DNA of 64,000 nt, from the NCBI RefSeq assembly GCF_024979315.1, contig NZ_JANLCK010000002.1:310001-374000 (forward strand), in the 5' to 3' direction. The position numbers were made by a program, and so were the translations under genes. Each line of letters begins with the position of its first letter. Within the stretch, counting starts at the first letter, position 1. The DNA is from Herbiconiux oxytropis (GTDB lineage Bacteria > Actinomycetota > Actinomycetes > Actinomycetales > Microbacteriaceae). The notes beneath the pieces are model-generated. The model made no database searches and had not been told where the DNA came from. It saw only the letters and a program-made list of their open reading frames with translations. Shown here one piece after another: positions 1 through 64,000 of the stretch.

Positions 1-299
1 GCGGCGTGATCACGAGTGCGGGCATCCTGCTCGCGGCCGTGTTCGCGGTGCTCGGCGTGCTCCCCGTGGTGGCCCTCACGCAGATCGGCGTGATCGTCTG
101 CATCGGCGTGCTGCTCGACACCCTCGTGGTGCGCACCGTGCTCGTGCCGGCCCTCGTCTTCCTCACCGGCGACTGGTTCTGGTGGCCGTCCCGGCCGGCG
201 CGGAACGCCGTGCAGGATGCCTCGCGCGACGGTGAGACGGGTGGGGCGACGGATGGCGGCGGCCCCGCACACGCGAGGCACTCAGCCGCGGCTCGGTAA
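1..299 (+). CDS. MMPL-family transporter, C-terminal fragment (cut by window edge)
   Basis: The reading frame is open from the window edge and ends at 297-299. The visible part holds two hydrophobic segments with the pattern seen at the end of RND/MMPL exporters: the GVLLDTLVVRTVLVPAL stretch and the short Trp-rich cytoplasmic end (GDWFWWPS). MMPL proteins export lipids or other hydrophobic compounds across the membrane. The last roughly 35 residues are a low-complexity Gly/Ala/Arg tail. The substrate cannot be told from this fragment. The gene starts before the window, so its length and operon are unknown. Confidence 0.8.
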   Translation, partial: GVITSAGILLAAVFAVLGVLPVVALTQIGVIVCIGVLLDTLVVRTVLVPALVFLTGDWFWWPSRPARNAVQDASRDGETGGATDGGGPAHARHSAAAR

Positions 300-338
300 A
301 CTGGTGGCACGCGTGCCAGCAGAATCGAGGAATCAGGA

Positions 339-920
339 GTGACCGACTCCCCCCGCACCCTCCCGCGGTCGCCCTACTGGGGCGTTCCGGTGGCACGGGC
401 GATCCCGTTCATCGTGACTGCGCTCGTGATCACGTTCTCGTCGAACCACTCCGCCCAGGTCGGTCTCTACGCTTACGGCGTCTTCGCGCTGATCTCGGGC
501 GTTCTCACCGCCGTGCTCTCCTGGCGCACGCTCGCCGAGCGGTCGTTGCGGGTGAACTTCCTCATCCAGGGCATCTCCGGCATCGTGTTCGGCGCCCTGG
601 CGCTGGCGGTGAACGGCGGCGGCCTCGGCTTCCTGCTGTTCTGCGCCACCATGAACTCGGCGATCTGCGGGTTCCTCGAGCTCTACGCCGGCCTCCGCAA
701 CTCCACGAACCCGGCGGCGCGCGACTGGGCCATCACCGGGGCGCTCACCGTGGTGTTCGCACTCGTGCTCATCTTCTTCCCGACCGATCCCGTGTTCGCG
801 GTGGGGATGCTCGGGGCCTACGCCGCGATCGTCGGCCTGCTGCTGGTGATCGCCGGTCTCTCCCTGCGCTGGGGCGTCCAGGCCCAGGCGTCCCCCACCC
901 GAATCGAAAAGACACCGTGA
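339..920 (+). CDS. Hypothetical polytopic membrane protein (DUF308/HdeD-like)
   Basis: 193 residues, almost entirely hydrophobic, with about six membrane segments and a short charged C-terminus. The spacing of short helices in pairs and the small-residue content resemble the DUF308/HdeD-like membrane family, whose function in actinobacteria is not established. The GTG start at 339 is preceded by a GAGGA sequence 8 bases upstream. A TAAACT hexamer at 297-302, at the stop of the previous gene, could serve as its -10 element. The gene overlaps the next one by four bases (GTGA), so the two are probably co-translated. Confidence 0.65.
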   Translation: MTDSPRTLPRSPYWGVPVARAIPFIVTALVITFSSNHSAQVGLYAYGVFALISGVLTAVLSWRTLAERSLRVNFLIQGISGIVFGALALAVNGGGLGFLLFCATMNSAICGFLELYAGLRNSTNPAARDWAITGALTVVFALVLIFFPTDPVFAVGMLGAYAAIVGLLLVIAGLSLRWGVQAQASPTRIEKTP

Positions 921-1168
921 ACCAACCTTCGAGGCGCGACCGGCTGAAGCCGGCCGAACTGCTCGTCCTGTCCGCCATCCTGTCGCTCTTCGTGGGGCTG
1001 ACGGTGCTGCTGACCACCCGCGACCTGATCCTCGCCGCGATCTTCTTCGGCGTCGCGTTCATCGTGGTGCTCGTCGTGATGGCGATGTTCTCGCTCTCGA
1101 TCAAGCCCAACGAGCTGGAGCAGCACGAGATCGACGACGAGGACAGCGACCACCCGAAGGGCCACTGA
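917..1168 (+). CDS. Small two-span membrane protein, unknown
   Basis: 83 residues: a basic N-terminus, two adjacent membrane helices (about residues 15-33 and 40-60), then an acidic tail rich in Glu, Asp and His. The GTG start overlaps the stop of the preceding membrane protein in a GTGA arrangement, which argues for translational coupling. No family was recognised. The ending HPKGH and acidic tail probably face the cytoplasm, an inference from the positive-inside rule. Confidence 0.6.
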   Translation: MNQPSRRDRLKPAELLVLSAILSLFVGLTVLLTTRDLILAAIFFGVAFIVVLVVMAMFSLSIKPNELEQHEIDDEDSDHPKGH

Positions 1169-1183
1169 CCCCCTCGCTCCCCC

Positions 1184-2578
1184 TCAGTCGGTGGTGGGCA
1201 GGATGTGGTCGACGAGCTCTGACGCGAGACCCGTGTAGGCCGCAGGGGTGAGCGCCACGAGCCGGGCCTTCGCCTCGGCGCCGATGTCGAGGCCCTCGAC
1301 GAACTCCACGAGCTCGGCCTGGCCGATCCGGCGGCCCCGGGTGAGCTCCTTGAGCAGGGCGTAGGGGTCGGCGATCGACGAACGGCCCGCCGTGACCTCG
1401 GCGCGCAGGACGGTCTGGATGGCCTCGCCGAGCACCTCCCAGTTGGCGTCGAGATCGGCCGCGAGGGCCGGCCGGTTGAGCGAGATCTGGCCGAGGCCGC
1501 CCTTGATGTTGTCGAGCGCGAGCACCGAGTGGCCGAGCGCCACACCGATGTTGCGCTGGGCGCTGGAGTCGGTGAGGTCGCGCTGCAGGCGCGAGGTCAC
1601 GAGGGTCGAGGCCAGGGAGTCCAGCAGCGCGCTCGAGAGCTCGAGGTTCGCCTCCGCGTTCTCGAACCGGATCGGGTTGACCTTGTGCGGCATCGTCGAC
1701 GACCCGGTGGCTCCCGCGACGGGGATCTGGGTGAAGTAACCGATGGAGATGTAGGTCCAGACATCCGTGCAGAGGTTGTGCAGGATGCGGTTGGCGTGGC
1801 TGATGCGATTGTAGAGCTCTGCCTGCCAGTCGTGCGACTCGATCTGGGTGGTGAGCGGGTTCCAGGTGAGTCCGAGCGAGGTCACGAACCCACGCGAGAC
1901 GGCCTGCCAGTCGGTCTCCGGATCGGCCACGAGGTCGGCGGCGAAGGTTCCCGTGGCGCCCGAGAACTTGCCGAGGTACTCGGTGCCCTCGATCTGCGCC
2001 TTCACCCTTTCGAGGCGGTGCACCGTGACCGCGAGCTCCTTGCCCATGGTGGTGGGCGTGGCGGGCTGGCCGTGGGTGTGTGAGAGCATCGGCTCGTCGC
2101 GGTACTCCGCCGCCTGGCGGCGGAGCTCCTCGATCACCGCGGTGAAGGCGGGGAGCCAGACGTCCTGAACCGCCGAGCGGATGGTGAGGGCGTAGGAGAG
2201 GTTGTTGATGTCCTCGCTCGTGCAGCCGAAGTGGGTGAGCTCCGCCACGGCGTTCAGTCCCAGTGCGGCGAGCTTCTCGCGCACGTAGTACTCCACGGCC
2301 TTGACGTCGTGCCGCGTGGTGGCTTCCAGCTCGGCGATGCGATCGATGTCAGCCTGGCCGAACTCCTGCACCACCGCGCGGAGGCGCCGGGCGAGCTCGG
2401 GGTCGAGGGGTGCGGAGCCGAAGAACGAGTGGTCGGTGAGGTGCAGCAGCCAGTCGATCTCCACGTGCACGCGGGCGCGGTTGAGACCCGCCTCCGAGAG
2501 GTGGTCGCCGAGCGCGGTCACGGCGGGGCGGTAGCGGCCGTCGAGCGGGCTGATGGGCTGGGGAGGCAGAGGGGGCAT
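1184..2578 (-). CDS. purB: Adenylosuccinate lyase
   Basis: 464 residues. PurB catalyses two fumarate-releasing steps of purine synthesis: SAICAR to AICAR, and adenylosuccinate to AMP. The N-terminus has the typical SPLDGRY motif and the C-terminal half carries the superfamily signature SSTMPHKVNP, whose flexible loop supplies a catalytic serine. The frame is open 136 codons further upstream, but that extension is Arg/Pro-rich and overlaps the phosphatase gene, so the ATG at 2578 just before PPLPPQPISPLDG is the better start. It lies 44 bases behind the phosphatase gene on the same strand. Confidence 0.95.
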   Translation of the reverse strand: MPPLPPQPISPLDGRYRPAVTALGDHLSEAGLNRARVHVEIDWLLHLTDHSFFGSAPLDPELARRLRAVVQEFGQADIDRIAELEATTRHDVKAVEYYVREKLAALGLNAVAELTHFGCTSEDINNLSYALTIRSAVQDVWLPAFTAVIEELRRQAAEYRDEPMLSHTHGQPATPTTMGKELAVTVHRLERVKAQIEGTEYLGKFSGATGTFAADLVADPETDWQAVSRGFVTSLGLTWNPLTTQIESHDWQAELYNRISHANRILHNLCTDVWTYISIGYFTQIPVAGATGSSTMPHKVNPIRFENAEANLELSSALLDSLASTLVTSRLQRDLTDSSAQRNIGVALGHSVLALDNIKGGLGQISLNRPALAADLDANWEVLGEAIQTVLRAEVTAGRSSIADPYALLKELTRGRRIGQAELVEFVEGLDIGAEAKARLVALTPAAYTGLASELVDHILPTTD

Positions 2579-2622
2579 GGGGGCTTCCGGTCGAGGGCGG
2601 TACGGGTCGGCGTGTCGGCGGG

Positions 2623-3150
2623 TCAGCGGGCGGGTGAGCGGCGGAAGGCCGGCTCGAGCTGGCGGAACAGGGCGGTGCAGGCATGCTCGATCTCGGCGAG
2701 CACGGCGTCGAACATCGCGGCGTCGGAGTAGTAGGGATCGCGGACGTCCGACCGGCCCGCGAACTCGGGGTCGAAGCCGAGCAGGAGGCGCACCTTCTGG
2801 CGGTCCTCCTCGGTGCGCGCCCACGAGCGCAGCACCCGCTCGTGGCTGCGGTCGAGCGCGATCACGAGGTCGAGCGTGTCGAACCACTCGGCGTCGAACT
2901 GACGGGCCCGATGGCTCCGGCCGTCGTAGCCCCGGGCCTCGAGGGCCGCCACGGTGCGGGGATCGGCGTGCTCGCCCACGTGCCACTCACCGGTGCCTGC
3001 GCTCGTCACGATCACGCGCGAGGAGAGCCCGGCCTTCTCCACGAGATCGCGCAGCACGATCTCGGCCATGGGCGAGCGGCAGATGTTGCCCGTGCAGACC
3101 ATGCTGATGCGGAAGGCCTCGTCGAGGGGCTCGTCCAGGTCACGGGGCAT
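2623..3150 (-). CDS. Low-molecular-weight protein-tyrosine phosphatase
   Basis: 175 residues. The CX5R phosphate-binding loop is at residues 19-25 (C-TGNIC-R), followed by Ser, and the general-acid region DPYY lies near the C-terminus, both hallmarks of LMW-PTPases. These enzymes dephosphorylate phosphotyrosine and in actinobacteria often act on capsule-type kinases, but no kinase is nearby. The ATG start is preceded by CACAAT six bases upstream, resembling the leaderless arrangement seen elsewhere in this window. It sits between the holin-like gene and purB on the minus strand. Confidence 0.88.
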   Translation of the reverse strand: MPRDLDEPLDEAFRISMVCTGNICRSPMAEIVLRDLVEKAGLSSRVIVTSAGTGEWHVGEHADPRTVAALEARGYDGRSHRARQFDAEWFDTLDLVIALDRSHERVLRSWARTEEDRQKVRLLLGFDPEFAGRSDVRDPYYSDAAMFDAVLAEIEHACTALFRQLEPAFRRSPAR

Positions 3151-3166
3151 CTGCCCATTGTGGCAC

Positions 3167-3571
3167 TCAGCGGCGGCGGCTGTCTCCTGCCAGCGGCCGC
3201 AGGATGGCCCCGATGATGGCCGAGAGGATGGCCAGCACGAGGGCCCCCAGCACGGTCCACCAGAAGCCCTCGAGGATGAGGCCGAAGCCGAACCAGCCGG
3301 TCACCACGGAGACGAGCCAGAGCAGGAGGGCGTTCACGAAGAGTGAGATGATGCCGAGGGTGAGGATGTAGAGCGGGAACGCCACCACGCGGATGATCGA
3401 GCCGATGATGCCGTTCACGAGGCCGAACACCAAGGCGACGATGAGGTAGGTGAGGATGATCTCGCCCGTGCCGCCCTCGCCGAACGGGTCGATCTTGACG
3501 CCGGCGACGATCAGCGTCGTGAGCCACAGGGCGATCGCGTTGGCCACCAGGGAGACGAGGAATCTGCGCAT
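3167..3571 (-). CDS. Phage-holin-4-like small membrane protein
   Basis: 134 residues with four membrane helices, matching the PF04020 family (named mycobacteriophage holin superfamily IV after distant similarity, but widespread in bacterial chromosomes). The start MRRFLVSLVANAIALW at 3571 fits the family's N-terminus; the frame stays open upstream only as an antisense shadow of the GNAT gene. There is no phage context, so a lytic role is unlikely. Its function is unknown. It is divergent from the GNAT gene, with 45 bases between the start codons. Confidence 0.8.
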   Translation of the reverse strand: MRRFLVSLVANAIALWLTTLIVAGVKIDPFGEGGTGEIILTYLIVALVFGLVNGIIGSIIRVVAFPLYILTLGIISLFVNALLLWLVSVVTGWFGFGLILEGFWWTVLGALVLAILSAIIGAILRPLAGDSRRR

Positions 3572-3604
3572 GCCCCCACTATCCCAGACCGGGCACCGGG
3601 CGCA

Positions 3605-3610
3605 TAGAGT
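3605..3610 (+). promoter_or_regulatory. -10 element TAGAGT, leaderless start
   Basis: TAGAGT ends exactly six bases before the ATG at 3617. A transcript starting about seven bases after a -10 box would begin at the start codon itself, giving a leaderless mRNA. No Shine-Dalgarno sequence is present. Confidence 0.6.
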
Positions 3611-3616
3611 CGCTGG

Positions 3617-4240
3617 ATGGTGAACCTGCCGTGGAGTCCCGACCTGCCGATCCGCACCCCCAGGCTCGAGCTGCGGCCGCATCGGAGCGCCGATCTCGAC
3701 GACCTGCTCGTCTACCACTCCGACCCCGAGGTGGTCCGCTACATCCCGTGGCCCGTGCGCGACCGGGTGCAGACGGCGGCGGCGCTCGACTCGCGCACCC
3801 GTCAGGGCCAGGTGACCGCCGAGGGCCAGTGGCTCGTGCTCGCCATCGAGCTCGGCGCCTCGGAGGAGCAGGCCGGCCGCGTGATCGGCGAGGTGCTGCT
3901 GAAGCTCGACAGCACCACGGATGCGCGGGGCGAGCTCGGCTACGCGATGACCGCCGACGTGGCCGGCCGCGGCTACGCCACCGAGGCCGCCCGAGCGGTG
4001 CTGCGACTGGGGTTCGAGGAGTTCGGCCTGCACCGGATCGTGGCGCGCCTGGATGCCCGGAACGACGCATCCGCCCGCCTGCTGCGACGGTTGGGGCTCC
4101 GGCAGGAGGCCCACTTCGTGCGCGACGAGTTCTTCAAAGGGGAATGGACCGACACGCTCGTGTTCGCGATGCTCGCGGAGGAGTGGGAGCAGCGGGAGAA
4201 CCCGGACGGACGGGCGGGACATATTCCGAAGGCGCTTTGA
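3617..4240 (+). CDS. GNAT-family N-acetyltransferase (RimJ/RimL type)
   Basis: 207 residues. The N-terminus IRTPRLELRPHRSADLDDL is typical of the RimJ/RimL branch, which acetylates protein N-termini or small amines with acetyl-CoA. The acetyl-CoA loop region is GRGYATEAARAVLRLGFEEFGLHRI, followed by the usual ARLDARNDASARLLRRLG motif that shapes the active site. The target is unknown. It is a single gene, ending 22 bases before the aminotransferase start, with its own leaderless-type promoter. Confidence 0.85.
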   Translation: MVNLPWSPDLPIRTPRLELRPHRSADLDDLLVYHSDPEVVRYIPWPVRDRVQTAAALDSRTRQGQVTAEGQWLVLAIELGASEEQAGRVIGEVLLKLDSTTDARGELGYAMTADVAGRGYATEAARAVLRLGFEEFGLHRIVARLDARNDASARLLRRLGLRQEAHFVRDEFFKGEWTDTLVFAMLAEEWEQRENPDGRAGHIPKAL

Positions 4241-4250
4241 CGGGCCGAAC

Positions 4251-4256
4251 TAGGAT
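4251..4256 (+). promoter_or_regulatory. -10 element TAGGAT, leaderless start
   Basis: TAGGAT followed by six bases (GAAGCA) and then ATG at 4263. This is the same geometry as nine other starts in this window. It would give the aminotransferase-dehydrogenase operon a leaderless first gene. Confidence 0.6.
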
Positions 4257-4262
4257 GAAGCA

Positions 4263-5336
4263 ATGACCACCGGCCCCGTCAAGCTGCGCCCCGAGATCCT
4301 GGCGCTGCCCGCCTATCGGCAGGGACTGGCCGCTCCCGAGGGCTTCAAGCTCTCCTCGAACGAGAATCCGTTCGATCCACTGCCCGGCGTGCTCGAGGCC
4401 GTCGACGCCGCGAGCCGTCGGCTTCACCGCTACCCCGACGCCGCAGCGCCCGAGATCACGGCGCGCCTGGCCGCCGAATGGGGCGTGGAACCCGACGAGG
4501 TGATCGTGGCCGCCGGATCCGTGGCCCTGCTGATGCAGTTCACCCTCGCGGCCGCCGGCCACGGCGACGAGGTCGTCTACTCCTGGCGCTCGTTCGAGGT
4601 CTACCCCTGGATGACGGTGCTCCCGGGAGCCACGAAGGTCGCCGTGCCCAACACGGCCGACCACCGGCACGACCTCGACGCCATGGCCGCCGCCGTGACC
4701 GACCGCACTCGGCTCGTGCTCGTCTGCAGCCCCAACAACCCCACCTCGACGGCCGTCACCGCAGCCGAGTTCGAGGGCTTCATGGCGAAGGTGCCCGCCG
4801 ACGTGCTCGTCGTCCTCGACGAGGCCTATGCCGAGTTCGTCACCGACCCCGCCGCCGTGAACGGCCGCACCCTCGTGGGCCGCTACCCCAACCTCGTCGT
4901 CCTCCGCACCTTCTCCAAGGCCTACGGGCTCGCCGGTCTCCGGCTCGGCTACGGGATCGGCCCCGCCGAGATCCTCGCGGCCGCCCGCACCACGAGCGTG
5001 CCCCTCAGCCTCACCGACCACGCCCAGATGGCGGGCCTCGCCTCGCTCGACCGCGCCGACGAGCTGCGCGCGCGGGTGGCCGACATCGCCGCCCGCCGCG
5101 ACGCCGTCTACGAGGCTCTGCTCGAGCAGGGCTGGTCGAGCATCCCGCGCCCGCACGGCAATTTCGTGTGGTTCCCCACGGGGGAACGCAGCGCCGAGGC
5201 GCTCGAGATCTTCCGCCGTCACGGTATCGTGGCGCGCGCCTACCTGCCGGACGGCATCAGGCTGACGATCGGCGAAGCCGAGTCGGTCGAGAATGTGCTG
5301 GCCGCTTCAGACGAGATTGCGAGGGCCTTCGGATGA
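4263..5336 (+). CDS. Class I/II aminotransferase (HisC/aromatic aminotransferase type)
   Basis: 357 residues, a PLP-dependent fold-type I enzyme. Visible motifs are SSNENPFDP near the N-terminus, CSPNNPTSTAV, DEAYAEF, and the PLP-lysine motif TFSKAYGLAGLRLGYGIG. This pattern is shared by histidinol-phosphate aminotransferase (HisC) and the actinobacterial aromatic aminotransferase Pat, which cannot be separated by eye. Its stop overlaps the start of E1 alpha (ATGA), so it is the first gene of the 2-oxoacid dehydrogenase operon. That context favours transamination of an aromatic or branched-chain amino acid over histidine synthesis, and no his genes are nearby. Confidence 0.82.
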   Translation: MTTGPVKLRPEILALPAYRQGLAAPEGFKLSSNENPFDPLPGVLEAVDAASRRLHRYPDAAAPEITARLAAEWGVEPDEVIVAAGSVALLMQFTLAAAGHGDEVVYSWRSFEVYPWMTVLPGATKVAVPNTADHRHDLDAMAAAVTDRTRLVLVCSPNNPTSTAVTAAEFEGFMAKVPADVLVVLDEAYAEFVTDPAAVNGRTLVGRYPNLVVLRTFSKAYGLAGLRLGYGIGPAEILAAARTTSVPLSLTDHAQMAGLASLDRADELRARVADIAARRDAVYEALLEQGWSSIPRPHGNFVWFPTGERSAEALEIFRRHGIVARAYLPDGIRLTIGEAESVENVLAASDEIARAFG

Positions 5337-6481
5337 CCGATTCCCCCACCGTCCGCTTCCTCACCGCGGGGGGCGCGTTCGAGCCCACCCCCGGCGCGGA
5401 GGAGTACGCCTCCTACCTGGAGCGCATCGGCGAGACGGAGTTGCGCCGCTTCTACCGCGACATGGCCGTGGTGCGCCGCTTCGACCAGGAGGGCACGAAC
5501 CTCCAGCGCCAGGGCCAGATGGCGCTCTGGGTGCCGAGCCACGGTCAGGAGGGCGCCCAGGTGGGCTCCGCCTACGCCGCCCGGCCGCAGGACCACATCT
5601 TCCCCTCCTACCGCGAGCACGCCGTCGGCCTCGTGCGGGGCATCGACGTGCTCGCGATCGTGGAGCTGCTGCGCGGCAACACGCACGGCGGCTGGGATCC
5701 CACCGACCCCTCGAACGGCAACTTCCACGGCTACTGCCTCGTGATCGGTTCGCACTCGCTGCACGCCACGGGTTACGCCATGGGGCTCCAGCGCGACGGG
5801 CTCGTCGGAACGGGCGATCCGGAGGTCGACTCCGCCGTGCTCGCCTACTTCGGCGACGGCGCCACCTCGCAGGGCGACGTGAGCGAGGCGTTCGTGTTCT
5901 CGGCCTCGAGCCAGACCCCCAACGTCTTCTTCCTGCAGAACAACCACTGGGCCATCTCGGTGCCCGTGACCGTGCAGTCGCGCACCCCGCTCTACCTGCG
6001 CTCGCGCGGCTTCGGCGTGCCGAGCGTGCAGATCGACGGCAACGACGTGCTCGCGAGCTACGCCGTGACCGCCAAGCACCTCGACGAGGCCCGCGCCGGC
6101 CACGGCCCGCAGTTCATCGAGGCGCTCACCTACCGCGTCGGCGCCCACACCTCCTCGGACGACCCGACGAAGTACGCCGACCAGGCCCAGCACGATCTCT
6201 GGGTGTCGCGCGATCCGATCATCCGGCTCGAGAAGTACCTGCGCTCGCTCGGCGAGGGCGACGCCTTCTTCGCCGAGGTCGCCGCCGAGGCCGAGGACTT
6301 CGCCGCCGACATCCGCCACCGGACCCTCGCGCTGACTCCGCCGGACAAGGCGCTGATCTTCGACAACGTCTACAGCGAGCCGCACCCCGTGGTGACCGAG
6401 CAGAAGCAGTGGCTCGAGCGCTACGAGGCCTCGTTCGACACCTCGCCCGAGGCCTCGTCCGTCACGAAGGAGCAGGCATGA
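5333..6481 (+). CDS. 2-oxoacid dehydrogenase E1 component, alpha subunit
   Basis: 382 residues. E1 alpha binds thiamine diphosphate and with E1 beta decarboxylates a 2-oxoacid onto the lipoyl arm of E2. The ThDP motif is [14 protein letters not shown]...NN. The heterotetrameric type and the aminotransferase in the same operon point to a branched-chain (BCKDH/Bkd) or acetoin-type complex rather than the AceE-type pyruvate dehydrogenase typical of actinobacteria. The ATG at 5333 overlaps the aminotransferase stop; upstream open frame is shadow. No E3 gene follows, so a shared lipoamide dehydrogenase must be encoded elsewhere. Confidence 0.9.
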
Positions 6482-7470
6482 GCACCGAGACGACCCTCGA
6501 CGAGCTGCCGATGGCCAAGGCGCTGAACGCCGGGCTCCGGCAGGCGCTCGCCGACGACCCCAAGGTGCTGCTGATGGGCGAGGACATCGGCCCGCTCGGC
6601 GGCGTGTTCCGCGTGACCGAGGGTCTGCAGGCCGAGTTCGGCAAGGAGCGCGTGGTCGACACCCCGCTCGCCGAGTCCGGCATCATCGGCACGGCGATCG
6701 GCCTGGCTCTCCGCGGCTACCGCCCGGTCTGCGAGATCCAGTTCGACGGCTTCATCTACCCGGGCTTCGACCAGATCACCTCGCAGCTGGCCAAGCTCAC
6801 CAACCGCGGCGGCGGCGCGTTCTCCATGCCCGTCGTCATCCGGGTGCCCTACGGCGGGCACATCGGTGCGGTCGAGCACCACCAGGAGAGCCCCGAGGCC
6901 TACTTCGCGCACACCCCCGGCCTCCGGCTCGTGAGCCCGTCGACCCCGAACGACGCGTACTGGATGATCCAGGAGGCGATCGCCTCCAACGACCCCGTGA
7001 TGTTCTTCGAGCCGAAGAGCCGCTACTGGCCCAAGGGCCCGGTCGACTTCACCGCCTCCGCCGCGCCGCTTCACGCGAGCCGCATCGTGCGCACCGGCAC
7101 CGACGTGACCCTCGTGGGCCACGGCGCCATGGTGAGCGTGCTGCTGCAGGCCGCCGAGGTCGCCCAGGGCGAGGGCGTGAGCGTGGAGGTCGTCGACCTG
7201 CGATCGCTCAGCCCGGTCGACTACGGCCCCATCCTCGACTCGGTCACCAAGACCGGCCGGATCGTCGTCGCCCAGGAGGCCTCAGGCTTCGTGAGCGTCG
7301 GATCCGAGATCGCCGCGACGGTCGCAGAGCGCGCCTTCTACAGCCTGGAGGCGCCGGTGCTCCGCGTCTCCGGCTTCGACACCCCGTTCCCGCCCGCGAA
7401 GCTCGAGACGCTCTTCCTGCCCGACGCCGACCGCGTCCTGGAAGCCGTCGACCGGGCCATGGCCTACTAG
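6478..7470 (+). CDS. 2-oxoacid dehydrogenase E1 component, beta subunit
   Basis: 330 residues with the transketolase pyrimidine-binding domain and C-terminal transketolase domain. Conserved stretches include [27 protein letters not shown] and the [14 protein letters not shown] loop; [12 protein letters not shown] marks the C-terminal domain. The ATG at 6478 overlaps the E1 alpha stop in an ATGA arrangement, consistent with equimolar translation of the alpha2beta2 enzyme. It acts in the cytoplasm with the E2 encoded 17 bases downstream. Confidence 0.92.
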
Positions 7471-7487
7471 AGCGCCTGGAGATCAGC

Positions 7488-8885
7488 ATGAGCTCACAGT
7501 TCCACCTCCCGGATGTCGGCGAGGGACTCACCGAGGCCGAGATCGTCTCGTGGAAGGTCGCCCCGGGCGACACCATCGCGATCAATCAGGTGATCGTCGA
7601 GATCGAGACCGCCAAGTCGCTCGTCGAGCTTCCGTCTCCGTTCGCGGGCACCGTCGAGGGCCTGCTGGTGGAGGAGGGCATGACGGTCGACGTGGGCACC
7701 GCCATCATCACGGTCTCCGCGACCGAGGGCGAGGAGGCGCCGCCGCCTGCTCCGCCCGAGACCGACGCGCCGGATCCCGATCTCAAGGCCACGACCACGC
7801 TCGCAGCGACGGCGCAGGCCACCGCCGCCGCGGAGACGCCTGCGGCCCCCGAGGCTCCGGCCGAGAAGCCCGGCGCCGTGCTCGTGGGCTACGGCATCAA
7901 GGGCCACGTCTCGAGCCGCCGCACGGGCCGCTCCCGCCGCACGGCCATCCCGGCCATCGGCGAGGCGCCGGATGCGAAGTCGCCGTCCCAGCGCCCGGCC
8001 CGCATCCACCAGCCCATCCCGGGCATCCCGGTGATCGCCAAGCCGCCCATCCGCAAGCTCGCCAAAGACCTCGGCGTCGCGCTCGACGAGGTGACCCCCA
8101 CGGGGCTCATCGGCGACATCACGCGGGAGGACGTCATCCGGCACGCCGACCAGGCGAAGGTGTTCCACAACATCGAGACGCCGCAGTGGGCGCCCGTGCG
8201 CGAGGAGCGGATCCCGGTCAAGGGCATGCGCAAGCAGATCGCCAAGGCGATGGTGGCGTCGAAGTTCACGGCGCCGCACGTCTCGCTCTTCGTCGACGTG
8301 GATGCCACCCGCACCATGGAGTACGTGAAGCGGCTGAAGACCTCACCCGACTTCGTCGGTGTGAAGGTCTCCCCGCTCCTGATCATGGCCAAGGCCATCA
8401 TCTGGGCCGTTCGCCGGAACCCCATGGTCAACTCGGCCTGGACCGACAAAGAGATCATCGTGCGCAACTACGTGAACCTCGGCATCGCCGCGGCCACCCC
8501 GCGCGGTCTCATCGTGCCGAACATCAAGGATGCCCAGGACATGTCGCTGCGCGAGCTCGCCGGCGCTCTGGAGCAGCTCACCATCACGGCTCGCGAGGGT
8601 CGCACCTCCCCCACCGACATGTCCGACGGCACGATCACGGTCACCAACATCGGCGTCTTCGGGATGGACACGGGAACCCCGATCCTGAATCCGGGCGAGG
8701 TGGGCATCGTCGCGCTCGGCACGATCAAGCAGAAGCCCTGGGTGGTCGACGGTGAGGTGCGCGCCCGCTTCGTCACGACGATCGGTGCAAGCTTCGATCA
8801 CCGCGTGGTCGACGGCGACGTGGCCAGTCGTTTCGTGGCCGACGTGGCGTCGATCATCGAGGAGCCGGCGCTGCTGCTCGACTGA
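7488..8885 (+). CDS. Dihydrolipoamide acyltransferase (E2) of a 2-oxoacid dehydrogenase
   Basis: 465 residues. Domain order: lipoyl domain (about 1-78, attachment lysine near 43 in [12 protein letters not shown]), a long Ala/Pro linker, a peripheral E1/E3-binding domain (about 182-220, starting [10 protein letters not shown]), and the catalytic domain ending with DHRVVDGD near residue 438. It transfers the acyl group from the lipoyl arm to CoA. A basic stretch in the linker ([12 protein letters not shown]) is unusual. With the preceding E1 genes it completes E1-E2; the substrate is probably branched-chain 2-oxoacids, whose products prime iso/anteiso fatty acids in this group. Confidence 0.92.
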
Positions 8886-8926
8886 CGCGCTGCTGCTCTC
8901 CAGATGCGGTGCGCCTCGACAGAGGC

Positions 8927-9601
8927 TCAGGGCGCCGGGGTCGGCGGCAGCGAGAGGTCGACCCGGCGGAGGGCCACGAGGCGGAGGCCCGTGTCGCCCC
9001 AGTAGCAGGTCTGCAGCAGCAGGTCGGCCTCGAGACCCGCGGTGGCTGCCGCCGGGTCGTCGCCCGCCTGCGCGTCACGGCTGCCGGTGACCTGGTAGTC
9101 GCCGTCGAGCTCTGTGCCGGTGAGAGCCACGAGGTCGCCGGGCAGCAGATCGAGCACGACGTCGCCGCGGCAGTAATTGTGCGCCCCGACGATCGGCGCC
9201 ACGGCCCCGATGTCCATGCGCACCCACTGGCAGAGGTCGAGCTCGGCCTGGTGGCCGCGCGCGGTGACCCCGATCGCCACGCTCAGCGGGGCGCGGGGCT
9301 CGCCCGGTGCCGGTGCCGGTGCCGGCCCGGGCTCGGCGGCCGGCGCGACCGGGAGGTCTGCAGCGGGGGGCTCCGGCACCGTTCCGGCCGGAGCGCCGCC
9401 GGCCGGGGCGCCTGCGAGCACTCCGATCGAGTCGCCCGAGACGCTCGCCGCGGCCGCCGAGACCGGCACGGGGCGGGTGACGATCCCCCAGCCGGCCGCT
9501 CCGACGAGGAGGACCGCCACGAGCACGAGCGCGATCCGTCCGGGCAGCACGGCGCGGCGACGAGCTCGGTGATACGCGGCGAAGTCCGGATGCACGGCCA
9601 C
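8927..9601 (-). CDS. Membrane-anchored sortase-like protein (compact, divergent)
   Basis: 224 residues: cytoplasmic basic N-terminus, one membrane helix (about 20-42), a Pro/Ala linker (about 55-100), then a small extracellular domain. The domain resembles the C-terminal half of class E sortases: VGAHNYCRGD (candidate catalytic His), LLPGDLVAL (usual LxPGD turn), DYQVTGSRD, and DLLLQTC followed by LRLVAL, giving a TC...R pair like the catalytic Cys and Arg. The stretch before the His is much shorter than in known sortases and contains two more cysteines. It could be a minimal transpeptidase or an inactive relative. It is convergent with E2 and divergent from the zinc importer. Confidence 0.5.
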   Translation of the reverse strand: MAVHPDFAAYHRARRRAVLPGRIALVLVAVLLVGAAGWGIVTRPVPVSAAAASVSGDSIGVLAGAPAGGAPAGTVPEPPAADLPVAPAAEPGPAPAPAPGEPRAPLSVAIGVTARGHQAELDLCQWVRMDIGAVAPIVGAHNYCRGDVVLDLLPGDLVALTGTELDGDYQVTGSRDAQAGDDPAAATAGLEADLLLQTCYWGDTGLRLVALRRVDLSLPPTPAP

Positions 9602-9642
9602 AGCGTAGTGGGCACGAACAACGGCACGGTGACTCGGATTTG

Positions 9643-9665
9643 GTATTGAAAATCATTATCAATAC
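9643..9665. promoter_or_regulatory. Zur-type operator of the zinc importer operon
   Basis: A 23-base palindrome: arms GTATTGA and TCAATAC are perfect inverted repeats around an AT-rich core containing AAATCATTA. The TGAAAATCATTATCAA part matches the actinobacterial Zur box. Its right end overlaps the -10 hexamer of the downstream gene, so bound Zn-Zur would block RNA polymerase. The regulator itself is the fifth gene of the operon. Confidence 0.85.
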
Positions 9666-9668
9666 ACT
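9663..9668 (+). promoter_or_regulatory. -10 element TACACT, leaderless start
   Basis: TACACT, six bases, then GTG at 9675. The first three bases belong to the Zur palindrome. No ribosome-binding sequence lies between the operator and the start codon. Confidence 0.6.
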
Positions 9669-9674
9669 GGGCGA

Positions 9675-10727
9675 GTGAAGAAGAAGACGCTGGTCCTCCC
9701 CGTGCTCCTGTCCTCCACCGCGCTCGCTCTGGCCGGGTGCGCCTCGGGTGGAGGGGCGACGGGTGCGACCGCAGCCGCAGGAGAGCAGCTGCAGGTCGTC
9801 GCGACGACCACGCAGGTCGCCGACTTCACTAGGCAGGTGGCGGGCGACGCCGCGACCGTGACCCAGCTCATCCAGCCCAACCAGAGCGCGCACAGCTACG
9901 ACCCCTCCGCGGCCGATCTCGCGGCGCTCGGCTCGGCCGACGTGCTCGTGATCAACGGCGCGGGCCTCGAGGAGTGGCTCGACGACGCGATCTCGGCCTC
10001 GGGCTTCTCGGGCACCACGATCGACGCCTCGACCGGCATCGAGCTCTCCAGCGACGAGGCCGGCGACGGCCACGAGCACGCCGACGACGAGACCCATACC
10101 GACGAAGCGCACGCAGACGAGGCGCACGCGGAGGACGAGCACGCTCACGAGGGCGGCAACCCGCACATCTGGACCGACCCGCACCGCGCCGAGCAGATGG
10201 TCGCCACGATCGAGACCGGTCTCGCCGAGGCCGACTCCGCTGCCGCCGACGACTTCGAGGCCAATGCCACGGCTTACGAAGCGAAGCTCGCCGAGCTCGA
10301 CGAGTGGATCCACACCAACGTCGACACCGTGCCCGAGGCCGATCGCCTGCTGGTGTCGAACCACGACGCCTTCACCTACTTCGTCGACGCCTACGGCATC
10401 ACCTACGTCGGCTCCGTCATCCCGAGCTTCGACGACAACGCCGAGCCGAGCGCGGCCGAGATCGACGAGCTCGTGGCCGCCATCAAGGTCACCGGGGTCA
10501 AGGCCGTCTTCTCCGAGGCATCGATCTCGCCGAAGGCCGCCGACACCATCGCCGCCGAGGCGGGCGTCACGGTGTACTCGGGCGAGGAGGCGCTCTACGG
10601 CGACTCGCTCGGCCCCGAGGGCAGCGACGGAGCCACCTACCTGGCCTCGCAGATCCACAACGCGACCGTCATCCTCGAGTCGTGGGGAGTGACCCCCAGC
10701 GCGGTGCCTCGAGACCTGGAAGACTGA
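9675..10727 (+). CDS. znuA: Zinc ABC transporter substrate-binding lipoprotein (ZnuA/TroA family)
   Basis: 350 residues. A signal peptide ends in the lipobox LALAGC, so the mature protein is a lipid-anchored receptor. The family signature is a His/Asp-rich loop at about residues 132-161 (repeated EAHADEAHAEDEHAH), which captures zinc; the following NPHIWTDP and later SNHDAFTYF supply metal-binding His residues. The GTG start is fixed by the Zur operator and -10 box immediately upstream. It is the first gene of a five-gene operon with ATPase, two permeases and Zur; expression should rise in zinc starvation. Confidence 0.93.
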   Translation: MKKKTLVLPVLLSSTALALAGCASGGGATGATAAAGEQLQVVATTTQVADFTRQVAGDAATVTQLIQPNQSAHSYDPSAADLAALGSADVLVINGAGLEEWLDDAISASGFSGTTIDASTGIELSSDEAGDGHEHADDETHTDEAHADEAHAEDEHAHEGGNPHIWTDPHRAEQMVATIETGLAEADSAAADDFEANATAYEAKLAELDEWIHTNVDTVPEADRLLVSNHDAFTYFVDAYGITYVGSVIPSFDDNAEPSAAEIDELVAAIKVTGVKAVFSEASISPKAADTIAAEAGVTVYSGEEALYGDSLGPEGSDGATYLASQIHNATVILESWGVTPSAVPRDLED

Positions 10728-10731
10728 CCGG

Positions 10732-11445
10732 GTGACCGCTCGCGACTCCGCCGCTCCCTCCCCCGCACTCCGGGTGACGGGGGCGGCTTTCGCGTACGGT
10801 GCAGAGACCGCCCTCGAAGGCGTCACCCTCGAGCTCGCTCCCGGCGAGGCGGTCGCGCTGATCGGGCCGAACGGTGCCGGCAAGTCCACGCTCCTGAAGG
10901 GAGTGCTCGGCCAGGTGCCGCTCGTGGCGGGCACGATCGAGGTGGGCGGGCAGACCTCGAGGCAGCGCTACGCCTCCCGCATCGGCTACATGCCCCAGCA
11001 CGACGATCTCGATCCGCAGTTCCCGGTGACCCTCGAGCAGGTCGTCATGATGGGCCGCTACCGCTCCATCGGCTGGTTCCGGCTGCCGGGTGCGGCGGAT
11101 CGGGCCGCGGTGGCCGCTGCCCTCGCCGCGGTGGGCCTCACCGACCGCGCGAAGCGGCGCTTCGGAGACCTCTCGGGCGGCCAGCAGCAGCGCGGCATCC
11201 TCGCCCGCTCGATCGTGTCGGACCCGTCGCTGCTGCTGCTCGACGAGCCGTTCAACGGCCTCGACCAGGAGAACCGCGCGTCACTCGTGAGCACCCTCGC
11301 GGCCCTCAAGGCCGAGGGCGTGGCCGTGCTCGTCTCCACGCACGACTTCGACCTCGCCCAGCAGGTCTGCGATCGCGTGCTGCTGCTCGAGCACGGGCGG
11401 ATGGCCGTGGGCGAGCTCCCGCCCGCACCGCCGCGGACCCCCTGA
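10732..11445 (+). CDS. znuC: Zinc ABC transporter ATP-binding protein
   Basis: 237 residues. Walker [10 protein letters not shown] at about 45-53, ABC signature LSGGQQQR near 147, and Walker [13 protein letters not shown]. The sequence groups with manganese/zinc importer ATPases (MNTP/ZnuC type) with the FAYG...ALEGVTLEL start. It energises uptake through the permeases encoded next. The GTG start lies four bases after the receptor's stop. A short Pro-rich end replaces the longer tails of some homologs. Confidence 0.92.
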
Positions 11446-11447
11446 CG

Positions 11448-12365
11448 GTGGACCCCGCCGCCTTCCTCATCGATCCCTTCGCCCTGCCCTTCATGGCGAA
11501 GGCGCTCGGCGTGCTGCTCGCACTCTCGGTGGTCGCCGGCATCATCGGCGTGCTCGTGAACCTGCGCGCGCTCGAGTTCGTGAGCGACGGGCTCGTGCAC
11601 GCGGTGTTCCCCGGCCTCGTGATCGGTTACGTCGTCTCGGGGCGGGAGGGCCTCTACGTCGGAGCCGTCGTGGCCGCGGTGATCGCCGCCGTCGTGCTCA
11701 CGCTCGTGAGCCGCCGGGCCGGGTCGTCGGATGCGCCCACCGCCATCGTGCTCACCGGCATGTTCTCGATCGGCATCATCGTCGTCTCCACCCAGAGCGA
11801 CTACGTGGGGCAGCTCGACCAGCTGCTCTTCGGCCGCCTGCTCACGGTGACCGATGCCGATCTCGTGCAGACCGTCATCGTCACAGCGATCGCCCTCGTG
11901 CTCGTGCTCGTCACCCTCAAGGGCCAGGTGTACCGCGCGTTCGACGCGACGGGGGCCGCGGCGGCGGGCTACCGGGTGCTCGGCCTCGACCTCGTGCTGA
12001 ACGTCGCCATCGCGCTCGTGGTGGTGGCGGCCTCGAACGCCGTGGGCAACCTGCTCGTGCTCGCGGTGCTCATCGTGCCGGGCGCGGTGGGGCGGCTCGT
12101 GGCCGGGCGGATCGGGCTGATCTTCGCGGTCGCAGGCGGGTTCGCCGCTCTCGCGGGCTGGCTCGGGCTCTCGGTGGCGTTCGCGCTCTCGGTGGGGGCC
12201 GGCATCCCGGCGCCGAGCGGGGCCACGGTCGTGCTCGTGGTGGTGGCGGGCTACCTCGTGGTGCTCGTCGTGCGGGTGGTGGCGGATGCGCTCCGGCGGG
12301 TCCGGGCCGGTGGCGCAACCGGGCGCCTGGACCACGACCACCCCAGGGCCGGACGGGTGCGCTGA
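11448..12365 (+). CDS. znuB: Zinc ABC transporter permease, first subunit
   Basis: 305 residues, about eight membrane helices, ABC-3 permease family. The stretch [23 protein letters not shown] is the conserved metal-permease motif. The GTG start at 11448 follows the ATPase stop by two bases, and its own stop overlaps the next permease start by one base (TGATG). The Arg/His-rich C-terminus is cytoplasmic. Together with the second permease it probably forms a heterodimeric channel, an arrangement common in actinobacterial zinc/manganese systems. Confidence 0.9.
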
Positions 12366-13210
12366 TGGGCTACTACGAGCGGGCCCTCGTGATCGCGATC
12401 CTCCTGGGCGTGGTCTGCGGCCTCGTCGGCACCGTCGTGGTGCTCCGCCGCCGCGCCTTCTTCACCCAGGCGCTCACGCACGCGACCTTCCCGGGAGCCG
12501 TGCTCGCGGCCGCGCTCGGCGCCAACGTCATGCTCGGCGCCTTCGCCTCGAGCGTCGTCCTGATCGTGGCGATGACCCTGCTCGGCCGGGTGCACAGGCA
12601 GGGCTCGCAGGTCGCATCCGGAGTCGTGCTCACCGCCGGGTTCGCCCTCGGGGTGTTCCTGCAGGCCTTCTTCCCCGAACTGCCCATCCACGTCGACAGC
12701 TACCTCATCGGCTCGATCCTCAACGCCACCGACGGGGATCTCGCGGCCACCGCCACGGTGCTCGTGGTCGCGACCGTGACGCTGCTGCTCACCGGCAAGG
12801 AGATCCTCTTCTCCACTCTCGACCCGGCCGGCTTCCGGGCCGCGGGCTACCGGGAGTGGGTGGTCGAGGCGATCACGCTCGCCCTCGTGGTGATCACGGT
12901 CGTCACGGCCATGCCGGCGGTCGGCGCCATCCTCGCGCTCGCGCTCGTGGCCGCGCCCGCCGCAGCAGCCCGGCTGCTCGCGCGCACCACCACGCAGATC
13001 TTCGTGCTCGCCCCCGTGATCGGCGCCCTCTCCGGCGTGATCGGCGTCGTGGCATCCCGGAGTCTCGGGGTGGCGGCCGGAGCCTCGATTTCGCTCACAG
13101 CCGCTCTGTTCTTCGTGCTCGCCCTGGGGATCTCCCGGCTTCAGCGGCTACGGTGGAAGCGGCCGGCCGGAAGGTCGTCGGCGGGAACGGAAGAGGCGGT
13201 GCGGTCGTGA
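12365..13210 (+). CDS. Zinc ABC transporter permease, second subunit
   Basis: 281 residues, ABC-3 family, about eight membrane helices. It contains GTVVVLRRRAFFTQALTHATFPG, the counterpart of the motif in the first permease, and is full length in its own right, so the pair is a heterodimer and not a split gene. The ATG at 12365 shares its A with the upstream stop. Its stop overlaps the GTG of zur (GTGA). It could in principle be homodimeric with separate function, but the shared operon and single ATPase make a complex more likely. Confidence 0.9.
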   Translation: MGYYERALVIAILLGVVCGLVGTVVVLRRRAFFTQALTHATFPGAVLAAALGANVMLGAFASSVVLIVAMTLLGRVHRQGSQVASGVVLTAGFALGVFLQAFFPELPIHVDSYLIGSILNATDGDLAATATVLVVATVTLLLTGKEILFSTLDPAGFRAAGYREWVVEAITLALVVITVVTAMPAVGAILALALVAAPAAAARLLARTTTQIFVLAPVIGALSGVIGVVASRSLGVAAGASISLTAALFFVLALGISRLQRLRWKRPAGRSSAGTEEAVRS

Positions 13211-13599
13211 AGCGCAACACCTGGCAGCGGGAGGCCGTGCGATCGGCGCTCGGCACCCAGATGGGCTTCGTGAGCGCGCAGGGTCTGCATTCCTCGCTCA
13301 AGAACTCGGGCTCGCACATCGGGCTCGCCACCGTCTACCGCGCGCTCGCCGACCTGGCCCAGGAGGGTGAGGCCGACTCGCTGCAGTCGCCCGAGGGCGA
13401 GTCGCTCTACCGCGCCTGCTCGCTCGAGCACCACCACCACCTGATCTGCCGAAGCTGCGGTCTCACGGTCGAGATCGAGGCCGACGAGGTGGAGGAGTGG
13501 GCCCGTCGCACCGCTCAGCAGCACGGCTTCAGCCGGCCCGAGCACGTCGTCGACATCTTCGGCTTCTGCTCCGCCTGCGTTCCGCCCGTTCCCGCGTGA
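13207..13599 (+). CDS. zur: Zinc uptake regulator, Fur family
   Basis: 130 residues. An N-terminal winged helix (RNTWQREAVRSAL... ATVYRALADLAQ) is followed by the metal domain with EHHHHLICRSCG and FGFCSAC, which give the two CXXC-type structural zinc pairs and His ligands of Fur proteins. The location at the end of a zinc importer operon and the Zur-type palindrome upstream identify it as Zur, not iron Fur. The GTG start overlaps the permease stop. It is probably autoregulated, because it shares the operator at 9643-9665. Confidence 0.9.
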   Translation: MKRNTWQREAVRSALGTQMGFVSAQGLHSSLKNSGSHIGLATVYRALADLAQEGEADSLQSPEGESLYRACSLEHHHHLICRSCGLTVEIEADEVEEWARRTAQQHGFSRPEHVVDIFGFCSACVPPVPA

Positions 13600-13604
13600 T
13601 GGTG

Positions 13605-13736
13605 TAAGCTTCACAGGTTGGGTGGAATCCTCCGCCCATTGCGGGTCGTGCACGATGCTCGAAAGAGCGCGGCAGGACCTGTCGACAAGTCATCTTGGGT
13701 GAGGCACTCGCTTCACGGTAATCAACGGAGGAAACA
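13605..13736 (+). promoter_or_regulatory. Promoter and structured 5' leader of rpmB-rpmG-rpsN
   Basis: TAAGCT at 13605-13610 directly after the zur stop is a fair -10 box. The following 120-base leader contains two compact hairpins: GGGTGGA/TCCGCCC at 13620-13637 with a four-base loop, and GCTC-GAAA-GAGC at 13657-13668 with a GNRA-type loop. A good ribosome-binding site (CGGAGGAAAC) precedes the ATG at 13737. No Zur palindrome is visible. The leader may carry ribosomal-protein feedback control, which is inference. Confidence 0.35.
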
Positions 13737-13973
13737 ATGGCAGCAGTGTGCCAGGTGACTGGAGCCGTTCCCGGCTTCGGTCACAACATCTCGCACTCGC
13801 ACCGTCGCACCAAGCGGCGCTTCGACCCGAACGTGCAGAAGAAGACGTACTACGTGCCGTCGCTCCGCCGTAACGTGACCCTGACGCTGAGCGCCAAGGG
13901 CATCAAGGTCATCGACGCCCGCGGCATCGAGTCCGTGGTCAAGGACATCCAGGCTCGGGGGATCAAGCTCTAA
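13737..13973 (+). CDS. rpmB: 50S ribosomal protein L28, zinc-free form
   Basis: 78 residues, full length. The start [32 protein letters not shown] is typical of bacterial L28. Only one cysteine remains, where zinc-binding L28 has two CXXC pairs, so this is the C-minus form. The stop overlaps the rpmG start by one base (TAATG). In many actinobacteria C-minus L28, L33 and S14 are Zur-repressed spares; here they follow zur but have no visible Zur box, so they could be the standard constitutive set. Confidence 0.95.
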
Positions 13974-14140
13974 TGGCAAAGCAGCAGGACGTCCGTCCCA
14001 TCATCAAGCTCCGCTCGACGGCGGGCACCGGTTACACCTACGTGACCAAGAAGAACCGTCGCAACAACCCCGACCGTCTCGTGCTGAAGAAGTACGACCC
14101 GGTCATCCGCAAGCACGTCGACTTCCGAGAGGAGCGGTAA
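13973..14140 (+). CDS. rpmG: 50S ribosomal protein L33, zinc-free form
   Basis: 55 residues, full length, from an ATG that shares a base with the rpmB stop. The core [22 protein letters not shown] is diagnostic of L33. There is no cysteine at all; zinc-binding L33 carries two CXXC pairs, so this is the C-minus type. It ends four bases before rpsN, so the three genes are translated as one unit. Confidence 0.95.
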
Positions 14141-14144
14141 CCAC

Positions 14145-14450
14145 ATGGCCAAGAAGAGCAAGATCGCCCGCAACGAGCAGCGCAAGGTGATCGTGGACCG
14201 CTACGCGGCCAAGCGCCTCGAGCTGAAGAAGGCTCTCGTGAGCCCCACGTCGACCGACGAGGAGCGCGAAGCCGCTCGCCTCGGTCTGCAGAAGCTCCCC
14301 CGCAACGCCTCGCCGATCCGCGTGCGCAGCCGCGACGCCGTCGACGGCCGCCCCCGCGGTGTCCTCACCAAGTTCGGAATCAGCCGTGTCCGGTTCCGCG
14401 ACATGGCTCACCGGGGCGAATTGCCGGGCATCACGAAGTCCAGCTGGTAA
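14145..14450 (+). CDS. rpsN: 30S ribosomal protein S14, long zinc-free form
   Basis: 101 residues, the long S14 type without the CXXC...CXXC zinc motif of the 61-residue form. It contains [17 protein letters not shown] and [21 protein letters not shown], the conserved C-terminal part that binds 16S rRNA in the small subunit head. It lies outside the main ribosomal protein operons with L28 and L33, a grouping common in actinobacteria. Confidence 0.95.
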
Positions 14451-14554
14451 ATTACCCCCGGTCGAACAGACCAACCGAACTGGCCCGCGAGGCCGGGTCC
14501 GTTCCACGTAAACAGCTGCACCTGCAGCGAAAAGGTCCGAGGAGGACACTTCAA

Positions 14555-14842
14555 ATGGCTGACAAGTCACTCAACAAGACCGAGCTCGTCGCAGCCGTCG
14601 CCGCCGCTTCCGGCCAGACGCAGGCTTCCGTCAACGAGGTCCTCGACGCTCTCTTCTCCACGCTGGCCGACTCGGTCGCCTCCGGCACCAAGGTCACCAT
14701 CCCGGGCTGGCTCGCCGTCGAGCGCACCTCGCGTGCCGCTCGCACCGGTCGCAACCCGCAGACCGGCGCCACCATCGAGATCCCGGCCGGTCACTCGGTC
14801 AAGATCTCGGCCGGCTCCAAGCTGAAGGCCGCCGCCAAGTAA
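14555..14842 (+). CDS. hup: HU-family DNA-binding protein
   Basis: 95 residues, the classic short HU: MADKSLNKTELVAAVAAASG start, dimerisation helices, then the DNA-arm region GWLAVERTSRAARTGRNPQTGATIEIPA with the RNPQTG tip that inserts into the minor groove. It lacks the Lys/Ala-rich C-terminal tail of mycobacterial HupB. A strong ribosome-binding site (GAGGAGGAC) precedes the ATG. It is followed by a hairpin terminator, so it is probably monocistronic and highly expressed as a nucleoid protein. Confidence 0.95.
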   Translation: MADKSLNKTELVAAVAAASGQTQASVNEVLDALFSTLADSVASGTKVTIPGWLAVERTSRAARTGRNPQTGATIEIPAGHSVKISAGSKLKAAAK

Positions 14843-14859
14843 TTCGGGCTGCACACACA

Positions 14860-14889
14860 CGAAGGCGTCGACTCCGGTCGGCGCCTTCG
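14860..14889 (+). terminator. Intrinsic-type terminator after hup
   Basis: A 13-pair stem: CGAAGGCG pairs with CGCCTTCG, continued inward by a T-G wobble and CGAC/GTCG around a TCCG tetraloop. The downstream sequence TCGTTCC has only a weak T tract, which is usual in this high-GC genome. Confidence 0.8.
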
Positions 14890-14936
14890 TCGTTCCCGGG
14901 CCCTGCCCACCGTGCGAGTGCTCAGGATGCGCCGCG

Positions 14937-14942
14937 TACAGT
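14937..14942 (+). promoter_or_regulatory. -10 element TACAGT, leaderless start
   Basis: TACAGT, six bases, then GTG at 14949. No Shine-Dalgarno sequence precedes the GTG. Confidence 0.6.
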
Positions 14943-14948
14943 AGTGAG

Positions 14949-16916
14949 GTGCTGAGAGTCGTACGCATCGCCGGGCCGGCCACGCTCGTCGTGGTCGCCT
15001 TCGTGGCACTGCTGACCGGCCTCGCCATTGGCGGCGGCGCCGCACCCCAGCTGCTCGAGGATCCGGGCGAAGTCGTGCGCTACGGGCTCCCGATCGCCAA
15101 GCTGCTCGTCAACCTCTCGGCCGCGGGCATGATCGGCGCCATCGGTCTCGCGCTCTTCGCGATCCCGCCCGCGAGCCCGTCGTTCACCCGCTCGCTCGAC
15201 GTCGCCGCAGCATCCGCTGCTCTCTTCACGATCGCCTCCGCGCTCACGGGCTTCTTCAGCTACCTCAGCGTGACCGCCAGGGCCCTGAGCTTCGACGACT
15301 CGTTCAGTCAGGGGCTCGGGCAGTTCCTCACCCAGATCGAGCTCGGCCAGGCCTGGCTCGCCACGACCCTCATCGGTGCGGTCGTGACCGTGCTGTGCTT
15401 CGCCGTGCGCAATCTCACCGCCCTGCTGTTCGTCGGGGTCCTCGCCGTGGTCGCGCTCGTGCCGATGGCGCAGCAGGGGCACGCCGCCGGCACCGACGGG
15501 CACGACGCGGCCGTCGCAGCCCTCGGCCTGCACCTCGTCTTCGCCGCCGCCTGGCTCGGCGGCCTGCTCGTGATCGCCCTGCTCAGCCGCGGGCTCGACA
15601 CGCCCCGCCTCGTGACGGTCGTGAGCCGCTACTCGTCGGTGGCGCTCGTCTGCTTCATCGTGGTGGCGGCCTCGGGCTACGTGAGCGCCGAGCTCCGGAT
15701 CGGCTCGCTGGACCGCCTGCTCACCCCCTACGGCCTGATCGTGCTCGTCAAGGTCGGCGCGCTCGTGGCGCTCGGCCTGATCGGCGCGGTGCACCGCCGC
15801 TTCGTCATCCGCAAGCTCGCCGGCACCGGTCGTCGCCACCACTTCTGGTGGCTCGTGGTGGCCGAGCTCGGCTTCATGGGCATCGCCACGGGCTTCGGGG
15901 CCGCCCTTGCCCGCACGGCCACGCCCATCCCCGAGACCGTGCCGCCCGAGCAGACGGCCGCGCAGATCCTCACGGGCGAGCCGCTGCCGCCCGAGCTCAC
16001 GGCGTCGACCTTCCTCGCGCAGTGGAACTTCGACCTCATCTGGATCCTCGTCTGCGCCTTCGGGATCGTGTTCTACCTGGCCGGCGTCATCCGCCTGCAC
16101 CGGCGCGGCGACCGCTGGCCGTGGTACCGCTCGGTGCTCTGGGTCGCCGGGCTCCTGATGCTGTTCTACGTGACCAACGGCGGGCTGAACGTCTACGAGA
16201 AGTACCTGTTCAGCATGCACATGTTCGGGCACATGACCCTCAGCATGGCCATCCCGGTGCTGCTCGTCTCGGCGGGGCCGGTGACCCTCGCCCTCCGCGC
16301 CATCAAGAAGCGCGACGACGGCACGCGGGGCTTCCGGGAGTGGATCCTGATCGGGGTGCACTCGAAGTTCGCGACCGTGGTGGCGAACCCCATCGTGGCG
16401 GGCGTGCTCTTCGCCGCGAGCCTCGTGGCGTTCTACTACACGCCGCTGTTCCGCTGGGCGATGGAGAACCACATCGGGCACGAGTGGATGATCGTGCACT
16501 TCCTGATCGTGGGCTACCTGTTCGTGCAGGCCCTCATCGGCATCGATCCGGTGCCCTACAAGCTGCCCTACCCGTTCCGGCTGCTGCTCCTGCTCGCCAC
16601 CATGGCGTTCCACGCCTTCTTCGGGCTCGCGCTGATGGAGGGCGACGGGCTCCTGCTCTCGGACTGGTACGGCGCCACCGGCCGCGACTGGGGGCCGAGC
16701 GCGATCGACGACCAGCGGGCCGGCGGGGGCATCGCGTGGTCGATCGGTGAGATCCCCACCTTCGCGCTCGCGCTCATCGTGGCCGTGCAGTGGTCGCGCA
16801 GCGACAAGAAGGAGACCAAGCGGCTCGACCGGAAGGCCGACCGCACGAACGAGGCCGAGCTCGGCGAGTACAACGCCATGCTCGAGGAGCTCGCGCGGCG
16901 AGAAGGCCGGTCGTGA
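14949..16916 (+). CDS. Fused CopD-type copper protein / cytochrome c oxidase assembly factor CtaG
   Basis: 655 residues with about 14 membrane helices. The N-terminal half is a CopD-like copper domain (seven to eight helices, including HAAGTDGHDAAVAALGLHLVFAAAWLGG). The C-terminal half from about residue 350 is the caa3-type CtaG domain, with HMFGHMTLSMAIPVLLV, GHEWMIVHFL and AFHAFFGLAL supplying membrane His and Met residues for copper. This fusion is common in actinobacteria and is thought to deliver copper to cytochrome oxidase. Its stop overlaps the GTG of the metallopeptidase gene. Confidence 0.88.
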   Translation: MLRVVRIAGPATLVVVAFVALLTGLAIGGGAAPQLLEDPGEVVRYGLPIAKLLVNLSAAGMIGAIGLALFAIPPASPSFTRSLDVAAASAALFTIASALTGFFSYLSVTARALSFDDSFSQGLGQFLTQIELGQAWLATTLIGAVVTVLCFAVRNLTALLFVGVLAVVALVPMAQQGHAAGTDGHDAAVAALGLHLVFAAAWLGGLLVIALLSRGLDTPRLVTVVSRYSSVALVCFIVVAASGYVSAELRIGSLDRLLTPYGLIVLVKVGALVALGLIGAVHRRFVIRKLAGTGRRHHFWWLVVAELGFMGIATGFGAALARTATPIPETVPPEQTAAQILTGEPLPPELTASTFLAQWNFDLIWILVCAFGIVFYLAGVIRLHRRGDRWPWYRSVLWVAGLLMLFYVTNGGLNVYEKYLFSMHMFGHMTLSMAIPVLLVSAGPVTLALRAIKKRDDGTRGFREWILIGVHSKFATVVANPIVAGVLFAASLVAFYYTPLFRWAMENHIGHEWMIVHFLIVGYLFVQALIGIDPVPYKLPYPFRLLLLLATMAFHAFFGLALMEGDGLLLSDWYGATGRDWGPSAIDDQRAGGGIAWSIGEIPTFALALIVAVQWSRSDKKETKRLDRKADRTNEAELGEYNAMLEELARREGRS

Positions 16917-17965
16917 GCGACTCCGCCGATGCCGGCGTCGACCCGCACTGCCCGGTCTGCGGCTCCGTCGTGTTCTTCGAGTCGCTCGAGTGCCCCGGCT
17001 GCTCCACCGAGCTGGGCTTCCACCCGCCGTCGGGCTCATTCCGGCCCGTCGAACAGGATCCGGCGTGGCGCGCTTGCGTGAACCGCAGCCGGCGCTGCAA
17101 CTGGCTCGCGGAGACCGACGAGCCGAGCGGGCAGTGCCTCAGCTGCCGGCTCACCCGTCGTCGGCCGCCGGACGACGACGAGGTGGCGCTCGGCAAGCTC
17201 GCGACCGCGGCGGTCGACAAGCGGAGGCTGCTCGTGCAGCTGATCGACCTCGGCCTGCCGATCGAGCCCTACTACGACAAGCCAGGCGGGCTCGCGTTCG
17301 ACCTCGTGTCGAGCGTGGGCGGGGAGCCCGTGATCATCGGGCACGCGAACGGCGTGATCACGATCGACCTCGCCGAGTCGCTCGACGCCCACCGCGAGGC
17401 GCTGCGGGTGCGTCTCGGCGAGCCGTACCGCACGATGCTCGGGCACTTCCGGCACGAGATCGGGCACTACTTCCAGCCCATCCTGCTCGACGAGCCGGGC
17501 GCGGCCCCGGGCACGGGCGAGGGCTGGGACGAGTGCCGTGCGCTCTTCGGCGACGATCGCGCGAGCTACCCCGACGCGCTCGAGCGGCACTACCGGGACG
17601 GTGCGCCCGAGGGCTGGATCGAGAAGTACATCTCTGACTACGCCACGATGCACCCCTGGGAGGACTTCGCCGAGACCTTCGCGCACTACCTGCACATCAC
17701 GGGCACGCTGTCGACGGCCGCTCACGCCGGTGTGGTGCTGCGCGCCGAGCGCATCGGCGGCTTCGACCACGGTGACGTCGAGCCGCGGGTGTCGTACCGG
17801 AACGCGGGGTTCGACGAGGTGCTCGCCGACTGGCGCTGGCTCTCGCTGATGTTCAACCGCGTCAACCGCTCGATGGGGCTGCGCGACCTCTACCCCTTCG
17901 GCATCGTGGCGCCGGTGGCGAAGAAGCTCGCCTTCGTGCACCGGCTCGTGGCGTGCATCCGCTGA
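16913..17965 (+). CDS. Putative zinc-binding metallopeptidase with N-terminal zinc ribbon
   Basis: 350 residues, resembling the COG4307 family. The N-terminus has zinc-ribbon pairs CPVCG and CPGC, with further cysteines in CVNRSRRCNWL and CLSCR. The catalytic motif HEIGH (HEXXH) lies near residue 182, and a conserved HPWEDFAETFAHYLHITGTL follows, which probably supplies the third ligand (Glu or His). It is predicted cytoplasmic, with no signal peptide. The substrate is unknown. The GTG start overlaps the CtaG stop; the frame is open 41 codons earlier but only as a shadow inside that gene. Confidence 0.82.
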   Translation: MSDSADAGVDPHCPVCGSVVFFESLECPGCSTELGFHPPSGSFRPVEQDPAWRACVNRSRRCNWLAETDEPSGQCLSCRLTRRRPPDDDEVALGKLATAAVDKRRLLVQLIDLGLPIEPYYDKPGGLAFDLVSSVGGEPVIIGHANGVITIDLAESLDAHREALRVRLGEPYRTMLGHFRHEIGHYFQPILLDEPGAAPGTGEGWDECRALFGDDRASYPDALERHYRDGAPEGWIEKYISDYATMHPWEDFAETFAHYLHITGTLSTAAHAGVVLRAERIGGFDHGDVEPRVSYRNAGFDEVLADWRWLSLMFNRVNRSMGLRDLYPFGIVAPVAKKLAFVHRLVACIR

Positions 17966-17992
17966 CCTGAGCGGACCGCCGCGGCAGGCGCG

Positions 17993-19039
17993 CTAGCCGC
18001 GGGGGCCGAACACGATCGCGCCCTCGGCGTCGATCGAGAGCGAGAAGGTCGTGTCGAAGGCCACGAGCTCGTCCCGCGTGGAGACCGTGCCGTCGAAGAG
18101 CGAGCGGATGTCGACCTTCACGCGGGCGGCGCCGGTCGCGTTCGGCACCACCCAGCTCTCCTGGCCGGCGAGGATCGTGAGCACGGGGTAGGCCTCGATC
18201 GACCACGAGGGCTCGGACACGATGCGGTCGTCGACATCGAGACCGAAGGGGCAGCCGGGCGGGTAGAGCAGCGGCTCGTCGGCACAGGAGTCGAGGAACT
18301 CGTCGACGGTCGCCTGCACCGTGCTCACGAACGCGGTGGTGGGCTGCACATCGACGATCGCGCTCACACTCGCGGAGGGCTTGGTGGCGGTGAGGCGTGT
18401 GGGCAGGGCGCCGAGGTAGGTGGAGCGGTGCGAGAGCATCGTGAGGCTCGGCACGAGCACTTCGTACTCACCGCTCGCCCGGAAGTCGCCCGGCGCTCCC
18501 ACGGCCACCCGGGAGGTGCCGGCCAGGATGTCGGCGGCGTGCGAGACCGTGATGCCGGCGTGGGCGGTGGGAGAGCGGGAGAACTCCCACTCGGGGAAGA
18601 ACAACCAGCTCATGCCGGTCTGCACCACGTCGAACTCGGTCTGGCCGGGCACCGTGACCGCGGGGCTGCCGTCGGCTCCTCCGGCGGCGAGCGTGTAGGA
18701 GTAGACGATGCGGTGCCGGCCGGGCACGATCTCGGTGTCGCTGACCTCGGTGATCGCCTCCATCCGGCTGAGCGCATCCGGGACCACGAGCGAGGCCGAG
18801 CCCGTTCCCGGCTCGTCGTCGGTGCCGAGATCGACCCCCGGGGTGGCGAGGGCGGCCTCGACGTCGTGCTCGGCGAGGGCCTCGAGGTACATGCGCACGA
18901 ACGAGGAGGCGCTGTAGAGCTCGCGGTTGAGGATGCCGACCGACGCGAACACCGCGGCCAGCGTGAGCAGCAGCAGACCGGTGTAGATCACGATCGAGCG
19001 GTGCAGCGCTGTGCGCTTGTCCACAACGGCCGGATCCAT
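17993..19039 (-). CDS. Membrane-anchored hypothetical protein
   Basis: 348 residues: a basic N-terminus, one membrane helix (about 15-37), then a long extracytoplasmic region with beta-rich, NTF2-like features in the first part (SSFVRMYLEALAEHDVEAALATPG) and two cysteines in CADEPLLYPPGCPFG. No recognised family. The ATG at 19039 is chosen over the GTG two codons upstream because TAAACT lies exactly six bases before it, matching the leaderless pattern. It is convergent with the metallopeptidase gene and divergent from the helicase. Confidence 0.65.
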   Translation of the reverse strand: MDPAVVDKRTALHRSIVIYTGLLLLTLAAVFASVGILNRELYSASSFVRMYLEALAEHDVEAALATPGVDLGTDDEPGTGSASLVVPDALSRMEAITEVSDTEIVPGRHRIVYSYTLAAGGADGSPAVTVPGQTEFDVVQTGMSWLFFPEWEFSRSPTAHAGITVSHAADILAGTSRVAVGAPGDFRASGEYEVLVPSLTMLSHRSTYLGALPTRLTATKPSASVSAIVDVQPTTAFVSTVQATVDEFLDSCADEPLLYPPGCPFGLDVDDRIVSEPSWSIEAYPVLTILAGQESWVVPNATGAARVKVDIRSLFDGTVSTRDELVAFDTTFSLSIDAEGAIVFGPRG

Positions 19040-19045
19040 GTGCAC

Positions 19046-19051
19046 AGTTTA
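19046..19051 (-). promoter_or_regulatory. -10 element TAAACT, leaderless start (minus strand)
   Basis: On the minus strand, TAAACT is followed by six bases (GTGCAC) and ATG at 19039. This decides the start codon of the membrane-anchored protein. Confidence 0.6.
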
Positions 19052-19083
19052 GGCGGCGGCCGGGATCGCGCCCGGCGGCGCGG

Positions 19084-19089
19084 TAGATT
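19084..19089 (+). promoter_or_regulatory. -10 element TAGATT, leaderless start
   Basis: TAGATT, six bases (GGCCTG), then ATG at 19096. Together with the minus-strand element at 19046-19051 it forms a compact divergent promoter region of 56 bases. Confidence 0.6.
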
Positions 19090-19095
19090 GGCCTG

Positions 19096-20376
19096 ATGGC
19101 ACGTCCCACCCTCTCGGCCGAGCAGCAGCGGGTGTTCGACCTGATCGAGGGCACGCGCAGCCACGTCTTCGTCACCGGTCGCGCCGGCACGGGCAAGTCG
19201 ACCCTGCTCAACCACCTCTCCTGGAACACCGAGAAGCAGCTCGTCATCTCGGCGCCCACGGGGGTCGCGGCCCTCAACGTGGGCGGGCAGACCATCCACT
19301 CCCTCTTCAAGCTGCCCATCGGGGTCGTGGCCGACCACGACATCGAGCAGAACCGCGAGGTCAAGAAGCTCCTCAACACCATCGACACGCTCGTGATCGA
19401 CGAGGTGTCGATGGTCAACGCCGACCTCATGGACGCAGTGGACAGATCGCTGCGCCAGGCCAGGCAGCGCCCGCTCGAGGCCTTCGGGGGCGTGCAGGTG
19501 GTGCTGTTCGGCGATCCGTATCAGCTGGCGCCCGTTCCGGGCGACAGCGACGAGCGGGCCTACTTCACCGACCACTACCGCTCGATGTGGTTCTTCGACG
19601 CCAAGGTGTGGGAGCAGACGGAGCTCGAGATCGTCGAGCTCACCGAGATCCACCGCCAGCACGACGACGAGTTCAAGTTCATGCTCAACGCGGTGCGCTT
19701 CGGCATGGTCACCAAGGAGATCGCCGACGTGCTGAACAGCACGGGCGCCCGCTCCCCCGCACCCCCGAGCGCCATCACGCTCGCCACGCGCAACGACTCG
19801 GTCAACCGCATCAATCAGACGGCCCTCGGCCGCCTGCCCGGCCGCGTGCTGTCGGCGAAGGCCGGGATCTCGGGCGACTTCGGCGGCCGGGCCTATCCGG
19901 CCGACGAGAAGCTCGAGCTGAAGGTCGGCGCCCAGGTGATGTTCCTGCGCAACGACGCCGAGCAGCGCTGGGTGAACGGCACCGTCGGCACGGTCACGAA
20001 GATCTCGTCGACGGTGTGGGTGGAGGTCGACGGCGAGGTGCACGAGGTCGATCCGGTGGCCTGGGAGAAGCACCGCTACTCCTACTCCGCCGAGTCGAAG
20101 AAGCTCACCAAGGAGGTGATCGGCGAGTTCACGCAGTTCCCGCTGCGCCTGGCCTGGGCCGTCACCATCCACAAATCGCAAGGGCAGACCTACGACGAGG
20201 CGGTCGTCGACCTCGGCAGCCGGGTGTTCAGCCCCGGGCAGACCTACGTGGCACTCTCCCGGCTCACCTCGCTCGAGGGCCTCTACCTCACGCGCCCGCT
20301 CCGCCCCTCCGACATCATCGTCGACCCGGCCGTGCGGTCGTTCATGGCGAGGCGGGCGGGCCCTCCGACCCCCTGA
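19096..20376 (+). CDS. PIF1-like ATP-dependent DNA helicase
   Basis: 426 residues, superfamily 1B helicase. Walker A GRAGTGKSTLL near residues 28-38, ISAPTGVAALNVGGQTIHSLF (motif Ia region), Walker B VIDEVSMV, FGDPYQLAPV (motif III), and the C-terminal AVTIHKSQGQTYDEAVVDL (motif V) with YVALSRLTSLEGLYL (motif VI). These helicases unwind DNA 5' to 3' and act on G-quadruplexes and stalled forks; the bacterial role is mostly uncharacterised. It is a stand-alone gene without an accessory domain. Confidence 0.88.
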   Translation: MARPTLSAEQQRVFDLIEGTRSHVFVTGRAGTGKSTLLNHLSWNTEKQLVISAPTGVAALNVGGQTIHSLFKLPIGVVADHDIEQNREVKKLLNTIDTLVIDEVSMVNADLMDAVDRSLRQARQRPLEAFGGVQVVLFGDPYQLAPVPGDSDERAYFTDHYRSMWFFDAKVWEQTELEIVELTEIHRQHDDEFKFMLNAVRFGMVTKEIADVLNSTGARSPAPPSAITLATRNDSVNRINQTALGRLPGRVLSAKAGISGDFGGRAYPADEKLELKVGAQVMFLRNDAEQRWVNGTVGTVTKISSTVWVEVDGEVHEVDPVAWEKHRYSYSAESKKLTKEVIGEFTQFPLRLAWAVTIHKSQGQTYDEAVVDLGSRVFSPGQTYVALSRLTSLEGLYLTRPLRPSDIIVDPAVRSFMARRAGPPTP

Positions 20377-20443
20377 ACGGGGGCGTGACCTGGGCCTCGA
20401 GCCGCCTCCGGCGACCGGTACCCTTCGAGAGGAGGGGACAGAG

Positions 20444-23400
20444 ATGGCTACACTGCTGTACCGCATCGGCCGATTCGCCGCACGACGGAGCATCGCCGTG
20501 ATCGTGGGGTGGGTCGTCGTGCTCGGCCTCGCGATCACCGGAGCGGGGGCGCTCGGCGGCACCATGTCGTCGTCGTTCGCCATCCCGGGAACCGAGTCGC
20601 AGACGGCCATCGACATGCTCGACCAGCGGTTCGCCGCGGCGTCGGGCGGCTCGGCGAAGGTCATCTTCGTGCCGCCCGCCGGCAGCACCGTCGACGACTT
20701 CGAGGACCAGATCGCCGCCGCGGTCACGGCGCTCACGCCGCTCGACCACGTCACGAGCGTCACGGGCCCCTTCTCCGCGAACGCGACGGCCCAGATCAAC
20801 GGCGACCGCACGATGGCCTACGCCACGGTGCAGTACGACGTGGCCTCCACCGAGCTGACGGAGGCGGAGAACGAGGCCGTGGTCGCGGCGGGCGACGCGG
20901 CCGCCACGGACGGCCTCGAGGTCTACTTCTCGGGCGTCACCGACGCCCCGGAGGCGGCCGTCGACTACACCGAGGCCGTCGGCCTCATCGTGGCCTTCAT
21001 CGTGCTCCTCATCACCTTCGGCTCCCTGCTGGCCGCCGGCATGCCGCTCGTGACCTCCATCATCGGGGTGGCCGTGACCTCGACCTCCATCACGATCGTC
21101 TCCGGCTTCGTCTCGATCTCGTCGACCGCCCCCCTGCTGGCCACCATGCTCGGGCTCGCCGTCGGCATCGACTACGCCCTGTTCATCGTGGCCAGGCACC
21201 GCACGCAGCTCATCCACGGCATGGATCCGAAGGAGTCGGCGGCCACGGCCGTCGCCACCGCCGGCAGCGCCGTCGTCTTCGCGGGCCTCACCGTCATCAT
21301 CGCGCTGCTCGGGCTCTCGGTGGTGCAGATCCCGTTCCTCACGGTCATGGGCGTGGGCGCCGCCATCTCGGTCGTCATCGCCGTGCTCGTGGCACTCACC
21401 CTGCTGCCCGCCGTCCTCGGCCTCTTCGGCCGACGGCTCATCCCGAAGCCCACCTCCCGTGCGGCCAGGCGCGAGCTCGCCTCGAGCGATCCCTCTTCGA
21501 CCAAGCGCACCCTCGGTGCCCGCTGGGTGGCGCTCGCCACCGCGAAGCCCGTCATCACGGTCGTGGTGGTCGTGGTCGGCCTCGTGATCGTGGCCCTGCC
21601 CGCCACGTCGCTCCGGCTCACGCTCCCGGACGCGAGCTACAACCCCGAGGGCTCGATGTCGCGCGAGGGCTACGAGCAGCTCACCGACGGCTTCGGAGCC
21701 GGCTTCAACGGGCCCCTGCTCATCACCGCCGACATCTCGACCATCACCGACCTCTCCCCCGCCCTCGACGCCCTCGAGAGCCAGTTCGCCGGCCTCGCCG
21801 ACGTGGCGAGCGTGAGCAAGGCCATCCCCAACCCCACGCTCGACATGGCCATCGTCTCCATCATCCCCTCGAGCGCGCCCGACAGCGTGCAGACCGAGCA
21901 GCTCGTGCACACCATCCGGGATGCCGCACCCGCGTTCGAGGAGGCCAACGGCTTCACCTACATGGTGACAGGGCAGACCGCGCTCGGCATCGACGTCTCG
22001 GCGCAGCTCGCCGACGCCCTGCTGCCGTTCGCGGTGGTCGTGGTGGGGCTCTGCATCATCCTGCTCACGATCGTGTTCCGCTCGCTCGCCGTGCCGATCT
22101 CGGCCACCATCGGCTACCTGCTCTCGGTGGCCGCCTCGTTCGGCATCGTCACCGCGGTGTTCGAGTGGGGCTGGCTCGCCGATGTCTTCGGTGTGGCGAA
22201 GGTGGGCCCCGTGATCAGCTTCTTCCCGATCCTCCTGATGGCCGTGCTGTTCGGCCTCGCGATGGACTACCAGGTGTTCCTCGTCTCGCGCATGCGCGAG
22301 GAGTTCGTGAAGACCGGGGATGCGCACTACTCGGTCACGCACGGCTTCATCGGGGCGGCGCGCGTCGTGACCGCGGCGGCCTGCATCATGTTCGCGGTCT
22401 TCGCGTCGTTCGTGCCGGGCGGCAACGCCATCCTGCAGCCGATCGCCCTGGGACTCGCGGCCGGCGTGTTCATCGACGCGTTCCTTGTGCGCATGACCTT
22501 CATCCCCGCGCTCATGATGCTGCTCGGCCGCGTGGGCTGGGCCATCCCGAAGCGGCTCGAGAGGGTGCTGCCGAACGTCGACCTCGAGGGCGAGGGCGTG
22601 CGCGAGATGCTCGACGCCGTGGCCTGGCGGCCGCTCGTGGGCGAGGCGGAGGCGTCGGACGACGCAGATTCCGATGGACGCGACTCCCGGCCGTTCGCCG
22701 TGGCCGCGGAGCACGCCGTGGTGGAGGCTGCCGCCGAGGGTGCCCTCGTGGCACCGTTCTCGGTGCGCGCCGAGACCGGATCGCTCGTGGTGGTCACCGG
22801 GGCCGCCGGCACGCATCCGGAAGCCGTCGCCGCGGCCGTGACCGGGCGCCAGCGCCTGCTGGAGGGCCACCTGCGGGTGCTCGACCAGCCGCTGCCGGTG
22901 CACGCAGCAGCTCTCCGCCGGCACAGCGTGCTGGTGGCGCGGCCCGTCGAGGGCGACCTGCTGCCGGAGCGCGTGCCGCTCCGGCGACTGCCCACGGGCG
23001 CCCTGAGCGTGGTGGAGCGCCTCGAGCACGAGGTCGGCGAGGAGCTCCGCGAGCTGTGGGGGCGCGAGCTCGCCGCGGAGTGGATCCGCCAGGTCGCCGT
23101 CGCCACGGCTGCCGCCGGAGCGGGATCCGCCTCTGTCGGTCCGGGGCGCGCGGCGCGGGTGCGGCTGATCGCCATCGATGCCACGGGCATCCCCACCGCC
23201 CACCTGCAGCACGCGCTCGCCGTGATCGACCAGGCGCTCCCGCTCGAGACCACCCTCGTGGTGGCGCACCACGGAGCGCGCCTCGAGGCGGGCAGCAGGC
23301 CGGTGCGCGTGATCGCGCTCGCCGCCGTGAAGCCGGAGCCGCCCACCCCACCGTCGGTGCCATCGGCGTCGCCACCGCCGTCCTCCCCGTCGGGTGCCTC

Positions 23401-23461
23401 CGACCCGGACGCGCCGGACTCCCCCACCGACCAGAATCCCCGAGAAGAGGTGACCGCATGA
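20444..23461 (+). CDS. MMPL-family RND exporter with extra C-terminal domain
   Basis: 1005 residues. Residues 1-700 form a standard MMPL transporter: two repeats of one helix, an external domain and a bundle of five to six helices, with GLAVGIDYALFIVARHR and GLAMDYQVFLVSRMREE holding the proton-relay Asp residues. After the last helix a cytoplasmic extension of about 270 residues follows; residues about 765-960 look like a degenerate ABC ATPase (GSLVVVTGAAGTHPE where Walker A should be, RLIAIDATG like Walker B). It ends in a Pro/Ser tail. The stop overlaps the YhgE-like gene (ATGA), so the two probably form one export system. Confidence 0.85.
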   Translation: MATLLYRIGRFAARRSIAVIVGWVVVLGLAITGAGALGGTMSSSFAIPGTESQTAIDMLDQRFAAASGGSAKVIFVPPAGSTVDDFEDQIAAAVTALTPLDHVTSVTGPFSANATAQINGDRTMAYATVQYDVASTELTEAENEAVVAAGDAAATDGLEVYFSGVTDAPEAAVDYTEAVGLIVAFIVLLITFGSLLAAGMPLVTSIIGVAVTSTSITIVSGFVSISSTAPLLATMLGLAVGIDYALFIVARHRTQLIHGMDPKESAATAVATAGSAVVFAGLTVIIALLGLSVVQIPFLTVMGVGAAISVVIAVLVALTLLPAVLGLFGRRLIPKPTSRAARRELASSDPSSTKRTLGARWVALATAKPVITVVVVVVGLVIVALPATSLRLTLPDASYNPEGSMSREGYEQLTDGFGAGFNGPLLITADISTITDLSPALDALESQFAGLADVASVSKAIPNPTLDMAIVSIIPSSAPDSVQTEQLVHTIRDAAPAFEEANGFTYMVTGQTALGIDVSAQLADALLPFAVVVVGLCIILLTIVFRSLAVPISATIGYLLSVAASFGIVTAVFEWGWLADVFGVAKVGPVISFFPILLMAVLFGLAMDYQVFLVSRMREEFVKTGDAHYSVTHGFIGAARVVTAAACIMFAVFASFVPGGNAILQPIALGLAAGVFIDAFLVRMTFIPALMMLLGRVGWAIPKRLERVLPNVDLEGEGVREMLDAVAWRPLVGEAEASDDADSDGRDSRPFAVAAEHAVVEAAAEGALVAPFSVRAETGSLVVVTGAAGTHPEAVAAAVTGRQRLLEGHLRVLDQPLPVHAAALRRHSVLVARPVEGDLLPERVPLRRLPTGALSVVERLEHEVGEELRELWGRELAAEWIRQVAVATAAAGAGSASVGPGRAARVRLIAIDATGIPTAHLQHALAVIDQALPLETTLVVAHHGARLEAGSRPVRVIALAAVKPEPPTPPSVPSASPPPSSPSGASDPDAPDSPTDQNPREEVTA

Positions 23462-25536
23462 CGAGCCTCCGCTCCCTCGTGCGCCGTGGCGACAGCGGTG
23501 CCCTCTCACCGCTCGCGCGGCGCGTGGCCGTCGTGCTCGCCGTGCTGACGCCTCTGCTCATCGCCGGCGTCGCCGTGACCGCGCTGCACTCCGACCCCTC
23601 CGCGAATGCGGCCGCCGGCGCCGTCCCCGCGCCGACTCCCACCGCCACGACCGCGGCCGACACGCCGGCGCCTGCCGCCACTCCCCTGCTCCCGGCCGCG
23701 GTCGTGAACCTCGACGCCATCGTCTACCTCGACGACGGGGCGATCGTGCCCGCCGACCCATCGAACCCGAACCAGGCGGGCACGCCCGTGGCCGCGGGCA
23801 AGGGCCTCGTGAGCGAGCTCACCGCGGGCACGTCGGGCCAGGGCTTCAGCTGGACGGTCACCGACGCCGACACCGCGTCGGCCGGCCTGGCCTCCGGCCA
23901 GTTCGCCGCCGTCGTCACCGTGCCCGCCGACTTCTCGGCGGCCTACGTCTCGACCGCCACCAGCGATCCCGTGCAGGCCCAGCTCGGCGTGCAGACCAAC
24001 GGGGCGAACAGCTACGTGACCGGCCTGCTCGCCACCGCGCTCTCGACCGACCTGCAGGCGACGCTCTCGGCGAAGGCGACCGAGCAGTACGTGACGGGCA
24101 CCCTGGGCGCCTTCACCGAGCTCAGCACGCAGCTCGGCACGGCGGCGGGCGGCGCCGCCCAGCTCGCCGCGGGCGCGAACACCCTTGCCGGTTACACCGG
24201 CGACCTCGCGACGGGTGTGGCCGGGGCGGCGAAGGGCGGTGCCGACCTGAACACGGCCGTGCAGGGCCTCGCTGGTGGCATGCGTGAGATCGCGGTCGGC
24301 ACCGAGGACCTGCCGGTCTACGCGGGCTACATCGCCACCGGATCGGCCGGTGTCACCGGGGGCATCGACATCGTGAAGAGCCGTCTCGCCACCGAGACCC
24401 TGGAGAGCTACGCGATCGACCAACGGCAGAAGGATCTCGAGGCCGAGATCGCCGCGCTCAGCGCCGCCGTGCCCGACCTCACCACCGACGAGATCCAGAC
24501 GCGTCTGGCCGGCGTGCAGGAGACGGCTGCGGGCATCCGCGTCGCCTCGTTCGGCGTGACCCTCGGGCTCGGCGTCGACGCCCTCGGTGTCACGGCGCTC
24601 GAGGCGTTCTCCGCCCAGGTGACCACCGGTAGCGCCGCCTTCGCGGAGGACCTGCCGCTGCTGACGACCACTCTCACCAAGGTCGCCGACGGCACGGATG
24701 AGCTGGCTCTCGGGACCGCGGGGCTCGCCAAGGGCCTCGGCGACCTGTCGACCGCGGCGACGGGCATCGCCGGCGGCTCCACAGACCTCGCGGGCAAGGT
24801 GGGCGAGCTGGCGACCGGGCTCGGCGAGGCCGCCGCGAAGATCCCGAGCTACACCACCGATCAGCAGACCACGATCTCGACCGTGGTCGCCCAGCCGATC
24901 GTGACCGAGCAGAGCGACCTGAAGGCGCCGCCCTCGCCCGCGGCCGCCATCGGCGCCGTCGCCGTGCCACTCGCGCTGTGGATCGGCGCCTTCGCGATCT
25001 ACCTCCTGCTCGCGCCGTTCGGGCGCCGCGACCTCGCGTCGACCGCGTCGACCTTCCGGGTGGTGATCGGCTCGCTCGTGCCCGCAGCGCTGCTCGCGCT
25101 CGTGCAGGCGGCGGTCGTGGCCGTGGTGCTCTTCGCGGTGGGGGCCCAGCCCGCCCACCTCGCCGGAGGCATCCTGTTCTCGTTCGTGATGTCGCTCAGC
25201 TTCGTGATGCTGCACCAGGGGCTCGTGGCGCTCTTCGGGCAGGCCGGGCGCCTGATCTCGCTCGCGCTCGTGGTGGTGCAGGTCGCGGCGGCCGCCGTGA
25301 TCGTGCCCAACGGGCTGAGCTCTCCGCTCTACACCGGGCTCGCGGAGCTGCTGCCGCTGTCGCATGCCATCGCGGGCATGCAGGCGCTCATCGGTGGCGG
25401 TGCGGCTGCGAGCGCGGGCCGGGAAGCGCTCGTGCTGCTCGTGTTCGCGGCGATCGGGCTCGTGCTCTCGCTCATCGCGGTCATGCGGGCGAGGTCACGG
25501 AGCACCGTGATCGCGGTGGCCCCGCAGCCGGCCTAG
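23458..25536 (+). CDS. YhgE/Pip-family membrane protein
   Basis: 692 residues. One N-terminal membrane helix (about 20-42) is followed by a large extracellular domain with coiled-coil-like repeats of the form AxGxxxLxxGxxxL (about 220-470) and a C-terminal bundle of five to six helices of ABC-2 permease type. This is the layout of YhgE/Pip proteins (phage infection protein, ESX-related YueB). The ATG at 23458 overlaps the stop of the MMPL gene. Pairing of MMPL and YhgE in one operon is common in actinobacteria and suggests joint export of an unknown surface molecule. Confidence 0.85.
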   Translation: MTSLRSLVRRGDSGALSPLARRVAVVLAVLTPLLIAGVAVTALHSDPSANAAAGAVPAPTPTATTAADTPAPAATPLLPAAVVNLDAIVYLDDGAIVPADPSNPNQAGTPVAAGKGLVSELTAGTSGQGFSWTVTDADTASAGLASGQFAAVVTVPADFSAAYVSTATSDPVQAQLGVQTNGANSYVTGLLATALSTDLQATLSAKATEQYVTGTLGAFTELSTQLGTAAGGAAQLAAGANTLAGYTGDLATGVAGAAKGGADLNTAVQGLAGGMREIAVGTEDLPVYAGYIATGSAGVTGGIDIVKSRLATETLESYAIDQRQKDLEAEIAALSAAVPDLTTDEIQTRLAGVQETAAGIRVASFGVTLGLGVDALGVTALEAFSAQVTTGSAAFAEDLPLLTTTLTKVADGTDELALGTAGLAKGLGDLSTAATGIAGGSTDLAGKVGELATGLGEAAAKIPSYTTDQQTTISTVVAQPIVTEQSDLKAPPSPAAAIGAVAVPLALWIGAFAIYLLLAPFGRRDLASTASTFRVVIGSLVPAALLALVQAAVVAVVLFAVGAQPAHLAGGILFSFVMSLSFVMLHQGLVALFGQAGRLISLALVVVQVAAAAVIVPNGLSSPLYTGLAELLPLSHAIAGMQALIGGGAAASAGREALVLLVFAAIGLVLSLIAVMRARSRSTVIAVAPQPA

Positions 25537-25555
25537 GCGCTTTCGCCGGGTCGGC

Positions 25556-26209
25556 TCAGGCGACCTGAGCGGCCTTCGCGTCGGCCAGGTCAAGGAAGAG
25601 CTCGGTGTTGAAGCGGTAGGCCACGAGCACCTCGTCGATGACCCGGTCGCGCTCCGCGTCGTCCCAGTCGACCGCGTCGAGCTGGGTGCGGTAGGTCTCC
25701 TTGAACTCCTTCGGCTTGGCGATGTCACCGAAGAGGTAGAAGCCCACGCCGTTGGTCTCGAAGCCGAACTGGCGCTGCATGAGGGTGCGGATGATCTGGC
25801 CGCCCGAGAGGTCGCCGAGATAGCGCGTGTAGTGGTGGGCGATGAAGCCGCCGTTCCAGGTGGCCGCGACCTCGTTGATGCGCTGCACGTAGCGGGCGGT
25901 GGTGGGCAGCGGGGTGATCTGGTCGCGCCAGCCGTCGCCGATCAGGAAGCGCAGGTCCTCCACGATGGCGGGGAGGCGCGTGAGCTTGGGCGAGATGAAC
26001 GCGGCGGCCACGGGATCGTTCTTCATGCGGTCGGCCGCGGCCTCGAGGGCCTCGTAGATGAAGAAGTGCTGGGCCACGAGAGCGATGTAGTCGTCGCGCG
26101 TGCCCTTGCCGCTCATCAGGTCGGTCATGAAGCCCGCGCCCTCGGAGTCGCTGTGACCGGTCCAGGTGCGCTCACGAAGAGCCTGCGAGAAGGGGATTAC
26201 AGCAGCCAT
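25556..26209 (-). CDS. hmuO: Heme oxygenase (biliverdin-producing)
   Basis: 217 residues, close to the 215 of Corynebacterium HmuO. The proximal heme ligand is His19 in RTWTGHSDSEG, and the distal helix carries YLGDLSGGQ, whose glycines allow oxygen binding. It opens heme to biliverdin, CO and ferrous iron. The gene next on the same strand encodes a DUF2470 protein often linked to heme use. A palindrome with iron-box character lies 27 bases upstream of the start, so iron or heme control is likely. Confidence 0.95.
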   Translation of the reverse strand: MAAVIPFSQALRERTWTGHSDSEGAGFMTDLMSGKGTRDDYIALVAQHFFIYEALEAAADRMKNDPVAAAFISPKLTRLPAIVEDLRFLIGDGWRDQITPLPTTARYVQRINEVAATWNGGFIAHHYTRYLGDLSGGQIIRTLMQRQFGFETNGVGFYLFGDIAKPKEFKETYRTQLDAVDWDDAERDRVIDEVLVAYRFNTELFLDLADAKAAQVA

Positions 26210-26235
26210 ACGATCAATCCAAGACGCTCGAGACG

Positions 26236-26257
26236 AAGTTAGTGTGCCCTAACTTTA
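26236..26257. promoter_or_regulatory. Iron-box-like palindrome upstream of heme oxygenase
   Basis: AAGTTAG (26236-26242) and CTAACTT (26249-26255) are perfect inverted repeats with a six-base spacer. Read from 26239, the 19-base site agrees with the DtxR/IdeR consensus at 12 of 19 positions. On the minus strand the TAACTT half could serve as the -10 hexamer of the heme oxygenase gene. An alternative reader would be a heme-responsive two-component regulator like HrrA/ChrA. Confidence 0.55.
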
Positions 26258-26291
26258 GCGGAGGAACGCCCCGGAACACCTACGAGTTTCG

Positions 26292-26594
26292 TCACGAATG
26301 CGGCCGGGGCTCGATTCCGAGAGCCGCGCAGGCGCCGTCGTAGAGCGCCACGATCTCGCGGCGCACCTCCCCGCGCTCGGTGATGGGGCCCGCGGGCCAG
26401 GCGACGGATGCGCTCCGCACGGCGCCGCCGATCGTCACGTCCCACACTCCCCTGTCGCCGTCGAGACCCGTCATGGTGGCGGATTCGGCGGCGGGGTCGA
26501 CGAAGGCGCGGGCGATGAGCAGGTTGTCGTCGGTGTGGTCGCCGTTCATGTGGCGGAGGATGGCGTCGACGATGTCAGGCGAGAAAGTGGTCAC
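26292..26594 (-). CDS. DUF2470 domain protein, probably heme-linked
   Basis: 100 residues consisting only of a DUF2470 domain, the C-terminal domain of HugZ-type heme-binding proteins. The motif IVDAILRHMNGDHTDDNLLIARAF with His residues in MNGDH is characteristic. The GTG start at 26594 precedes TTFSPDIVDAIL; the longer open frame is antisense shadow of the hydrolase-like gene. It follows that gene by 11 bases and precedes heme oxygenase on the same strand, so it may share heme handling with it. Confidence 0.8.
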   Translation of the reverse strand: MTTFSPDIVDAILRHMNGDHTDDNLLIARAFVDPAAESATMTGLDGDRGVWDVTIGGAVRSASVAWPAGPITERGEVRREIVALYDGACAALGIEPRPHS

Positions 26595-26605
26595 GGCACC
26601 ACACG

Positions 26606-27268
26606 CTAGTCCAGGAGCTGAGCCTGCAGGAAATAGGTCGAGCGCGCGAACGACAGTGCGGCGGCGTTCCGATCGAGCAGCGCCTGCACGGTCGCGTTGG
26701 CGAAACCCTCGGTGGTGCCGGAGTAGCGATGCTGGGTCACGGGGGTGCCGTGCTCCTTGAGGCGGCTGAGGAACTCGTCGGCGTCGTGCCCCTGCGGCCA
26801 GCGCGGGTCGTCGGGCCGGTGCACGAGCACGGGGCACGGGATGAGGCCGGCCTCCTCCTCGGTGAGCGAGGCGTAGTAGACCACCACCGCATCCACGGCG
26901 CCCTGCTGGGCAAGGCGGAGCGCCAGGTGACCGCCGATCCCGAGCCCGATCACGCCGGCGCGCGGCGCATCCGGGCCCGTCGGGGCGGTCGCCCGGCCGA
27001 GGTCGAGGGCCGTCTCGAGCGCGGCCACGGCGAAGCCCTCGTCGAGGCCGGCCACGAGCTCGGCGGCGCCCTCGGGATCGATCGTCGCGAGCCCGTCGAA
27101 GAGGTCGGGCACCTGCACGAAGAAGCCCTGGTCGGCGAGAGCTCTCGCGTAGGCCTCGAGGTACGGCAGCCGACCGTAGGCGTCGTGCACGATCACCACG
27201 ACGGGTCGGCCGGCCTGGCCGAACTCCAACGGCCAGCCGGGCGAGGGGATGTCGACGAACTCGGGCAT
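26606..27268 (-). CDS. Dienelactone-hydrolase-fold protein lacking catalytic residues
   Basis: 220 residues with the alpha/beta-hydrolase fold of dienelactone hydrolases: VVVIVHDAYGRLPYLEAYARALADQGF at the N-terminus and GFANATV near the C-terminus. At the nucleophile elbow the usual G-x-C/S-x-G-G reads GLGIGG, so Gly110 replaces the catalytic Cys. The usual HGF histidine motif reads TTEGF, so the His is also gone. Asp near PVLVHRPDDPR is retained. It is probably not a hydrolase of the normal mechanism. The start overlaps the stop of the MBL gene by one base. Confidence 0.75.
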   Translation of the reverse strand: MPEFVDIPSPGWPLEFGQAGRPVVVIVHDAYGRLPYLEAYARALADQGFFVQVPDLFDGLATIDPEGAAELVAGLDEGFAVAALETALDLGRATAPTGPDAPRAGVIGLGIGGHLALRLAQQGAVDAVVVYYASLTEEEAGLIPCPVLVHRPDDPRWPQGHDADEFLSRLKEHGTPVTQHRYSGTTEGFANATVQALLDRNAAALSFARSTYFLQAQLLD

Positions 27269-28350
27269 CAGCGCCCCTCCGCCCTCTCGATGACCAGGTG
27301 GGTGCGGTGCATCGCGGTCTGGGCGAGTGCCGAGAGCAGGTGGAACCCCGCCAGGTTCTCGAAGCCCGCCGTCCAGTGGATGCGCTCGGCGATCTGCCAG
27401 ATCGACGCATCCGGGGCCCGCGCGAGCACCGCGGCGACCTCCTGCGAGCGGCGCAGGTGGTGACGCCGGGTGGTGTCCTCACGATCGGCGAGGCCCGTGA
27501 AGCGGTACCCGTGGCCGGGCAGCACGTGGTAGCCGGGGTCATCGTCGGTCTCGACCCTCGCGAACGGCTCGAGCGCCTCGAGCGAGCGCAGGTAGTCGCC
27601 GATCGCATCCGGGGTGGGGCCGCCCAGCCCGATGCCCGGGAACATCGACGGCAGCAGGTGGTCGCCGGTGAAGAGCAGGCGCTCGGTCGTGTCGACGAGG
27701 GCGATGTGCCCGGGGGTGTGGCCAGGGGTCGGCAGCACGCGGATCGCCCGGCCGGGGATCTCGAGCAGCTGGTCGTCGTCGAGCAGCAGGTCGGCGTTCA
27801 CCGGGCGGGTGCGCTGCACGCCGGAGTCGGCCATGCCGGCCGCCGCCGCTTCGAGTGCCGCACGCTGCTCCTCGGGCACGCCCCACTCCCCCAGCCGTGC
27901 TCTCGTCGTGGCCGCCCGCGACGGCTCCGCCTCGGCCAGCCGTCGTGCCGCCTCCTGGTCTGCCCGGTGCAGGGCGAGGGGCACGCCGTGCTCGCGCTGC
28001 AGCCGCTCGGCCAGGGCGATGTGGTCGACGTGGAGGTGCGTCACGATCGTGCCGGCGAGATCGGACTCGGAGTGCCCGATGCTCGTGAGCAGCGCGCTCA
28101 GCCGGGCGCGGTTGCCGGTGTCGTCGACACCGGGGTCGATGAGGTGCAGCCCGCCCCGCTCGTCCTCGAGGAGGTAGCTCAGGGTGAAGCGGGGCGGATG
28201 CTCCAACCCGGTGGGCTGCGGCAGCACCCAGAGGCCCGGCCCGATCTCCTTGGCTCCCGGTGCCCGGTCGCCCTCCGCCTCGGCACGCAGCTCCTCCGGG
28301 TCGAGGGCCTGCAGGGGCCGGAGGAGGTGCGCGGGGCGGCCGGGGGTCAC
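27268..28350 (-). CDS. MBL-fold metallo-hydrolase
   Basis: 360 residues. The metal motif THLHVDHIAL (HXHXDH) is present, with LPTPGHTPGHIALVD and FTGDHLLP giving further His and Asp ligands, so a dinuclear zinc or iron site is complete. A C-terminal winged-helix-like region (about 285-360) is typical of the group that includes lactamase-B-like thioesterases and glyoxalase II relatives. The substrate is unknown. The GTG start overlaps the stop of the nucleoside hydrolase gene (GTGA). Confidence 0.85.
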   Translation of the reverse strand: MTPGRPAHLLRPLQALDPEELRAEAEGDRAPGAKEIGPGLWVLPQPTGLEHPPRFTLSYLLEDERGGLHLIDPGVDDTGNRARLSALLTSIGHSESDLAGTIVTHLHVDHIALAERLQREHGVPLALHRADQEAARRLAEAEPSRAATTRARLGEWGVPEEQRAALEAAAAGMADSGVQRTRPVNADLLLDDDQLLEIPGRAIRVLPTPGHTPGHIALVDTTERLLFTGDHLLPSMFPGIGLGGPTPDAIGDYLRSLEALEPFARVETDDDPGYHVLPGHGYRFTGLADREDTTRRHHLRRSQEVAAVLARAPDASIWQIAERIHWTAGFENLAGFHLLSALAQTAMHRTHLVIERAEGR

Positions 28351-29309
28351 GGCAGCCGGGCGATCGTGTCGAGGAAGAGCCGGGCGAAGCGGGGCACGTC
28401 GACGTCGAGGGCGACGTCGACCGGGTGCGCGGCCGCACCACCCGCCGGTGAACCCCCGTGGACGGTGTCCTCACCCGCCCGCTGCCGGCGGTCGACCACC
28501 GTCTGGCCGCGGCTGTGCCCGGCGAGCTCGACGCGCACGGGGAGGCGCTCCACGCGCAGGGCCGCGGGGTCGACGAGCGCGCACACCGCTCCGGCGTCGC
28601 CGATGTGTCCGCCATAGGAGGCGCTCACGGGGTCGTCGGCCATCTGGAAGTGCAGCAGCGCTCCCGCGAGCCGGCCGGATGCGGTGAGGCCGTCGCGGAG
28701 CGCATCCGCATCCGCTTCGTCGATGGTGACCTGGTTGAAGACGTCGAGGCCGTACATGAAGGCGGGCACGCCCGCATCGAGGGCGATCGCGGCGGCCTCG
28801 GGGTCGTGCCAGACGTTGAACTCGGCGACGGCCGTGGCGTTGCCGCCTGAGGCGGAGCCGCCCATGAAGAGGATCCGCTCGAGGCGGCCGGCGACCTCGG
28901 GGTGCTGTCGGAGCAGCAGCGCCAGGTTCGTCTGCGGAGCGAGGGCGATGATCGTCACGGGGACTTCGCTCTGAGTCAGCAGGTCGTGCAGGAGGTCGAC
29001 CGCGTGCCGGGAGTCGGCGATCCTGGCGGAGCGAGGGAGGCCGAGATCGCCCATGCCGTCCGAGCCATGCACGTGCGACGGCCGCGACGGCTCGATCAGC
29101 GGCCTCCTCGCCCCAGCTGCCACCGGGATGTCGGGGGCGCCAGCGGTGTCGAGCACTGCCAGGGTGTTCGACACGACGTTGTCGACGGATGTATTCCCCT
29201 CGACGCATGTGATGCCGAGCACCTCGATCTCGGGATGCGCGACCGCCATGAGGATCGCCATCGCATCGTCGACCCCGGTGTCGACGTCGAGGATGACGCG
29301 GTGGGTCAT
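28347..29309 (-). CDS. Inosine-uridine-type nucleoside hydrolase
   Basis: 320 residues. The diagnostic DVDTGVDDAMA motif (DXDXGXDD) near the N-terminus binds catalytic calcium. FMGGSASGGNATAVAEFNVWHDPEAA is the conserved central region, and GHIGDAGAVCAL supplies the last calcium Asp. These enzymes split ribonucleosides into base and ribose for salvage. The ATG at 29309 fits the motif spacing; a 38-codon upstream extension is not conserved in character. It overlaps the DoxX-like gene (ATGA). Confidence 0.88.
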   Translation of the reverse strand: MTHRVILDVDTGVDDAMAILMAVAHPEIEVLGITCVEGNTSVDNVVSNTLAVLDTAGAPDIPVAAGARRPLIEPSRPSHVHGSDGMGDLGLPRSARIADSRHAVDLLHDLLTQSEVPVTIIALAPQTNLALLLRQHPEVAGRLERILFMGGSASGGNATAVAEFNVWHDPEAAAIALDAGVPAFMYGLDVFNQVTIDEADADALRDGLTASGRLAGALLHFQMADDPVSASYGGHIGDAGAVCALVDPAALRVERLPVRVELAGHSRGQTVVDRRQRAGEDTVHGGSPAGGAAAHPVDVALDVDVPRFARLFLDTIARLP

Positions 29310-29719
29310 CGCGGTGTGCGGGTCGACCAGAGGGCCAGGGCAACGAGCCCAGGCTGGAAGAACAGCCGCGCGAACCGCTTGCCGTCGGTGTCGAGCCCGA
29401 ACGCGCTCCGACGGTTCACCCACTGGGAGACGTTGCCGGGGAAGATGGCGCTGAAGAACACGGCCGCGACGTTCCCCACGGCCTCCTTCTGCTTCGGCAG
29501 CACGAGGAAGGAGAGGCCGAGCGCGATCTCGGCGACGCCCGACGCGAGCACGACCTGGTCCTCGCCCTGGGGGGCCAGCTCCTTCGCGAAGCCGGGCACC
29601 TGTGCCTTGAAGTCGTCACGCGCGAACGTGAGATGGCTGACCCCCGCGAACACGAGGGCGAGCCCGAGGCCCACCCGGCCGAGCGTGCGGGCGACGGAGC
29701 GCTTCTTCTGAGGAGTCAT
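29306..29719 (-). CDS. DoxX-like small membrane protein
   Basis: 137 residues with four membrane helices in DoxX style: TLGRVGLGLALVFAGVSHLTF at the start, GVAEIALGLSFLVLP, then AAVFFSAIFPGNVSQWVNRR. DoxX-type proteins are linked to redox or lipid functions, without a firm assignment. The ATG at 29719 has an AGGGAG ribosome-binding sequence; the longer frame upstream would run through the tRNA gene and is rejected. It begins the minus-strand operon that continues through nucleoside hydrolase, MBL and hydrolase-like genes. Confidence 0.7.
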   Translation of the reverse strand: MTPQKKRSVARTLGRVGLGLALVFAGVSHLTFARDDFKAQVPGFAKELAPQGEDQVVLASGVAEIALGLSFLVLPKQKEAVGNVAAVFFSAIFPGNVSQWVNRRSAFGLDTDGKRFARLFFQPGLVALALWSTRTPR

Positions 29720-29782
29720 GAACACATCCTGCTCCCTGCGGCGGGCGGATGGCGAACGGATCGCTGGCGCAGAGTGGTCTCG

Positions 29783-29856
29783 TGGAGCGGATGACGGGAA
29801 TCGAACCCGCGCTATCAGCTTGGGAAGCTGAAGTTCTACCATTGAACTACATCCGC
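29783..29856 (-). tRNA. tRNA-Gly (anticodon CCC)
   Basis: 74 bases on the minus strand including an encoded CCA. The acceptor GCGGATG pairs with CATCCGC, the anticodon stem TCAGC/GCTGA encloses loop TTCCCAA (anticodon CCC, reading GGG), and the T loop TTCGATT is intact. It is a single tRNA, not in a cluster. Confidence 0.95.
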
Positions 29857-29908
29857 GACGCCCGGCCTGAGCGCGGACGAGAGCCATCATAGCGCGTGGA
29901 CGCGCCGC

Positions 29909-29914
29909 TACACT
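29909..29914 (+). promoter_or_regulatory. -10 element TACACT, leaderless start
   Basis: TACACT, six bases (GACTGC), then GTG at 29921. Confidence 0.6.
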
Positions 29915-29920
29915 GACTGC

Positions 29921-30526
29921 GTGCTCCTCTCCGACCGCGACATCCGCACCCAGATCCGTGAGAACCGCGTCAGCCTCGAGCCGTTCGAGGAGGCGATGGT
30001 GCAGCCCTCGTCGGTCGACGTGCGGCTCGACCGCTACTTCCGGCTGTTCGACAACCACAAGTACCCCTTCATCGATCCCGCCGAGGATCAGCCCGAGCTG
30101 ACCCGGCTGATCGAGGCGAAGCCCGACGAGCCCTTCATCCTGCACCCCGGTGAGTTCGTGCTCGGCGCCACCTACGAGCGCGTGGGGCTGCCCGACGACA
30201 TCGCCGCCCGGCTCGAGGGCAAGAGCTCGCTCGGCCGGCTGGGGCTCCTCACCCACTCGACCGCCGGCTTCATCGACCCCGGCTTCTCGGGCCACGTGAC
30301 GCTCGAGCTCTCGAACGTCGCGACGCTGCCGATCAAGCTCTGGCCGGGCATGAAGATCGGCCAGCTCTGCTTCTTCCAGCTCTCGAGCCCCACCGAGAGG
30401 CCGTACGGCTCGAGCGAGTACCTCTCGCGCTACCAGGGTCAGCGGGGGCCGACGGCCTCGCGCTCGCACCTCAACTTCCACCGCACCGACGTCTCGGCCA
30501 CCGACGACGGCAGCCTCGGCGGCTAG
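29921..30526 (+). CDS. dcd: dCTP deaminase
   Basis: 201 residues. Dcd converts dCTP to dUTP (or directly to dUMP in bifunctional forms), feeding thymidylate synthesis. The family start [25 protein letters not shown], and the catalytic region [32 protein letters not shown] are intact, including the Arg and Glu used for deamination. The length fits the actinobacterial form, which is often bifunctional. It has its own leaderless-type promoter and ends in front of a long hairpin shared with the convergent alanyl-tRNA-synthetase-like gene. Confidence 0.95.
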
Positions 30527-30540
30527 CGGCAGACCTCACC

Positions 30541-30606
30541 TCTGCCGAGCCGTCACTTTCCACCCCTCTCAGCAGGATTTGGCGTGAAAGGTGACGGCTC
30601 GGCAGA
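30541..30606. repeat. Long inverted repeat between convergent genes
   Basis: TCTGCCGAGCCGTCAC (30541-30556) and its exact reverse complement (30591-30606) flank a 34-base loop; TTTC/GAAAG extend the stem after a one-base bulge. CGGCAGACCTCA also occurs directly at both outer sides. It ends three bases before the stop of the minus-strand gene, so it may act as a bidirectional terminator or be a dispersed palindromic repeat. Confidence 0.75.
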
Positions 30607-30608
30607 CC

Positions 30609-32030
30609 TCAGGCGTGGGGGAGGCCCGCGGCACCGAGCCGCGTCGCCCCACGGGAACGGGCGCGCTGCTCCTCGAGCGCCTCGGCGAAGGCGGCCTCCC
30701 AGTCGGCGGCGACCTCGATGCCCAGGCGCCTGGCCTCCTCCACCGAGAGCTCCTTCGGGAACCCGTGGGTGTCCGAGAGCCGGAACACATCCGTGCCCGT
30801 GAGCGTGCCGCCCTGGTACTCGGCGAGGGCCACGAGACCTCCCTCGAGCGTGCGCCGGAACGAGTTCTCCTCCTTCACCAGCACCGCCACGACCTCGTCA
30901 CGCGACGCCGCCACCTCGGGGTAGTCGGCCGCGTAGAGGTCGGCGATCACGGGCACGATCTCGGAGAAGAAGTTCTCGGTGAGCCCGAGCGAGAGGGCGA
31001 GGCGGATGGCCCTGCGCAGCAGCCGGCGCATCACGTAGCCCTGCTCCTTGTTGGAGGGCCGCACGCCGTCGACCGCGAGAAAGGTGGCGCCGCGCAGGTG
31101 GTCGGCGATGATCCGCATCGAGGCGGTCTCGTCGTCGTAGGAGCGGCCCGTGAGCTCCTCGAGCTTGGCGATGATGGGCCAGAGCAGCGAGATGCGGAAG
31201 ACGTCGTCGGAGCCGATCGAGGCAGCCGCGATGCGCTCGAGCCCGCCGCCGAAGTCGACGTTCCGCTTGGCGAGCTCCTCGAAGCTCCCGTCGGGCAGGC
31301 GCCGGTACTGCATGAAGACCTGGTTGCCGATCTCCATGAACTGGCCGCCGTCGCTCGCCGGGTGCGCCTTGCCGTAGGCGGGATCCTGGTGCGCCGCCCC
31401 GAAGTCGTAGAACACCTCGCTGTCGGGACCGCACGGGTCGCCGATGGGCGTCGCCTCGAGCGATCCGCCGCGCGACCACCAGTTCTCGCCGCCGTCGTAG
31501 AAGAAGACGCGCTCGCCGGGGAGCACGCCGCGCCGATCCCCGTCCTCCTGCGAGCCGATCTCGGCGATGCCGTTCGAGACGCCGCGCTCGCCGAAGACGG
31601 TCGCCCAGATGCCGGCGGCCTCGTCGTCGCGCGGGATGCCGTTGGCCGGGTCGCCGATGAAACAGGTCACGTAGATGTGCTCGGGATCCAGGCCCACGAT
31701 GTCCACCAGGAAGGTGAAGAACTGGCGGATCTGCTCCTCCTTGAAGTAGTCGCCGAGCGACCAGTTGCCGAGCATCTCGAAGAAGGTGGTGTGGCGGTTG
31801 TCGCCCACGTCGTCGATGTCCTGGGCGCGCACGCAGGGCTGGCTGTCGGTCAGGCGCTGCCCGGCCGGATGCTCGGCGCCGAGCAGGTAGGGGAGCAGGG
31901 ACTGCATCCCGCTGCCGTTGAAGAGCGTGCTGGTGTCGCCGCGGGGCACGAGGGGGGCGCGGTCGATGACGGTGTGCCCGTTCTTCTCGAGGAAGGCGAG
32001 GTAGGAGTTGCGGATGTCGTGGGCGTCCAT
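30609..32030 (-). CDS. Alanine--tRNA ligase-related protein without editing domain
   Basis: 473 residues, matching only the aminoacylation and tRNA-recognition parts of AlaS, which is normally near 880 residues. Catalytic features are present: LVPRGDTSTLFNGSGMQSLLPYLLG, CVRAQDIDDVGDNRHTTFFEMLGNWSLGDYFKEE (motif 2) and DFGGGLERIAAA (motif 3), then the helical domain ending AFAEALEEQRARSRG. The editing domain and C-Ala domain are absent; the protein stops at the natural domain border, so it is probably not a broken gene. It may charge tRNA or a non-tRNA acceptor with alanine. Its role is unknown. It lies 100 bases after idi on the same strand. Confidence 0.8.
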   Translation of the reverse strand: MDAHDIRNSYLAFLEKNGHTVIDRAPLVPRGDTSTLFNGSGMQSLLPYLLGAEHPAGQRLTDSQPCVRAQDIDDVGDNRHTTFFEMLGNWSLGDYFKEEQIRQFFTFLVDIVGLDPEHIYVTCFIGDPANGIPRDDEAAGIWATVFGERGVSNGIAEIGSQEDGDRRGVLPGERVFFYDGGENWWSRGGSLEATPIGDPCGPDSEVFYDFGAAHQDPAYGKAHPASDGGQFMEIGNQVFMQYRRLPDGSFEELAKRNVDFGGGLERIAAASIGSDDVFRISLLWPIIAKLEELTGRSYDDETASMRIIADHLRGATFLAVDGVRPSNKEQGYVMRRLLRRAIRLALSLGLTENFFSEIVPVIADLYAADYPEVAASRDEVVAVLVKEENSFRRTLEGGLVALAEYQGGTLTGTDVFRLSDTHGFPKELSVEEARRLGIEVAADWEAAFAEALEEQRARSRGATRLGAAGLPHA

Positions 32031-32087
32031 GCCCTCAGCATGGCAGAGCCGACCGCCCGCCCGGCAGCGCCCATCGTGGGGCCAAGA

Positions 32088-32132
32088 GGGTCAGCCGGTC
32101 AGCAGGCCAACGGGTCAGCAGGCCAGCAGGTC
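32088..32132. repeat. Short imperfect direct repeats (GGTCAGCAGGCCA unit)
   Basis: Between the idi stop and the AlaS-like start the sequence repeats GGTCAGC(AGGCCA) four times in degraded form; two units contain the full GGTCAGCAGGCCA. It is an inter-gene spacer repeat that extends into the idi stop codon. No function is evident. Confidence 0.6.
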
Positions 32133-32652
32133 AGAGGGTGAGCTGGGGGAGCTGCAGTGCGAGCCACGGGCTGAAGGCCCAGGGCGTGAGCGCGACGGAG
32201 TGCTGCAGCTCGGCCGCGTCGGCCCAGCGCCACTCGGCCACCTCGGACGGGTTCGCCTCGATGGGCCCGGCGGCTCGGGCGATGTAGACGGGGCAGATCT
32301 CGTTCTCCACGATGCCCGAGGCGTCGATGGCGAGGTAGCGGAAGTCGGGGAGGGTGAGCTCGAGCTCCGCGATCTCGAGACCGAGCTCGGTGCGCGCCCG
32401 GCGCAGCACGGCCTCGCGCGGATCCTCACCCGGTGCGGGATGCCCGCAGAACGAGTTCGTCCAGACCCCCGGCCAGGTGAGCTTGGACAGCGCTCGCCGC
32501 GTGACCAGGATCCGCCCCTCGTCGTCGAAGACGTGGCAGGAGAAGGCGAGGTGCAGGGGGGTGTCGTCGGTGTGCACCGAGACCTTGTCGGCCGTGCCGA
32601 TGGGAGCTCCGTCGTCGGAGAGGAGGATCACCTGTTCGATCACGGCACTCAT
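32131..32652 (-). CDS. idi: Isopentenyl-diphosphate delta-isomerase, type 1
   Basis: 173 residues, Nudix fold. Idi interconverts IPP and DMAPP, the starters of the carotenoid genes that diverge from it. Typical motifs are HLAFSCHVFD, TWPGVWTNSFCGHPAPGE (catalytic Cys and metal His) and the ENEICPVY motif with catalytic Glu. The ATG at 32652 before SAVIEQVILL is preferred over an in-frame start 18 codons upstream that would run through the operator. GACAAT six bases before the ATG suggests a leaderless start here too. Confidence 0.92.
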   Translation of the reverse strand: MSAVIEQVILLSDDGAPIGTADKVSVHTDDTPLHLAFSCHVFDDEGRILVTRRALSKLTWPGVWTNSFCGHPAPGEDPREAVLRRARTELGLEIAELELTLPDFRYLAIDASGIVENEICPVYIARAAGPIEANPSEVAEWRWADAAELQHSVALTPWAFSPWLALQLPQLTL

Positions 32653-32669
32653 TTCACTATTGTCCTTTA

Positions 32670-32691
32670 TTACTTGGCAACCATGTAACCT
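32670..32691. promoter_or_regulatory. Operator and -10 box between idi and crtE
   Basis: TTACTTGG (32670-32677) and CCATGTAA (32681-32688) form an inverted repeat, seven of eight pairs, around CAA. This has the size and TTAC-GTAA ends of MarR-family sites; CrtR, a MarR-type repressor, controls C50 carotenoid genes in corynebacteria. The palindrome overlaps TAACCT (32686-32691), a -10 hexamer seven bases before the crtE GTG, and lies upstream of idi, so one repressor could silence both. No regulator gene is in the window. Confidence 0.6.
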
Positions 32692-32698
32692 GGGGAAG

Positions 32699-33769
32699 GT
32701 GGACACGCACGATCTGGTCGCGGTGTCGGACCGCCGACAACAGCACGTCGAGCGGGTTCTGGCGGCATTCTTCAGCGATTCCCACTACCGTGCGAAAGCC
32801 CTGGGCGCCCCCTACGCCGCCCTCTGGCAGACCCTCGAGCGCAACGCCTCGGGAGGCAAGCGCTTCCGGCCGCGCATGGTCATGGCCGCCTACGAGTCCC
32901 TCGGCGGAACCGACCTCGACGCCGCGGCCCACGTGGGCGCCGCCTTCGAGCTCCTGCACACCGCGCTCATCGTGCACGACGACGTGATCGACCGTGACTT
33001 CGTGCGGCGCGGCGGGCCCAACGTCTCCGGCAGCTACCGCGACATCGCCACGACCGCCGGGATCCCGCTGCCCACCGCCGAGCACCGTGGCATGTCGGTC
33101 GCGATCATCGCGGGCGACCTCGCGCTGTTCAACTCCTACCGCCTGATCGACAGGTCGGGGGTCGACGGCCTCCTCCGCACGCGCCTGCACGACATCCTCG
33201 ACGAGGCGATGTTCGTCTCCGCCGCGGGCGAGCTCTACGACGTCGACTTCTCCATCCGGGCCGAGCCGCCGACCGTCGACGAGATCATCGAGATGGAGGC
33301 GCTGAAGACCGCCGGCTACTCGTTCGAGGGTCCGCTCGCCGCCGGGGCCGTGCTGGCGGGCGGGTCGCCCGAGGCCATCGCCGCGCTGTCGACGTTCGGC
33401 CGCGACATCGGCATCGCCTACCAGATCGTCGACGACCTCCTCGGGGTGTTCGGCGACGAGGGTGCCACGGGCAAGACGACCCTCGGCGACTTGCGCGAGG
33501 GCAAGCGCACCGTGCTGCTCGCCCACGCCGTGGGGCATCCGCAGTGGGCCGAGGTCTCCGACCTCTTCGGCCGCCCCGACCTCACCGCGGAGGAGGGCGA
33601 CCGCATCCGCACCGTGCTCGAGGAGATCGGCTCGCGCCGCTTCGCCGAGGCCCTCGCCCGCGACTTCGCCAACCGCGCCTGGGAGGCACTCGTGGGAGAC
33701 GACCTGCCCGGGACCGTGCGTGAGGAGTTCCGCCCCATCGTGGCCGCGGTGCTGGGCCGGGTGCGATGA
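32699..33769 (+). CDS. crtE: Geranylgeranyl diphosphate synthase
   Basis: 356 residues, trans-prenyltransferase. The first Asp-rich motif is DDVID (residues 94-98) in LIVHDDVIDRD and the second is DDLLG in YQIVDDLLGVFGD; GGKRFRPRM binds IPP. It makes the C20 precursor of phytoene. The GTG at 32699 is chosen because it directly follows the promoter/operator region; the upstream open frame is antisense to idi. Its stop overlaps the crtB start (ATGA), opening a six-gene carotenoid operon. Confidence 0.93.
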   Translation: MDTHDLVAVSDRRQQHVERVLAAFFSDSHYRAKALGAPYAALWQTLERNASGGKRFRPRMVMAAYESLGGTDLDAAAHVGAAFELLHTALIVHDDVIDRDFVRRGGPNVSGSYRDIATTAGIPLPTAEHRGMSVAIIAGDLALFNSYRLIDRSGVDGLLRTRLHDILDEAMFVSAAGELYDVDFSIRAEPPTVDEIIEMEALKTAGYSFEGPLAAGAVLAGGSPEAIAALSTFGRDIGIAYQIVDDLLGVFGDEGATGKTTLGDLREGKRTVLLAHAVGHPQWAEVSDLFGRPDLTAEEGDRIRTVLEEIGSRRFAEALARDFANRAWEALVGDDLPGTVREEFRPIVAAVLGRVR

Positions 33770-34695
33770 GCGCAGCGCGCCGCTTCACCGGTGATCCGTC
33801 GCTCTACGACCGGGTGGCCATGGAGACCTCCTCGATCGTCATCCGCCGCTACTCGACCTCGTTCGGGCTCGCCTCCCGGCTGCTCGCCCACCCCGTGCGC
33901 CAGGACGTGGAGAACATCTACGGCCTCGTGCGCCTGGCCGACGAGGTCGTCGACGGGGTCGCCGCCTCGGCCGACCTCGAGCCCGAGCGGATCGCCGCCT
34001 GCCTCGACGCTCTGGAGCAGGAGACGGCGGCCGCGCTCGACTGCGGCTACAGCACCAACCTCGTGGTGCACGCCTTCTGCCTCACGGCCCGCCGAGTGGG
34101 GATCGGCACCGACCTCGTCGAGCCGTTCTTCCGCTCGATGCGCGCCGACCTCTCGGCCACCACGCACACGCAGGAGTCGTTCGACGACTACGTCTACGGA
34201 TCGGCCGAGGTGGTGGGGCTGATGTGCCTGCAGGCGTTCCTGGCCGATCCCGCAGCCCGCAAGCGGAGCACGGCTCAGCGCGCCGCCCTCGTCGACGGCG
34301 CGCGGCACCTCGGTGCGGCCTTCCAGAAGATCAACTTCCTCCGCGATCTCGCGGCCGACTTCGGCACGCTCGGCCGGAGCTACTTCCCCGGCATCGACGT
34401 GAACACCTTCACCGAGGCCGAGAAGGCCAGGATCGTGGCCGACATCGACGAGGACCTCCGCATCGCGCGCACGTGCCTGCCGGGCCTCCCGCCCTCGAGC
34501 CGCCGTGCCGTCGCGCTCGCGCAGGGACTGTTCGAGGAGCTGACCGACCGGCTGCGCGCCACGCCCGCCGCCGTACTCGCCGAGACCCGCATCCGGGTTC
34601 CGAACCCCGTCAAGGCGAGAATAGCTGCAGGGGCGGCCCTCGGCCGGCTCCCCCGGCGGCGACCGGATGCGCATGAAGGAGACACGACCGAGTGA
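33766..34695 (+). CDS. crtB: Phytoene synthase
   Basis: 309 residues. CrtB joins two GGPP molecules to phytoene. The first Asp motif is RLADEVVD (DEXXD) and the second NFLRDLAADFGTLGRSYFPG, both complete, and YVYGSAEVVGLMC is the conserved central helix. The start overlaps the crtE stop and its stop overlaps the crtI GTG (GTGA), so crtE-crtB-crtI are translationally coupled. Confidence 0.95.
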   Translation: MSAARRFTGDPSLYDRVAMETSSIVIRRYSTSFGLASRLLAHPVRQDVENIYGLVRLADEVVDGVAASADLEPERIAACLDALEQETAAALDCGYSTNLVVHAFCLTARRVGIGTDLVEPFFRSMRADLSATTHTQESFDDYVYGSAEVVGLMCLQAFLADPAARKRSTAQRAALVDGARHLGAAFQKINFLRDLAADFGTLGRSYFPGIDVNTFTEAEKARIVADIDEDLRIARTCLPGLPPSSRRAVALAQGLFEELTDRLRATPAAVLAETRIRVPNPVKARIAAGAALGRLPRRRPDAHEGDTTE

Positions 34696-36515
34696 CCGCA
34701 GAGCACACGAACGACCACGACGACCTCGCCGGAGCCGAGCTCGGAGGCGAACACGGAGCCCCGGGCAGGGCGGTCGTGATCGGTGGCGGCATCAGCGGGC
34801 TCGCGACCGCCGCGCTGCTGGCGCGCGAGGGCCACACGGTGACGCTCCTGGAGAAGAACGAGGCGGTCGGCGGTCGCGCGGGCACCTGGGAGAAGGACGG
34901 CTTCCGCTTCGACACGGGCCCCTCCTGGTATCTCATGCCCGAGGTGTTCGACCACTTCTTCAAGCTCTTCGGCACGAGTGCCGCCGAGGAGCTCGACCTC
35001 GTGAAGCTCGACCCCGGCTACCGCGTGTACTCCGAGGGCGAGTTCGCGCCCATCGACCTCGCCTCGAACCGCGACGACAACCTCGACCTCTTCGAGTCGA
35101 TCGAGCCAGGGTCGGGAGTGCGCATGGCGGGCTACCTCGACTCGGCCGCCGAAACCTACGAGCTCGCCAAGGAGTACTTCCTGTACTCCACGTTCGAGAA
35201 GATCACCCCTCTCGCCACCGGCCCCGTGCTCAAGCGGCTGCCGCGGCTCGCCCGTCTCCTCACCGAACCGCTCGCACGCTTCGCGGGGCGTACGGTCCGC
35301 GATCCGCGGCTCGTCCAGGTGCTCGGCTACCCCGCCGTCTTCCTCGGCACCTCACCGTATTCCGCTCCGAGCATGTATCACCTCATGAGCCACCTCGACC
35401 TCACCGAGGGCGTGCTCTACCCCCGCGGCGGCTTCGCCTCGGTGATCGCGGCCATCGAGCGGATCGCGCGCGCCGAAGGCGTCGAGATCATCACGGGCGC
35501 CACCGTCACGCGCATCGTCACTGCGGTGGAGGGCGCCTCGGTGATGGTCCCCGCACCGGTCGACGTCTACGACTACGAGACCACGGAGTTCGACACCAAC
35601 GTGATCGACCGCGACGAGCTCGCTCGGGTGCTCGCGGGCGAGATGTCGACCGCCACCGAGCCCGAGCCGGTCGCCGAGATCCCCGCGGGCCAGAAGCCGC
35701 GCGCCGGTGGCGTGCACTACACCGACGGCGACGGGCGGGCGCACTCCGTCGACGGCTCCGTCGTGGTGTCGACCGCCGACCTCTGGCACACCGAGACGAC
35801 CATGCTCCTGCCCGAACTGCAGACCTACCCCGAGAGCTACTGGGCGAAGCGCACCCCGGGCCCGAGCGCCCTGCTCATCATGCTCGGCGTCGAAGGCGAC
35901 CTGCCCGAGCTCGAGCACCACACGCTCTTCTTCACCAAGGACTGGCGGGAGAACTTCGAGAAGATCTTCGGGCGCGGATCGGGCCCTGCGGCCACTCGGG
36001 GCACCTCGGTGCCTGCACCCGCGTCGCTCTACGTCTGCAAGCCGAGCGCGACCGACCACGACGTCGCGCCGGAGGGCCACGAGAACCTCTTCGTGCTCGT
36101 GCCGCTGCCCGCCGACCCCTCGATCGGCGCCGGCGGATTCGACGGCGGGGGAGACGCGCGCCTCGAGGAGCTCGCCGACACCGTGATCGAGCAGATCGCC
36201 TCGTGGGCCGGCATCGCGGATCTCGCCTCGCGCGTGGTGGTGCGGCGCACCGTGGGGCCCGCCGACTTCGTGGCCGACCTCAATTCGTGGGAGGGCACGG
36301 CCCTCGGGCCCGCGCACACCCTGCGGCAGAGCGCGATGTTCCGCTCGCGCAACCGCAGCACGAAGGTCGACGGCCTCTACTACGCCGGCGGCTCCACCAC
36401 GCCGGGCATCGGCCTGCCGATGTGCCTCATCAGCGCAGAGCTCGTGATCAAGCGCCTGCGCGGCGATACGAGCACCACCGCGCTGCCGGAGCCCCTCGCG
36501 CCGGCCGGCGGCTGA
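34692..36515 (+). CDS. crtI: Phytoene desaturase (lycopene-forming), with internal insertion
   Basis: 607 residues, longer than the usual 500-550. The FAD-binding Rossmann motif VVIGGGISGLATAALLAREGHTV lies near residues 26-48 after an Asp/His-rich N-terminal tail; the C-terminal substrate/FAD motif is YYAGGSTTPGIGLPMCLISAELV. Four desaturations convert phytoene to lycopene. About residues 283-336, between TAVEGA and AGGVHYTDGDG, an acidic stretch rich in Asp, Glu and Thr interrupts the usual alignment. The GTG start overlaps the crtB stop. Confidence 0.93.
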   Translation: MTAEHTNDHDDLAGAELGGEHGAPGRAVVIGGGISGLATAALLAREGHTVTLLEKNEAVGGRAGTWEKDGFRFDTGPSWYLMPEVFDHFFKLFGTSAAEELDLVKLDPGYRVYSEGEFAPIDLASNRDDNLDLFESIEPGSGVRMAGYLDSAAETYELAKEYFLYSTFEKITPLATGPVLKRLPRLARLLTEPLARFAGRTVRDPRLVQVLGYPAVFLGTSPYSAPSMYHLMSHLDLTEGVLYPRGGFASVIAAIERIARAEGVEIITGATVTRIVTAVEGASVMVPAPVDVYDYETTEFDTNVIDRDELARVLAGEMSTATEPEPVAEIPAGQKPRAGGVHYTDGDGRAHSVDGSVVVSTADLWHTETTMLLPELQTYPESYWAKRTPGPSALLIMLGVEGDLPELEHHTLFFTKDWRENFEKIFGRGSGPAATRGTSVPAPASLYVCKPSATDHDVAPEGHENLFVLVPLPADPSIGAGGFDGGGDARLEELADTVIEQIASWAGIADLASRVVVRRTVGPADFVADLNSWEGTALGPAHTLRQSAMFRSRNRSTKVDGLYYAGGSTTPGIGLPMCLISAELVIKRLRGDTSTTALPEPLAPAGG

Positions 36516-36519
36516 TCGC

Positions 36520-36843
36520 ATGGGCATCCTCTACCTGGTGGCCCTCGCGATCTCGATCACGGGCATGGTGGTGCTCGACCGCAGGTTCGGGCTCTTCTTC
36601 TGGCACCGGCCGGTGCGGGCCGCGATCGTGCTCGCCGTAGGGGTGCTGTTCTTCCTGGTCTGGGACCTGTTCGGCATCGGGCTCGGGATCTTCTTCAGGG
36701 GCGAGACGTCGTTCATGACCGGGCTGCAGGTCGCGCCGGAGCTGCCGGTGGAGGAGATCCTCTTCCTGACCCTGCTGTGCTACCTCACCATGAACGTGTT
36801 CCGCGGGGCGTCGCTCCTCATCGCACGGCGGGAGGCGGTGTGA
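36520..36843 (+). CDS. crtYe: C50 carotenoid cyclase subunit CrtYe
   Basis: 107 residues, three membrane helices, lycopene-cyclase domain of the CarR/CrtY heterodimer type. The conserved PELPVEEILFL motif carries the acidic residues of the active site. With CrtYf it cyclises the ends of the C50 flavuxanthin-type intermediate. The ring type (beta, gamma or epsilon) cannot be read from the sequence by eye. The ATG follows crtI by four bases and its stop overlaps the crtYf GTG. Confidence 0.88.
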   Translation: MGILYLVALAISITGMVVLDRRFGLFFWHRPVRAAIVLAVGVLFFLVWDLFGIGLGIFFRGETSFMTGLQVAPELPVEEILFLTLLCYLTMNVFRGASLLIARREAV

Positions 36844-37226
36844 GCTACTGGGGGCTGAACGCGGTGTTCCTCGCCGTGGTGGTCGTGGTCGTGGTGGCGG
36901 CGGTCGTGAGCCTCGTCGTGAGGGCGGGCGACGCATCCGCTCGTCGACGCCTGCTCGCGGCCGTGGGGGTCACGATGGCGGTGCTGCTCGTGATGACCGC
37001 GGTGTTCGACAACGTCATGATCGGGGTGGGGCTCGTGGGGTACGAGCCGTCGCTCATCTCGGGGGCGTTCGTGGGGATCGCGCCGCTCGAGGACTTCGCG
37101 TACGCGATCGCGGCGGTGCTGCTGCTGCCCTCGCTCTGGGTGCTGCTCGGGGGGCGGGACGGGGCCGGGTCGGCGTCGCCTGCGTCCCCTGCGTCGGCAG
37201 GTTCGCCGAAGGAGTCGGGCCGGTGA
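36840..37226 (+). CDS. crtYf: C50 carotenoid cyclase subunit CrtYf
   Basis: 128 residues, three to four membrane helices, second half of the heterodimeric cyclase. The motif GIAPLEDFAYAIAAVLLLP corresponds to the P-E/D-E/D site of the partner. The GTG at 36840 before SYWGLNAVFLA overlaps the crtYe stop; the frame is open 21 codons earlier but only inside crtYe. A Ser/Pro/Gly tail ends the protein. The stop overlaps the crtEb GTG. Confidence 0.88.
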   Translation: MSYWGLNAVFLAVVVVVVVAAVVSLVVRAGDASARRRLLAAVGVTMAVLLVMTAVFDNVMIGVGLVGYEPSLISGAFVGIAPLEDFAYAIAAVLLLPSLWVLLGGRDGAGSASPASPASAGSPKESGR

Positions 37227-38080
37227 TCCGCACGCTGCTGCTGTCGTCGCGTCCGCTCTCGTGGGTGAACACGGCGTTCCCGTTCGCGGCGGGCTATCTC
37301 ATGACCACGCGCGAGGTCGACCTCGTGTTCGTGCTCGGCACCCTCTACTTCCTCGTGCCCTACAACCTCGCGATGTACGGCATCAACGACGTCTTCGACT
37401 ACGAGTCCGACCTCCGCAACCCGCGCAAGGGCGGGGTCGAGGGCGCCGTGCTCGACCGCTCGTTCCACCGCATCACGCTGTGGGCGGTCGTGATCACGAA
37501 CGTGCCGTTCCTCGTGTTCCTGGTGGCGGTCGGATCGCCGCTGTCGTGGCTCGTGCTCGCCGTCTCGGTGTTCGCGGTCATCGCCTACAGCGCGCCGGGG
37601 CTGCGCTTCAAGGAGCGCCCCTTCGTCGACTCGCTCACCTCGAGCACGCACTTCGTGAGCCCCGCCGTCTACGGACTCGTGCTCGCGGGGGCCGTCTTCA
37701 CGCCGGGACTCTGGGCGGTGCTCGGGGCCTTCTTCCTCTGGGGGATCGCGAGCCACGCGTTCGGAGCGGTGCAGGACATCGTGGCCGACCGCGAAGGCGG
37801 GATCGGGTCGATCGCGACCGTCATCGGGGGGCGCGCGACCGTGCGGTTCGCGCTCGTGGCGTACCTCCTGGCGGGCGTGCTGCTGCTGTTCGCTCCGTGG
37901 CCTGGGTCTCTCGCGGCGGTGCTGGCCCTGCCGTACGCCGTGAGCATCCTGCCGTACGTGTCGGTGCGCGACGAGGATGCCGAGCGGGCGAACGCGGGGT
38001 GGAAGCGGTTCCTGTGGCTGAACTTCGTGGCCGGGTTCGGCGTGACGATGCTGCTGATCTGGACGTGGTCGCTGGGGTAG
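37223..38080 (+). CDS. crtEb: Lycopene elongase (UbiA prenyltransferase)
   Basis: 285 residues, about eight membrane helices, UbiA superfamily. The first Asp-rich motif is NDVFDYESD and the second is VQDIVADREGG, both needed to bind DMAPP with magnesium. CrtEb adds a C5 unit at each end of lycopene to give C50 products such as flavuxanthin. Its place after crtYe-crtYf completes the route to a cyclic C50 carotenoid such as decaprenoxanthin, sarcinaxanthin or C.p.450. Confidence 0.92.
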   Translation: MIRTLLLSSRPLSWVNTAFPFAAGYLMTTREVDLVFVLGTLYFLVPYNLAMYGINDVFDYESDLRNPRKGGVEGAVLDRSFHRITLWAVVITNVPFLVFLVAVGSPLSWLVLAVSVFAVIAYSAPGLRFKERPFVDSLTSSTHFVSPAVYGLVLAGAVFTPGLWAVLGAFFLWGIASHAFGAVQDIVADREGGIGSIATVIGGRATVRFALVAYLLAGVLLLFAPWPGSLAAVLALPYAVSILPYVSVRDEDAERANAGWKRFLWLNFVAGFGVTMLLIWTWSLG

Positions 38081-38139
38081 TGCTGGCGCGCTGCTCCGGA
38101 TGCTCGCGGCGCCGATCATGGAGCCGGCGAACGGTTCGT

Positions 38140-38153
38140 GCGACGATCGTCGC
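38140..38153. promoter_or_regulatory. 14-base palindrome upstream of SGNH hydrolase gene
   Basis: GCGACGATCGTCGC is a perfect palindrome that ends 15 bases before the -10 hexamer, over the -35 region. It may be an operator for the SGNH gene; the regulator is unknown. Confidence 0.35.
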
Positions 38154-38168
38154 GAGAGTGCGGCTGCC

Positions 38169-38174
38169 TAGAAT
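38169..38174 (+). promoter_or_regulatory. -10 element TAGAAT, leaderless start
   Basis: TAGAAT, six bases (CGGGGG), then ATG at 38181. The sequence is the closest to the TATAAT consensus among the sites of this type in the window. Confidence 0.65.
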
Positions 38175-38180
38175 CGGGGG

Positions 38181-39527
38181 ATGAAGCGACCCCGCGTTCT
38201 GGTCGCCGCCGCGGCGGCGTGCGCCGTGGTCGCGCTCGCGGCGGCGGGGGTGTCGGTGTGGGCGCTCTCGGCGGGGAGCGGTGCGCCGCTCGGCCGGGCC
38301 GGTGTCGTCGCCGACTCCGGCGCATCCGGTGACGGGAACGCCCTCACCCGTGAGGCCTGGGCGACCGGGAGCACCGGGATCTACAGCTTCGGGCACACGA
38401 TCGACAGCGCGGTGCCGAGCCCGGATGCGCCGCTGGACGCCTCGATGCGGCTGCCGTTCTCGTTGAGCGTGCCGGCGCAGGCGTTCCGGGTGCACGTGCG
38501 CAACTGGTCGTTCGACGACGAGCGGGAGTACGACTCGCCTGTGACGCTGACCGGGATGCACGTGGGGGCGCACGCGCTCGATCCGAGCACCGCGACCGGC
38601 CAGACGGGTGCCTTCGAGGGGACCCCGGTGGGGATCGTCGGAACGGTGAACCTCGCGCGCGGCGGGTTCGTGAGCGAATGGATCGAGCCGTCGCGCATGG
38701 CCCTGGATGCTTCGGTGGACTCACTGCTGGCGATCGGCTTCACCGCCCCGGCCGGGGCACGGCTCGCCACCTCGCAGGGGTTGTCGTGGACCGATGTGGG
38801 GGAGGGGGCGGCGGCGCTCGCCGGAGGGCCGGGCGTGCGCGGGGCCCCGCAGTACCTCAGCTACTTCGATGTGTGGATCGAGTACGGGTTCGGGGGATCC
38901 GACGCCGATCCGCCGCCTGTGCTCGTGAGCGTCGGCCATTCGCTCAACGCGCCGGGGTCGTTCGCGACGGAGGCGTTCCCCACGCGCGGCGAGTCGACCG
39001 CGTGGCCGCAGCAGTGGGCGCTGTCGCACGGGGGAGTGGCGGTGTCGCTCGCGGCACCGGGGGCGGAGGCCTCCGCGTTCGCGCCGTCGGCGGCGAAGTG
39101 GGAGGCGTTCTCCGACGTCTCGCCCGACATCGTGACCATCTGGACCGCGTCGAACGACATCGCCAGGGGGCATCCACTCGCCGAGATCGAGCGGGACTGG
39201 TCGGAGGTCGTGGCGGGGGTCGTGGCGCGGTGGCCGGATGCTGCCGTCTTCGCGCTGACCGAGCCGCCGCGAGGTCTCACCGGGGCCGAGGAGCAGACGC
39301 GGCTGGCCTGGAACGAGTGGCTCTCGCTCGTGCCTCCCGGGGTGGACGGGGTGCTCGATGCCGACGCGGTGCTGCGGGATCCGGGGGCTCGCTCGCTGCT
39401 GCGTGCCGACGTGGATGCCGATGGGGTGCACTTCTCGGCGCGGGGGCACGCGCTCGTGGCGGAGCTCGTGCCGGTGCCGGTGCCTCCGCCGGTGCCTGTG
39501 CCGGTGCCGACTGCCGCTTCGCGCTGA
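38181..39527 (+). CDS. Secreted SGNH/GDSL-type hydrolase
   Basis: 448 residues. A signal peptide or anchor (about 1-32) precedes an N-terminal beta-rich domain (about 45-235) and a C-terminal SGNH domain. Block I reads VSVGHSLNAPG, with GHS in place of GDS; the serine is near residue 254. Block III reads WTASNDIARG (Asn retained) and block V reads DGVHFSARGH with Asp and His. The catalytic Ser-Asp-His set therefore looks complete despite the altered GDS. Such enzymes deacylate surface polymers or lipids. It ends in a Pro/Val repeat tail. Confidence 0.78.
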   Translation: MKRPRVLVAAAAACAVVALAAAGVSVWALSAGSGAPLGRAGVVADSGASGDGNALTREAWATGSTGIYSFGHTIDSAVPSPDAPLDASMRLPFSLSVPAQAFRVHVRNWSFDDEREYDSPVTLTGMHVGAHALDPSTATGQTGAFEGTPVGIVGTVNLARGGFVSEWIEPSRMALDASVDSLLAIGFTAPAGARLATSQGLSWTDVGEGAAALAGGPGVRGAPQYLSYFDVWIEYGFGGSDADPPPVLVSVGHSLNAPGSFATEAFPTRGESTAWPQQWALSHGGVAVSLAAPGAEASAFAPSAAKWEAFSDVSPDIVTIWTASNDIARGHPLAEIERDWSEVVAGVVARWPDAAVFALTEPPRGLTGAEEQTRLAWNEWLSLVPPGVDGVLDADAVLRDPGARSLLRADVDADGVHFSARGHALVAELVPVPVPPPVPVPVPTAASR

Positions 39528-39648
39528 CGACGGAGTTTCGGCCATCTCGGCGGGAACGACGGATGGTGCGCGCGATCAAGGGACAGTTCGCCGTCGTCCC
39601 GGCCGGATTGCTCCCCGGGGCGGCGGTGGGGCGAGAGGGCAGGGTGAT

Positions 39649-39677
39649 GCGGGGCGCACCAGGTGGGTGCGCCCCGC
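39649..39677. terminator. Strong hairpin between convergent genes
   Basis: A perfect 12-pair stem, GCGGGGCGCACC with GGTGCGCCCCGC, around a five-base loop. It lies 31 bases beyond the stop of the minus-strand chaplin-like gene and 122 bases beyond the SGNH stop, so it could end transcription from both sides. No T tract follows. Confidence 0.7.
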
Positions 39678-39707
39678 AGTCCTTCTCAAGTTCCTGCTCG
39701 GTGTCGG

Positions 39708-41660
39708 TCAGCGGATGCCGGTGGCCTGACGTCGAGCGAGGAGGAGGGTGCTGATCCCGGCGAGGATGAGCAGGAGGAGTCCGCCGATCAGGGGGAGGGG
39801 GTTGCCTCCCGTGAGGGCGAGGGTTCCGCTGTCGGATCCGGTGCTTCCGCCGGCGACGGGGGTGGTGCTGCCGCCGGAGGGGGTGCTGGTGCCGGGGGTG
39901 GTGTCAACCGGGGTCACCGGGGTGACGGGGGTCGAGGGAACCGTCGGGTCCGTCGGGTCGACCGGGTTGGTCGGAGTCGTCGGGTCCGTGGGGTCGGTCG
40001 GGTCCGTGGGGTCGACCGGATCGGTCGGGTCCGTGGGGTCCGTCGGGTCCGTGGGGTCCGTCGGGTCCGTCGGGTCGACCGGGTCGGTCGGGTCGGTCGG
40101 GTCCGTCGGGTCCACCGGGTCGGTCGGGTCGATGGTGCTGTCGGTGGTGGTGCAGTCACCGATCACGCAGACGCCGTTGCCGCCCACGATAACGGGGAGG
40201 TCGACGACGGGGATGATCTGGTTCCCGCCCCCGATGCTCCCTTCGCCGTCGGTGGTCGGGTCGCCGCCGGTGCCACCGGGGGCGGTGACGATGGTCGATC
40301 CGCCGGTCTCGGAGTCGCCGATGCCGGAGACGCCGTTGCCGCCGATGATCACCGGGAGGGTGATGATCGGGGTGACCTGGTTGCCGCCGGCGACGCTGTC
40401 GCTGCCGTCGGTGGTGGCGCCGTCACCGGTGCCGGTGCCGTTGCCGGCGTCGGTGGTGATGTCGGATCCGTCGGTGCTGGAGTCTCCGATGCCGGAGACG
40501 CCGTTGCCGCCGATGATCACCGGGAGGGTGATGATCGGGGTGACCTGGTTGCCGCCGGCGACGCTGTCGCTGCCGTCGGTGGTGGCGCCGTCACCGGTGC
40601 CGGTGCCGCCGCCGTTGCCGGCGTCGGTGGTGATGTCGGATCCGTCGGTGCTGGAGTCTCCGATGACGGAGATGCCGTTGCCGCCGATGGTGACCGGGAG
40701 GGTGACGACGGGGTTGACCTGGTTGCCGCCCGCGACGCCGTCCTCGCCGGTGGTGGTGCCACCCGTGGATCCGGTGCCCGCGGTGCCGGTGCCGGGGGTG
40801 CCGGCGTCGGTGGTGATGTCGGAGCCGTCGGACTCGGAGTCGCCGATCACGCTGATGGCGTTGCCGCCGATCGTGACCGGGGCACTCACGTCGATCGGGA
40901 GCTGGTTGCCCCCGGCGACGCCGTCCTCACCGGACGTGCTGCCGGTGGCGGGAGCACCCGATCCGGTCGTGGTGCCGTTCTCCGAACCGGACGAGCTCGA
41001 GTCGCCGATCACCGAGACACCGTTGCCGCCGATCGTGATGGGGGCGTCGATGTCGATGGGGAGCTGGTTGCCCCCGGCGACGCTGTCCTCACCGGTGGTC
41101 GAGCCGCCGGTGCTGCCGGTGCCCGTTCCGGTGCCTGCGGTGTTGTCGGATCCGGTGGACTCGGAGTCGCCGATCACGCTGATGCCGTTGCCGCCGATCG
41201 TGATCGGGATGTCGACATCGACCACGCCCTGGTTGCCACCGAGCAGCGAGTCGCTGCCGTCGGTGGTCGGAGCCGGTGCCTCGGGCTCTGCCGGTGCCGG
41301 CTCCGGGGCCGGGGCCGACGGGTTGGGCACGATGACCGGACCGGGCTCGTACACGGGCTCAGCCGGGGCAGGCTCCGGTGCGGGCGCCTCCTCGACCGGC
41401 GCCTCCACCACGGGGGCGGCCGGCTCGGGGGCAGGTGCAACGGGTGCGACCGAGCTGCCGTCGGAGGTGCTGTCTCCGATGACGGAGATGCCGTTGCCGC
41501 CGATGTCGATCGGGAGGTCGATCTGGATCAGGGCCTGGTTTCCGGAGGCCGCGCCGTCGGAGCCGTCCGTGCCGGCTGCGTTCGCGACTCCCGCCCCGAC
41601 GGCGCAGAGGCCACCGGTGATGAGGACTGTGAGCAGCCCTCTCGAGACGTACTTGTTCAT
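39708..41660 (-). CDS. Giant chaplin-like repeat surface protein with LAXTG-type anchor
   Basis: 650 residues. A signal peptide (about 1-28, ending GVANAA) is followed by eight repeats with the core PITIGGNGISVIGDS preceded by GNQ and alternating hydrophobic residues. This is the chaplin pattern (GN..V.VPV...GN.V.VIG). Linkers are Ser/Thr/Gly/Asp-rich; a Pro/Glu/Ala segment separates repeats 1 and 2. Repeats lack the chaplin cysteines except the last, which has two (VCVIGDC). A (PTD/PVD)n tract leads to the sorting signal LALTG, a membrane helix and ARRQ tail, as in Streptomyces long chaplins. It is probably an amyloid-like, hydrophobic, cell-wall-attached coat protein. Confidence 0.75.
   Translation of the reverse strand: MNKYVSRGLLTVLITGGLCAVGAGVANAAGTDGSDGAASGNQALIQIDLPIDIGGNGISVIGDSTSDGSSVAPVAPAPEPAAPVVEAPVEEAPAPEPAPAEPVYEPGPVIVPNPSAPAPEPAPAEPEAPAPTTDGSDSLLGGNQGVVDVDIPITIGGNGISVIGDSESTGSDNTAGTGTGTGSTGGSTTGEDSVAGGNQLPIDIDAPITIGGNGVSVIGDSSSSGSENGTTTGSGAPATGSTSGEDGVAGGNQLPIDVSAPVTIGGNAISVIGDSESDGSDITTDAGTPGTGTAGTGSTGGTTTGEDGVAGGNQVNPVVTLPVTIGGNGISVIGDSSTDGSDITTDAGNGGGTGTGDGATTDGSDSVAGGNQVTPIITLPVIIGGNGVSGIGDSSTDGSDITTDAGNGTGTGDGATTDGSDSVAGGNQVTPIITLPVIIGGNGVSGIGDSETGGSTIVTAPGGTGGDPTTDGEGSIGGGNQIIPVVDLPVIVGGNGVCVIGDCTTTDSTIDPTDPVDPTDPTDPTDPVDPTDPTDPTDPTDPTDPTDPVDPTDPTDPTDPTTPTNPVDPTDPTVPSTPVTPVTPVDTTPGTSTPSGGSTTPVAGGSTGSDSGTLALTGGNPLPLIGGLLLLILAGISTLLLARRQATGIR
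39940..40130 (-). repeat. Pro-Thr-Asp repeat tract (wall-spanning stalk)
   Basis: Nine-base units coding PTD or PVD repeat about twenty times inside the chaplin-like gene, just before the LALTG anchor. Such Pro-rich stalks carry surface proteins through the cell wall. The near-identical DNA units make this a site for length change by slippage. Confidence 0.85.
40321..40656 (-). repeat. Two near-identical 168-base coding repeats
   Basis: The segment from 40321 recurs from 40489 with very few differences, a period of 56 codons, coding two adjacent chaplin-like units. The other six units are clearly more diverged, so this pair is a recent duplication. Confidence 0.8.
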
Positions 41661-41782
41661 GAGGATGTTCTCCAAACTGGTGAGTAGGTGTGCGCCGAAG
41701 GCCCGCGGAGATCGCGGGGGCGCGAGGGTCCGTCTCCCTGCCACCACGACCGGAGGGCGGTCGGGGCAGGGTCGGAACCTAC

Positions 41783-42922
41783 TCAGTCAGGAGAGGTGTC
41801 GGTGTCGTGCACCGGCGACGACGGGAGGTCGTCGTCGGCCGCGATACCGGAGAGGATGACGCTCACCGCGGGCCCGAGGCCCGCAGCGGAGAACTCGGCG
41901 CCCACGGGGGTGCCCGCGCCCGCCGCACCGGCGCTGCCGGCTCCCGAGGACGACGACGGCAGAGGCGCGACGTCGCCGCCGAGCCCGCCCGGTGAGAACG
42001 GGGAACTGCCGCCACCGGGGGCCGAAGGTGTTCCGGAGGCACCCGGTGCAGTCGCAGCTGGCGCTGCCGTGGGAGCATCGATGGACGTGCCGGCGGGGGC
42101 CGGCGCGGAGGTGGAGAAAAGCGCGAGGGACGCGGCCAGGGCCGATCCGCTGATCGCCGGAGACGCGACGACCGAGCCGCCGGCGAGGCCCGTAGGAAGG
42201 GCGGAGAAACCGGGGAGATCGGCGTCGATGCCGAGGCCGGAGCCATCGGTGCCGGGGGTGCCGGGGTCTCCGGGAACGACCGGGATGCTCGGGAATCCGG
42301 GGATCTGGCCGCCGTCGGCGGGAGCATCCACGACCGGGGCGACGACCCCGTCGACCGCCGGGAGAACAGCTCCGGAGACACCCTCGAGGGCGCCGTCCAC
42401 GGTGCCGGCGACCGGTGCGGTGACGGTGCCGACCGGCGCCGACCCGACGACTTCGGGAACGACCGGCAGGGCCGCGACGACTCCGTCGACGGCCTCGGCG
42501 ACCGGCGTCACCACCGACTCGACGGGCGCAGAATCCACCACGTCGGAGACGGCCTGGGTGACCTCGGGGACGACCTCCACGACCTCGGCCACGGGAGCCT
42601 CGACCGGCTCAGGGAGCGCTTCGACGACGGGCTCGACGACCGGCGTCACGACGTTCTCCGTGACGCCCGACACGACCCGGTCGACGACGTCCGTGACCGA
42701 CCCGAGCGCGGGATCCACCGACGACACCGTCGACCCGACGCCCTCGAGCACGCCGCCGAGCAGCGGATCGCCCTCGGCGGCAGAGGCCGGCGAACCACCG
42801 AAGACGGCGCCCGCCACCAGGAGCCCGGCGGCGACGCCGACGGCTCCCAGGCCGATGCGCAGGAAACGGCCCGAGCGCGTGCGAGCGGGTTCGATCTGGT
42901 CGTCGTTCGTCATTGCGTCCAC
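41783..42922 (-). CDS. Secreted Val/Pro-rich protein, unknown
   Basis: 379 residues. A basic N-terminus and signal helix (about 18-47, ending PASAA) lead to a region (about 50-210) of short repeats such as VVTPVVEPVVEALPEPV, rich in Val, Pro and Glu, then a Gly/Ser/Ala/Pro low-complexity C-terminal half. No known domain or LPXTG motif was seen. The GTG at 42922 is chosen because a full AAGGAGGTGA ribosome-binding site lies at the right distance. The gene precedes the chaplin-like gene by 122 bases on the same strand, so the two may act together at the surface. Confidence 0.65.
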   Translation of the reverse strand: MDAMTNDDQIEPARTRSGRFLRIGLGAVGVAAGLLVAGAVFGGSPASAAEGDPLLGGVLEGVGSTVSSVDPALGSVTDVVDRVVSGVTENVVTPVVEPVVEALPEPVEAPVAEVVEVVPEVTQAVSDVVDSAPVESVVTPVAEAVDGVVAALPVVPEVVGSAPVGTVTAPVAGTVDGALEGVSGAVLPAVDGVVAPVVDAPADGGQIPGFPSIPVVPGDPGTPGTDGSGLGIDADLPGFSALPTGLAGGSVVASPAISGSALAASLALFSTSAPAPAGTSIDAPTAAPAATAPGASGTPSAPGGGSSPFSPGGLGGDVAPLPSSSSGAGSAGAAGAGTPVGAEFSAAGLGPAVSVILSGIAADDDLPSSPVHDTDTSPD

Positions 42923-43014
42923 GGGGCGTCACCTCCTTCTTCGGATAGTTACGTCCACACCACTCCTCGACACCTGTCGCGTCAAGGCCCGCGCCTCCAC
43001 GTTCCGCGGAGCTT

Positions 43015-43044
43015 CAGTAGTCCCTCAGTAGTTTGCTCAGTAGT
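43015..43044. promoter_or_regulatory. Three phased CAGTAGT direct repeats
   Basis: CAGTAGT occurs at 43015, 43026 and 43038, spaced 11 and 12 bases, about one helical turn. The last also forms CTCA-GTAG-TGAG. They lie 93-122 bases upstream of the secreted-protein gene start and could be a regulator binding array. Confidence 0.5.
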
Positions 43045-43102
43045 GAGAACCCACTCGCCTGACGCACTGGAGGTGGGCCACCATCGGCATGAAGCGGGCA
43101 CG

Positions 43103-43137
43103 AAAAAGAGGAGCCACCCCGAAGGGCGACTCCTCTT
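43103..43137 (-). terminator. Rho-independent terminator of the sigma factor gene
   Basis: On the minus strand AAGAGGAG pairs with CTCCTCTT around an inner CGCCC/GGGGTGG stem with a TTCG tip, and the stem runs directly into TTTTT. It lies 14 bases after the sigma gene stop. This is the most classical terminator in the window. Confidence 0.9.
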
Positions 43138-43150
43138 AATACTCGTGCGA

Positions 43151-44125
43151 CTACGCGATCAGGTAGTCGTGCAGCGACTCGTCGCGGAGCATGCCGAGCG
43201 CACGACGCTGGATCTGTCGGGCCCGCTCACGCGAGACCCCGAGCACGTCGCCGATCTGGTCGAACGACATGGGGTCTTCACCATCGAGGCCGAACCGCAT
43301 GCACACGACGCGCGCCTCGCGCGGAGGCAGGGTGGCGAGCGCCACCGACAGGTCATGGTGCTGCAGCGACGCCGCAGCGGCATCGAAGGGCTGGGCCTGC
43401 GTGGTGTCCTCGATCAGGTCGCCGAGCTCGGCGTCGTCGTCTCCGACGGGCGTGTGGATCGACACCGTGTCGCGACCGTGGCGGATGAGCTCCTGCACCT
43501 TCTGCGGCGGCAGGTCGACGGCGGAGGCCACCTCGTCGATCGTGGCCTCGCGGCCGAGCTCGATCATGAGCCGGCGCTGCATGCGCGTGATCGCCGAGAT
43601 CTTCTCCGACGTGTGCACGGGGATGCGGATGATGCGCCCGCTGTCGGCGAGGGCGCGGTTGATCGACTGCTTGATCCACCACGAGCCGTAGGTGGAGAAC
43701 TTGAAGCCGGCCTGGTAGTCGAACTTCTCGACCGCACGCACGAGGCCGATGTTGCCCTCCTGGATCAGGTCGAGGAAGGGCAGCCCGCGCTCGAGGTAGC
43801 GCTTGGCGATGGAGACGACGAGACGGAGGTTGGCCTGGATGAGCTGGCGCTTGGCAGCCTGTCCATCGCGGGCGAGCCACTGCAGCTCGCGCTTGAGCGT
43901 GGCATCCATGAGGGGGGTCTCCGACAGCTTCTCGTCGGCGAGCACGCCCACCTCGATGCGCCGGCCGAGGTCGACCTCGTCTTCGGCGGTGAGCAGGGGG
44001 GTGCGGCCGATCTGGCGGAGGTAGTCCTTCACCGGGTCCTCGGAGGCGCCGCGGATGTCGGTCAGACGCGCCTGGGGCTCGGCGTCGTCGATCTCAGGGG
44101 CTGTCGTGACTGCTGTGCGTGACAT
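43151..44125 (-). CDS. RNA polymerase sigma factor, sigma-70 group 2 (SigB-like)
   Basis: 324 residues. Region 1.2 ([21 protein letters not shown]), region 2 with [20 protein letters not shown] and [20 protein letters not shown], region 3, and region 4.2 with [23 protein letters not shown] are all present. It lacks the long acidic N-terminus of the primary sigma HrdB/SigA, so it is a group 2 factor like corynebacterial SigB, used in stationary phase and stress. The ATG at 44125 has GGAG upstream; the earlier open frame is not sigma-like. Confidence 0.88.
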
Positions 44126-44238
44126 GTCATCTCCGTATCTGCATCGAATGCTGCACTGGTGTGAAACCGTTCGACCATCAGGTCGTATCGGCAGGTTAGC
44201 CTCGCAACCGACGTCCCCCCTAATGGGGGTTCGGGGGG

Positions 44239-44356
44239 TTGACAAGGGACGTCTCGACCCACTAGTACCTAGTTCATCTAACATCTTGTCAGCCTTACTC
44301 CTTCGATTTCAAGAGATTCTTCCCGGCGATCTTCCCCGGATTCCCGCGGATAGACT
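44239..44356 (+). promoter_or_regulatory. Candidate promoters of the copper-linked genes
   Basis: TTGACA at 44239-44244 is a perfect -35 hexamer; 18 bases later stands TAGTAC, a weak -10. TAGACT at 44351-44356, 18 bases before the ATG at 44375, is a better -10 candidate and is followed by GGGGAA as ribosome-binding site. The region between is unusually AT-rich for this genome. Confidence 0.4.
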
Positions 44357-44374
44357 GGGTTCGGGGAACGACGG

Positions 44375-45127
44375 ATGGCAGGGCGAATGAGCGACAGGAT
44401 CACGCGGGTCGCCCGCGGACTCGTCGCCGCGACCGTCGCCGTCTTCGCTGCGGCCTTCTCCCACGTCGTCGCCGGGGGAGGTGCGCCGGGAGCGCCGGGC
44501 TTCGCCCTCGCCGCCGCCTTCGCGGTGCTCGTCTGCGTCGCGCTCGCGGGTCGACGGCTCCGGATGCTCACTCTCGCGGTGTCGATCCTGAGCAGCCAGT
44601 TCGTCTTCCACCTGCTGTTCGAGGTGGGCGGGGGAGCGGCCGCGTCGGCATCGGCACCCGGCGGCCTCCACGCGGCTCACGCGGGGCATGCAGGCCTCGA
44701 CGGCTACGGCGCCCTCGCCGCTCAGCTGGGCGCGTCGGTGGCGGATGCGTCGGGTGCGGCCGGCCACGGGCATCCGGCGTTCGTGATGTGGGCCTCACAC
44801 GCCGTGGCCGCCATCGTCACGATCGTCGCCCTGCGCCGCGGCGAGCAGACGATCGCGCGGTTGCGCGAGCTCGGCCGCACGACGCCGGGCACGCCCGGCA
44901 TCGGCCTCCTCCGTCCTGGCCGCGCCCTCGCTCGCGCCTTCGCCGCCGTGATCGGTCGCGCTCGCATCGCCGGGCTCGCGCAGAGCCCCGCCCGCCCGGC
45001 CGGACACGTGCGGCCCATGGTGGCCGAGGCCCCGGACCTCCTCCGAGACCTGCTGGTGGTGGCGGGGAGCCTTCGCCACCGCGGCCCGCCGCGCTCACCG
45101 CGCGCGCTTCTCGCCCACCCCGCCTGA
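44375..45127 (+). CDS. Hypothetical membrane protein, His-rich, in copper gene group
   Basis: 250 residues with three to four membrane helices in the first 160 residues and a basic cytoplasmic C-terminal third. An external loop reads HAAHAGHAG and later GHGHPAFV, giving a His cluster suited to metal binding. The ATG at 44375 has GGGGAA six bases upstream; an in-frame ATG at 44387 (MSDRITRVARG) is an alternative. No named family was recognised. It precedes YcnI and CopC genes, so a part in copper handling is likely by context. Confidence 0.6.
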   Translation: MAGRMSDRITRVARGLVAATVAVFAAAFSHVVAGGGAPGAPGFALAAAFAVLVCVALAGRRLRMLTLAVSILSSQFVFHLLFEVGGGAAASASAPGGLHAAHAGHAGLDGYGALAAQLGASVADASGAAGHGHPAFVMWASHAVAAIVTIVALRRGEQTIARLRELGRTTPGTPGIGLLRPGRALARAFAAVIGRARIAGLAQSPARPAGHVRPMVAEAPDLLRDLLVVAGSLRHRGPPRSPRALLAHPA

Positions 45128-45231
45128 CCGGCCGGATCCTCCGCCCTGGTCCTCGAGGGGTGCGCCGCGCGCTCCCGCTCGATTCCCGCACGGCGACCGT
45201 CGTGCGGTGACCAGATCTCGAAGGACCCATC

Positions 45232-46023
45232 ATGACCAAGCAATCCCGCGCGCGCCTCGGAACCGTCGGCGCCGCATCCGCTCTTCTCACCGCCGCCGTC
45301 GTGCTGGCGGCGCCCCTCGCCGCGAGCGCGCACGTGCATGTCGACCCGGCGACCGCCGTGGCCGGCGGCTACGCCACCCTCACCTTCAAGGTGCCCAACG
45401 AATCGGAGACCGCGAGCACGAACCGCATCGAGGTCGACCTGCCCACCGACACCCCCTTCACGAGCGTGAGCTACCAGCCCGTGCCCGGCTGGAGCGCCGA
45501 GGTGATCGAGGGGCCCCTGCCCGAGCCCATCACGGTCGGCGACGCGACGCTCACCACAGCACCGCTCTCGGTGGTGTGGACCGCCGACGACGGGGTGGGG
45601 ATCGTGGACGGGCAGTTCCAGGAGTTCCCGATCTCGGTCGGGCCCGTGCCCGACACCGACGACGTGGTGCTGCCGGCGCACCAGGGCTACACCGATGGCT
45701 CGGTGGTCGACTGGGCGGATGCCCCGCTCGAGTCGGGTGAGGAGCCGGAGCACCCGGCGCCCGTGCTCGTGATCGATCGGAGTGCGGATGAGGCAGCCGG
45801 ACACGGCGCGCACGGCGGAGGCGCTGACGCGGCGGCCGACACGGCTGGCGGCGGGGGCGACGTCACGGCGACGGCGGCCGCCGCCTCCGAGGGGCCGGAC
45901 CCCCTCTCGCTCGGGCTCGGGATCGGCGGGTTCGGACTCGGTGCGATCGCGCTCGTGGTGGCGGTCGTCGCGCTGCTGCGCCGTCCCGCCGACGAGCAGT
46001 CGCGCACGGAGGTGAACGCATGA
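45232..46023 (+). CDS. YcnI-family copper-binding membrane protein (DUF1775)
   Basis: 263 residues. The signal peptide ends ASA and the mature protein starts HVHVDP; the N-terminal His is the known copper(II) ligand of YcnI, working with a conserved Trp and Glu (here WSAEVIEG is a candidate). The DUF1775 beta domain (about 35-165) has GGYATLTFKVPNES and RIEVDLPTDTPF. A Gly/Ala linker leads to a C-terminal membrane helix. It ends overlapping the CopC start (ATGA). It probably delivers or stores copper at the cell surface. Confidence 0.88.
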   Translation: MTKQSRARLGTVGAASALLTAAVVLAAPLAASAHVHVDPATAVAGGYATLTFKVPNESETASTNRIEVDLPTDTPFTSVSYQPVPGWSAEVIEGPLPEPITVGDATLTTAPLSVVWTADDGVGIVDGQFQEFPISVGPVPDTDDVVLPAHQGYTDGSVVDWADAPLESGEEPEHPAPVLVIDRSADEAAGHGAHGGGADAAADTAGGGGDVTATAAAASEGPDPLSLGLGIGGFGLGAIALVVAVVALLRRPADEQSRTEVNA

Positions 46024-46661
46024 CCGCGCTGCGACGAGCACTGGCCGGCGTGACCGCCGCGACGGTCGTGGTCGCAGGCTTGCTCCTCGGGGGAGTCGTC
46101 GGAGCGGGCAGCGCCTCGGCCCACGACTACCTCGTGTCGACGGCCCCCGCCGCCGACACGACCGTCACCGAGCCGCTCACGCAGGTGGTGCTCGGGTTCA
46201 ACGAGCCGCCACTGACCGACTTCGCCTCGGCGATCGCCATCGAGGTGCGGGATGCGGCGGGGGCGAACATCGTGACCGATCCGGTCTCGATCGTCGACAG
46301 CACCCTCACGGTGTCGGTGGCGCCGACGGCCCAGGGCGAGTACACGGTGCTGTGGCAGACCGTCTCCTCCGACGGGCATCCGGTGTCGGGGGAGTACGGG
46401 TTCACCTACGCGGGGCCCGTGGCTGAGCCGACGCCCACGGCCACGCCTGGCGCCGGCGAGGATCCCACGTCGGCACCCACGCCGCCCGCGTCTGCGGAGC
46501 CGGATGAGACCGCCACGGCCTCGCCCGACGCATCCGGAACCATCGCCGAGAGCGGCGACTCCGGAGCCCTCGTCTGGGTCGGGCTCGGCGGCGCGTTGAT
46601 CGTGCTGGCGATCGCCGGCGGGGTGGTGGCCCTCGTCACCAGGCACCGCAGGGCCGCCTGA
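46020..46661 (+). CDS. CopC-domain copper resistance protein
   Basis: 213 residues. The signal peptide ends SASA and the mature protein begins HDYLVSTAPAADTTV; the N-terminal His and the later SDGHPVSGEYGF His are the copper(II) ligands of CopC. The domain (about 40-135) is followed by a Pro/Thr linker and a C-terminal membrane helix with basic tail, so it is anchored. CopC usually works with CopD; here CopD is only found fused to CtaG at 14.9 kb. It is coupled to YcnI by a four-base overlap. Confidence 0.9.
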   Translation: MTALRRALAGVTAATVVVAGLLLGGVVGAGSASAHDYLVSTAPAADTTVTEPLTQVVLGFNEPPLTDFASAIAIEVRDAAGANIVTDPVSIVDSTLTVSVAPTAQGEYTVLWQTVSSDGHPVSGEYGFTYAGPVAEPTPTATPGAGEDPTSAPTPPASAEPDETATASPDASGTIAESGDSGALVWVGLGGALIVLAIAGGVVALVTRHRRAA

Positions 46662-46726
46662 CGACCGGCTGAAGGGAGCGCCGCCGCTCGACCCGTGTGG
46701 TCGGCGGTGGCGCTCCTCGGTCGTCA
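46659..46726. terminator. Bidirectional hairpin containing both stop codons
   Basis: The outer stem TGACGACCG/CGGTCGTCA (nine pairs) begins and ends with the stop codons of the convergent CopC and MFS genes. An inner stem GGAGCGCCGCC with GGTGGCGCTCC (eleven pairs, one wobble) follows. It should terminate transcription from both directions. Confidence 0.85.
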
Positions 46727-48115
46727 GCGACCCGCATCCACCTTCGAGCGCACCGGGATGAGCAGCAGCAGCCCCACGAGCAGCACGAGCACGATGCCGA
46801 GGATGCCCCAGTACTGCACGTTCACCCCGGGGCCGGCGATCGCGGCGCCGATGCCGATGAAGATCGTGAACATGGCGGGCGAGAGGAACGTGGCCGCCTT
46901 GCCGGTGGTGGCGTAGAGGCCGAAGATCTCGCCGTCGCGCCCCTCGGGGATGCGCCGGGCGAGGAACGAGCGGCTCGCCGACTGCGCGGGGCCGACGAAC
47001 GCACAGAGCGCGAGGCCGAAGATCCAGAAGACGGTCTGCCCGCCGTCGTGCAGGAAGAACACGGCCGATCCGCAGATGACGAGCCCCACGAGGGCCGTGA
47101 CGATCACGGGCTTGGCGCCGAACCGGTCGTCGAGAAGGCCCACCACGATGGTCGAGGCCCCCGCCACGATATTGGCGGCGATGGCGAAGATGATGACCTC
47201 GCCCGAGGAGAAGCCGAACGATCCGGCCGCGAGGACCCCGCCGAAGGTGAACACGCCCGTGAGGCCGTCGCGGAAGACGGCGCTCGCGAGCAGGAAGTAG
47301 ACGGTCTGGCGGCTCTCGCGGTAGAGCGTGCGGATGTCGCGGAACAGGATGCGGTACGACTCGGCGAAGCTCACCCGCCCGGCGGCCGGCGCCGGGTTCT
47401 CGAGCGTGCCCACGGCCTTCGGCGAGCTGTACTCGGGCACGGAGAGCAGCACGGGCAATGCGAACAGCCCGAACCAGATGGCGGAGACGAGCACGGTGAC
47501 GCGGATCGGATAGCCGTCGGTGTCGGGCACGCCGAACAGGGCGCTGCCGCCGATCGGCTCGATGAACCCGAAGTAGACGAACAGCAGCAGCACGATGCCG
47601 CCGACGTAGCCCATGCCCCAGCCGAAGCCCGAGACCTTGCCGATGGTCGCGCGGGTCGACACCTGGCGGATCATGGCGTTGTAGTTGACGCCGGCGAACT
47701 CGAAGAACACGGTGCCGACGGCGAGCAGCAGGAGGCCGAGCCAGAGGTAGGAGGGGTCCGGCGCCACGAAGAACATCAGCGCCGAGAGCAGCACGACGAT
47801 GTAGGTGTTGACGCCGAGCCAGAGCTTGCGCCGGCCGCGCCGGTCGGAGCGCTGGCCCGTGACGGGGGCGAGCAGGGCCACGAGCACGCCCGCGATGGTC
47901 ATGGCGATTCCGAGCTGGGCCGACACCGCGGTCTCGCCGCCGAACGCGTCGCTCGTGAGATAGACCGTGAAGACGAACGTGGTGATGACGGCGTTGAAGG
48001 AGGCCGACCCCCAGTCCCACAGCCCCCAGGCCAGCACGTGACTCCGCTTGGGGGCCGGGCCCTCCGCGGCGCCGGCGGGGGCGGAGGTGGAGGGGGTGGG
48101 CGTGCCGTCGGTCAT
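46724..48115 (-). CDS. MFS transporter, UMF1/Atg22-like family
   Basis: 463 residues with 12 membrane helices. The start region LAWGLWDWGSASFNAVITTFVFTVYL is typical of the UMF1 family, bacterial relatives of the yeast vacuolar effluxer Atg22. GQRSDRRGRRKLWLG is the MFS motif A loop. The substrate is unknown; amino acid efflux is known for Atg22. The ATG at 48115 is supported by TACTGT exactly six bases upstream, so the longer frame with a Cys/Arg-rich extension is rejected. Confidence 0.85.
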   Translation of the reverse strand: MTDGTPTPSTSAPAGAAEGPAPKRSHVLAWGLWDWGSASFNAVITTFVFTVYLTSDAFGGETAVSAQLGIAMTIAGVLVALLAPVTGQRSDRRGRRKLWLGVNTYIVVLLSALMFFVAPDPSYLWLGLLLLAVGTVFFEFAGVNYNAMIRQVSTRATIGKVSGFGWGMGYVGGIVLLLFVYFGFIEPIGGSALFGVPDTDGYPIRVTVLVSAIWFGLFALPVLLSVPEYSSPKAVGTLENPAPAAGRVSFAESYRILFRDIRTLYRESRQTVYFLLASAVFRDGLTGVFTFGGVLAAGSFGFSSGEVIIFAIAANIVAGASTIVVGLLDDRFGAKPVIVTALVGLVICGSAVFFLHDGGQTVFWIFGLALCAFVGPAQSASRSFLARRIPEGRDGEIFGLYATTGKAATFLSPAMFTIFIGIGAAIAGPGVNVQYWGILGIVLVLLVGLLLLIPVRSKVDAGR

Positions 48116-48121
48116 GGAGTC

Positions 48122-48127
48122 ACAGTA
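48122..48127 (-). promoter_or_regulatory. -10 element TACTGT, leaderless start (minus strand)
   Basis: On the minus strand TACTGT is followed by six bases (GACTCC) and the MFS ATG at 48115. It decides between several in-frame starts. Confidence 0.6.
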
Positions 48128-48212
48128 ATGCCGGGCGGTGAACAATCGGGGTCCTAGGGAGTCCATAGTCCGGTCGAAGCGTGCGCACGGACGAGGCGGG
48201 TGGGATGGGCTC

Positions 48213-49418
48213 ATGACCTCGAAGACCTTCCGCCGCCGCACCGGCGTCGTCGCGTGCCTGTCCGCCTTCACCGTCGCGAGCGCGCTCGTCGTGGGAGCCG
48301 CCGCCTACGCCGTGGGGCAGTCGGAGGCGACCGCCTCCTCCTCCGCGCCTGCTGCCTCCCCCGCTGCTGCCTCCGCCTCTGGCGCCGTGTCCCTCCGCCC
48401 GCACTCGCAGGTGCCGCTGGATCCATACGCCTACCACTCGTACGATCCGCACGCGCAGGGGTCCACGGCATCCGGAACCGCCACGATCGACGCCGTGGCC
48501 GCGAGCGCCGAGCAGACCACCGGGGTCGTGACCATCGTCTCCGATCTCGCCTACGAGGGCGCGCAGTCGGCGGGCAGCGGGATCGTGCTCACGAGCGACG
48601 GCCTCATCCTCACCAACAACCACGTGATCGAGGGCTCGACGGGCATCGAGGTGACGGATGAGCTCACCGGCGCCGTCTACAGCGCCACCGTGGTGGGCAC
48701 CGACGCCACGCACGACATAGCCGTGCTGCAGCTCGACGGCGCGAGCGGGCTCGAGACGGCCGCGCTCGCGACCGGGGACGACGACGGCACAGCGGGCGTG
48801 GGCGTGGGCGACACCGTCACCGCGGTCGGCAACGCCGAGGGCACGGGCGACCTCGTGGCCGCCACCGGCACCGTGACCGCGCTCGAGCAGTCCATCACCA
48901 CACAGAGCGAGACCGGCGCCCCGGGCGAGAGCCTCACCGGTCTCATCCAGGTCGACGCCGACATCGTCTCGGGCGACTCGGGCGGCCCCTTGGTGAACAC
49001 GGCCGGCGAGGTCGTGGGCATCGACACGGCCGCGTCGTCCGGCACCGCCGACATCACGGGCTTCGCCATCCCGATCGAGGACGCGCTCGACATCGTGGCG
49101 CAGATCGGCGCGGGTGCCGACACCGAGTTCATCGAGATCGGCTACCCGGGGTTCCTCGGGGTCGGGATCGGCGCGAGCAGTGGAGCAGCCGGTGCCGTCG
49201 TGGCCGGAGTCTACGAAGGCACCCCGGCAGAGGCGGCCGGCCTCGCCGCCGGAGACGTCATCACGGCCGTCGACGGTGTGCCGGTCTCGAGCGCCACCGA
49301 GCTCACCGCGAACCTGGGAACGCGGGAGCCCGGCGAGACGGTGACGCTGGAATGGACGACGGCCGCGGGAGCGGCCGCATCCGCCGCCGTGACGCTGATC
49401 GCCGGACCCGCCGCTTGA
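48213..49418 (+). CDS. HtrA/DegP-type serine protease with PDZ domain
   Basis: 401 residues. One N-terminal membrane helix or signal anchor (about 10-35), a Ser/Ala linker, a trypsin-like domain with catalytic His137 (ILTNNHVIEG), Asp168 (THDIAVLQL) and Ser256 (GDSGGPLVN), then a PDZ domain (about 305-395; GDVITAVDGVPV). It degrades or senses misfolded envelope proteins. The ATG at 48213 fits the MTSKTFRRRTG signal start. It ends six bases before the HAIR operator of the dnaK operon. Confidence 0.92.
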   Translation: MTSKTFRRRTGVVACLSAFTVASALVVGAAAYAVGQSEATASSSAPAASPAAASASGAVSLRPHSQVPLDPYAYHSYDPHAQGSTASGTATIDAVAASAEQTTGVVTIVSDLAYEGAQSAGSGIVLTSDGLILTNNHVIEGSTGIEVTDELTGAVYSATVVGTDATHDIAVLQLDGASGLETAALATGDDDGTAGVGVGDTVTAVGNAEGTGDLVAATGTVTALEQSITTQSETGAPGESLTGLIQVDADIVSGDSGGPLVNTAGEVVGIDTAASSGTADITGFAIPIEDALDIVAQIGAGADTEFIEIGYPGFLGVGIGASSGAAGAVVAGVYEGTPAEAAGLAAGDVITAVDGVPVSSATELTANLGTREPGETVTLEWTTAAGAAASAAVTLIAGPAA

Positions 49419-49423
49419 GCTAA

Positions 49424-49444
49424 CTTGAGTCTCCGAGACTCAAG
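49424..49444. promoter_or_regulatory. HAIR operator (HspR site), perfect
   Basis: CTTGAGT-N7-ACTCAAG, a full match to the HspR-associated inverted repeat. It lies 134 bases upstream of dnaK, directly after the htrA stop. HspR is the fourth gene of the operon, giving the known DnaK-HspR feedback loop. Confidence 0.93.
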
Positions 49445-49486
49445 TTTTGCTGTGAGAACTTGACGCCGAACCGCAGTCGTGGAAAA

Positions 49487-49507
49487 CTTGAGGTCACAAG
49501 GCTCAGG
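49487..49507. promoter_or_regulatory. Second, imperfect HAIR-like site
   Basis: CTTGAGG-N7-GCTCAGG agrees with the HAIR consensus at 11 of 14 arm positions, with the correct seven-base spacer. It lies nearer to dnaK than the perfect site and could bind a second HspR dimer. Confidence 0.5.
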
Positions 49508-49577
49508 TCTTGGACGGACTTTACACAGACTCAGGCTTCAACAGGCTCAGGCAACGCAACAGAAGGAGACAGCCACT

Positions 49578-51446
<1,869 letters not shown>

Positions 51447-51449
51447 CCC

Positions 51450-52031
51450 ATGACTGACGACAAGGACACCGGTCGTCAGCCTGATGACGAATCGGGCGCC
51501 TCTTCAGAAGAGACGCCCGATTCGGGGTTCATCGAGGCTGAAGGACCAGACGTGGAGACCTCGCTGACCGACGCCGACCTCTCGTTCCTCTCGGGACAGA
51601 GCTCGGCCGACGAACTGGCCGCCGAGCGGCTGGCCGACCTGCAGCGGGTCACGGCCGAGTACGCCAACTACCGCAAGCGCACCGAGGCGAACCGCGAGGT
51701 CGACAAGGAGCGTGCCGTGGGCGAGGTCGTGAAGGTGCTGCTCCCGGTGCTCGACGACCTCGACCGGGCGGCCAAGCACGGCGACCTCGAGGAGGGCGGC
51801 CCGTTCACGGCCATCGCCGCGAAGCTGCGTTCCGGTGTCGAGCGCGTGGGGCTCAAGCCCTTCGCGGCGCCCGGCGAGGAGTTCGACCCTCAGATCCACG
51901 AGGCGATCTTCCAGCAGCCTTCCGACGACGTCACCGCGCCCGTGATCGCCGATGTGGTGGAGTCGGGGTACTACCTCGGCTCGTCGCTGCTGCGCGCCGC
52001 GAAGGTCGTGGTGGCGGTGCCCAATGGCTAG
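51450..52031 (+). CDS. grpE: Nucleotide exchange factor GrpE
   Basis: 193 residues. An acidic disordered N-terminus (about 1-50) precedes the long helix with ADLQRVTAEYANYRKRTEANRE and the C-terminal beta domain (FDPQIHEAIFQQPS). GrpE releases ADP from DnaK. It starts three bases after dnaK and overlaps dnaJ by eight bases. Confidence 0.96.
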   Translation: MTDDKDTGRQPDDESGASSEETPDSGFIEAEGPDVETSLTDADLSFLSGQSSADELAAERLADLQRVTAEYANYRKRTEANREVDKERAVGEVVKVLLPVLDDLDRAAKHGDLEEGGPFTAIAAKLRSGVERVGLKPFAAPGEEFDPQIHEAIFQQPSDDVTAPVIADVVESGYYLGSSLLRAAKVVVAVPNG

Positions 52032-53016
52032 CCAGGACTGGTTCGACAAGGACTTCTACAAGGTTCTCGGGGTGTCGAAAGACATCTCGGACGCCGAGCT
52101 GAAGAAGGCGTACCGCAAGCTCGCCCGGCAGTACCACCCCGATTCCAATCAGGGTGATGCCAAGGCGGAGGCGAAGTTCAAGGAGATCAGCGAGGCCTAC
52201 TCGGTGCTCTCCGACGCCGAGCAGCGCAAGGAGTACGACCAGATCCGCGCGATGGGCTCCGGTGCCCGCTTCACGGCGGGTGGGGGAGGCCAGTCCGGCG
52301 GCTTCGAGGACGTCTTCGGCGGCATGTTCGGCGGAGGCGGAGGCGGAGGCGGCCGCTCGCAGGGCTACAGCTACCAGCAGGCGCCCGGCGGCTTCGACGA
52401 CATCCTCGGCGGCATGTTCGGCGGTGCCCGTGGCGGGCGTGCGGGCTTCGGCGCGTACGGACCGACCCCGGGGCGGGATGTCACGGCTCGCACGACCATC
52501 GACTTCATCACCGCGGTCAAGGGCGACACCATCAAGCTGCAGACGGCGGATGGCAAGCCGATCACGGTGAAGATCCCGGCGGGCGTGGCCGACCAGCAGA
52601 AGATCAAGCTGCGCGGCAAGGGCGAGCCCTCGCCCGACGGCGGTGAGCCGGGCGACATCGTGCTCACGGTGTCGGTGCGGAAGCATCCGGTGTTCGAGCG
52701 CGACGGGTTGAACCTCCGCGTGAACGTGCCGGTGACCTTCGTGGAGGCCACCCTCGGTGCCACCATCGAGGTGCCGACGCTCGGCGGCAGTCCCGTGAAG
52801 CTCAAGGTCGCACCGGGCACCCCGTCGGGGCGCGTGCTGCGGGTCAAAGGCCGCGGGGTCGAGACGGCCAAGGGCAAGGGCGATCTGCTCGCCGTGGTGC
52901 AGGTGGCGGTTCCCGCCCACCTGTCGGCGGCGCAGCGCGAGGCGCTCGAGGCGTTCCACGCCGTGGAGCCGGCCGAGAACCCGCGCACCGAGCTGCTCGC
53001 CAAGGCGCGCGACTAG
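52024..53016 (+). CDS. dnaJ: DnaJ co-chaperone, type II (no zinc finger)
   Basis: 330 residues. J-domain at about 8-73 with the HPD motif (QYHPDSN), a Gly/Phe-rich region (about 85-150), and two C-terminal beta domains beginning near DVTARTTIDF. The four CXXCXGXG zinc repeats of type I DnaJ are absent; the chain passes from DFITAVKGDTIKL straight to KIPAGVADQQKIKLRGKG. Such CbpA-like proteins stimulate DnaK but bind clients differently. The ATG at 52024 overlaps grpE; it starts MASQDWFDKDFYKVLGV. Confidence 0.93.
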   Translation: MASQDWFDKDFYKVLGVSKDISDAELKKAYRKLARQYHPDSNQGDAKAEAKFKEISEAYSVLSDAEQRKEYDQIRAMGSGARFTAGGGGQSGGFEDVFGGMFGGGGGGGGRSQGYSYQQAPGGFDDILGGMFGGARGGRAGFGAYGPTPGRDVTARTTIDFITAVKGDTIKLQTADGKPITVKIPAGVADQQKIKLRGKGEPSPDGGEPGDIVLTVSVRKHPVFERDGLNLRVNVPVTFVEATLGATIEVPTLGGSPVKLKVAPGTPSGRVLRVKGRGVETAKGKGDLLAVVQVAVPAHLSAAQREALEAFHAVEPAENPRTELLAKARD

Positions 53017-53075
53017 CACGCCACGTCGGGGGTGGGAGACGCCACTACTGTCAAGTCAGAGAGCGGAGGATGATC

Positions 53076-53501
53076 GTGAACGAGGTCGACGAGAACTCTC
53101 CGCTGTTCGCCATCGCGGTGGCGGCGGAGCTGGCGGGGATGCACCCGCAGACCCTCCGGCAGTACGACAAGCTCGGCCTCGTGCGGCCCACCCGCACGGC
53201 CGGCAAGTCGCGCCGCTACTCGATGCGCGACGTCGTGCAGCTGCGGGAGGTCGCGCGACTGTCCTCCGAGGGGGTCTCCCTCGAGGGCATCGCGCGCATC
53301 CTCCAGCTGGAGAACGAGGTGGCCTCCCTCTCGGCCCGCGTGCGCGAACTCGAAGGCGCACTCGCCGACGAGCTGCTCAACCGCCCGGGCCGGCGCGTCT
53401 TCGCCGCGGGCGTGGAGGGCGAGGTCATCTCGCTCAAACACGGCACCCGCACCCAGCGCCGCACCGAGCTCGTCATCTGGAAGCCGCTCACCGACCGCTG
53501 A
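53076..53501 (+). CDS. hspR: Heat-shock repressor HspR (MerR family)
   Basis: About 141 residues from the GTG at 53076, chosen because GGAGG lies six bases upstream; an ATG at 53070 would sit directly on the GGAGG. The HTH reads FAIAVAAELAGMHPQTLRQYDKLGLVRPTR, typical of HspR, followed by the wing KSRRYSMRDVVQLREVARL, a coiled coil (NEVASLSARVRELEGAL) and a basic C-terminal end. HspR binds HAIR sites with DnaK as co-repressor; three such sites are in the window. Confidence 0.95.
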   Translation: MNEVDENSPLFAIAVAAELAGMHPQTLRQYDKLGLVRPTRTAGKSRRYSMRDVVQLREVARLSSEGVSLEGIARILQLENEVASLSARVRELEGALADELLNRPGRRVFAAGVEGEVISLKHGTRTQRRTELVIWKPLTDR

Positions 53502-53538
53502 CGTTGACGGGCGCTCGTTCTCACGCGAAAGTGTGTGG

Positions 53539-54030
53539 ATGAGTATTGCTCGCTTTCCCTACGACCGCCCGGTGAGCGACGCCCGGGCCGCCCTGCTCGC
53601 CGGCGCCGCGCAGGGCGCACTGCTCTCCTCCGCCTGGGCGGTGGTGGGCTGGTTCTTCATCGGGCCCGAGCTCTACTCCCTGCTCGGCCTGGTCGCCGTG
53701 GTCGCCGCGATGCCCCTCGCGGCCGTGGCCGCGTGGGGCGGCGGCTACGCGGTGCTCCGCGGCTGCCGCGTGGCCAGGCCCGCGGACCTCTCCTGGTGGA
53801 CCCTCGGAGGCACCGCCGTTCTCGGAGGCCTCATCGCGCTCGTCGCCGGGGTCCTGGCCTTTCTGCTCTCGATCTTCACGGTGGTCGTCCTATGGACGGG
53901 CGACCGCATCGAGCCCATCGTGATCGGCGCCGTCACGGCGACCTCGGTCGCGACCGTCCTGATCGGGATGATCGTGTCCCTGAGCGCGTCCCGTGCTCTT
54001 CGCCCGAGGCTTCCCGCCCCCCTGCTCTGA
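53539..54030 (+). CDS. Hypothetical four-span membrane protein
   Basis: About 163 residues from the ATG at 53539 (a GTG two codons earlier is also possible). Four hydrophobic helices are visible: about 18-40, 43-65, 85-110 and 125-148, with no charged motif or cysteine. No family was recognised and there is no clear ribosome-binding site. It stands alone between hspR and the methyltransferase gene on the same strand. Confidence 0.5.
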   Translation: MSIARFPYDRPVSDARAALLAGAAQGALLSSAWAVVGWFFIGPELYSLLGLVAVVAAMPLAAVAAWGGGYAVLRGCRVARPADLSWWTLGGTAVLGGLIALVAGVLAFLLSIFTVVVLWTGDRIEPIVIGAVTATSVATVLIGMIVSLSASRALRPRLPAPLL

Positions 54031-54047
54031 CCCGCGGTGGCAGCGCG

Positions 54048-54053
54048 TACGGT
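54048..54053 (+). promoter_or_regulatory. -10 element TACGGT, leaderless start
   Basis: TACGGT, six bases (TGAGGT), then GTG at 54060. Here TGAGGT could also act weakly as a ribosome-binding sequence, but it abuts the start codon. Confidence 0.5.
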
Positions 54054-54059
54054 TGAGGT

Positions 54060-55244
54060 GTGACCGACTTCTCCTTCGAGGCCCTGCGCCGGTATCCCGA
54101 TGTCGAAGCCGACAACCTGTTCGCCTCGGATGCGAGCGACCGGCTGATCCTCGACAGCGCGGCCGACGACCTCGAGGCCACGGCCGACGAGCCCGGCCGG
54201 GTCGTCGTGATCGGCGACCACTACGGCGCCCTCACCCTGGGCGCCGCGGCCGTGCTCGACCTGCACGGGATCCGGGTGCACCAGGATCCGCTCGCCGGAG
54301 AGCTCGCGCTCGCCGCCAACGCGCGCCGAGCCGCCGGCGTCGACCTCAGCGGTCGCTACCGAAGCCTCCCGCTCGGGCGGGAGCTGCTCGAGGGCGCCAC
54401 CGTGGTGCTGCTCCAGCTGCCGCGGAGCCTCGCCGAGCTCGACGACATCGCGCGTGCGGTGGCCGCGCACGCGCATCCCGAGGTCGTGGTCTACGCCGGG
54501 GGGCGGGTCAAGCACATGACGACGGCCATGAACGAGGTGCTCGAGGCCTCGTTCACCTCGGTCACGGCCTCGCTCGCCCGCCAGAAGTCGCGCGTGCTCG
54601 TGGCCACGGGACGACGCGACGATGTGGCACCGGCCGCCGTGCGACGCGAGCGGCACGACGACGCCGGGCTCTGGGTGGCGGCCGTCGGCGGCGCCTTCGC
54701 GGGCACCCGGATCGACATCGGCACCCGTCTGCTGCTCGACCACCTCGACGCCGTGGCGCCTCGGGCGGGCACCGTGGTCGACCTCGGCTGCGGCACGGGC
54801 GTGCTCGCAGCCTCGATGGCCCTGCGGCGACCCGCGCTTCGAGTGCTGGCCTCCGACCAGTCCGCGTCGGCGGTGGCCTCGGCCGTCGCGACCATGGAGG
54901 CCAACGGGCTCGGCGCATCCGGTGTCTCCGGTTTCGGGGCCGGAGCTGCGCGCCCGGGTGGCCCCGTGGAGGTCGTGCGCGACGACGCTCTGAGCACGTT
55001 CGGCGACGCGAGCGCCGATGCCGTGCTCCTCAATCCGCCGTTCCACGTGGGGTCGACGGTGCACGCCGGCATCGCCCTCAAGCTCTTCGAGGCGGCCGGC
55101 CGGGTGCTCGTGCCCGGGGGCGAGCTGTGGACCGTGTTCAACTCCCACCTCGCTTACCGCGCCGCACTGCAGCGGGCGATCGGGCCGACCCGTCAGGTCG
55201 ACCGCAACGCCAAGTTCACGCTCATGGTGTCGACGAAGCGCTGA
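54060..55244 (+). CDS. Class I SAM methyltransferase, RsmC/RlmG-like
   Basis: 394 residues in two domains, as in the rRNA guanine-N2 methyltransferases RsmC and RlmG. The N-terminal half is a degenerate methyltransferase-like fold; the C-terminal half has SAM motif VVDLGCGTGVLAASMAL near residue 240 and the catalytic NPPFHVG motif near residue 323. The NPPF motif fits methylation of an exocyclic amine on a base. Its 3' end overlaps the convergent mannosyltransferase gene by 23 bases. Confidence 0.82.
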   Translation: MTDFSFEALRRYPDVEADNLFASDASDRLILDSAADDLEATADEPGRVVVIGDHYGALTLGAAAVLDLHGIRVHQDPLAGELALAANARRAAGVDLSGRYRSLPLGRELLEGATVVLLQLPRSLAELDDIARAVAAHAHPEVVVYAGGRVKHMTTAMNEVLEASFTSVTASLARQKSRVLVATGRRDDVAPAAVRRERHDDAGLWVAAVGGAFAGTRIDIGTRLLLDHLDAVAPRAGTVVDLGCGTGVLAASMALRRPALRVLASDQSASAVASAVATMEANGLGASGVSGFGAGAARPGGPVEVVRDDALSTFGDASADAVLLNPPFHVGSTVHAGIALKLFEAAGRVLVPGGELWTVFNSHLAYRAALQRAIGPTRQVDRNAKFTLMVSTKR

Positions 55245-56904
55245 ACCCCGCGGCCGGTGACGCCTGGGCGGATGCCGACCGAGCGGATCGTGCTGCCCGT
55301 GACAGCACGAGGGCTCTCCCGGATCGGCTTCGGGCGTAGAACGCCTCGGCCAGGAGGAGCACGCCCGCGACGCCCACGAGCGAGGTCGCGATGACGGCGC
55401 TCGGGATGAGTCGCCCGCCGTCCATGCGCTGCACGAGGTCGAGCGGCTCGGCGAGACCGATGAGCATGAAGAACGCCGTGCTGTAGACGGCGAGACGGAT
55501 GCGGCGGATGCCGTCGAGACCCGCGAGCGCGAGGAACGCGAGCAGCCACAGCGCGTACCACGGGTGGATGACGGGTGAGGCGAGGGTGATCGCGGCGAAG
55601 CAGATGAACAGGAGCCAGAGCGGGTCGATCCCGCGACGAGCGATCAGCGCGGCGGCGGCCACGGCGCATCCGGCCGCGAGGAGCGCGATCTTCACGACCG
55701 TCTGCACGATCTCGCCGTCGACGCCCACGGCGTTGGCGAAACCGCCGAGGGTGACGCCGAGGATGTTCGCGGGCGCGTACCAGGACGAGATGGTGGCGGG
55801 GGTCGAGAGCGCGGCGATCCAGCCCACACCGACTCCCAGGGCGAAGCCGAGCACCGCGATGCCGCCGAGCGCGATGCCGGCGACGGCGGCCCAGCGGCCG
55901 AGGAGCGGGCCCCATGCGGGCAGGGTGGGGCGGGTGGAGCCGATGCGAGCCGTGCCGGTGCTGGTGCTGGTGCCGGTGCCGGAGCCGGACGCGCGCGTCG
56001 CGCGGGCTGCCCGCGTCGCATCCATCGCCCAGATGATGCCGACGATCGGCAGCGCGATCACGGCGATCGGCTTCACACCGATGGCGAGGGCGACGAGCAC
56101 GGCGCCGAGCACCGGCCGGCGGTCGAGCGCGTAGAAGACGCCACCCGCGATGAGGCCGAGCATGAGGGAGTCGTTGTGACCCGCCACCACGAAGTTCATC
56201 AGCACGAGCGGGCTCGCGGTGACCAGCCACAGCACGACCGCCGCGTCGCGCCCTCGGCGGTTCGCGATCCGCCACGCGAAGTAGGCCAGGAGCGCGAGCC
56301 CCGCCACCGCGATGAGCCGGAAGGCGAAGACCCCGACCTCGCTCGGCAGGCCACCGGTGGTGACGGCCACGATCCGCTCGAGCCAGACGAAGACCGGGCC
56401 GTAGGGTGTTGGCGTGTCGGCCCACAGCGGATCGACCCCGATGCCGAACCAGCCCGGGATGCTCGAGACGCCGTTCTCGTAGGGGTTGAGGCCCGCGGCG
56501 ACGAGGCGGCCCTGGGCGAGGTAGGCGAACATGTCGCGGCTGAAGAGGGGGAGGGAGAAGAGCAGGGGGAGGGTCCAGGCGGCGGCGGAGACGACGACCG
56601 GGGCGGTGCCGGTGCTCTCTGCCGGGCTGCTGCTGCGGAGACTGTCGGTGCCGACGCGGCGGCCGCGCCGCATCAGCTCGAAGCCGAGCGACAGCCACGC
56701 GGCGAGCAGCAGCACGGCGCCGCCCGCCACGAGCACGCCGCTCGCGATCACGGTGCTGCGCGCCCCGCGGAGGGCCGCCAGCGCGGCGATGTCATGCAGC
56801 ACGGAGAGCGGGGCGATCCAGCCGACCCCGTAGGAGCCGAGAGTGATGGCGATCGCGCCCGCGATGCCGACGAGCAGGCGGATGCGGGGAGGGAACGGTG
56901 CCAC
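55222..56904 (-). CDS. mptB: Polyprenol-phosphomannose-dependent alpha-1,6-mannosyltransferase, MptB-like
   Basis: 560 residues, 12 to 13 membrane helices, GT-C fold. The loop [27 protein letters not shown] contains the catalytic Asp of the MptA/MptB family, and [16 protein letters not shown] is a second conserved loop. A Ser/Gly/Thr-rich cytoplasmic insertion lies at about residues 300-320. These enzymes extend the mannan core of lipomannan or lipoglycans outside the membrane. The GTG start is preceded by TGGAAG only. It is divergent from clpB and convergent with the methyltransferase gene. Confidence 0.75.
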
Positions 56905-56973
56905 GCTTCCAGAGGTACCACCCGAGTCTTAACGCCCGCCCAACACTGGTGGCACGTTCGCCGCTCTGCTAAA

Positions 56974-56994
56974 CTTGAGTCAGATCAACTCAAC
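56974..56994. promoter_or_regulatory. HAIR operator upstream of clpB
   Basis: CTTGAGT-N7-ACTCAAC matches the HAIR consensus at 13 of 14 arm positions. It lies 60 bases before the clpB ATG and 70 bases before the divergent mannosyltransferase start, and places clpB in the HspR regulon. Confidence 0.9.
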
Positions 56995-57054
56995 TTTGAG
57001 ATCCGCTCTCTCCGAGCGGCATCCGGCGAGACCAGGAAGAGGAACACACAGAGA

Positions 57055-59208
<2,154 letters not shown>

Positions 59209-59224
59209 GGGCCGATGCTGTCGG

Positions 59225-59248
59225 CGGGCCGAGCGGCGGCTCGGCCCG
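59225..59248 (+). terminator. Hairpin after clpB
   Basis: A perfect nine-pair stem CGGGCCGAG/CTCGGCCCG around a six-base loop, 17 bases after the clpB stop. No T tract follows, as for most hairpins here. Confidence 0.65.
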
Positions 59249-59268
59249 GGCGGGCGATGGCGCTCGCT

Positions 59269-59287
59269 CTGAGTAGGAACTGCTCAG
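59269..59287. promoter_or_regulatory. Inverted repeat upstream of first propeller paralog
   Basis: CTGAGTAG-GAA-CTGCTCAG, seven of eight arm pairs. The same element, GAGTAG-GAA-CTACTC, stands upstream of the second paralog at a similar distance from the start codon (82 and 75 bases). Confidence 0.55.
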
Positions 59288-59368
59288 TGAGGGCGCGGTC
59301 ACATGGGGGACAAGATGGGGACCGATCGCATCAGATCGGTCCCGTACTCGTACTCTGCGAGGTCCCGC

Positions 59369-61303
59369 ATGTCATCCGTTCACCGTGTCGATTCCCCTCG
59401 ATCAGAGCGACGCAGTCGTACGCTCAGCGTGCTCCGGCTCGCGGTCATGGCCCTCACCGTGGCGCTCGTCCCCGCGTTCGCTCCCGGTTGGAGCGCCTCC
59501 GCGGCGCCGGAGGAAGTCAGCTCGATGCCGCCTCCCGGGGCAGTGGCGTCGTTCCCGCTCCCGAACCCGGACGGACTCCCCGTCGCGCTCGCCGCGGGTG
59601 CCGACGGAACGGTCTGGGTGGGGGTCTTCGCAGACAAGCAGGTGCACCACCTTGCGCGCGACGGGTCGGTGATCGCGACGGTCCAGCTGACGGGCGGCCC
59701 GTCGCACATGACGAGCGATCACGCGGGAGGAGTCTGGGTGGCGGAGTTCGCCGCGAACACGATCGGGCACGTCTCCGCGGAAGGCGTGGTGTCGGAGCAG
59801 GTCATCCCAACGGCGAACTCCTTGCCCGCCGAGGTCTACGACTCAGGCGACTATGTCTTCTTCACGGAGAGCGCCTCCGGAAAGTTGGGCCGGCTGACCA
59901 AGGCGACCGGGGTCATCGACGAGTTCGTCTATGAGAGCGCCGAGGGCATCTGGGACATCGATGGGATCGGAGACGAAGTCTGGGTGTACGACCGCGAGTC
60001 CGAGTTCTTCGTCATCTTCGGCCTCGATGGCGTGAAACGCGATGTGAAACCGGGCCAAGGTGTGCGCGACTTCGAACTGTCAGAGGCGGAGGCAGGCCAG
60101 ACACGGGTCGTCTTCGTGCACTACTTCCGGATCGACGCTTTTCTTGTCAAGAACGGGAAATGGACGCAGCAACCGGGCTGGATCGGTCCGTTGGGTCTCA
60201 ACGGCGTCACGTCGGTCAATGGAAGGGACTGGTGGTTCGGTCAGACAGGGGTGGGGGCGAGAGGCATCGAGAGTTCCCAGATCAGCTCTCCATCCGGTGT
60301 CGGGGTCCCGCAGGAGATCGTCGCGACGGGGGATCGGTATGTCTGGGTCGCGCGCGAGAAGGGTCGTATCGAACGGATCGATTCGTTCACCGTCGCTGCG
60401 GTGTCGAGGATAGGTGGGGCCGACCGCTACGAGGTGGCGGCAGCCATCGCGACGAGGTGGGGTTCTGCGGAGACGGTCTTCGTGGCGAGCGGGCAGAAGT
60501 TCGCAGACGCTCTGACCGTGGGCGCCCTGGCAGGGCGGATGGGGATCCCGCTGCTCTTGACGAAGAAGGACGACGTTCCGCTGGCGACGCAGGGGAGTCT
60601 GACCGAGCTCACGCCGAGTTACGTCGTGATCGTCGGGGGTGCAGAGTCCGTGTCGGCTGGCGCACTCGAGAAGATCGCCTCGTTCGCTCCAGGCGCGCAG
60701 ATCTCGAGGATCGGCGGAGCGGACCGTTACGAGGTCTCCCGGAATCTTCTCGACAGCGTGTACGCACCTCCTGCCTCGGGCGTGCTGTACATCGCCGACG
60801 GCCGGAAGTTCCCCGATGCCCTCTCCGCTGCGCCCGCCGCGACGGCCTCGTCGTCGGTCGTCCTCCTCGTCAACGGGGCGTCGGATAGCGCGCTTGGCCC
60901 GGCGGAGCGAGCGGTCATCACGAAGTACGCGACCGGAGGGACCATCAAGGTCATCGGTGGGCCGGCATCGATGAGTTTCACTGTAGAGGCGCAACTGAAG
61001 GAGATCGCCCCCGTCCTCAGGCTCGGTGGCGCCGACCGGTACGAAGTGTCCGAAGCCGTCATCCGTGACGCGTTCCCGCGGGCAAGAGCTGCCCTGATCG
61101 CGAGCGGCACCGCCTTCGCCGATGCTCTGGCGAGCGCTCCACTTGCCGAACGCATCGGTGGCCCGGTGTATCTGTCGCGCGCCGACTGTCTTCCCAGCGG
61201 CTCCCACGAGCTGTTCGGATCCCTTGGTATCGAAGAGGTGACGCTCGTGGGCGGGGTGAAGACGTTGAGCGGGAACGTCGAAGATCTCATCGAGTGCCGC
61301 TGA
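59369..61303 (+). CDS. Secreted beta-propeller protein with three CWB2 repeats, paralog 1
   Basis: About 644 residues from the ATG at 59369, chosen for GAGG upstream and the signal sequence that follows (basic RSERRSR, helix, ASAA). Residues about 50-330 resemble virginiamycin-B-lyase-type propellers, with repeated ADGTVWVGVF, GGVWVAEFAANTIGHVS and TESASGKLGRLT blades. The C-terminal half has three cell-wall-binding type 2 repeats (RIGGADRYEVA, RIGGADRYEVS, RLGGADRYEVS, each with FADALxxxPLA and VVIVGG). It should be secreted and held on wall polymers. The gene looks less GC-rich than its neighbours. Confidence 0.82.
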   Translation: MSSVHRVDSPRSERRSRTLSVLRLAVMALTVALVPAFAPGWSASAAPEEVSSMPPPGAVASFPLPNPDGLPVALAAGADGTVWVGVFADKQVHHLARDGSVIATVQLTGGPSHMTSDHAGGVWVAEFAANTIGHVSAEGVVSEQVIPTANSLPAEVYDSGDYVFFTESASGKLGRLTKATGVIDEFVYESAEGIWDIDGIGDEVWVYDRESEFFVIFGLDGVKRDVKPGQGVRDFELSEAEAGQTRVVFVHYFRIDAFLVKNGKWTQQPGWIGPLGLNGVTSVNGRDWWFGQTGVGARGIESSQISSPSGVGVPQEIVATGDRYVWVAREKGRIERIDSFTVAAVSRIGGADRYEVAAAIATRWGSAETVFVASGQKFADALTVGALAGRMGIPLLLTKKDDVPLATQGSLTELTPSYVVIVGGAESVSAGALEKIASFAPGAQISRIGGADRYEVSRNLLDSVYAPPASGVLYIADGRKFPDALSAAPAATASSSVVLLVNGASDSALGPAERAVITKYATGGTIKVIGGPASMSFTVEAQLKEIAPVLRLGGADRYEVSEAVIRDAFPRARAALIASGTAFADALASAPLAERIGGPVYLSRADCLPSGSHELFGSLGIEEVTLVGGVKTLSGNVEDLIECR

Positions 61304-61382
61304 CGGTGACCTGCTCTGCGGAACACGTGGTCCGCACGGTGCGCGTCGACGTGGATGCCGAGGGGAAGGGCCGGAGGCGACG

Positions 61383-61397
61383 GAGTAGGAACTACTC
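61383..61397. promoter_or_regulatory. Inverted repeat upstream of second propeller paralog
   Basis: GAGTAG-GAA-CTACTC, a perfect repeat in the 168-base gap between paralogs 1 and 2. It is shared with 59269-59287, so both genes probably answer to one regulator. Confidence 0.6.
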
Positions 61398-61471
61398 AGG
61401 GCTCCCGGCTCCTTTTCGCGCTCATCCTGGAAGGGCTGCGCTCGCACGTGAGAGCGGCGAAAGGATGTCCG

Positions 61472-63454
61472 ATGCCGAACCCCGCCGATCCCGCCCGCCC
61501 CAGCGCTCGCGCCAGCGCCCGCCCCACCCGCCGCGCAGGTCGCCGCGTGTCTGGCGCGCTCGGAGTGCTGCTGACGGCTGTCGTGCTCGGCTCCGGGCTC
61601 GCTGGCGTCTCGGCGGGAGCTGCTCCGGCCGACCCGCCGGCCCCGCCGCGCGACCCGGGAGCCCGCCTGGTCGAGTTCCCGCTCTCCAACCCGAACGGTG
61701 CGCCCAACGACATCGCGGCCGGGGCCGACGGCTCGGTGTGGGTGTCGGTGTACGTCGACCGCACGGTGCAGCGGATGTCGCGCGACGGCGCGATCCTCGC
61801 CACGGTGGGCCTCTCCGGAACCCCCATGAGTCTCGCCAGCGACAACGAGGGAGGAGTCTGGGCCACCGAATCCCTTTTCAACAGGATTGCCCATGTGTCG
61901 GCGGCGGGGGTGGTGAAGGAGTACGACCTCCCGACCCCCGGGTCGTTCCCCGCACGCATCTTCGATGGCGGCGACGAGGTGTACTACACCGCCGCGGCAA
62001 CCCAGAAGCTGGGGCGCCTCACGGAGTCGACGGGGGCGATCGAGGAGTTCGCGATCGCCGGTGCCGTGAAGCCCTGGGCCATCGACGGCCTGGACGACCA
62101 GGTCTGGGTGACCGACGAGCAGGCCCATAGGACATTCATCCTCGGCCGCGACGGATCCCGCGTGGAGTACACGACTTTCCTGACCTCGCCCACTGGCGTC
62201 GAACTGCAGTCCTCGACGGCCGGAGTGGTCACGGGGGTGCTGACGGAGAAAGACGAGGCGTTCACCTTCGTCAGCGAAGGTGCAGGCAAGAGCATGAAGT
62301 ACTACCCCCGCGCCGAGAGCCGCATGGACCTCAGCGGATTCGCCCTGCAGAGCGAACGGCTGTGGTACGTCGATCGCGGCACCAATACGATCGGCGTGGA
62401 CGGACCAGGCAGTGCTCCTGTCGATTTCACCGTGGCCACGGCCGACAGCGGGTTGACAGGAGTCGCGCTCACGGAGAACCGGTACGTCTGGAGCGTCGCG
62501 GCGCGGACCGGTCGGGTGATCCGGCTCGACATGCGCGTCGTACCCGGTGCCGATCGAGTGGGTGGCGTTGATCGTTTCGAGATGGCCGTCAACATGTCGC
62601 GTCGGGGAGACCGGTACGGGGGCCAGACGGTCTTCGTGGCGAGCGGCAGCTCCTTCGCCGACGCACTGAGCGCCGGCCCCCTCGCCGCGCATCAGAATGC
62701 ACCGATCCTCCTCACCGCGCAGGGGACGTTGCCTGACGTCACTCGCCGGGAGCTCACGCGGCTCGACCCCACGAGGGTCGTGGTCGTCGGCGGCCCGGCA
62801 TCCGTCTCCGACGCGGTACTGGGGGCGATCCGGCGCGAGACGCGCGCGAAGGTGGAGCGTATAGGCGGCAGTGACCGCTATGCCGTGTCGCGCGCGCTGC
62901 TCGCGAGTGACCTCGCTCCCGCACCGGGCAAGACGCTCTATGTGGCCAGCGGCAAGAGTTCTGCCGACGCTCTCTCGGCCACCCCCGCAGCGGCACATTT
63001 CGACGCGGGCATCCTGCTGGTCAGCGGCGGCGCAGCCGCTCTCTCAGGCGACGACCTAGCGGTCATCGAGGAGTATGCAGCCGCCGGTGCAACAGTCAAG
63101 ATCGCCGGTGGGGCGGCATCCGTCAGTGCCGGCATCGAAGCGCAGCTGGCGTCGCTCGGGCCGGTCAAGCGATTCGGCGGCGCCGACCGCTACGAAGTAT
63201 CGCAAGCGATCAACGAAGACGCCTTCCCCCGGGCCAACCGCGCCTATTTCGCGAGCGGGACGAGCTTCCCCGACGCGCTCGCAGGAGGGGCAGTGGCCGG
63301 CTCTGAGGACTATCCCGTCTACCTGACCAAGCCGAACTGCGTGCCGGAACGAGTGCTCGACCTTCTGACCGCGTCTGAGGTCGACCACGTGACGCTTCTC
63401 GGCGGTGAACGGACACTCACGAACGCCGTGCTCGAGTTCACCACCTGCGGCTGA
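61472..63454 (+). CDS. Secreted beta-propeller protein with three CWB2 repeats, paralog 2
   Basis: 660 residues from the ATG at 61472, which has AAAGGA at a good distance. A twin-Arg-like basic N-terminus (PTRRAGRRV) precedes the signal helix. The propeller has the same blade wording as paralog 1 (LVEFPLSNPNGAPNDIAAGADGSVWVSVY and similar) and the three CWB2 repeats are VGGVDRFEMA, IGGSDRYAVS and FGGADRYEVS. The domain plan is the same as in paralog 1, but the sequence has diverged clearly. It is one base from paralog 3, so they are one transcript. Confidence 0.82.
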   Translation: MPNPADPARPSARASARPTRRAGRRVSGALGVLLTAVVLGSGLAGVSAGAAPADPPAPPRDPGARLVEFPLSNPNGAPNDIAAGADGSVWVSVYVDRTVQRMSRDGAILATVGLSGTPMSLASDNEGGVWATESLFNRIAHVSAAGVVKEYDLPTPGSFPARIFDGGDEVYYTAAATQKLGRLTESTGAIEEFAIAGAVKPWAIDGLDDQVWVTDEQAHRTFILGRDGSRVEYTTFLTSPTGVELQSSTAGVVTGVLTEKDEAFTFVSEGAGKSMKYYPRAESRMDLSGFALQSERLWYVDRGTNTIGVDGPGSAPVDFTVATADSGLTGVALTENRYVWSVAARTGRVIRLDMRVVPGADRVGGVDRFEMAVNMSRRGDRYGGQTVFVASGSSFADALSAGPLAAHQNAPILLTAQGTLPDVTRRELTRLDPTRVVVVGGPASVSDAVLGAIRRETRAKVERIGGSDRYAVSRALLASDLAPAPGKTLYVASGKSSADALSATPAAAHFDAGILLVSGGAAALSGDDLAVIEEYAAAGATVKIAGGAASVSAGIEAQLASLGPVKRFGGADRYEVSQAINEDAFPRANRAYFASGTSFPDALAGGAVAGSEDYPVYLTKPNCVPERVLDLLTASEVDHVTLLGGERTLTNAVLEFTTCG

Positions 63455-63455
63455 C

Positions 63456-64000
63456 GTGGGGACGGAAACCCGGGCGCGCCGAACGCTGACTACGCGCGTG
63501 CTGATAGGCATCCTCGGCATCGTGGCCGCTGCGGGCGTCGCCGTCCCGTCGAGTGCCTCCGAATCGACTCGGGAGGAGGCGCCGACCGACCCTGGGCGGT
63601 GGCTCACGGAGGTCGATCTGGGCAACCCGAACGGGCTTCCGAGCGACATCGTCGCGACGCGGGACGGCACGGTCTGGGTGTCTGTCTTCGGTGACCGCTC
63701 CGTGGAGAGACTCGACCGCACAGGAGCGGTGATCGCCACCTACGCGCTCTCCGGTGCGCCGTCGAGCGTGGCGGTCGACGACGAGGGCGGTGTGTGGGCG
63801 GCGGTGATCGCCTCCAACATGATCGCTCACATCAGCGCCGCGGGTGTCGTGCGTGAGTACCCGTTGCCCACGGCGAACTCGTTGCCTGCTCACGTCTGGG
63901 ATGCCGGCGGACAGGCGTACTTCACGGCCTCCGGCACGGGGAAGCTCGGCCGCCTCTCGGAATCCACCGGCGCCGTCGAGGAGTGGGTGATCCCGGGCGC
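63456..64000 (+). CDS. Beta-propeller protein, paralog 3 (cut by window end)
   Basis: The frame opens with GTG at 63456, one base after the stop of paralog 2, and stays open to the window end (181 codons visible). The translation begins with a basic segment and signal helix (TRVLIGILGIVAAAG, ending SSAS), then propeller blades parallel to paralogs 1 and 2: NPNGLPSDIVATRDGTVWVSVF, EGGVWAAVIASNMIAHIS and TGKLGRLSESTGAVEEW. Whether CWB2 repeats follow cannot be seen. The start has no clear ribosome-binding site and probably relies on coupling. Confidence 0.8.
   Translation, partial: MGTETRARRTLTTRVLIGILGIVAAAGVAVPSSASESTREEAPTDPGRWLTEVDLGNPNGLPSDIVATRDGTVWVSVFGDRSVERLDRTGAVIATYALSGAPSSVAVDDEGGVWAAVIASNMIAHISAAGVVREYPLPTANSLPAHVWDAGGQAYFTASGTGKLGRLSESTGAVEEWVIPG

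Follow-up and report, generated by a model that had tools for sequence, protein, structure and literature searches.

A predicted two-gene surface-coat operon of Herbiconiux oxytropis: a tandem chaplin-like anchored protein, its upstream partner and a conserved RNA fold between them

The window analysed here is a stretch of 64,000 nucleotides of the Herbiconiux oxytropis genome (contig NZ_JANLCK010000002.1, positions 310,001 to 374,000), and coordinates count from its first letter. On its minus strand a gene for a secreted V/P/A-rich protein, the partner, is followed by a structured RNA and then by a gene for a wall-anchored protein with a tandem array of chaplin-like units (Table 1). The length of the partner, 379 aa, is counted from a putative GTG start at 42922; the ATG of the array ORF is at 41660-41658. 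A sigma factor gene adjoins the locus.

Table 1. Features of the array locus (window coordinates)
Feature	Coordinates	Strand	Basis or remark
Partner gene, secreted V/P/A-rich protein, tail ...DDDLPSSPVHDTDTSPD	41783..42922	-	recurs in 62/65 array loci
Conserved partner C-terminal tail, last 18 codons, ends -SPD	41786..41839	-	
Three-way-junction RNA between partner and array genes	41681..41785	-	fold z -5.26
Tandem chaplin-like wall-anchored surface protein	39708..41660	-	650 aa, stop included; translation and PF03777
Signal peptide region, aa 1-29	41574..41660	-	sequence reading; Herbiconiux orthologue N-termini alike
Chaplin-like unit 1, aa 28-68 (41-aa window)	41457..41579	-	
Chaplin-like unit 2, aa 130-170 (41-aa window)	41151..41273	-	
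Chaplin-like unit 3, aa 185-225 (41-aa window)	40986..41108	-	
Chaplin-like unit 4, aa 239-279 (41-aa window)	40824..40946	-	
Chaplin-like unit 5, aa 300-340 (41-aa window)	40641..40763	-	
Chaplin-like unit 6, aa 358-398 (41-aa window)	40467..40589	-	
Chaplin-like unit 7, aa 414-454 (41-aa window)	40299..40421	-	
Chaplin-like unit 8, aa 467-507, with C498-x4-C503 pair	40140..40262	-	
168-bp repeat copy A, unit 7 block	40276..40443	-	
168-bp repeat copy B, unit 6 block	40444..40611	-	
DPT/PTD-rich stalk	39941..40130	-	9-nt tandem period, 21.1 copies
LALTG sorting motif, aa 614-618	39807..39821	-	sequence reading

Each unit of the array contains a GN-Q motif (starting at aa 39, 141, 196, 250, 311, 369, 425 and 478) and, exactly 15 residues after it, the motif GGN-x-[VI]-[SC]-[VG]-IGD. 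These eight motif pairs bear out the eight chaplin-like units of the first-pass annotation. Its PTD stalk and LALTG anchor are likewise in place: the stalk is the 9-nt tandem array of Table 1, and the sorting motif is followed by a hydrophobic stretch and then an RR tail, to 39711. Linkers of 12-61 aa separate the 41-aa unit windows. The two 168-bp blocks that had been described as near-identical share 154 of 168 bases without gaps; their units 6 and 7 are 96% identical in nucleotides and 95% in amino acids over the 41-aa windows, and all remaining unit pairs lie at 59-86% nucleotide identity. The only cysteines of the array protein are C19, in the signal peptide, C498 and C503, so that the last unit alone carries two, at the non-standard positions already pointed out. 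The mature chain of 589 aa contains no lysine, no arginine and 82 acidic residues (net charge -82, GRAVY -0.22); the Lys/Arg count covers nine of nine Herbiconiux rows.

At the level of sequence, the array protein is homologous to the chaplin domain, as had been proposed: PF03777 (ChpA-C) scores 59.3 bits (E 3.2e-16, cut-off 21), and five stretches pass individually. The match is partial. The best stretch spans positions 4-45 of the 57 in the profile, whereas Streptomyces-type matches extend to position 53-57; beyond position 45, where the chaplin domain ends in a hydrophobic segment, the array has a polar Asp/Ser/Thr stretch. The domain has been described as three GN motifs 12-13 residues apart (PMC13251363, in the part consulted); the first two are found in all eight units, with 13 residues between them, and the third in none. 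No unit has the canonical cysteines at their usual places, the two of unit 8 lying elsewhere; in the accessible parts of the sources ChpE (PMC3079736) and the second domain of ChpB (PMC13251363) are also described as lacking them. In hydropathy the 24-aa cores (GRAVY 0.50-1.25) are comparable to the corresponding part of three Streptomyces chaplins (0.75-0.90), which the 39-aa units are not (0.01-0.61 against 0.71-0.82). An HMM grown from these units gives each of them 52-66 bits, which is circular and shows only their evenness. Two of three GN motifs, no canonical cysteines and a chain free of lysine and arginine are the grounds for the label chaplin-like.

The protein has the marks of a class E sortase substrate, namely an LAXTG-type motif, a hydrophobic stretch and a basic tail in a genome with a class E sortase gene (NF033747, 230.1 bits, cut-off 160). 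Besides it, the genome encodes a class C sortase and gives two further sortase matches. Chaplin-like units occur nowhere else in it at E<=0.001, all eight matches lying inside the array ORF.

The number of units differs within the genus: eight whole orthologues, the one in the window included, have 7, 7, 7, 7, 7, 8, 10 and 10; left out of the counts are genomes G014, where two contig ends each carry part of the gene, and G008, where it is fragmented. This range fits the earlier suggestion that the array is still changing. Nine of ten Herbiconiux orthologues retain the C-x4-C pair in their last unit; it is not a quirk of this strain. Tandem arrays of predicted chaplin-like units are common in actinobacteria; at least three unit matches were found in 59 of 199 family genomes, and 37 of the 38 array regions examined (out of 53, the window's own included) match PF03777. 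The chaplin-type VCGN cysteine pair occurs in Geodermatophilus arrays and in the seven f35 loci; in Occultella and at locus L131 cysteines sit one residue off the chaplin place. The polyanionic character is not general, since cysteine-free f6 arrays (e.g., L130 and L133) are nearly uncharged. A tblastn search found no plasmid copies of the array or the partner protein.

Neither NCBIfam nor, above cut-off, Pfam has a family that matches the partner protein, whose AlphaFold model is poor (pTM 0.29). The protein is recognized by its ending and its place. An ORF ending in -PD (60 loci) or -PG (2 loci) lies directly upstream in 62 of 65 array loci (53 and 9 from two sets); the three arrays that lack it, L201-L203, indicate that the partner is not obligatory. 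In 16 Herbiconiux genomes both genes are present in the same 10 and neither in the other 6. Family genomes divide into 48 with both, 11 with the array only, 5 with the partner only and 135 with neither (Fisher p 1.5e-29), and on inspection all 11 array-only genomes have an upstream -PD ORF. At other loci the partner precedes an anchored repeat protein with a different body; it is present in Nocardiopsis-like loci (L239, L241, L243 and L247), and at L204 it stands ahead of a single-unit ORF. Among 16 further loci inspected, no -PD/-PG ORF was found at L238, L246, L248, L249 and L250, which are probably low-complexity matches; the counts do not include loci outside these 16, such as L242, L244 and L245. 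The upstream ORF ends in -PG at L237 and in -PD at L251. The conserved C-terminus of the partner suggests a specific docking or sorting step, and its recurrence makes it a genetic handle on the system.

The RNA between the two genes is a conserved fold with covariation. Its closing stem P1 starts at the TGA of the partner and pairs 41785-41777 with 41689-41681. A covariance model (R1), built from the gaps of three relatives and excluding the window, finds the window RNA at 24.9 bits (E 0.0035) and matches 16 other loci at the right place, window included (E<=0.03). On the structure-fitted alignment both bases change in 24 of 25 pairs, and 94.8% of cells are paired in the native arrangement vs 65.8% after shuffling. 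The refined model R2 matches 44 of 64 Micrococcales-type loci; it falls short of E<=0.1 at the gap in the other 20 and in the seven f35 loci, and the four Nocardiopsis-like loci named above give no match to the RNA model.

Counts of predicted folds agree. With "closed" and "three-way" defined after the window and Herbiconiux gaps had been viewed, 33 of 42 gaps close a stem at the stop codon (10.1 expected from shuffles) and 27 form a three-way junction (1.4 expected); in 21 further loci 18 are closed (5.7 expected) and 11 three-way (0.6 expected). When arms are re-paired between species, none of 5000 trials reaches the native mean stem length (47 loci), and the same holds without the stop-codon bases. 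Folding energy alone was rejected as proof of an RNA: the sequence that follows the stop of the array gene is stably folded too (median z -3.35), yet it has no three-way junction in 47 loci (1.2 expected) and 13 closed stems (12.2 expected). At 855 other mechanically chosen long-ORF stops, 3.2% are three-way and 21.9% closed. A broader pairing window separates less well (15 of 49 with stems of at least 7, vs 9% between species). MAFFT gap alignments, which are not structure-aware, were left out of the counts. Rfam has nothing near gathering score in window positions 39400-44500 or in positions 5850-6060 of locus L015; its lines at E 0.34-2.7, microRNA models and narK, lie far below gathering and were discarded. 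Two features speak against stop-codon readthrough or selenocysteine insertion at the P1 stop, which was likewise discarded: with frames judged by eye, the codon there differs between loci, TGA or TAG (e.g., L131, L133 and L054), and so does the gap length. A search of the locus gave no promoter- or terminator-like site, a terminator having been considered and dismissed, so a shared transcript is inferred from the spacing. The next ribosome-binding site lies outside the conserved helices. It is unusual for a structured RNA to be placed so that its three-way junction, covarying across many genera, takes in a stop codon, and the arrangement offers a well-defined system in which to study how operons fix protein ratios.

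How the units are arranged in space bears on two readings, neither of which we regard as more than tentative. If the array were a true chaplin-type functional amyloid, many chains would form cross-beta fibrils and a hydrophobic cell surface, as the long and short chaplins of Streptomyces do together. Membership of PF03777 and the comparable hydropathy of the 24-aa cores speak for this, as does the dispensability of the cysteines (ChpE without them, and reduced chaplins, still fibrillate according to the part of PMC3079736 consulted). It is made doubtful by the lower hydrophobicity of the 39-aa units and the charge of the mature chain, by the absence of a second unit-bearing gene from the genome, and by the missing third GN and LLNPAFGN-like segment. 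The units might instead stack within one chain as a beta-solenoid or beta-rich adhesive stalk, a non-amyloid rod for adhesion or spacing, a reading to which we give about the same modest weight. The best of five AlphaFold models of the array is moderate (pLDDT 67.6, pTM 0.60) and shows short strands with corners at LP, GN and GD; the (nearly) invariant G, P, N and D residues at these predicted corners, the tandem array on an anchored stalk and the differing unit number between species are what a solenoid would lead one to expect. The other four models (48.6-55.8) do not reproduce the best one, the linkers are ill-suited to a continuous solenoid, and no PDB structure matches the array model significantly in Foldseek (best E 0.39), so that solenoid identity was not accepted on that ground.

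For the RNA and the gene pair, too, other accounts were weighed. That the junction regulates by sensing a ligand or protein, and is not an element for stability or spacing, appears unlikely: one-sided bulges in P2 and P3 of a three-way junction in the model consensus, and the fixed position at the stop codon, would suit a sensor, but loop and junction sequences vary, with few invariant columns (the alignment takes no account of structure), no conserved helix includes the next ribosome-binding site, and no Rfam relative appears. Least probable of all is that partner and array are neighbours through inheritance only, with no joint function. The adjacent sigma factor gene, with no evident role, is likewise kept in Herbiconiux loci, and arrays L201-L203 do without the partner; against this, the pair persists over several families while the outer neighbour changes, both genes are absent together from six of 16 genus genomes, and the partner keeps its upstream place at loci whose anchored protein is built differently. 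The sigma factor itself was set aside as regulator, being retained, among 52 loci, only in the eight Herbiconiux loci and at L144.

The account that we consider rather probable is a two-gene surface-coat operon in which the RNA determines how much anchored protein is made for a given amount of partner. The first gene would supply a secreted protein with a -SPD tail; the product of the second would be a fibre, its chaplin-like units in tandem on a DPT stalk, which the class E sortase would link to peptidoglycan. Each unit may fold into a compact beta element that turns at P, GN and GD, and hydrophobic edges could hold units together within a chain and between chains; one covalent chain would replace the many separate short chaplins of Streptomyces. 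The partner may co-assemble with the fibre or escort it, perhaps via the -SPD tail. The three-way junction most likely separates the two messages and sets the ratio of anchored protein to partner. The acidic, Lys/Arg-free chain points to a hydrated, negatively charged coat, with which adhesion or biofilm formation would fit better than water repellence; the charge, the overall GRAVY and the polar stretch after profile position 45 are some evidence against surface hydrophobicity, a role that the first-pass annotation had entertained. That annotation left the partner gene and the intercistronic RNA unremarked. We judge it an even question whether the whole constitutes an undescribed actinobacterial surface-coat module. 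Such a module would combine a secreted -SPD-tailed partner with a sortase-anchored repeat protein of exchangeable type, in most cases tandem chaplin-like and in some built of other repeats; the intervening RNA, with the stop codon of the first gene inside its closing helix, would belong to a new class and control how much anchored protein is produced.

Chaplins have been studied as hydrophobic coats of aerial hyphae, structures that Herbiconiux is not known to form. Repeat-built functional amyloids such as CsgA and FapC also have tandem beta units in one chain and accessory genes; no sequence relation between them and the array is known, and FapC (9u4u) appears in Foldseek without significance (E 0.47, prob 0.01). 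With the Streptomyces long chaplins ChpA-C the array protein shares secretion, anchoring by a sortase signal and chaplin-domain homology. It differs in having eight units and LALTG rather than the two chaplin domains and sorting signal that define a long chaplin, no canonical cysteines, two of three GN motifs and an acidic chain. At 11 chaplin loci of three Streptomyces-type genomes, no -PD/-PG ORF lies directly upstream and the RNA model has no match at E<=0.1. ChpE likewise lacks the two cysteines and is still a chaplin and fibril-forming (PMC3079736, in the part consulted), but it is short, single-domain and unanchored. CwpA and CwpB of Actinoplanes missouriensis, which depend on a class E sortase for their wall anchoring and contain disordered regions and beta clusters, are compared with long chaplins in the consulted part of PMC13251363; they are said there to have no chaplin domain, and their functions were tested, whereas the array is known from its sequence. 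Chaplin-like genes outside the streptomycetes have been reported in Stackebrandtia, Thermobifida, Streptosporangium, Nocardiopsis and Arthrobacter chlorophenolicus, with no arrays, partner or RNA described in the part of that source consulted (PMC4255298). The same part suggests attachment as a possibly older role of chaplin-like proteins, and the polyanionic, cysteine-free, covalently tandem version in Herbiconiux can serve as a test of whether attachment or water repellence was the chaplin domain's first role.

The array in the window belongs to a module in which a secreted partner recurs and a covarying RNA encloses a stop codon; this module is more interesting than first reported. The first-pass annotation had described a chaplin-like protein of eight units, with a pair of near-identical 168-bp copies, a stalk, an LALTG anchor and two late cysteines. 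The gene lies where it was placed; spacing is exact in all eight units, each with GN-Q and, 15 residues on, GGN-x-[VI]-[SC]-[VG]-IGD; the two copies share 154 of 168 bases, and the stalk, anchor and cysteines are all as described. The proposed profile check, run on the protein, returns Pfam ChpA-C at 59.3 bits (cut-off 21), and an NCBIfam search of the protein gives no match. The finding on the array is real and partly right: judged by its sequence, the protein is a divergent chaplin variant that departs from several domain criteria. Two long open reading frames lie opposite it on the plus strand (39748-41859, 703 aa; 39663-41687, 674 aa), probably a by-product of the codon composition of the repeats. 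Beyond the GDSL hydrolase, phytoene desaturase-like and UbiA-type genes (34692-38080) look, by eye, like a carotenoid cluster. Some other Herbiconiux loci, L056 among them (8220-11220), hold about 3 kb more than the window between array and hydrolase.

Features of the array locus, in window coordinates
Feature	Position	Strand	Basis or description
GDSL hydrolase	38181-39527		Pfam
Array ORF	39708-41660	minus	translation, 650 aa
Three-way-junction RNA	41681-41785	minus	fold and covariation
Partner gene	41783-42922	minus	directly upstream of array; V/P/A-rich protein, signal-type N-terminus

The distribution of such arrays was surveyed with an alignment (A1) of 22 units, run on family, order and class genome draws that overlap; the group labels are by inference (f1, Microbacteriaceae; f18, probably Micrococcaceae; f35, Streptosporangiaceae-like, including the Nocardiopsis-like g199; g184, Streptomyces). 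Units are matched in 59 of 199 family genomes, every one with at least three units, in 26 of 248 order-draw genomes (5 of the 26 with a single unit) and in 65 of 296 class-draw genomes, including Streptomyces-type genomes in which the units are scattered across several ordinary chaplin genes. The number of units in fully read arrays ranges from 3 to 13. Within Herbiconiux the gene is present in 10 of 16 genomes, nine found through Pfam and one (G008) by protein search; in the sister species G014 the array is interrupted at contig ends (L055 end, L086 end), as expected when assembling across repeats.

The f1 and f18 arrays read have no cysteines except in the last unit or units of Herbiconiux and of L144, and in one unit of L151. 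The seven f35 arrays L123-L129 have two per unit, unit 1 excepted; the anchored arrays of 3-4 units in L201-L203 (f35, Nocardiopsis-like) have two in every unit; Geodermatophilus arrays are mixed; and in Occultella and L131 (f6) the first cysteine is shifted one residue later relative to chaplins. The last unit carries C-x4-C in nine of ten Herbiconiux orthologues (the window's own, G001, G002, G005, G007, G008, G009, G013 and G014), the pair being absent from that of G010; L144, of another genus, has it in its last two units. By sequence comparison this motif is conserved and may form a disulphide adjoining the stalk.

The partner's product in the window ends in the tail DDDLPSSPVHDTDTSPD, with the conserved -SPD terminus; its best Pfam score, 9.8 bits, falls short of the cut-off of 26.3, NCBIfam has no match, and four further partners fall into no Pfam family. 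AlphaFold places helices at 61-193 and leaves the second half mostly disordered, at low confidence (pTM 0.29). An ORF of at least 150 aa stops just before the array in 53 of 53 loci (52 and the window), ending -PD in 51 and -PG in two (L035, L136). The 52 loci contain 1,937 mechanically called ORFs of at least 150 aa, of which 54 have the -PD ending, and 50 of these 54 are the partners. The -PD ORF is also present in nine of nine further family genomes where the array alone was found at first. All sets pooled, 62 of 65 arrays have the partner upstream; the arrays of L201-L203 have no -PD/-PG partner there, nor does any such ORF lie directly upstream of 11 chaplin loci in three Streptomyces-type genomes. 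At L204 a -PD/-PG ORF precedes a single-unit ORF. Within the genus, the 10 genomes (of 16) with the array are also those with the partner, and across family genomes 48 have both, 11 the array only, 5 the partner only and 135 neither (p 1.5e-29, counted per genome, kinship ignored). The f35 partners of L123-L129 end DDPSFSPD, and in L123, L124, L125, L126 and L129 an ORF resembling, by eye, an M20-type peptidase precedes the partner.

In the window, the gap between partner and array folds far better than its shuffles (z -5.26), into two hairpins enclosed by a closing stem, P1, that runs from the partner's TGA (41785) to 20 nt before the array ATG. Both ends of the gap are defined in 49 of 53 loci (L035, L131, L142 and L143 were dropped, the start codon not being clear), and the seven f35 loci, with gaps of 193-263 nt, were left out of the fold counts. 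The fold closes at the stop codon in 33 of 42 gaps and forms a three-way junction in 27 of 42 (10.1 and 1.4 expected from dinucleotide shuffles); 21 fresh loci give 18 closed (5.7 expected) and 11 three-way (0.6 expected), and the six of these 21 that are Micrococcales-type with a non-chaplin body (L213-L216, L233, L240) are three-way without exception. Control regions after the array stop form the junction in 0 of 47, and 855 other stops in 3.2%. When 5' arms are re-dealt among species (47 loci: 34 left from the 42 once near-duplicates were removed, plus 13 of the 21), none of 5,000 permutations reaches the native mean stem (5.32 vs 3.85), and again none of 5,000 does so without the stop-codon bases (4.13 vs 3.34). 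In closed folds the stem pairs follow the stop type: G2-C and A3-U for TGA, A2-U and G3-C for TAG.

Covariance models recover the same element. R1, built from three Herbiconiux gaps and searched against both strands of 85 sources (844,014 bases), gives 20 matches at E<=0.03: its own three, 16 gaps of other loci, including the window's at 24.9 bits (E 0.0035), and the opposite strand of one such gap. R2, refined on 21 matches and run on 92 sources (881,532 bases), gives 45 at E<=0.1, of which 44 (21 training, 23 new) begin within 4 bases of a partner stop codon, the sole match elsewhere being L020 7566-7664. It matches 44 of 64 Micrococcales-type loci (f1, f6, f18, named Microbacteriaceae and Occultella; L217, at a contig end, is counted) and, at the same threshold, none of the seven f35 arrays, 11 Streptomyces-type loci, Geodermatophilus or Nocardiopsis-like loci. 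Both bases are replaced in at least one sequence for 24 of the 25 pairs in an alignment fitted to the structure; 94.8% of its cells pair (65.8% shuffled) and covariation is 0.644 (0.168 shuffled, 0.03-0.09 slid). Rfam has no family for the region.

What follows the partner varies. In four of the five partner-only genomes (L213-L216) the next gene encodes another repeat-bearing protein whose signal peptide is similar and whose end is of LAXTG/LPXTG type, and two of these proteins have collagen-repeat Pfam matches; in the fifth, L217, the partner lies at a contig end. L233 and L240 likewise have non-chaplin anchored bodies. Among Nocardiopsis-like loci, the gene after the partner encodes an anchored single-unit chaplin in L239, L241 and L247 and an anchored non-chaplin protein in L243. 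The partner is thus the less variable of the two, and the surface-protein body seems exchangeable, with partner and RNA fold standing ahead of quite different repeats in L213-L216, L233 and L240.

The mature array protein has 64 Asp, 18 Glu and neither Lys nor Arg; these two are absent from nine of nine Herbiconiux array rows and number at most six in f1 rows. In the seven f35 arrays, Lys+Arg total 13-44 and Asp+Glu 16-26, six of the seven being net positive. By charge count several cysteine-free f6 arrays (L130, L133) are almost uncharged, so that acidity, as read from composition, is a trait of f1 and most f18 arrays and not of every cysteine-free array. AlphaFold models the array, at moderate confidence, with corners at conserved P, GN and GD, and the model has no significant match in the PDB. 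Wall attachment is likely, because an anchor and a class E sortase gene are present. The product would be a beta-rich coat fibre anchored to the wall and accompanied by the secreted partner, and the predicted coat is more likely to be hydrated and adhesive than to repel water. A ribosome finishing at the partner stop would sit on the 5' arm of P1, and the array ribosome-binding site lies outside the conserved helices; on the simplest reading, the RNA would separate the partner and array messages and set their ratio.

Searches of the open-access literature on chaplins, the Herbiconiux surface and intercistronic or structured RNAs found no paper with a title or abstract on chaplin-like arrays, partner or RNA; within those searches, Pfam, NCBIfam and Rfam, the module is undescribed. 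Three papers offer comparisons. One describes hydrophobic wall proteins of Actinoplanes that depend on a class E sortase and act in development (PMC13251363), and another states that cysteines are not needed for chaplin fibres in vitro (PMC3079736). In Streptomyces venezuelae, according to the third, loss of RNase III or J raises chaplin and rodlin messages, an effect placed in the indirect BldD regulon; for the RNA of the window, this RNase effect on chaplin messages is a loose parallel only (PMC12096830).
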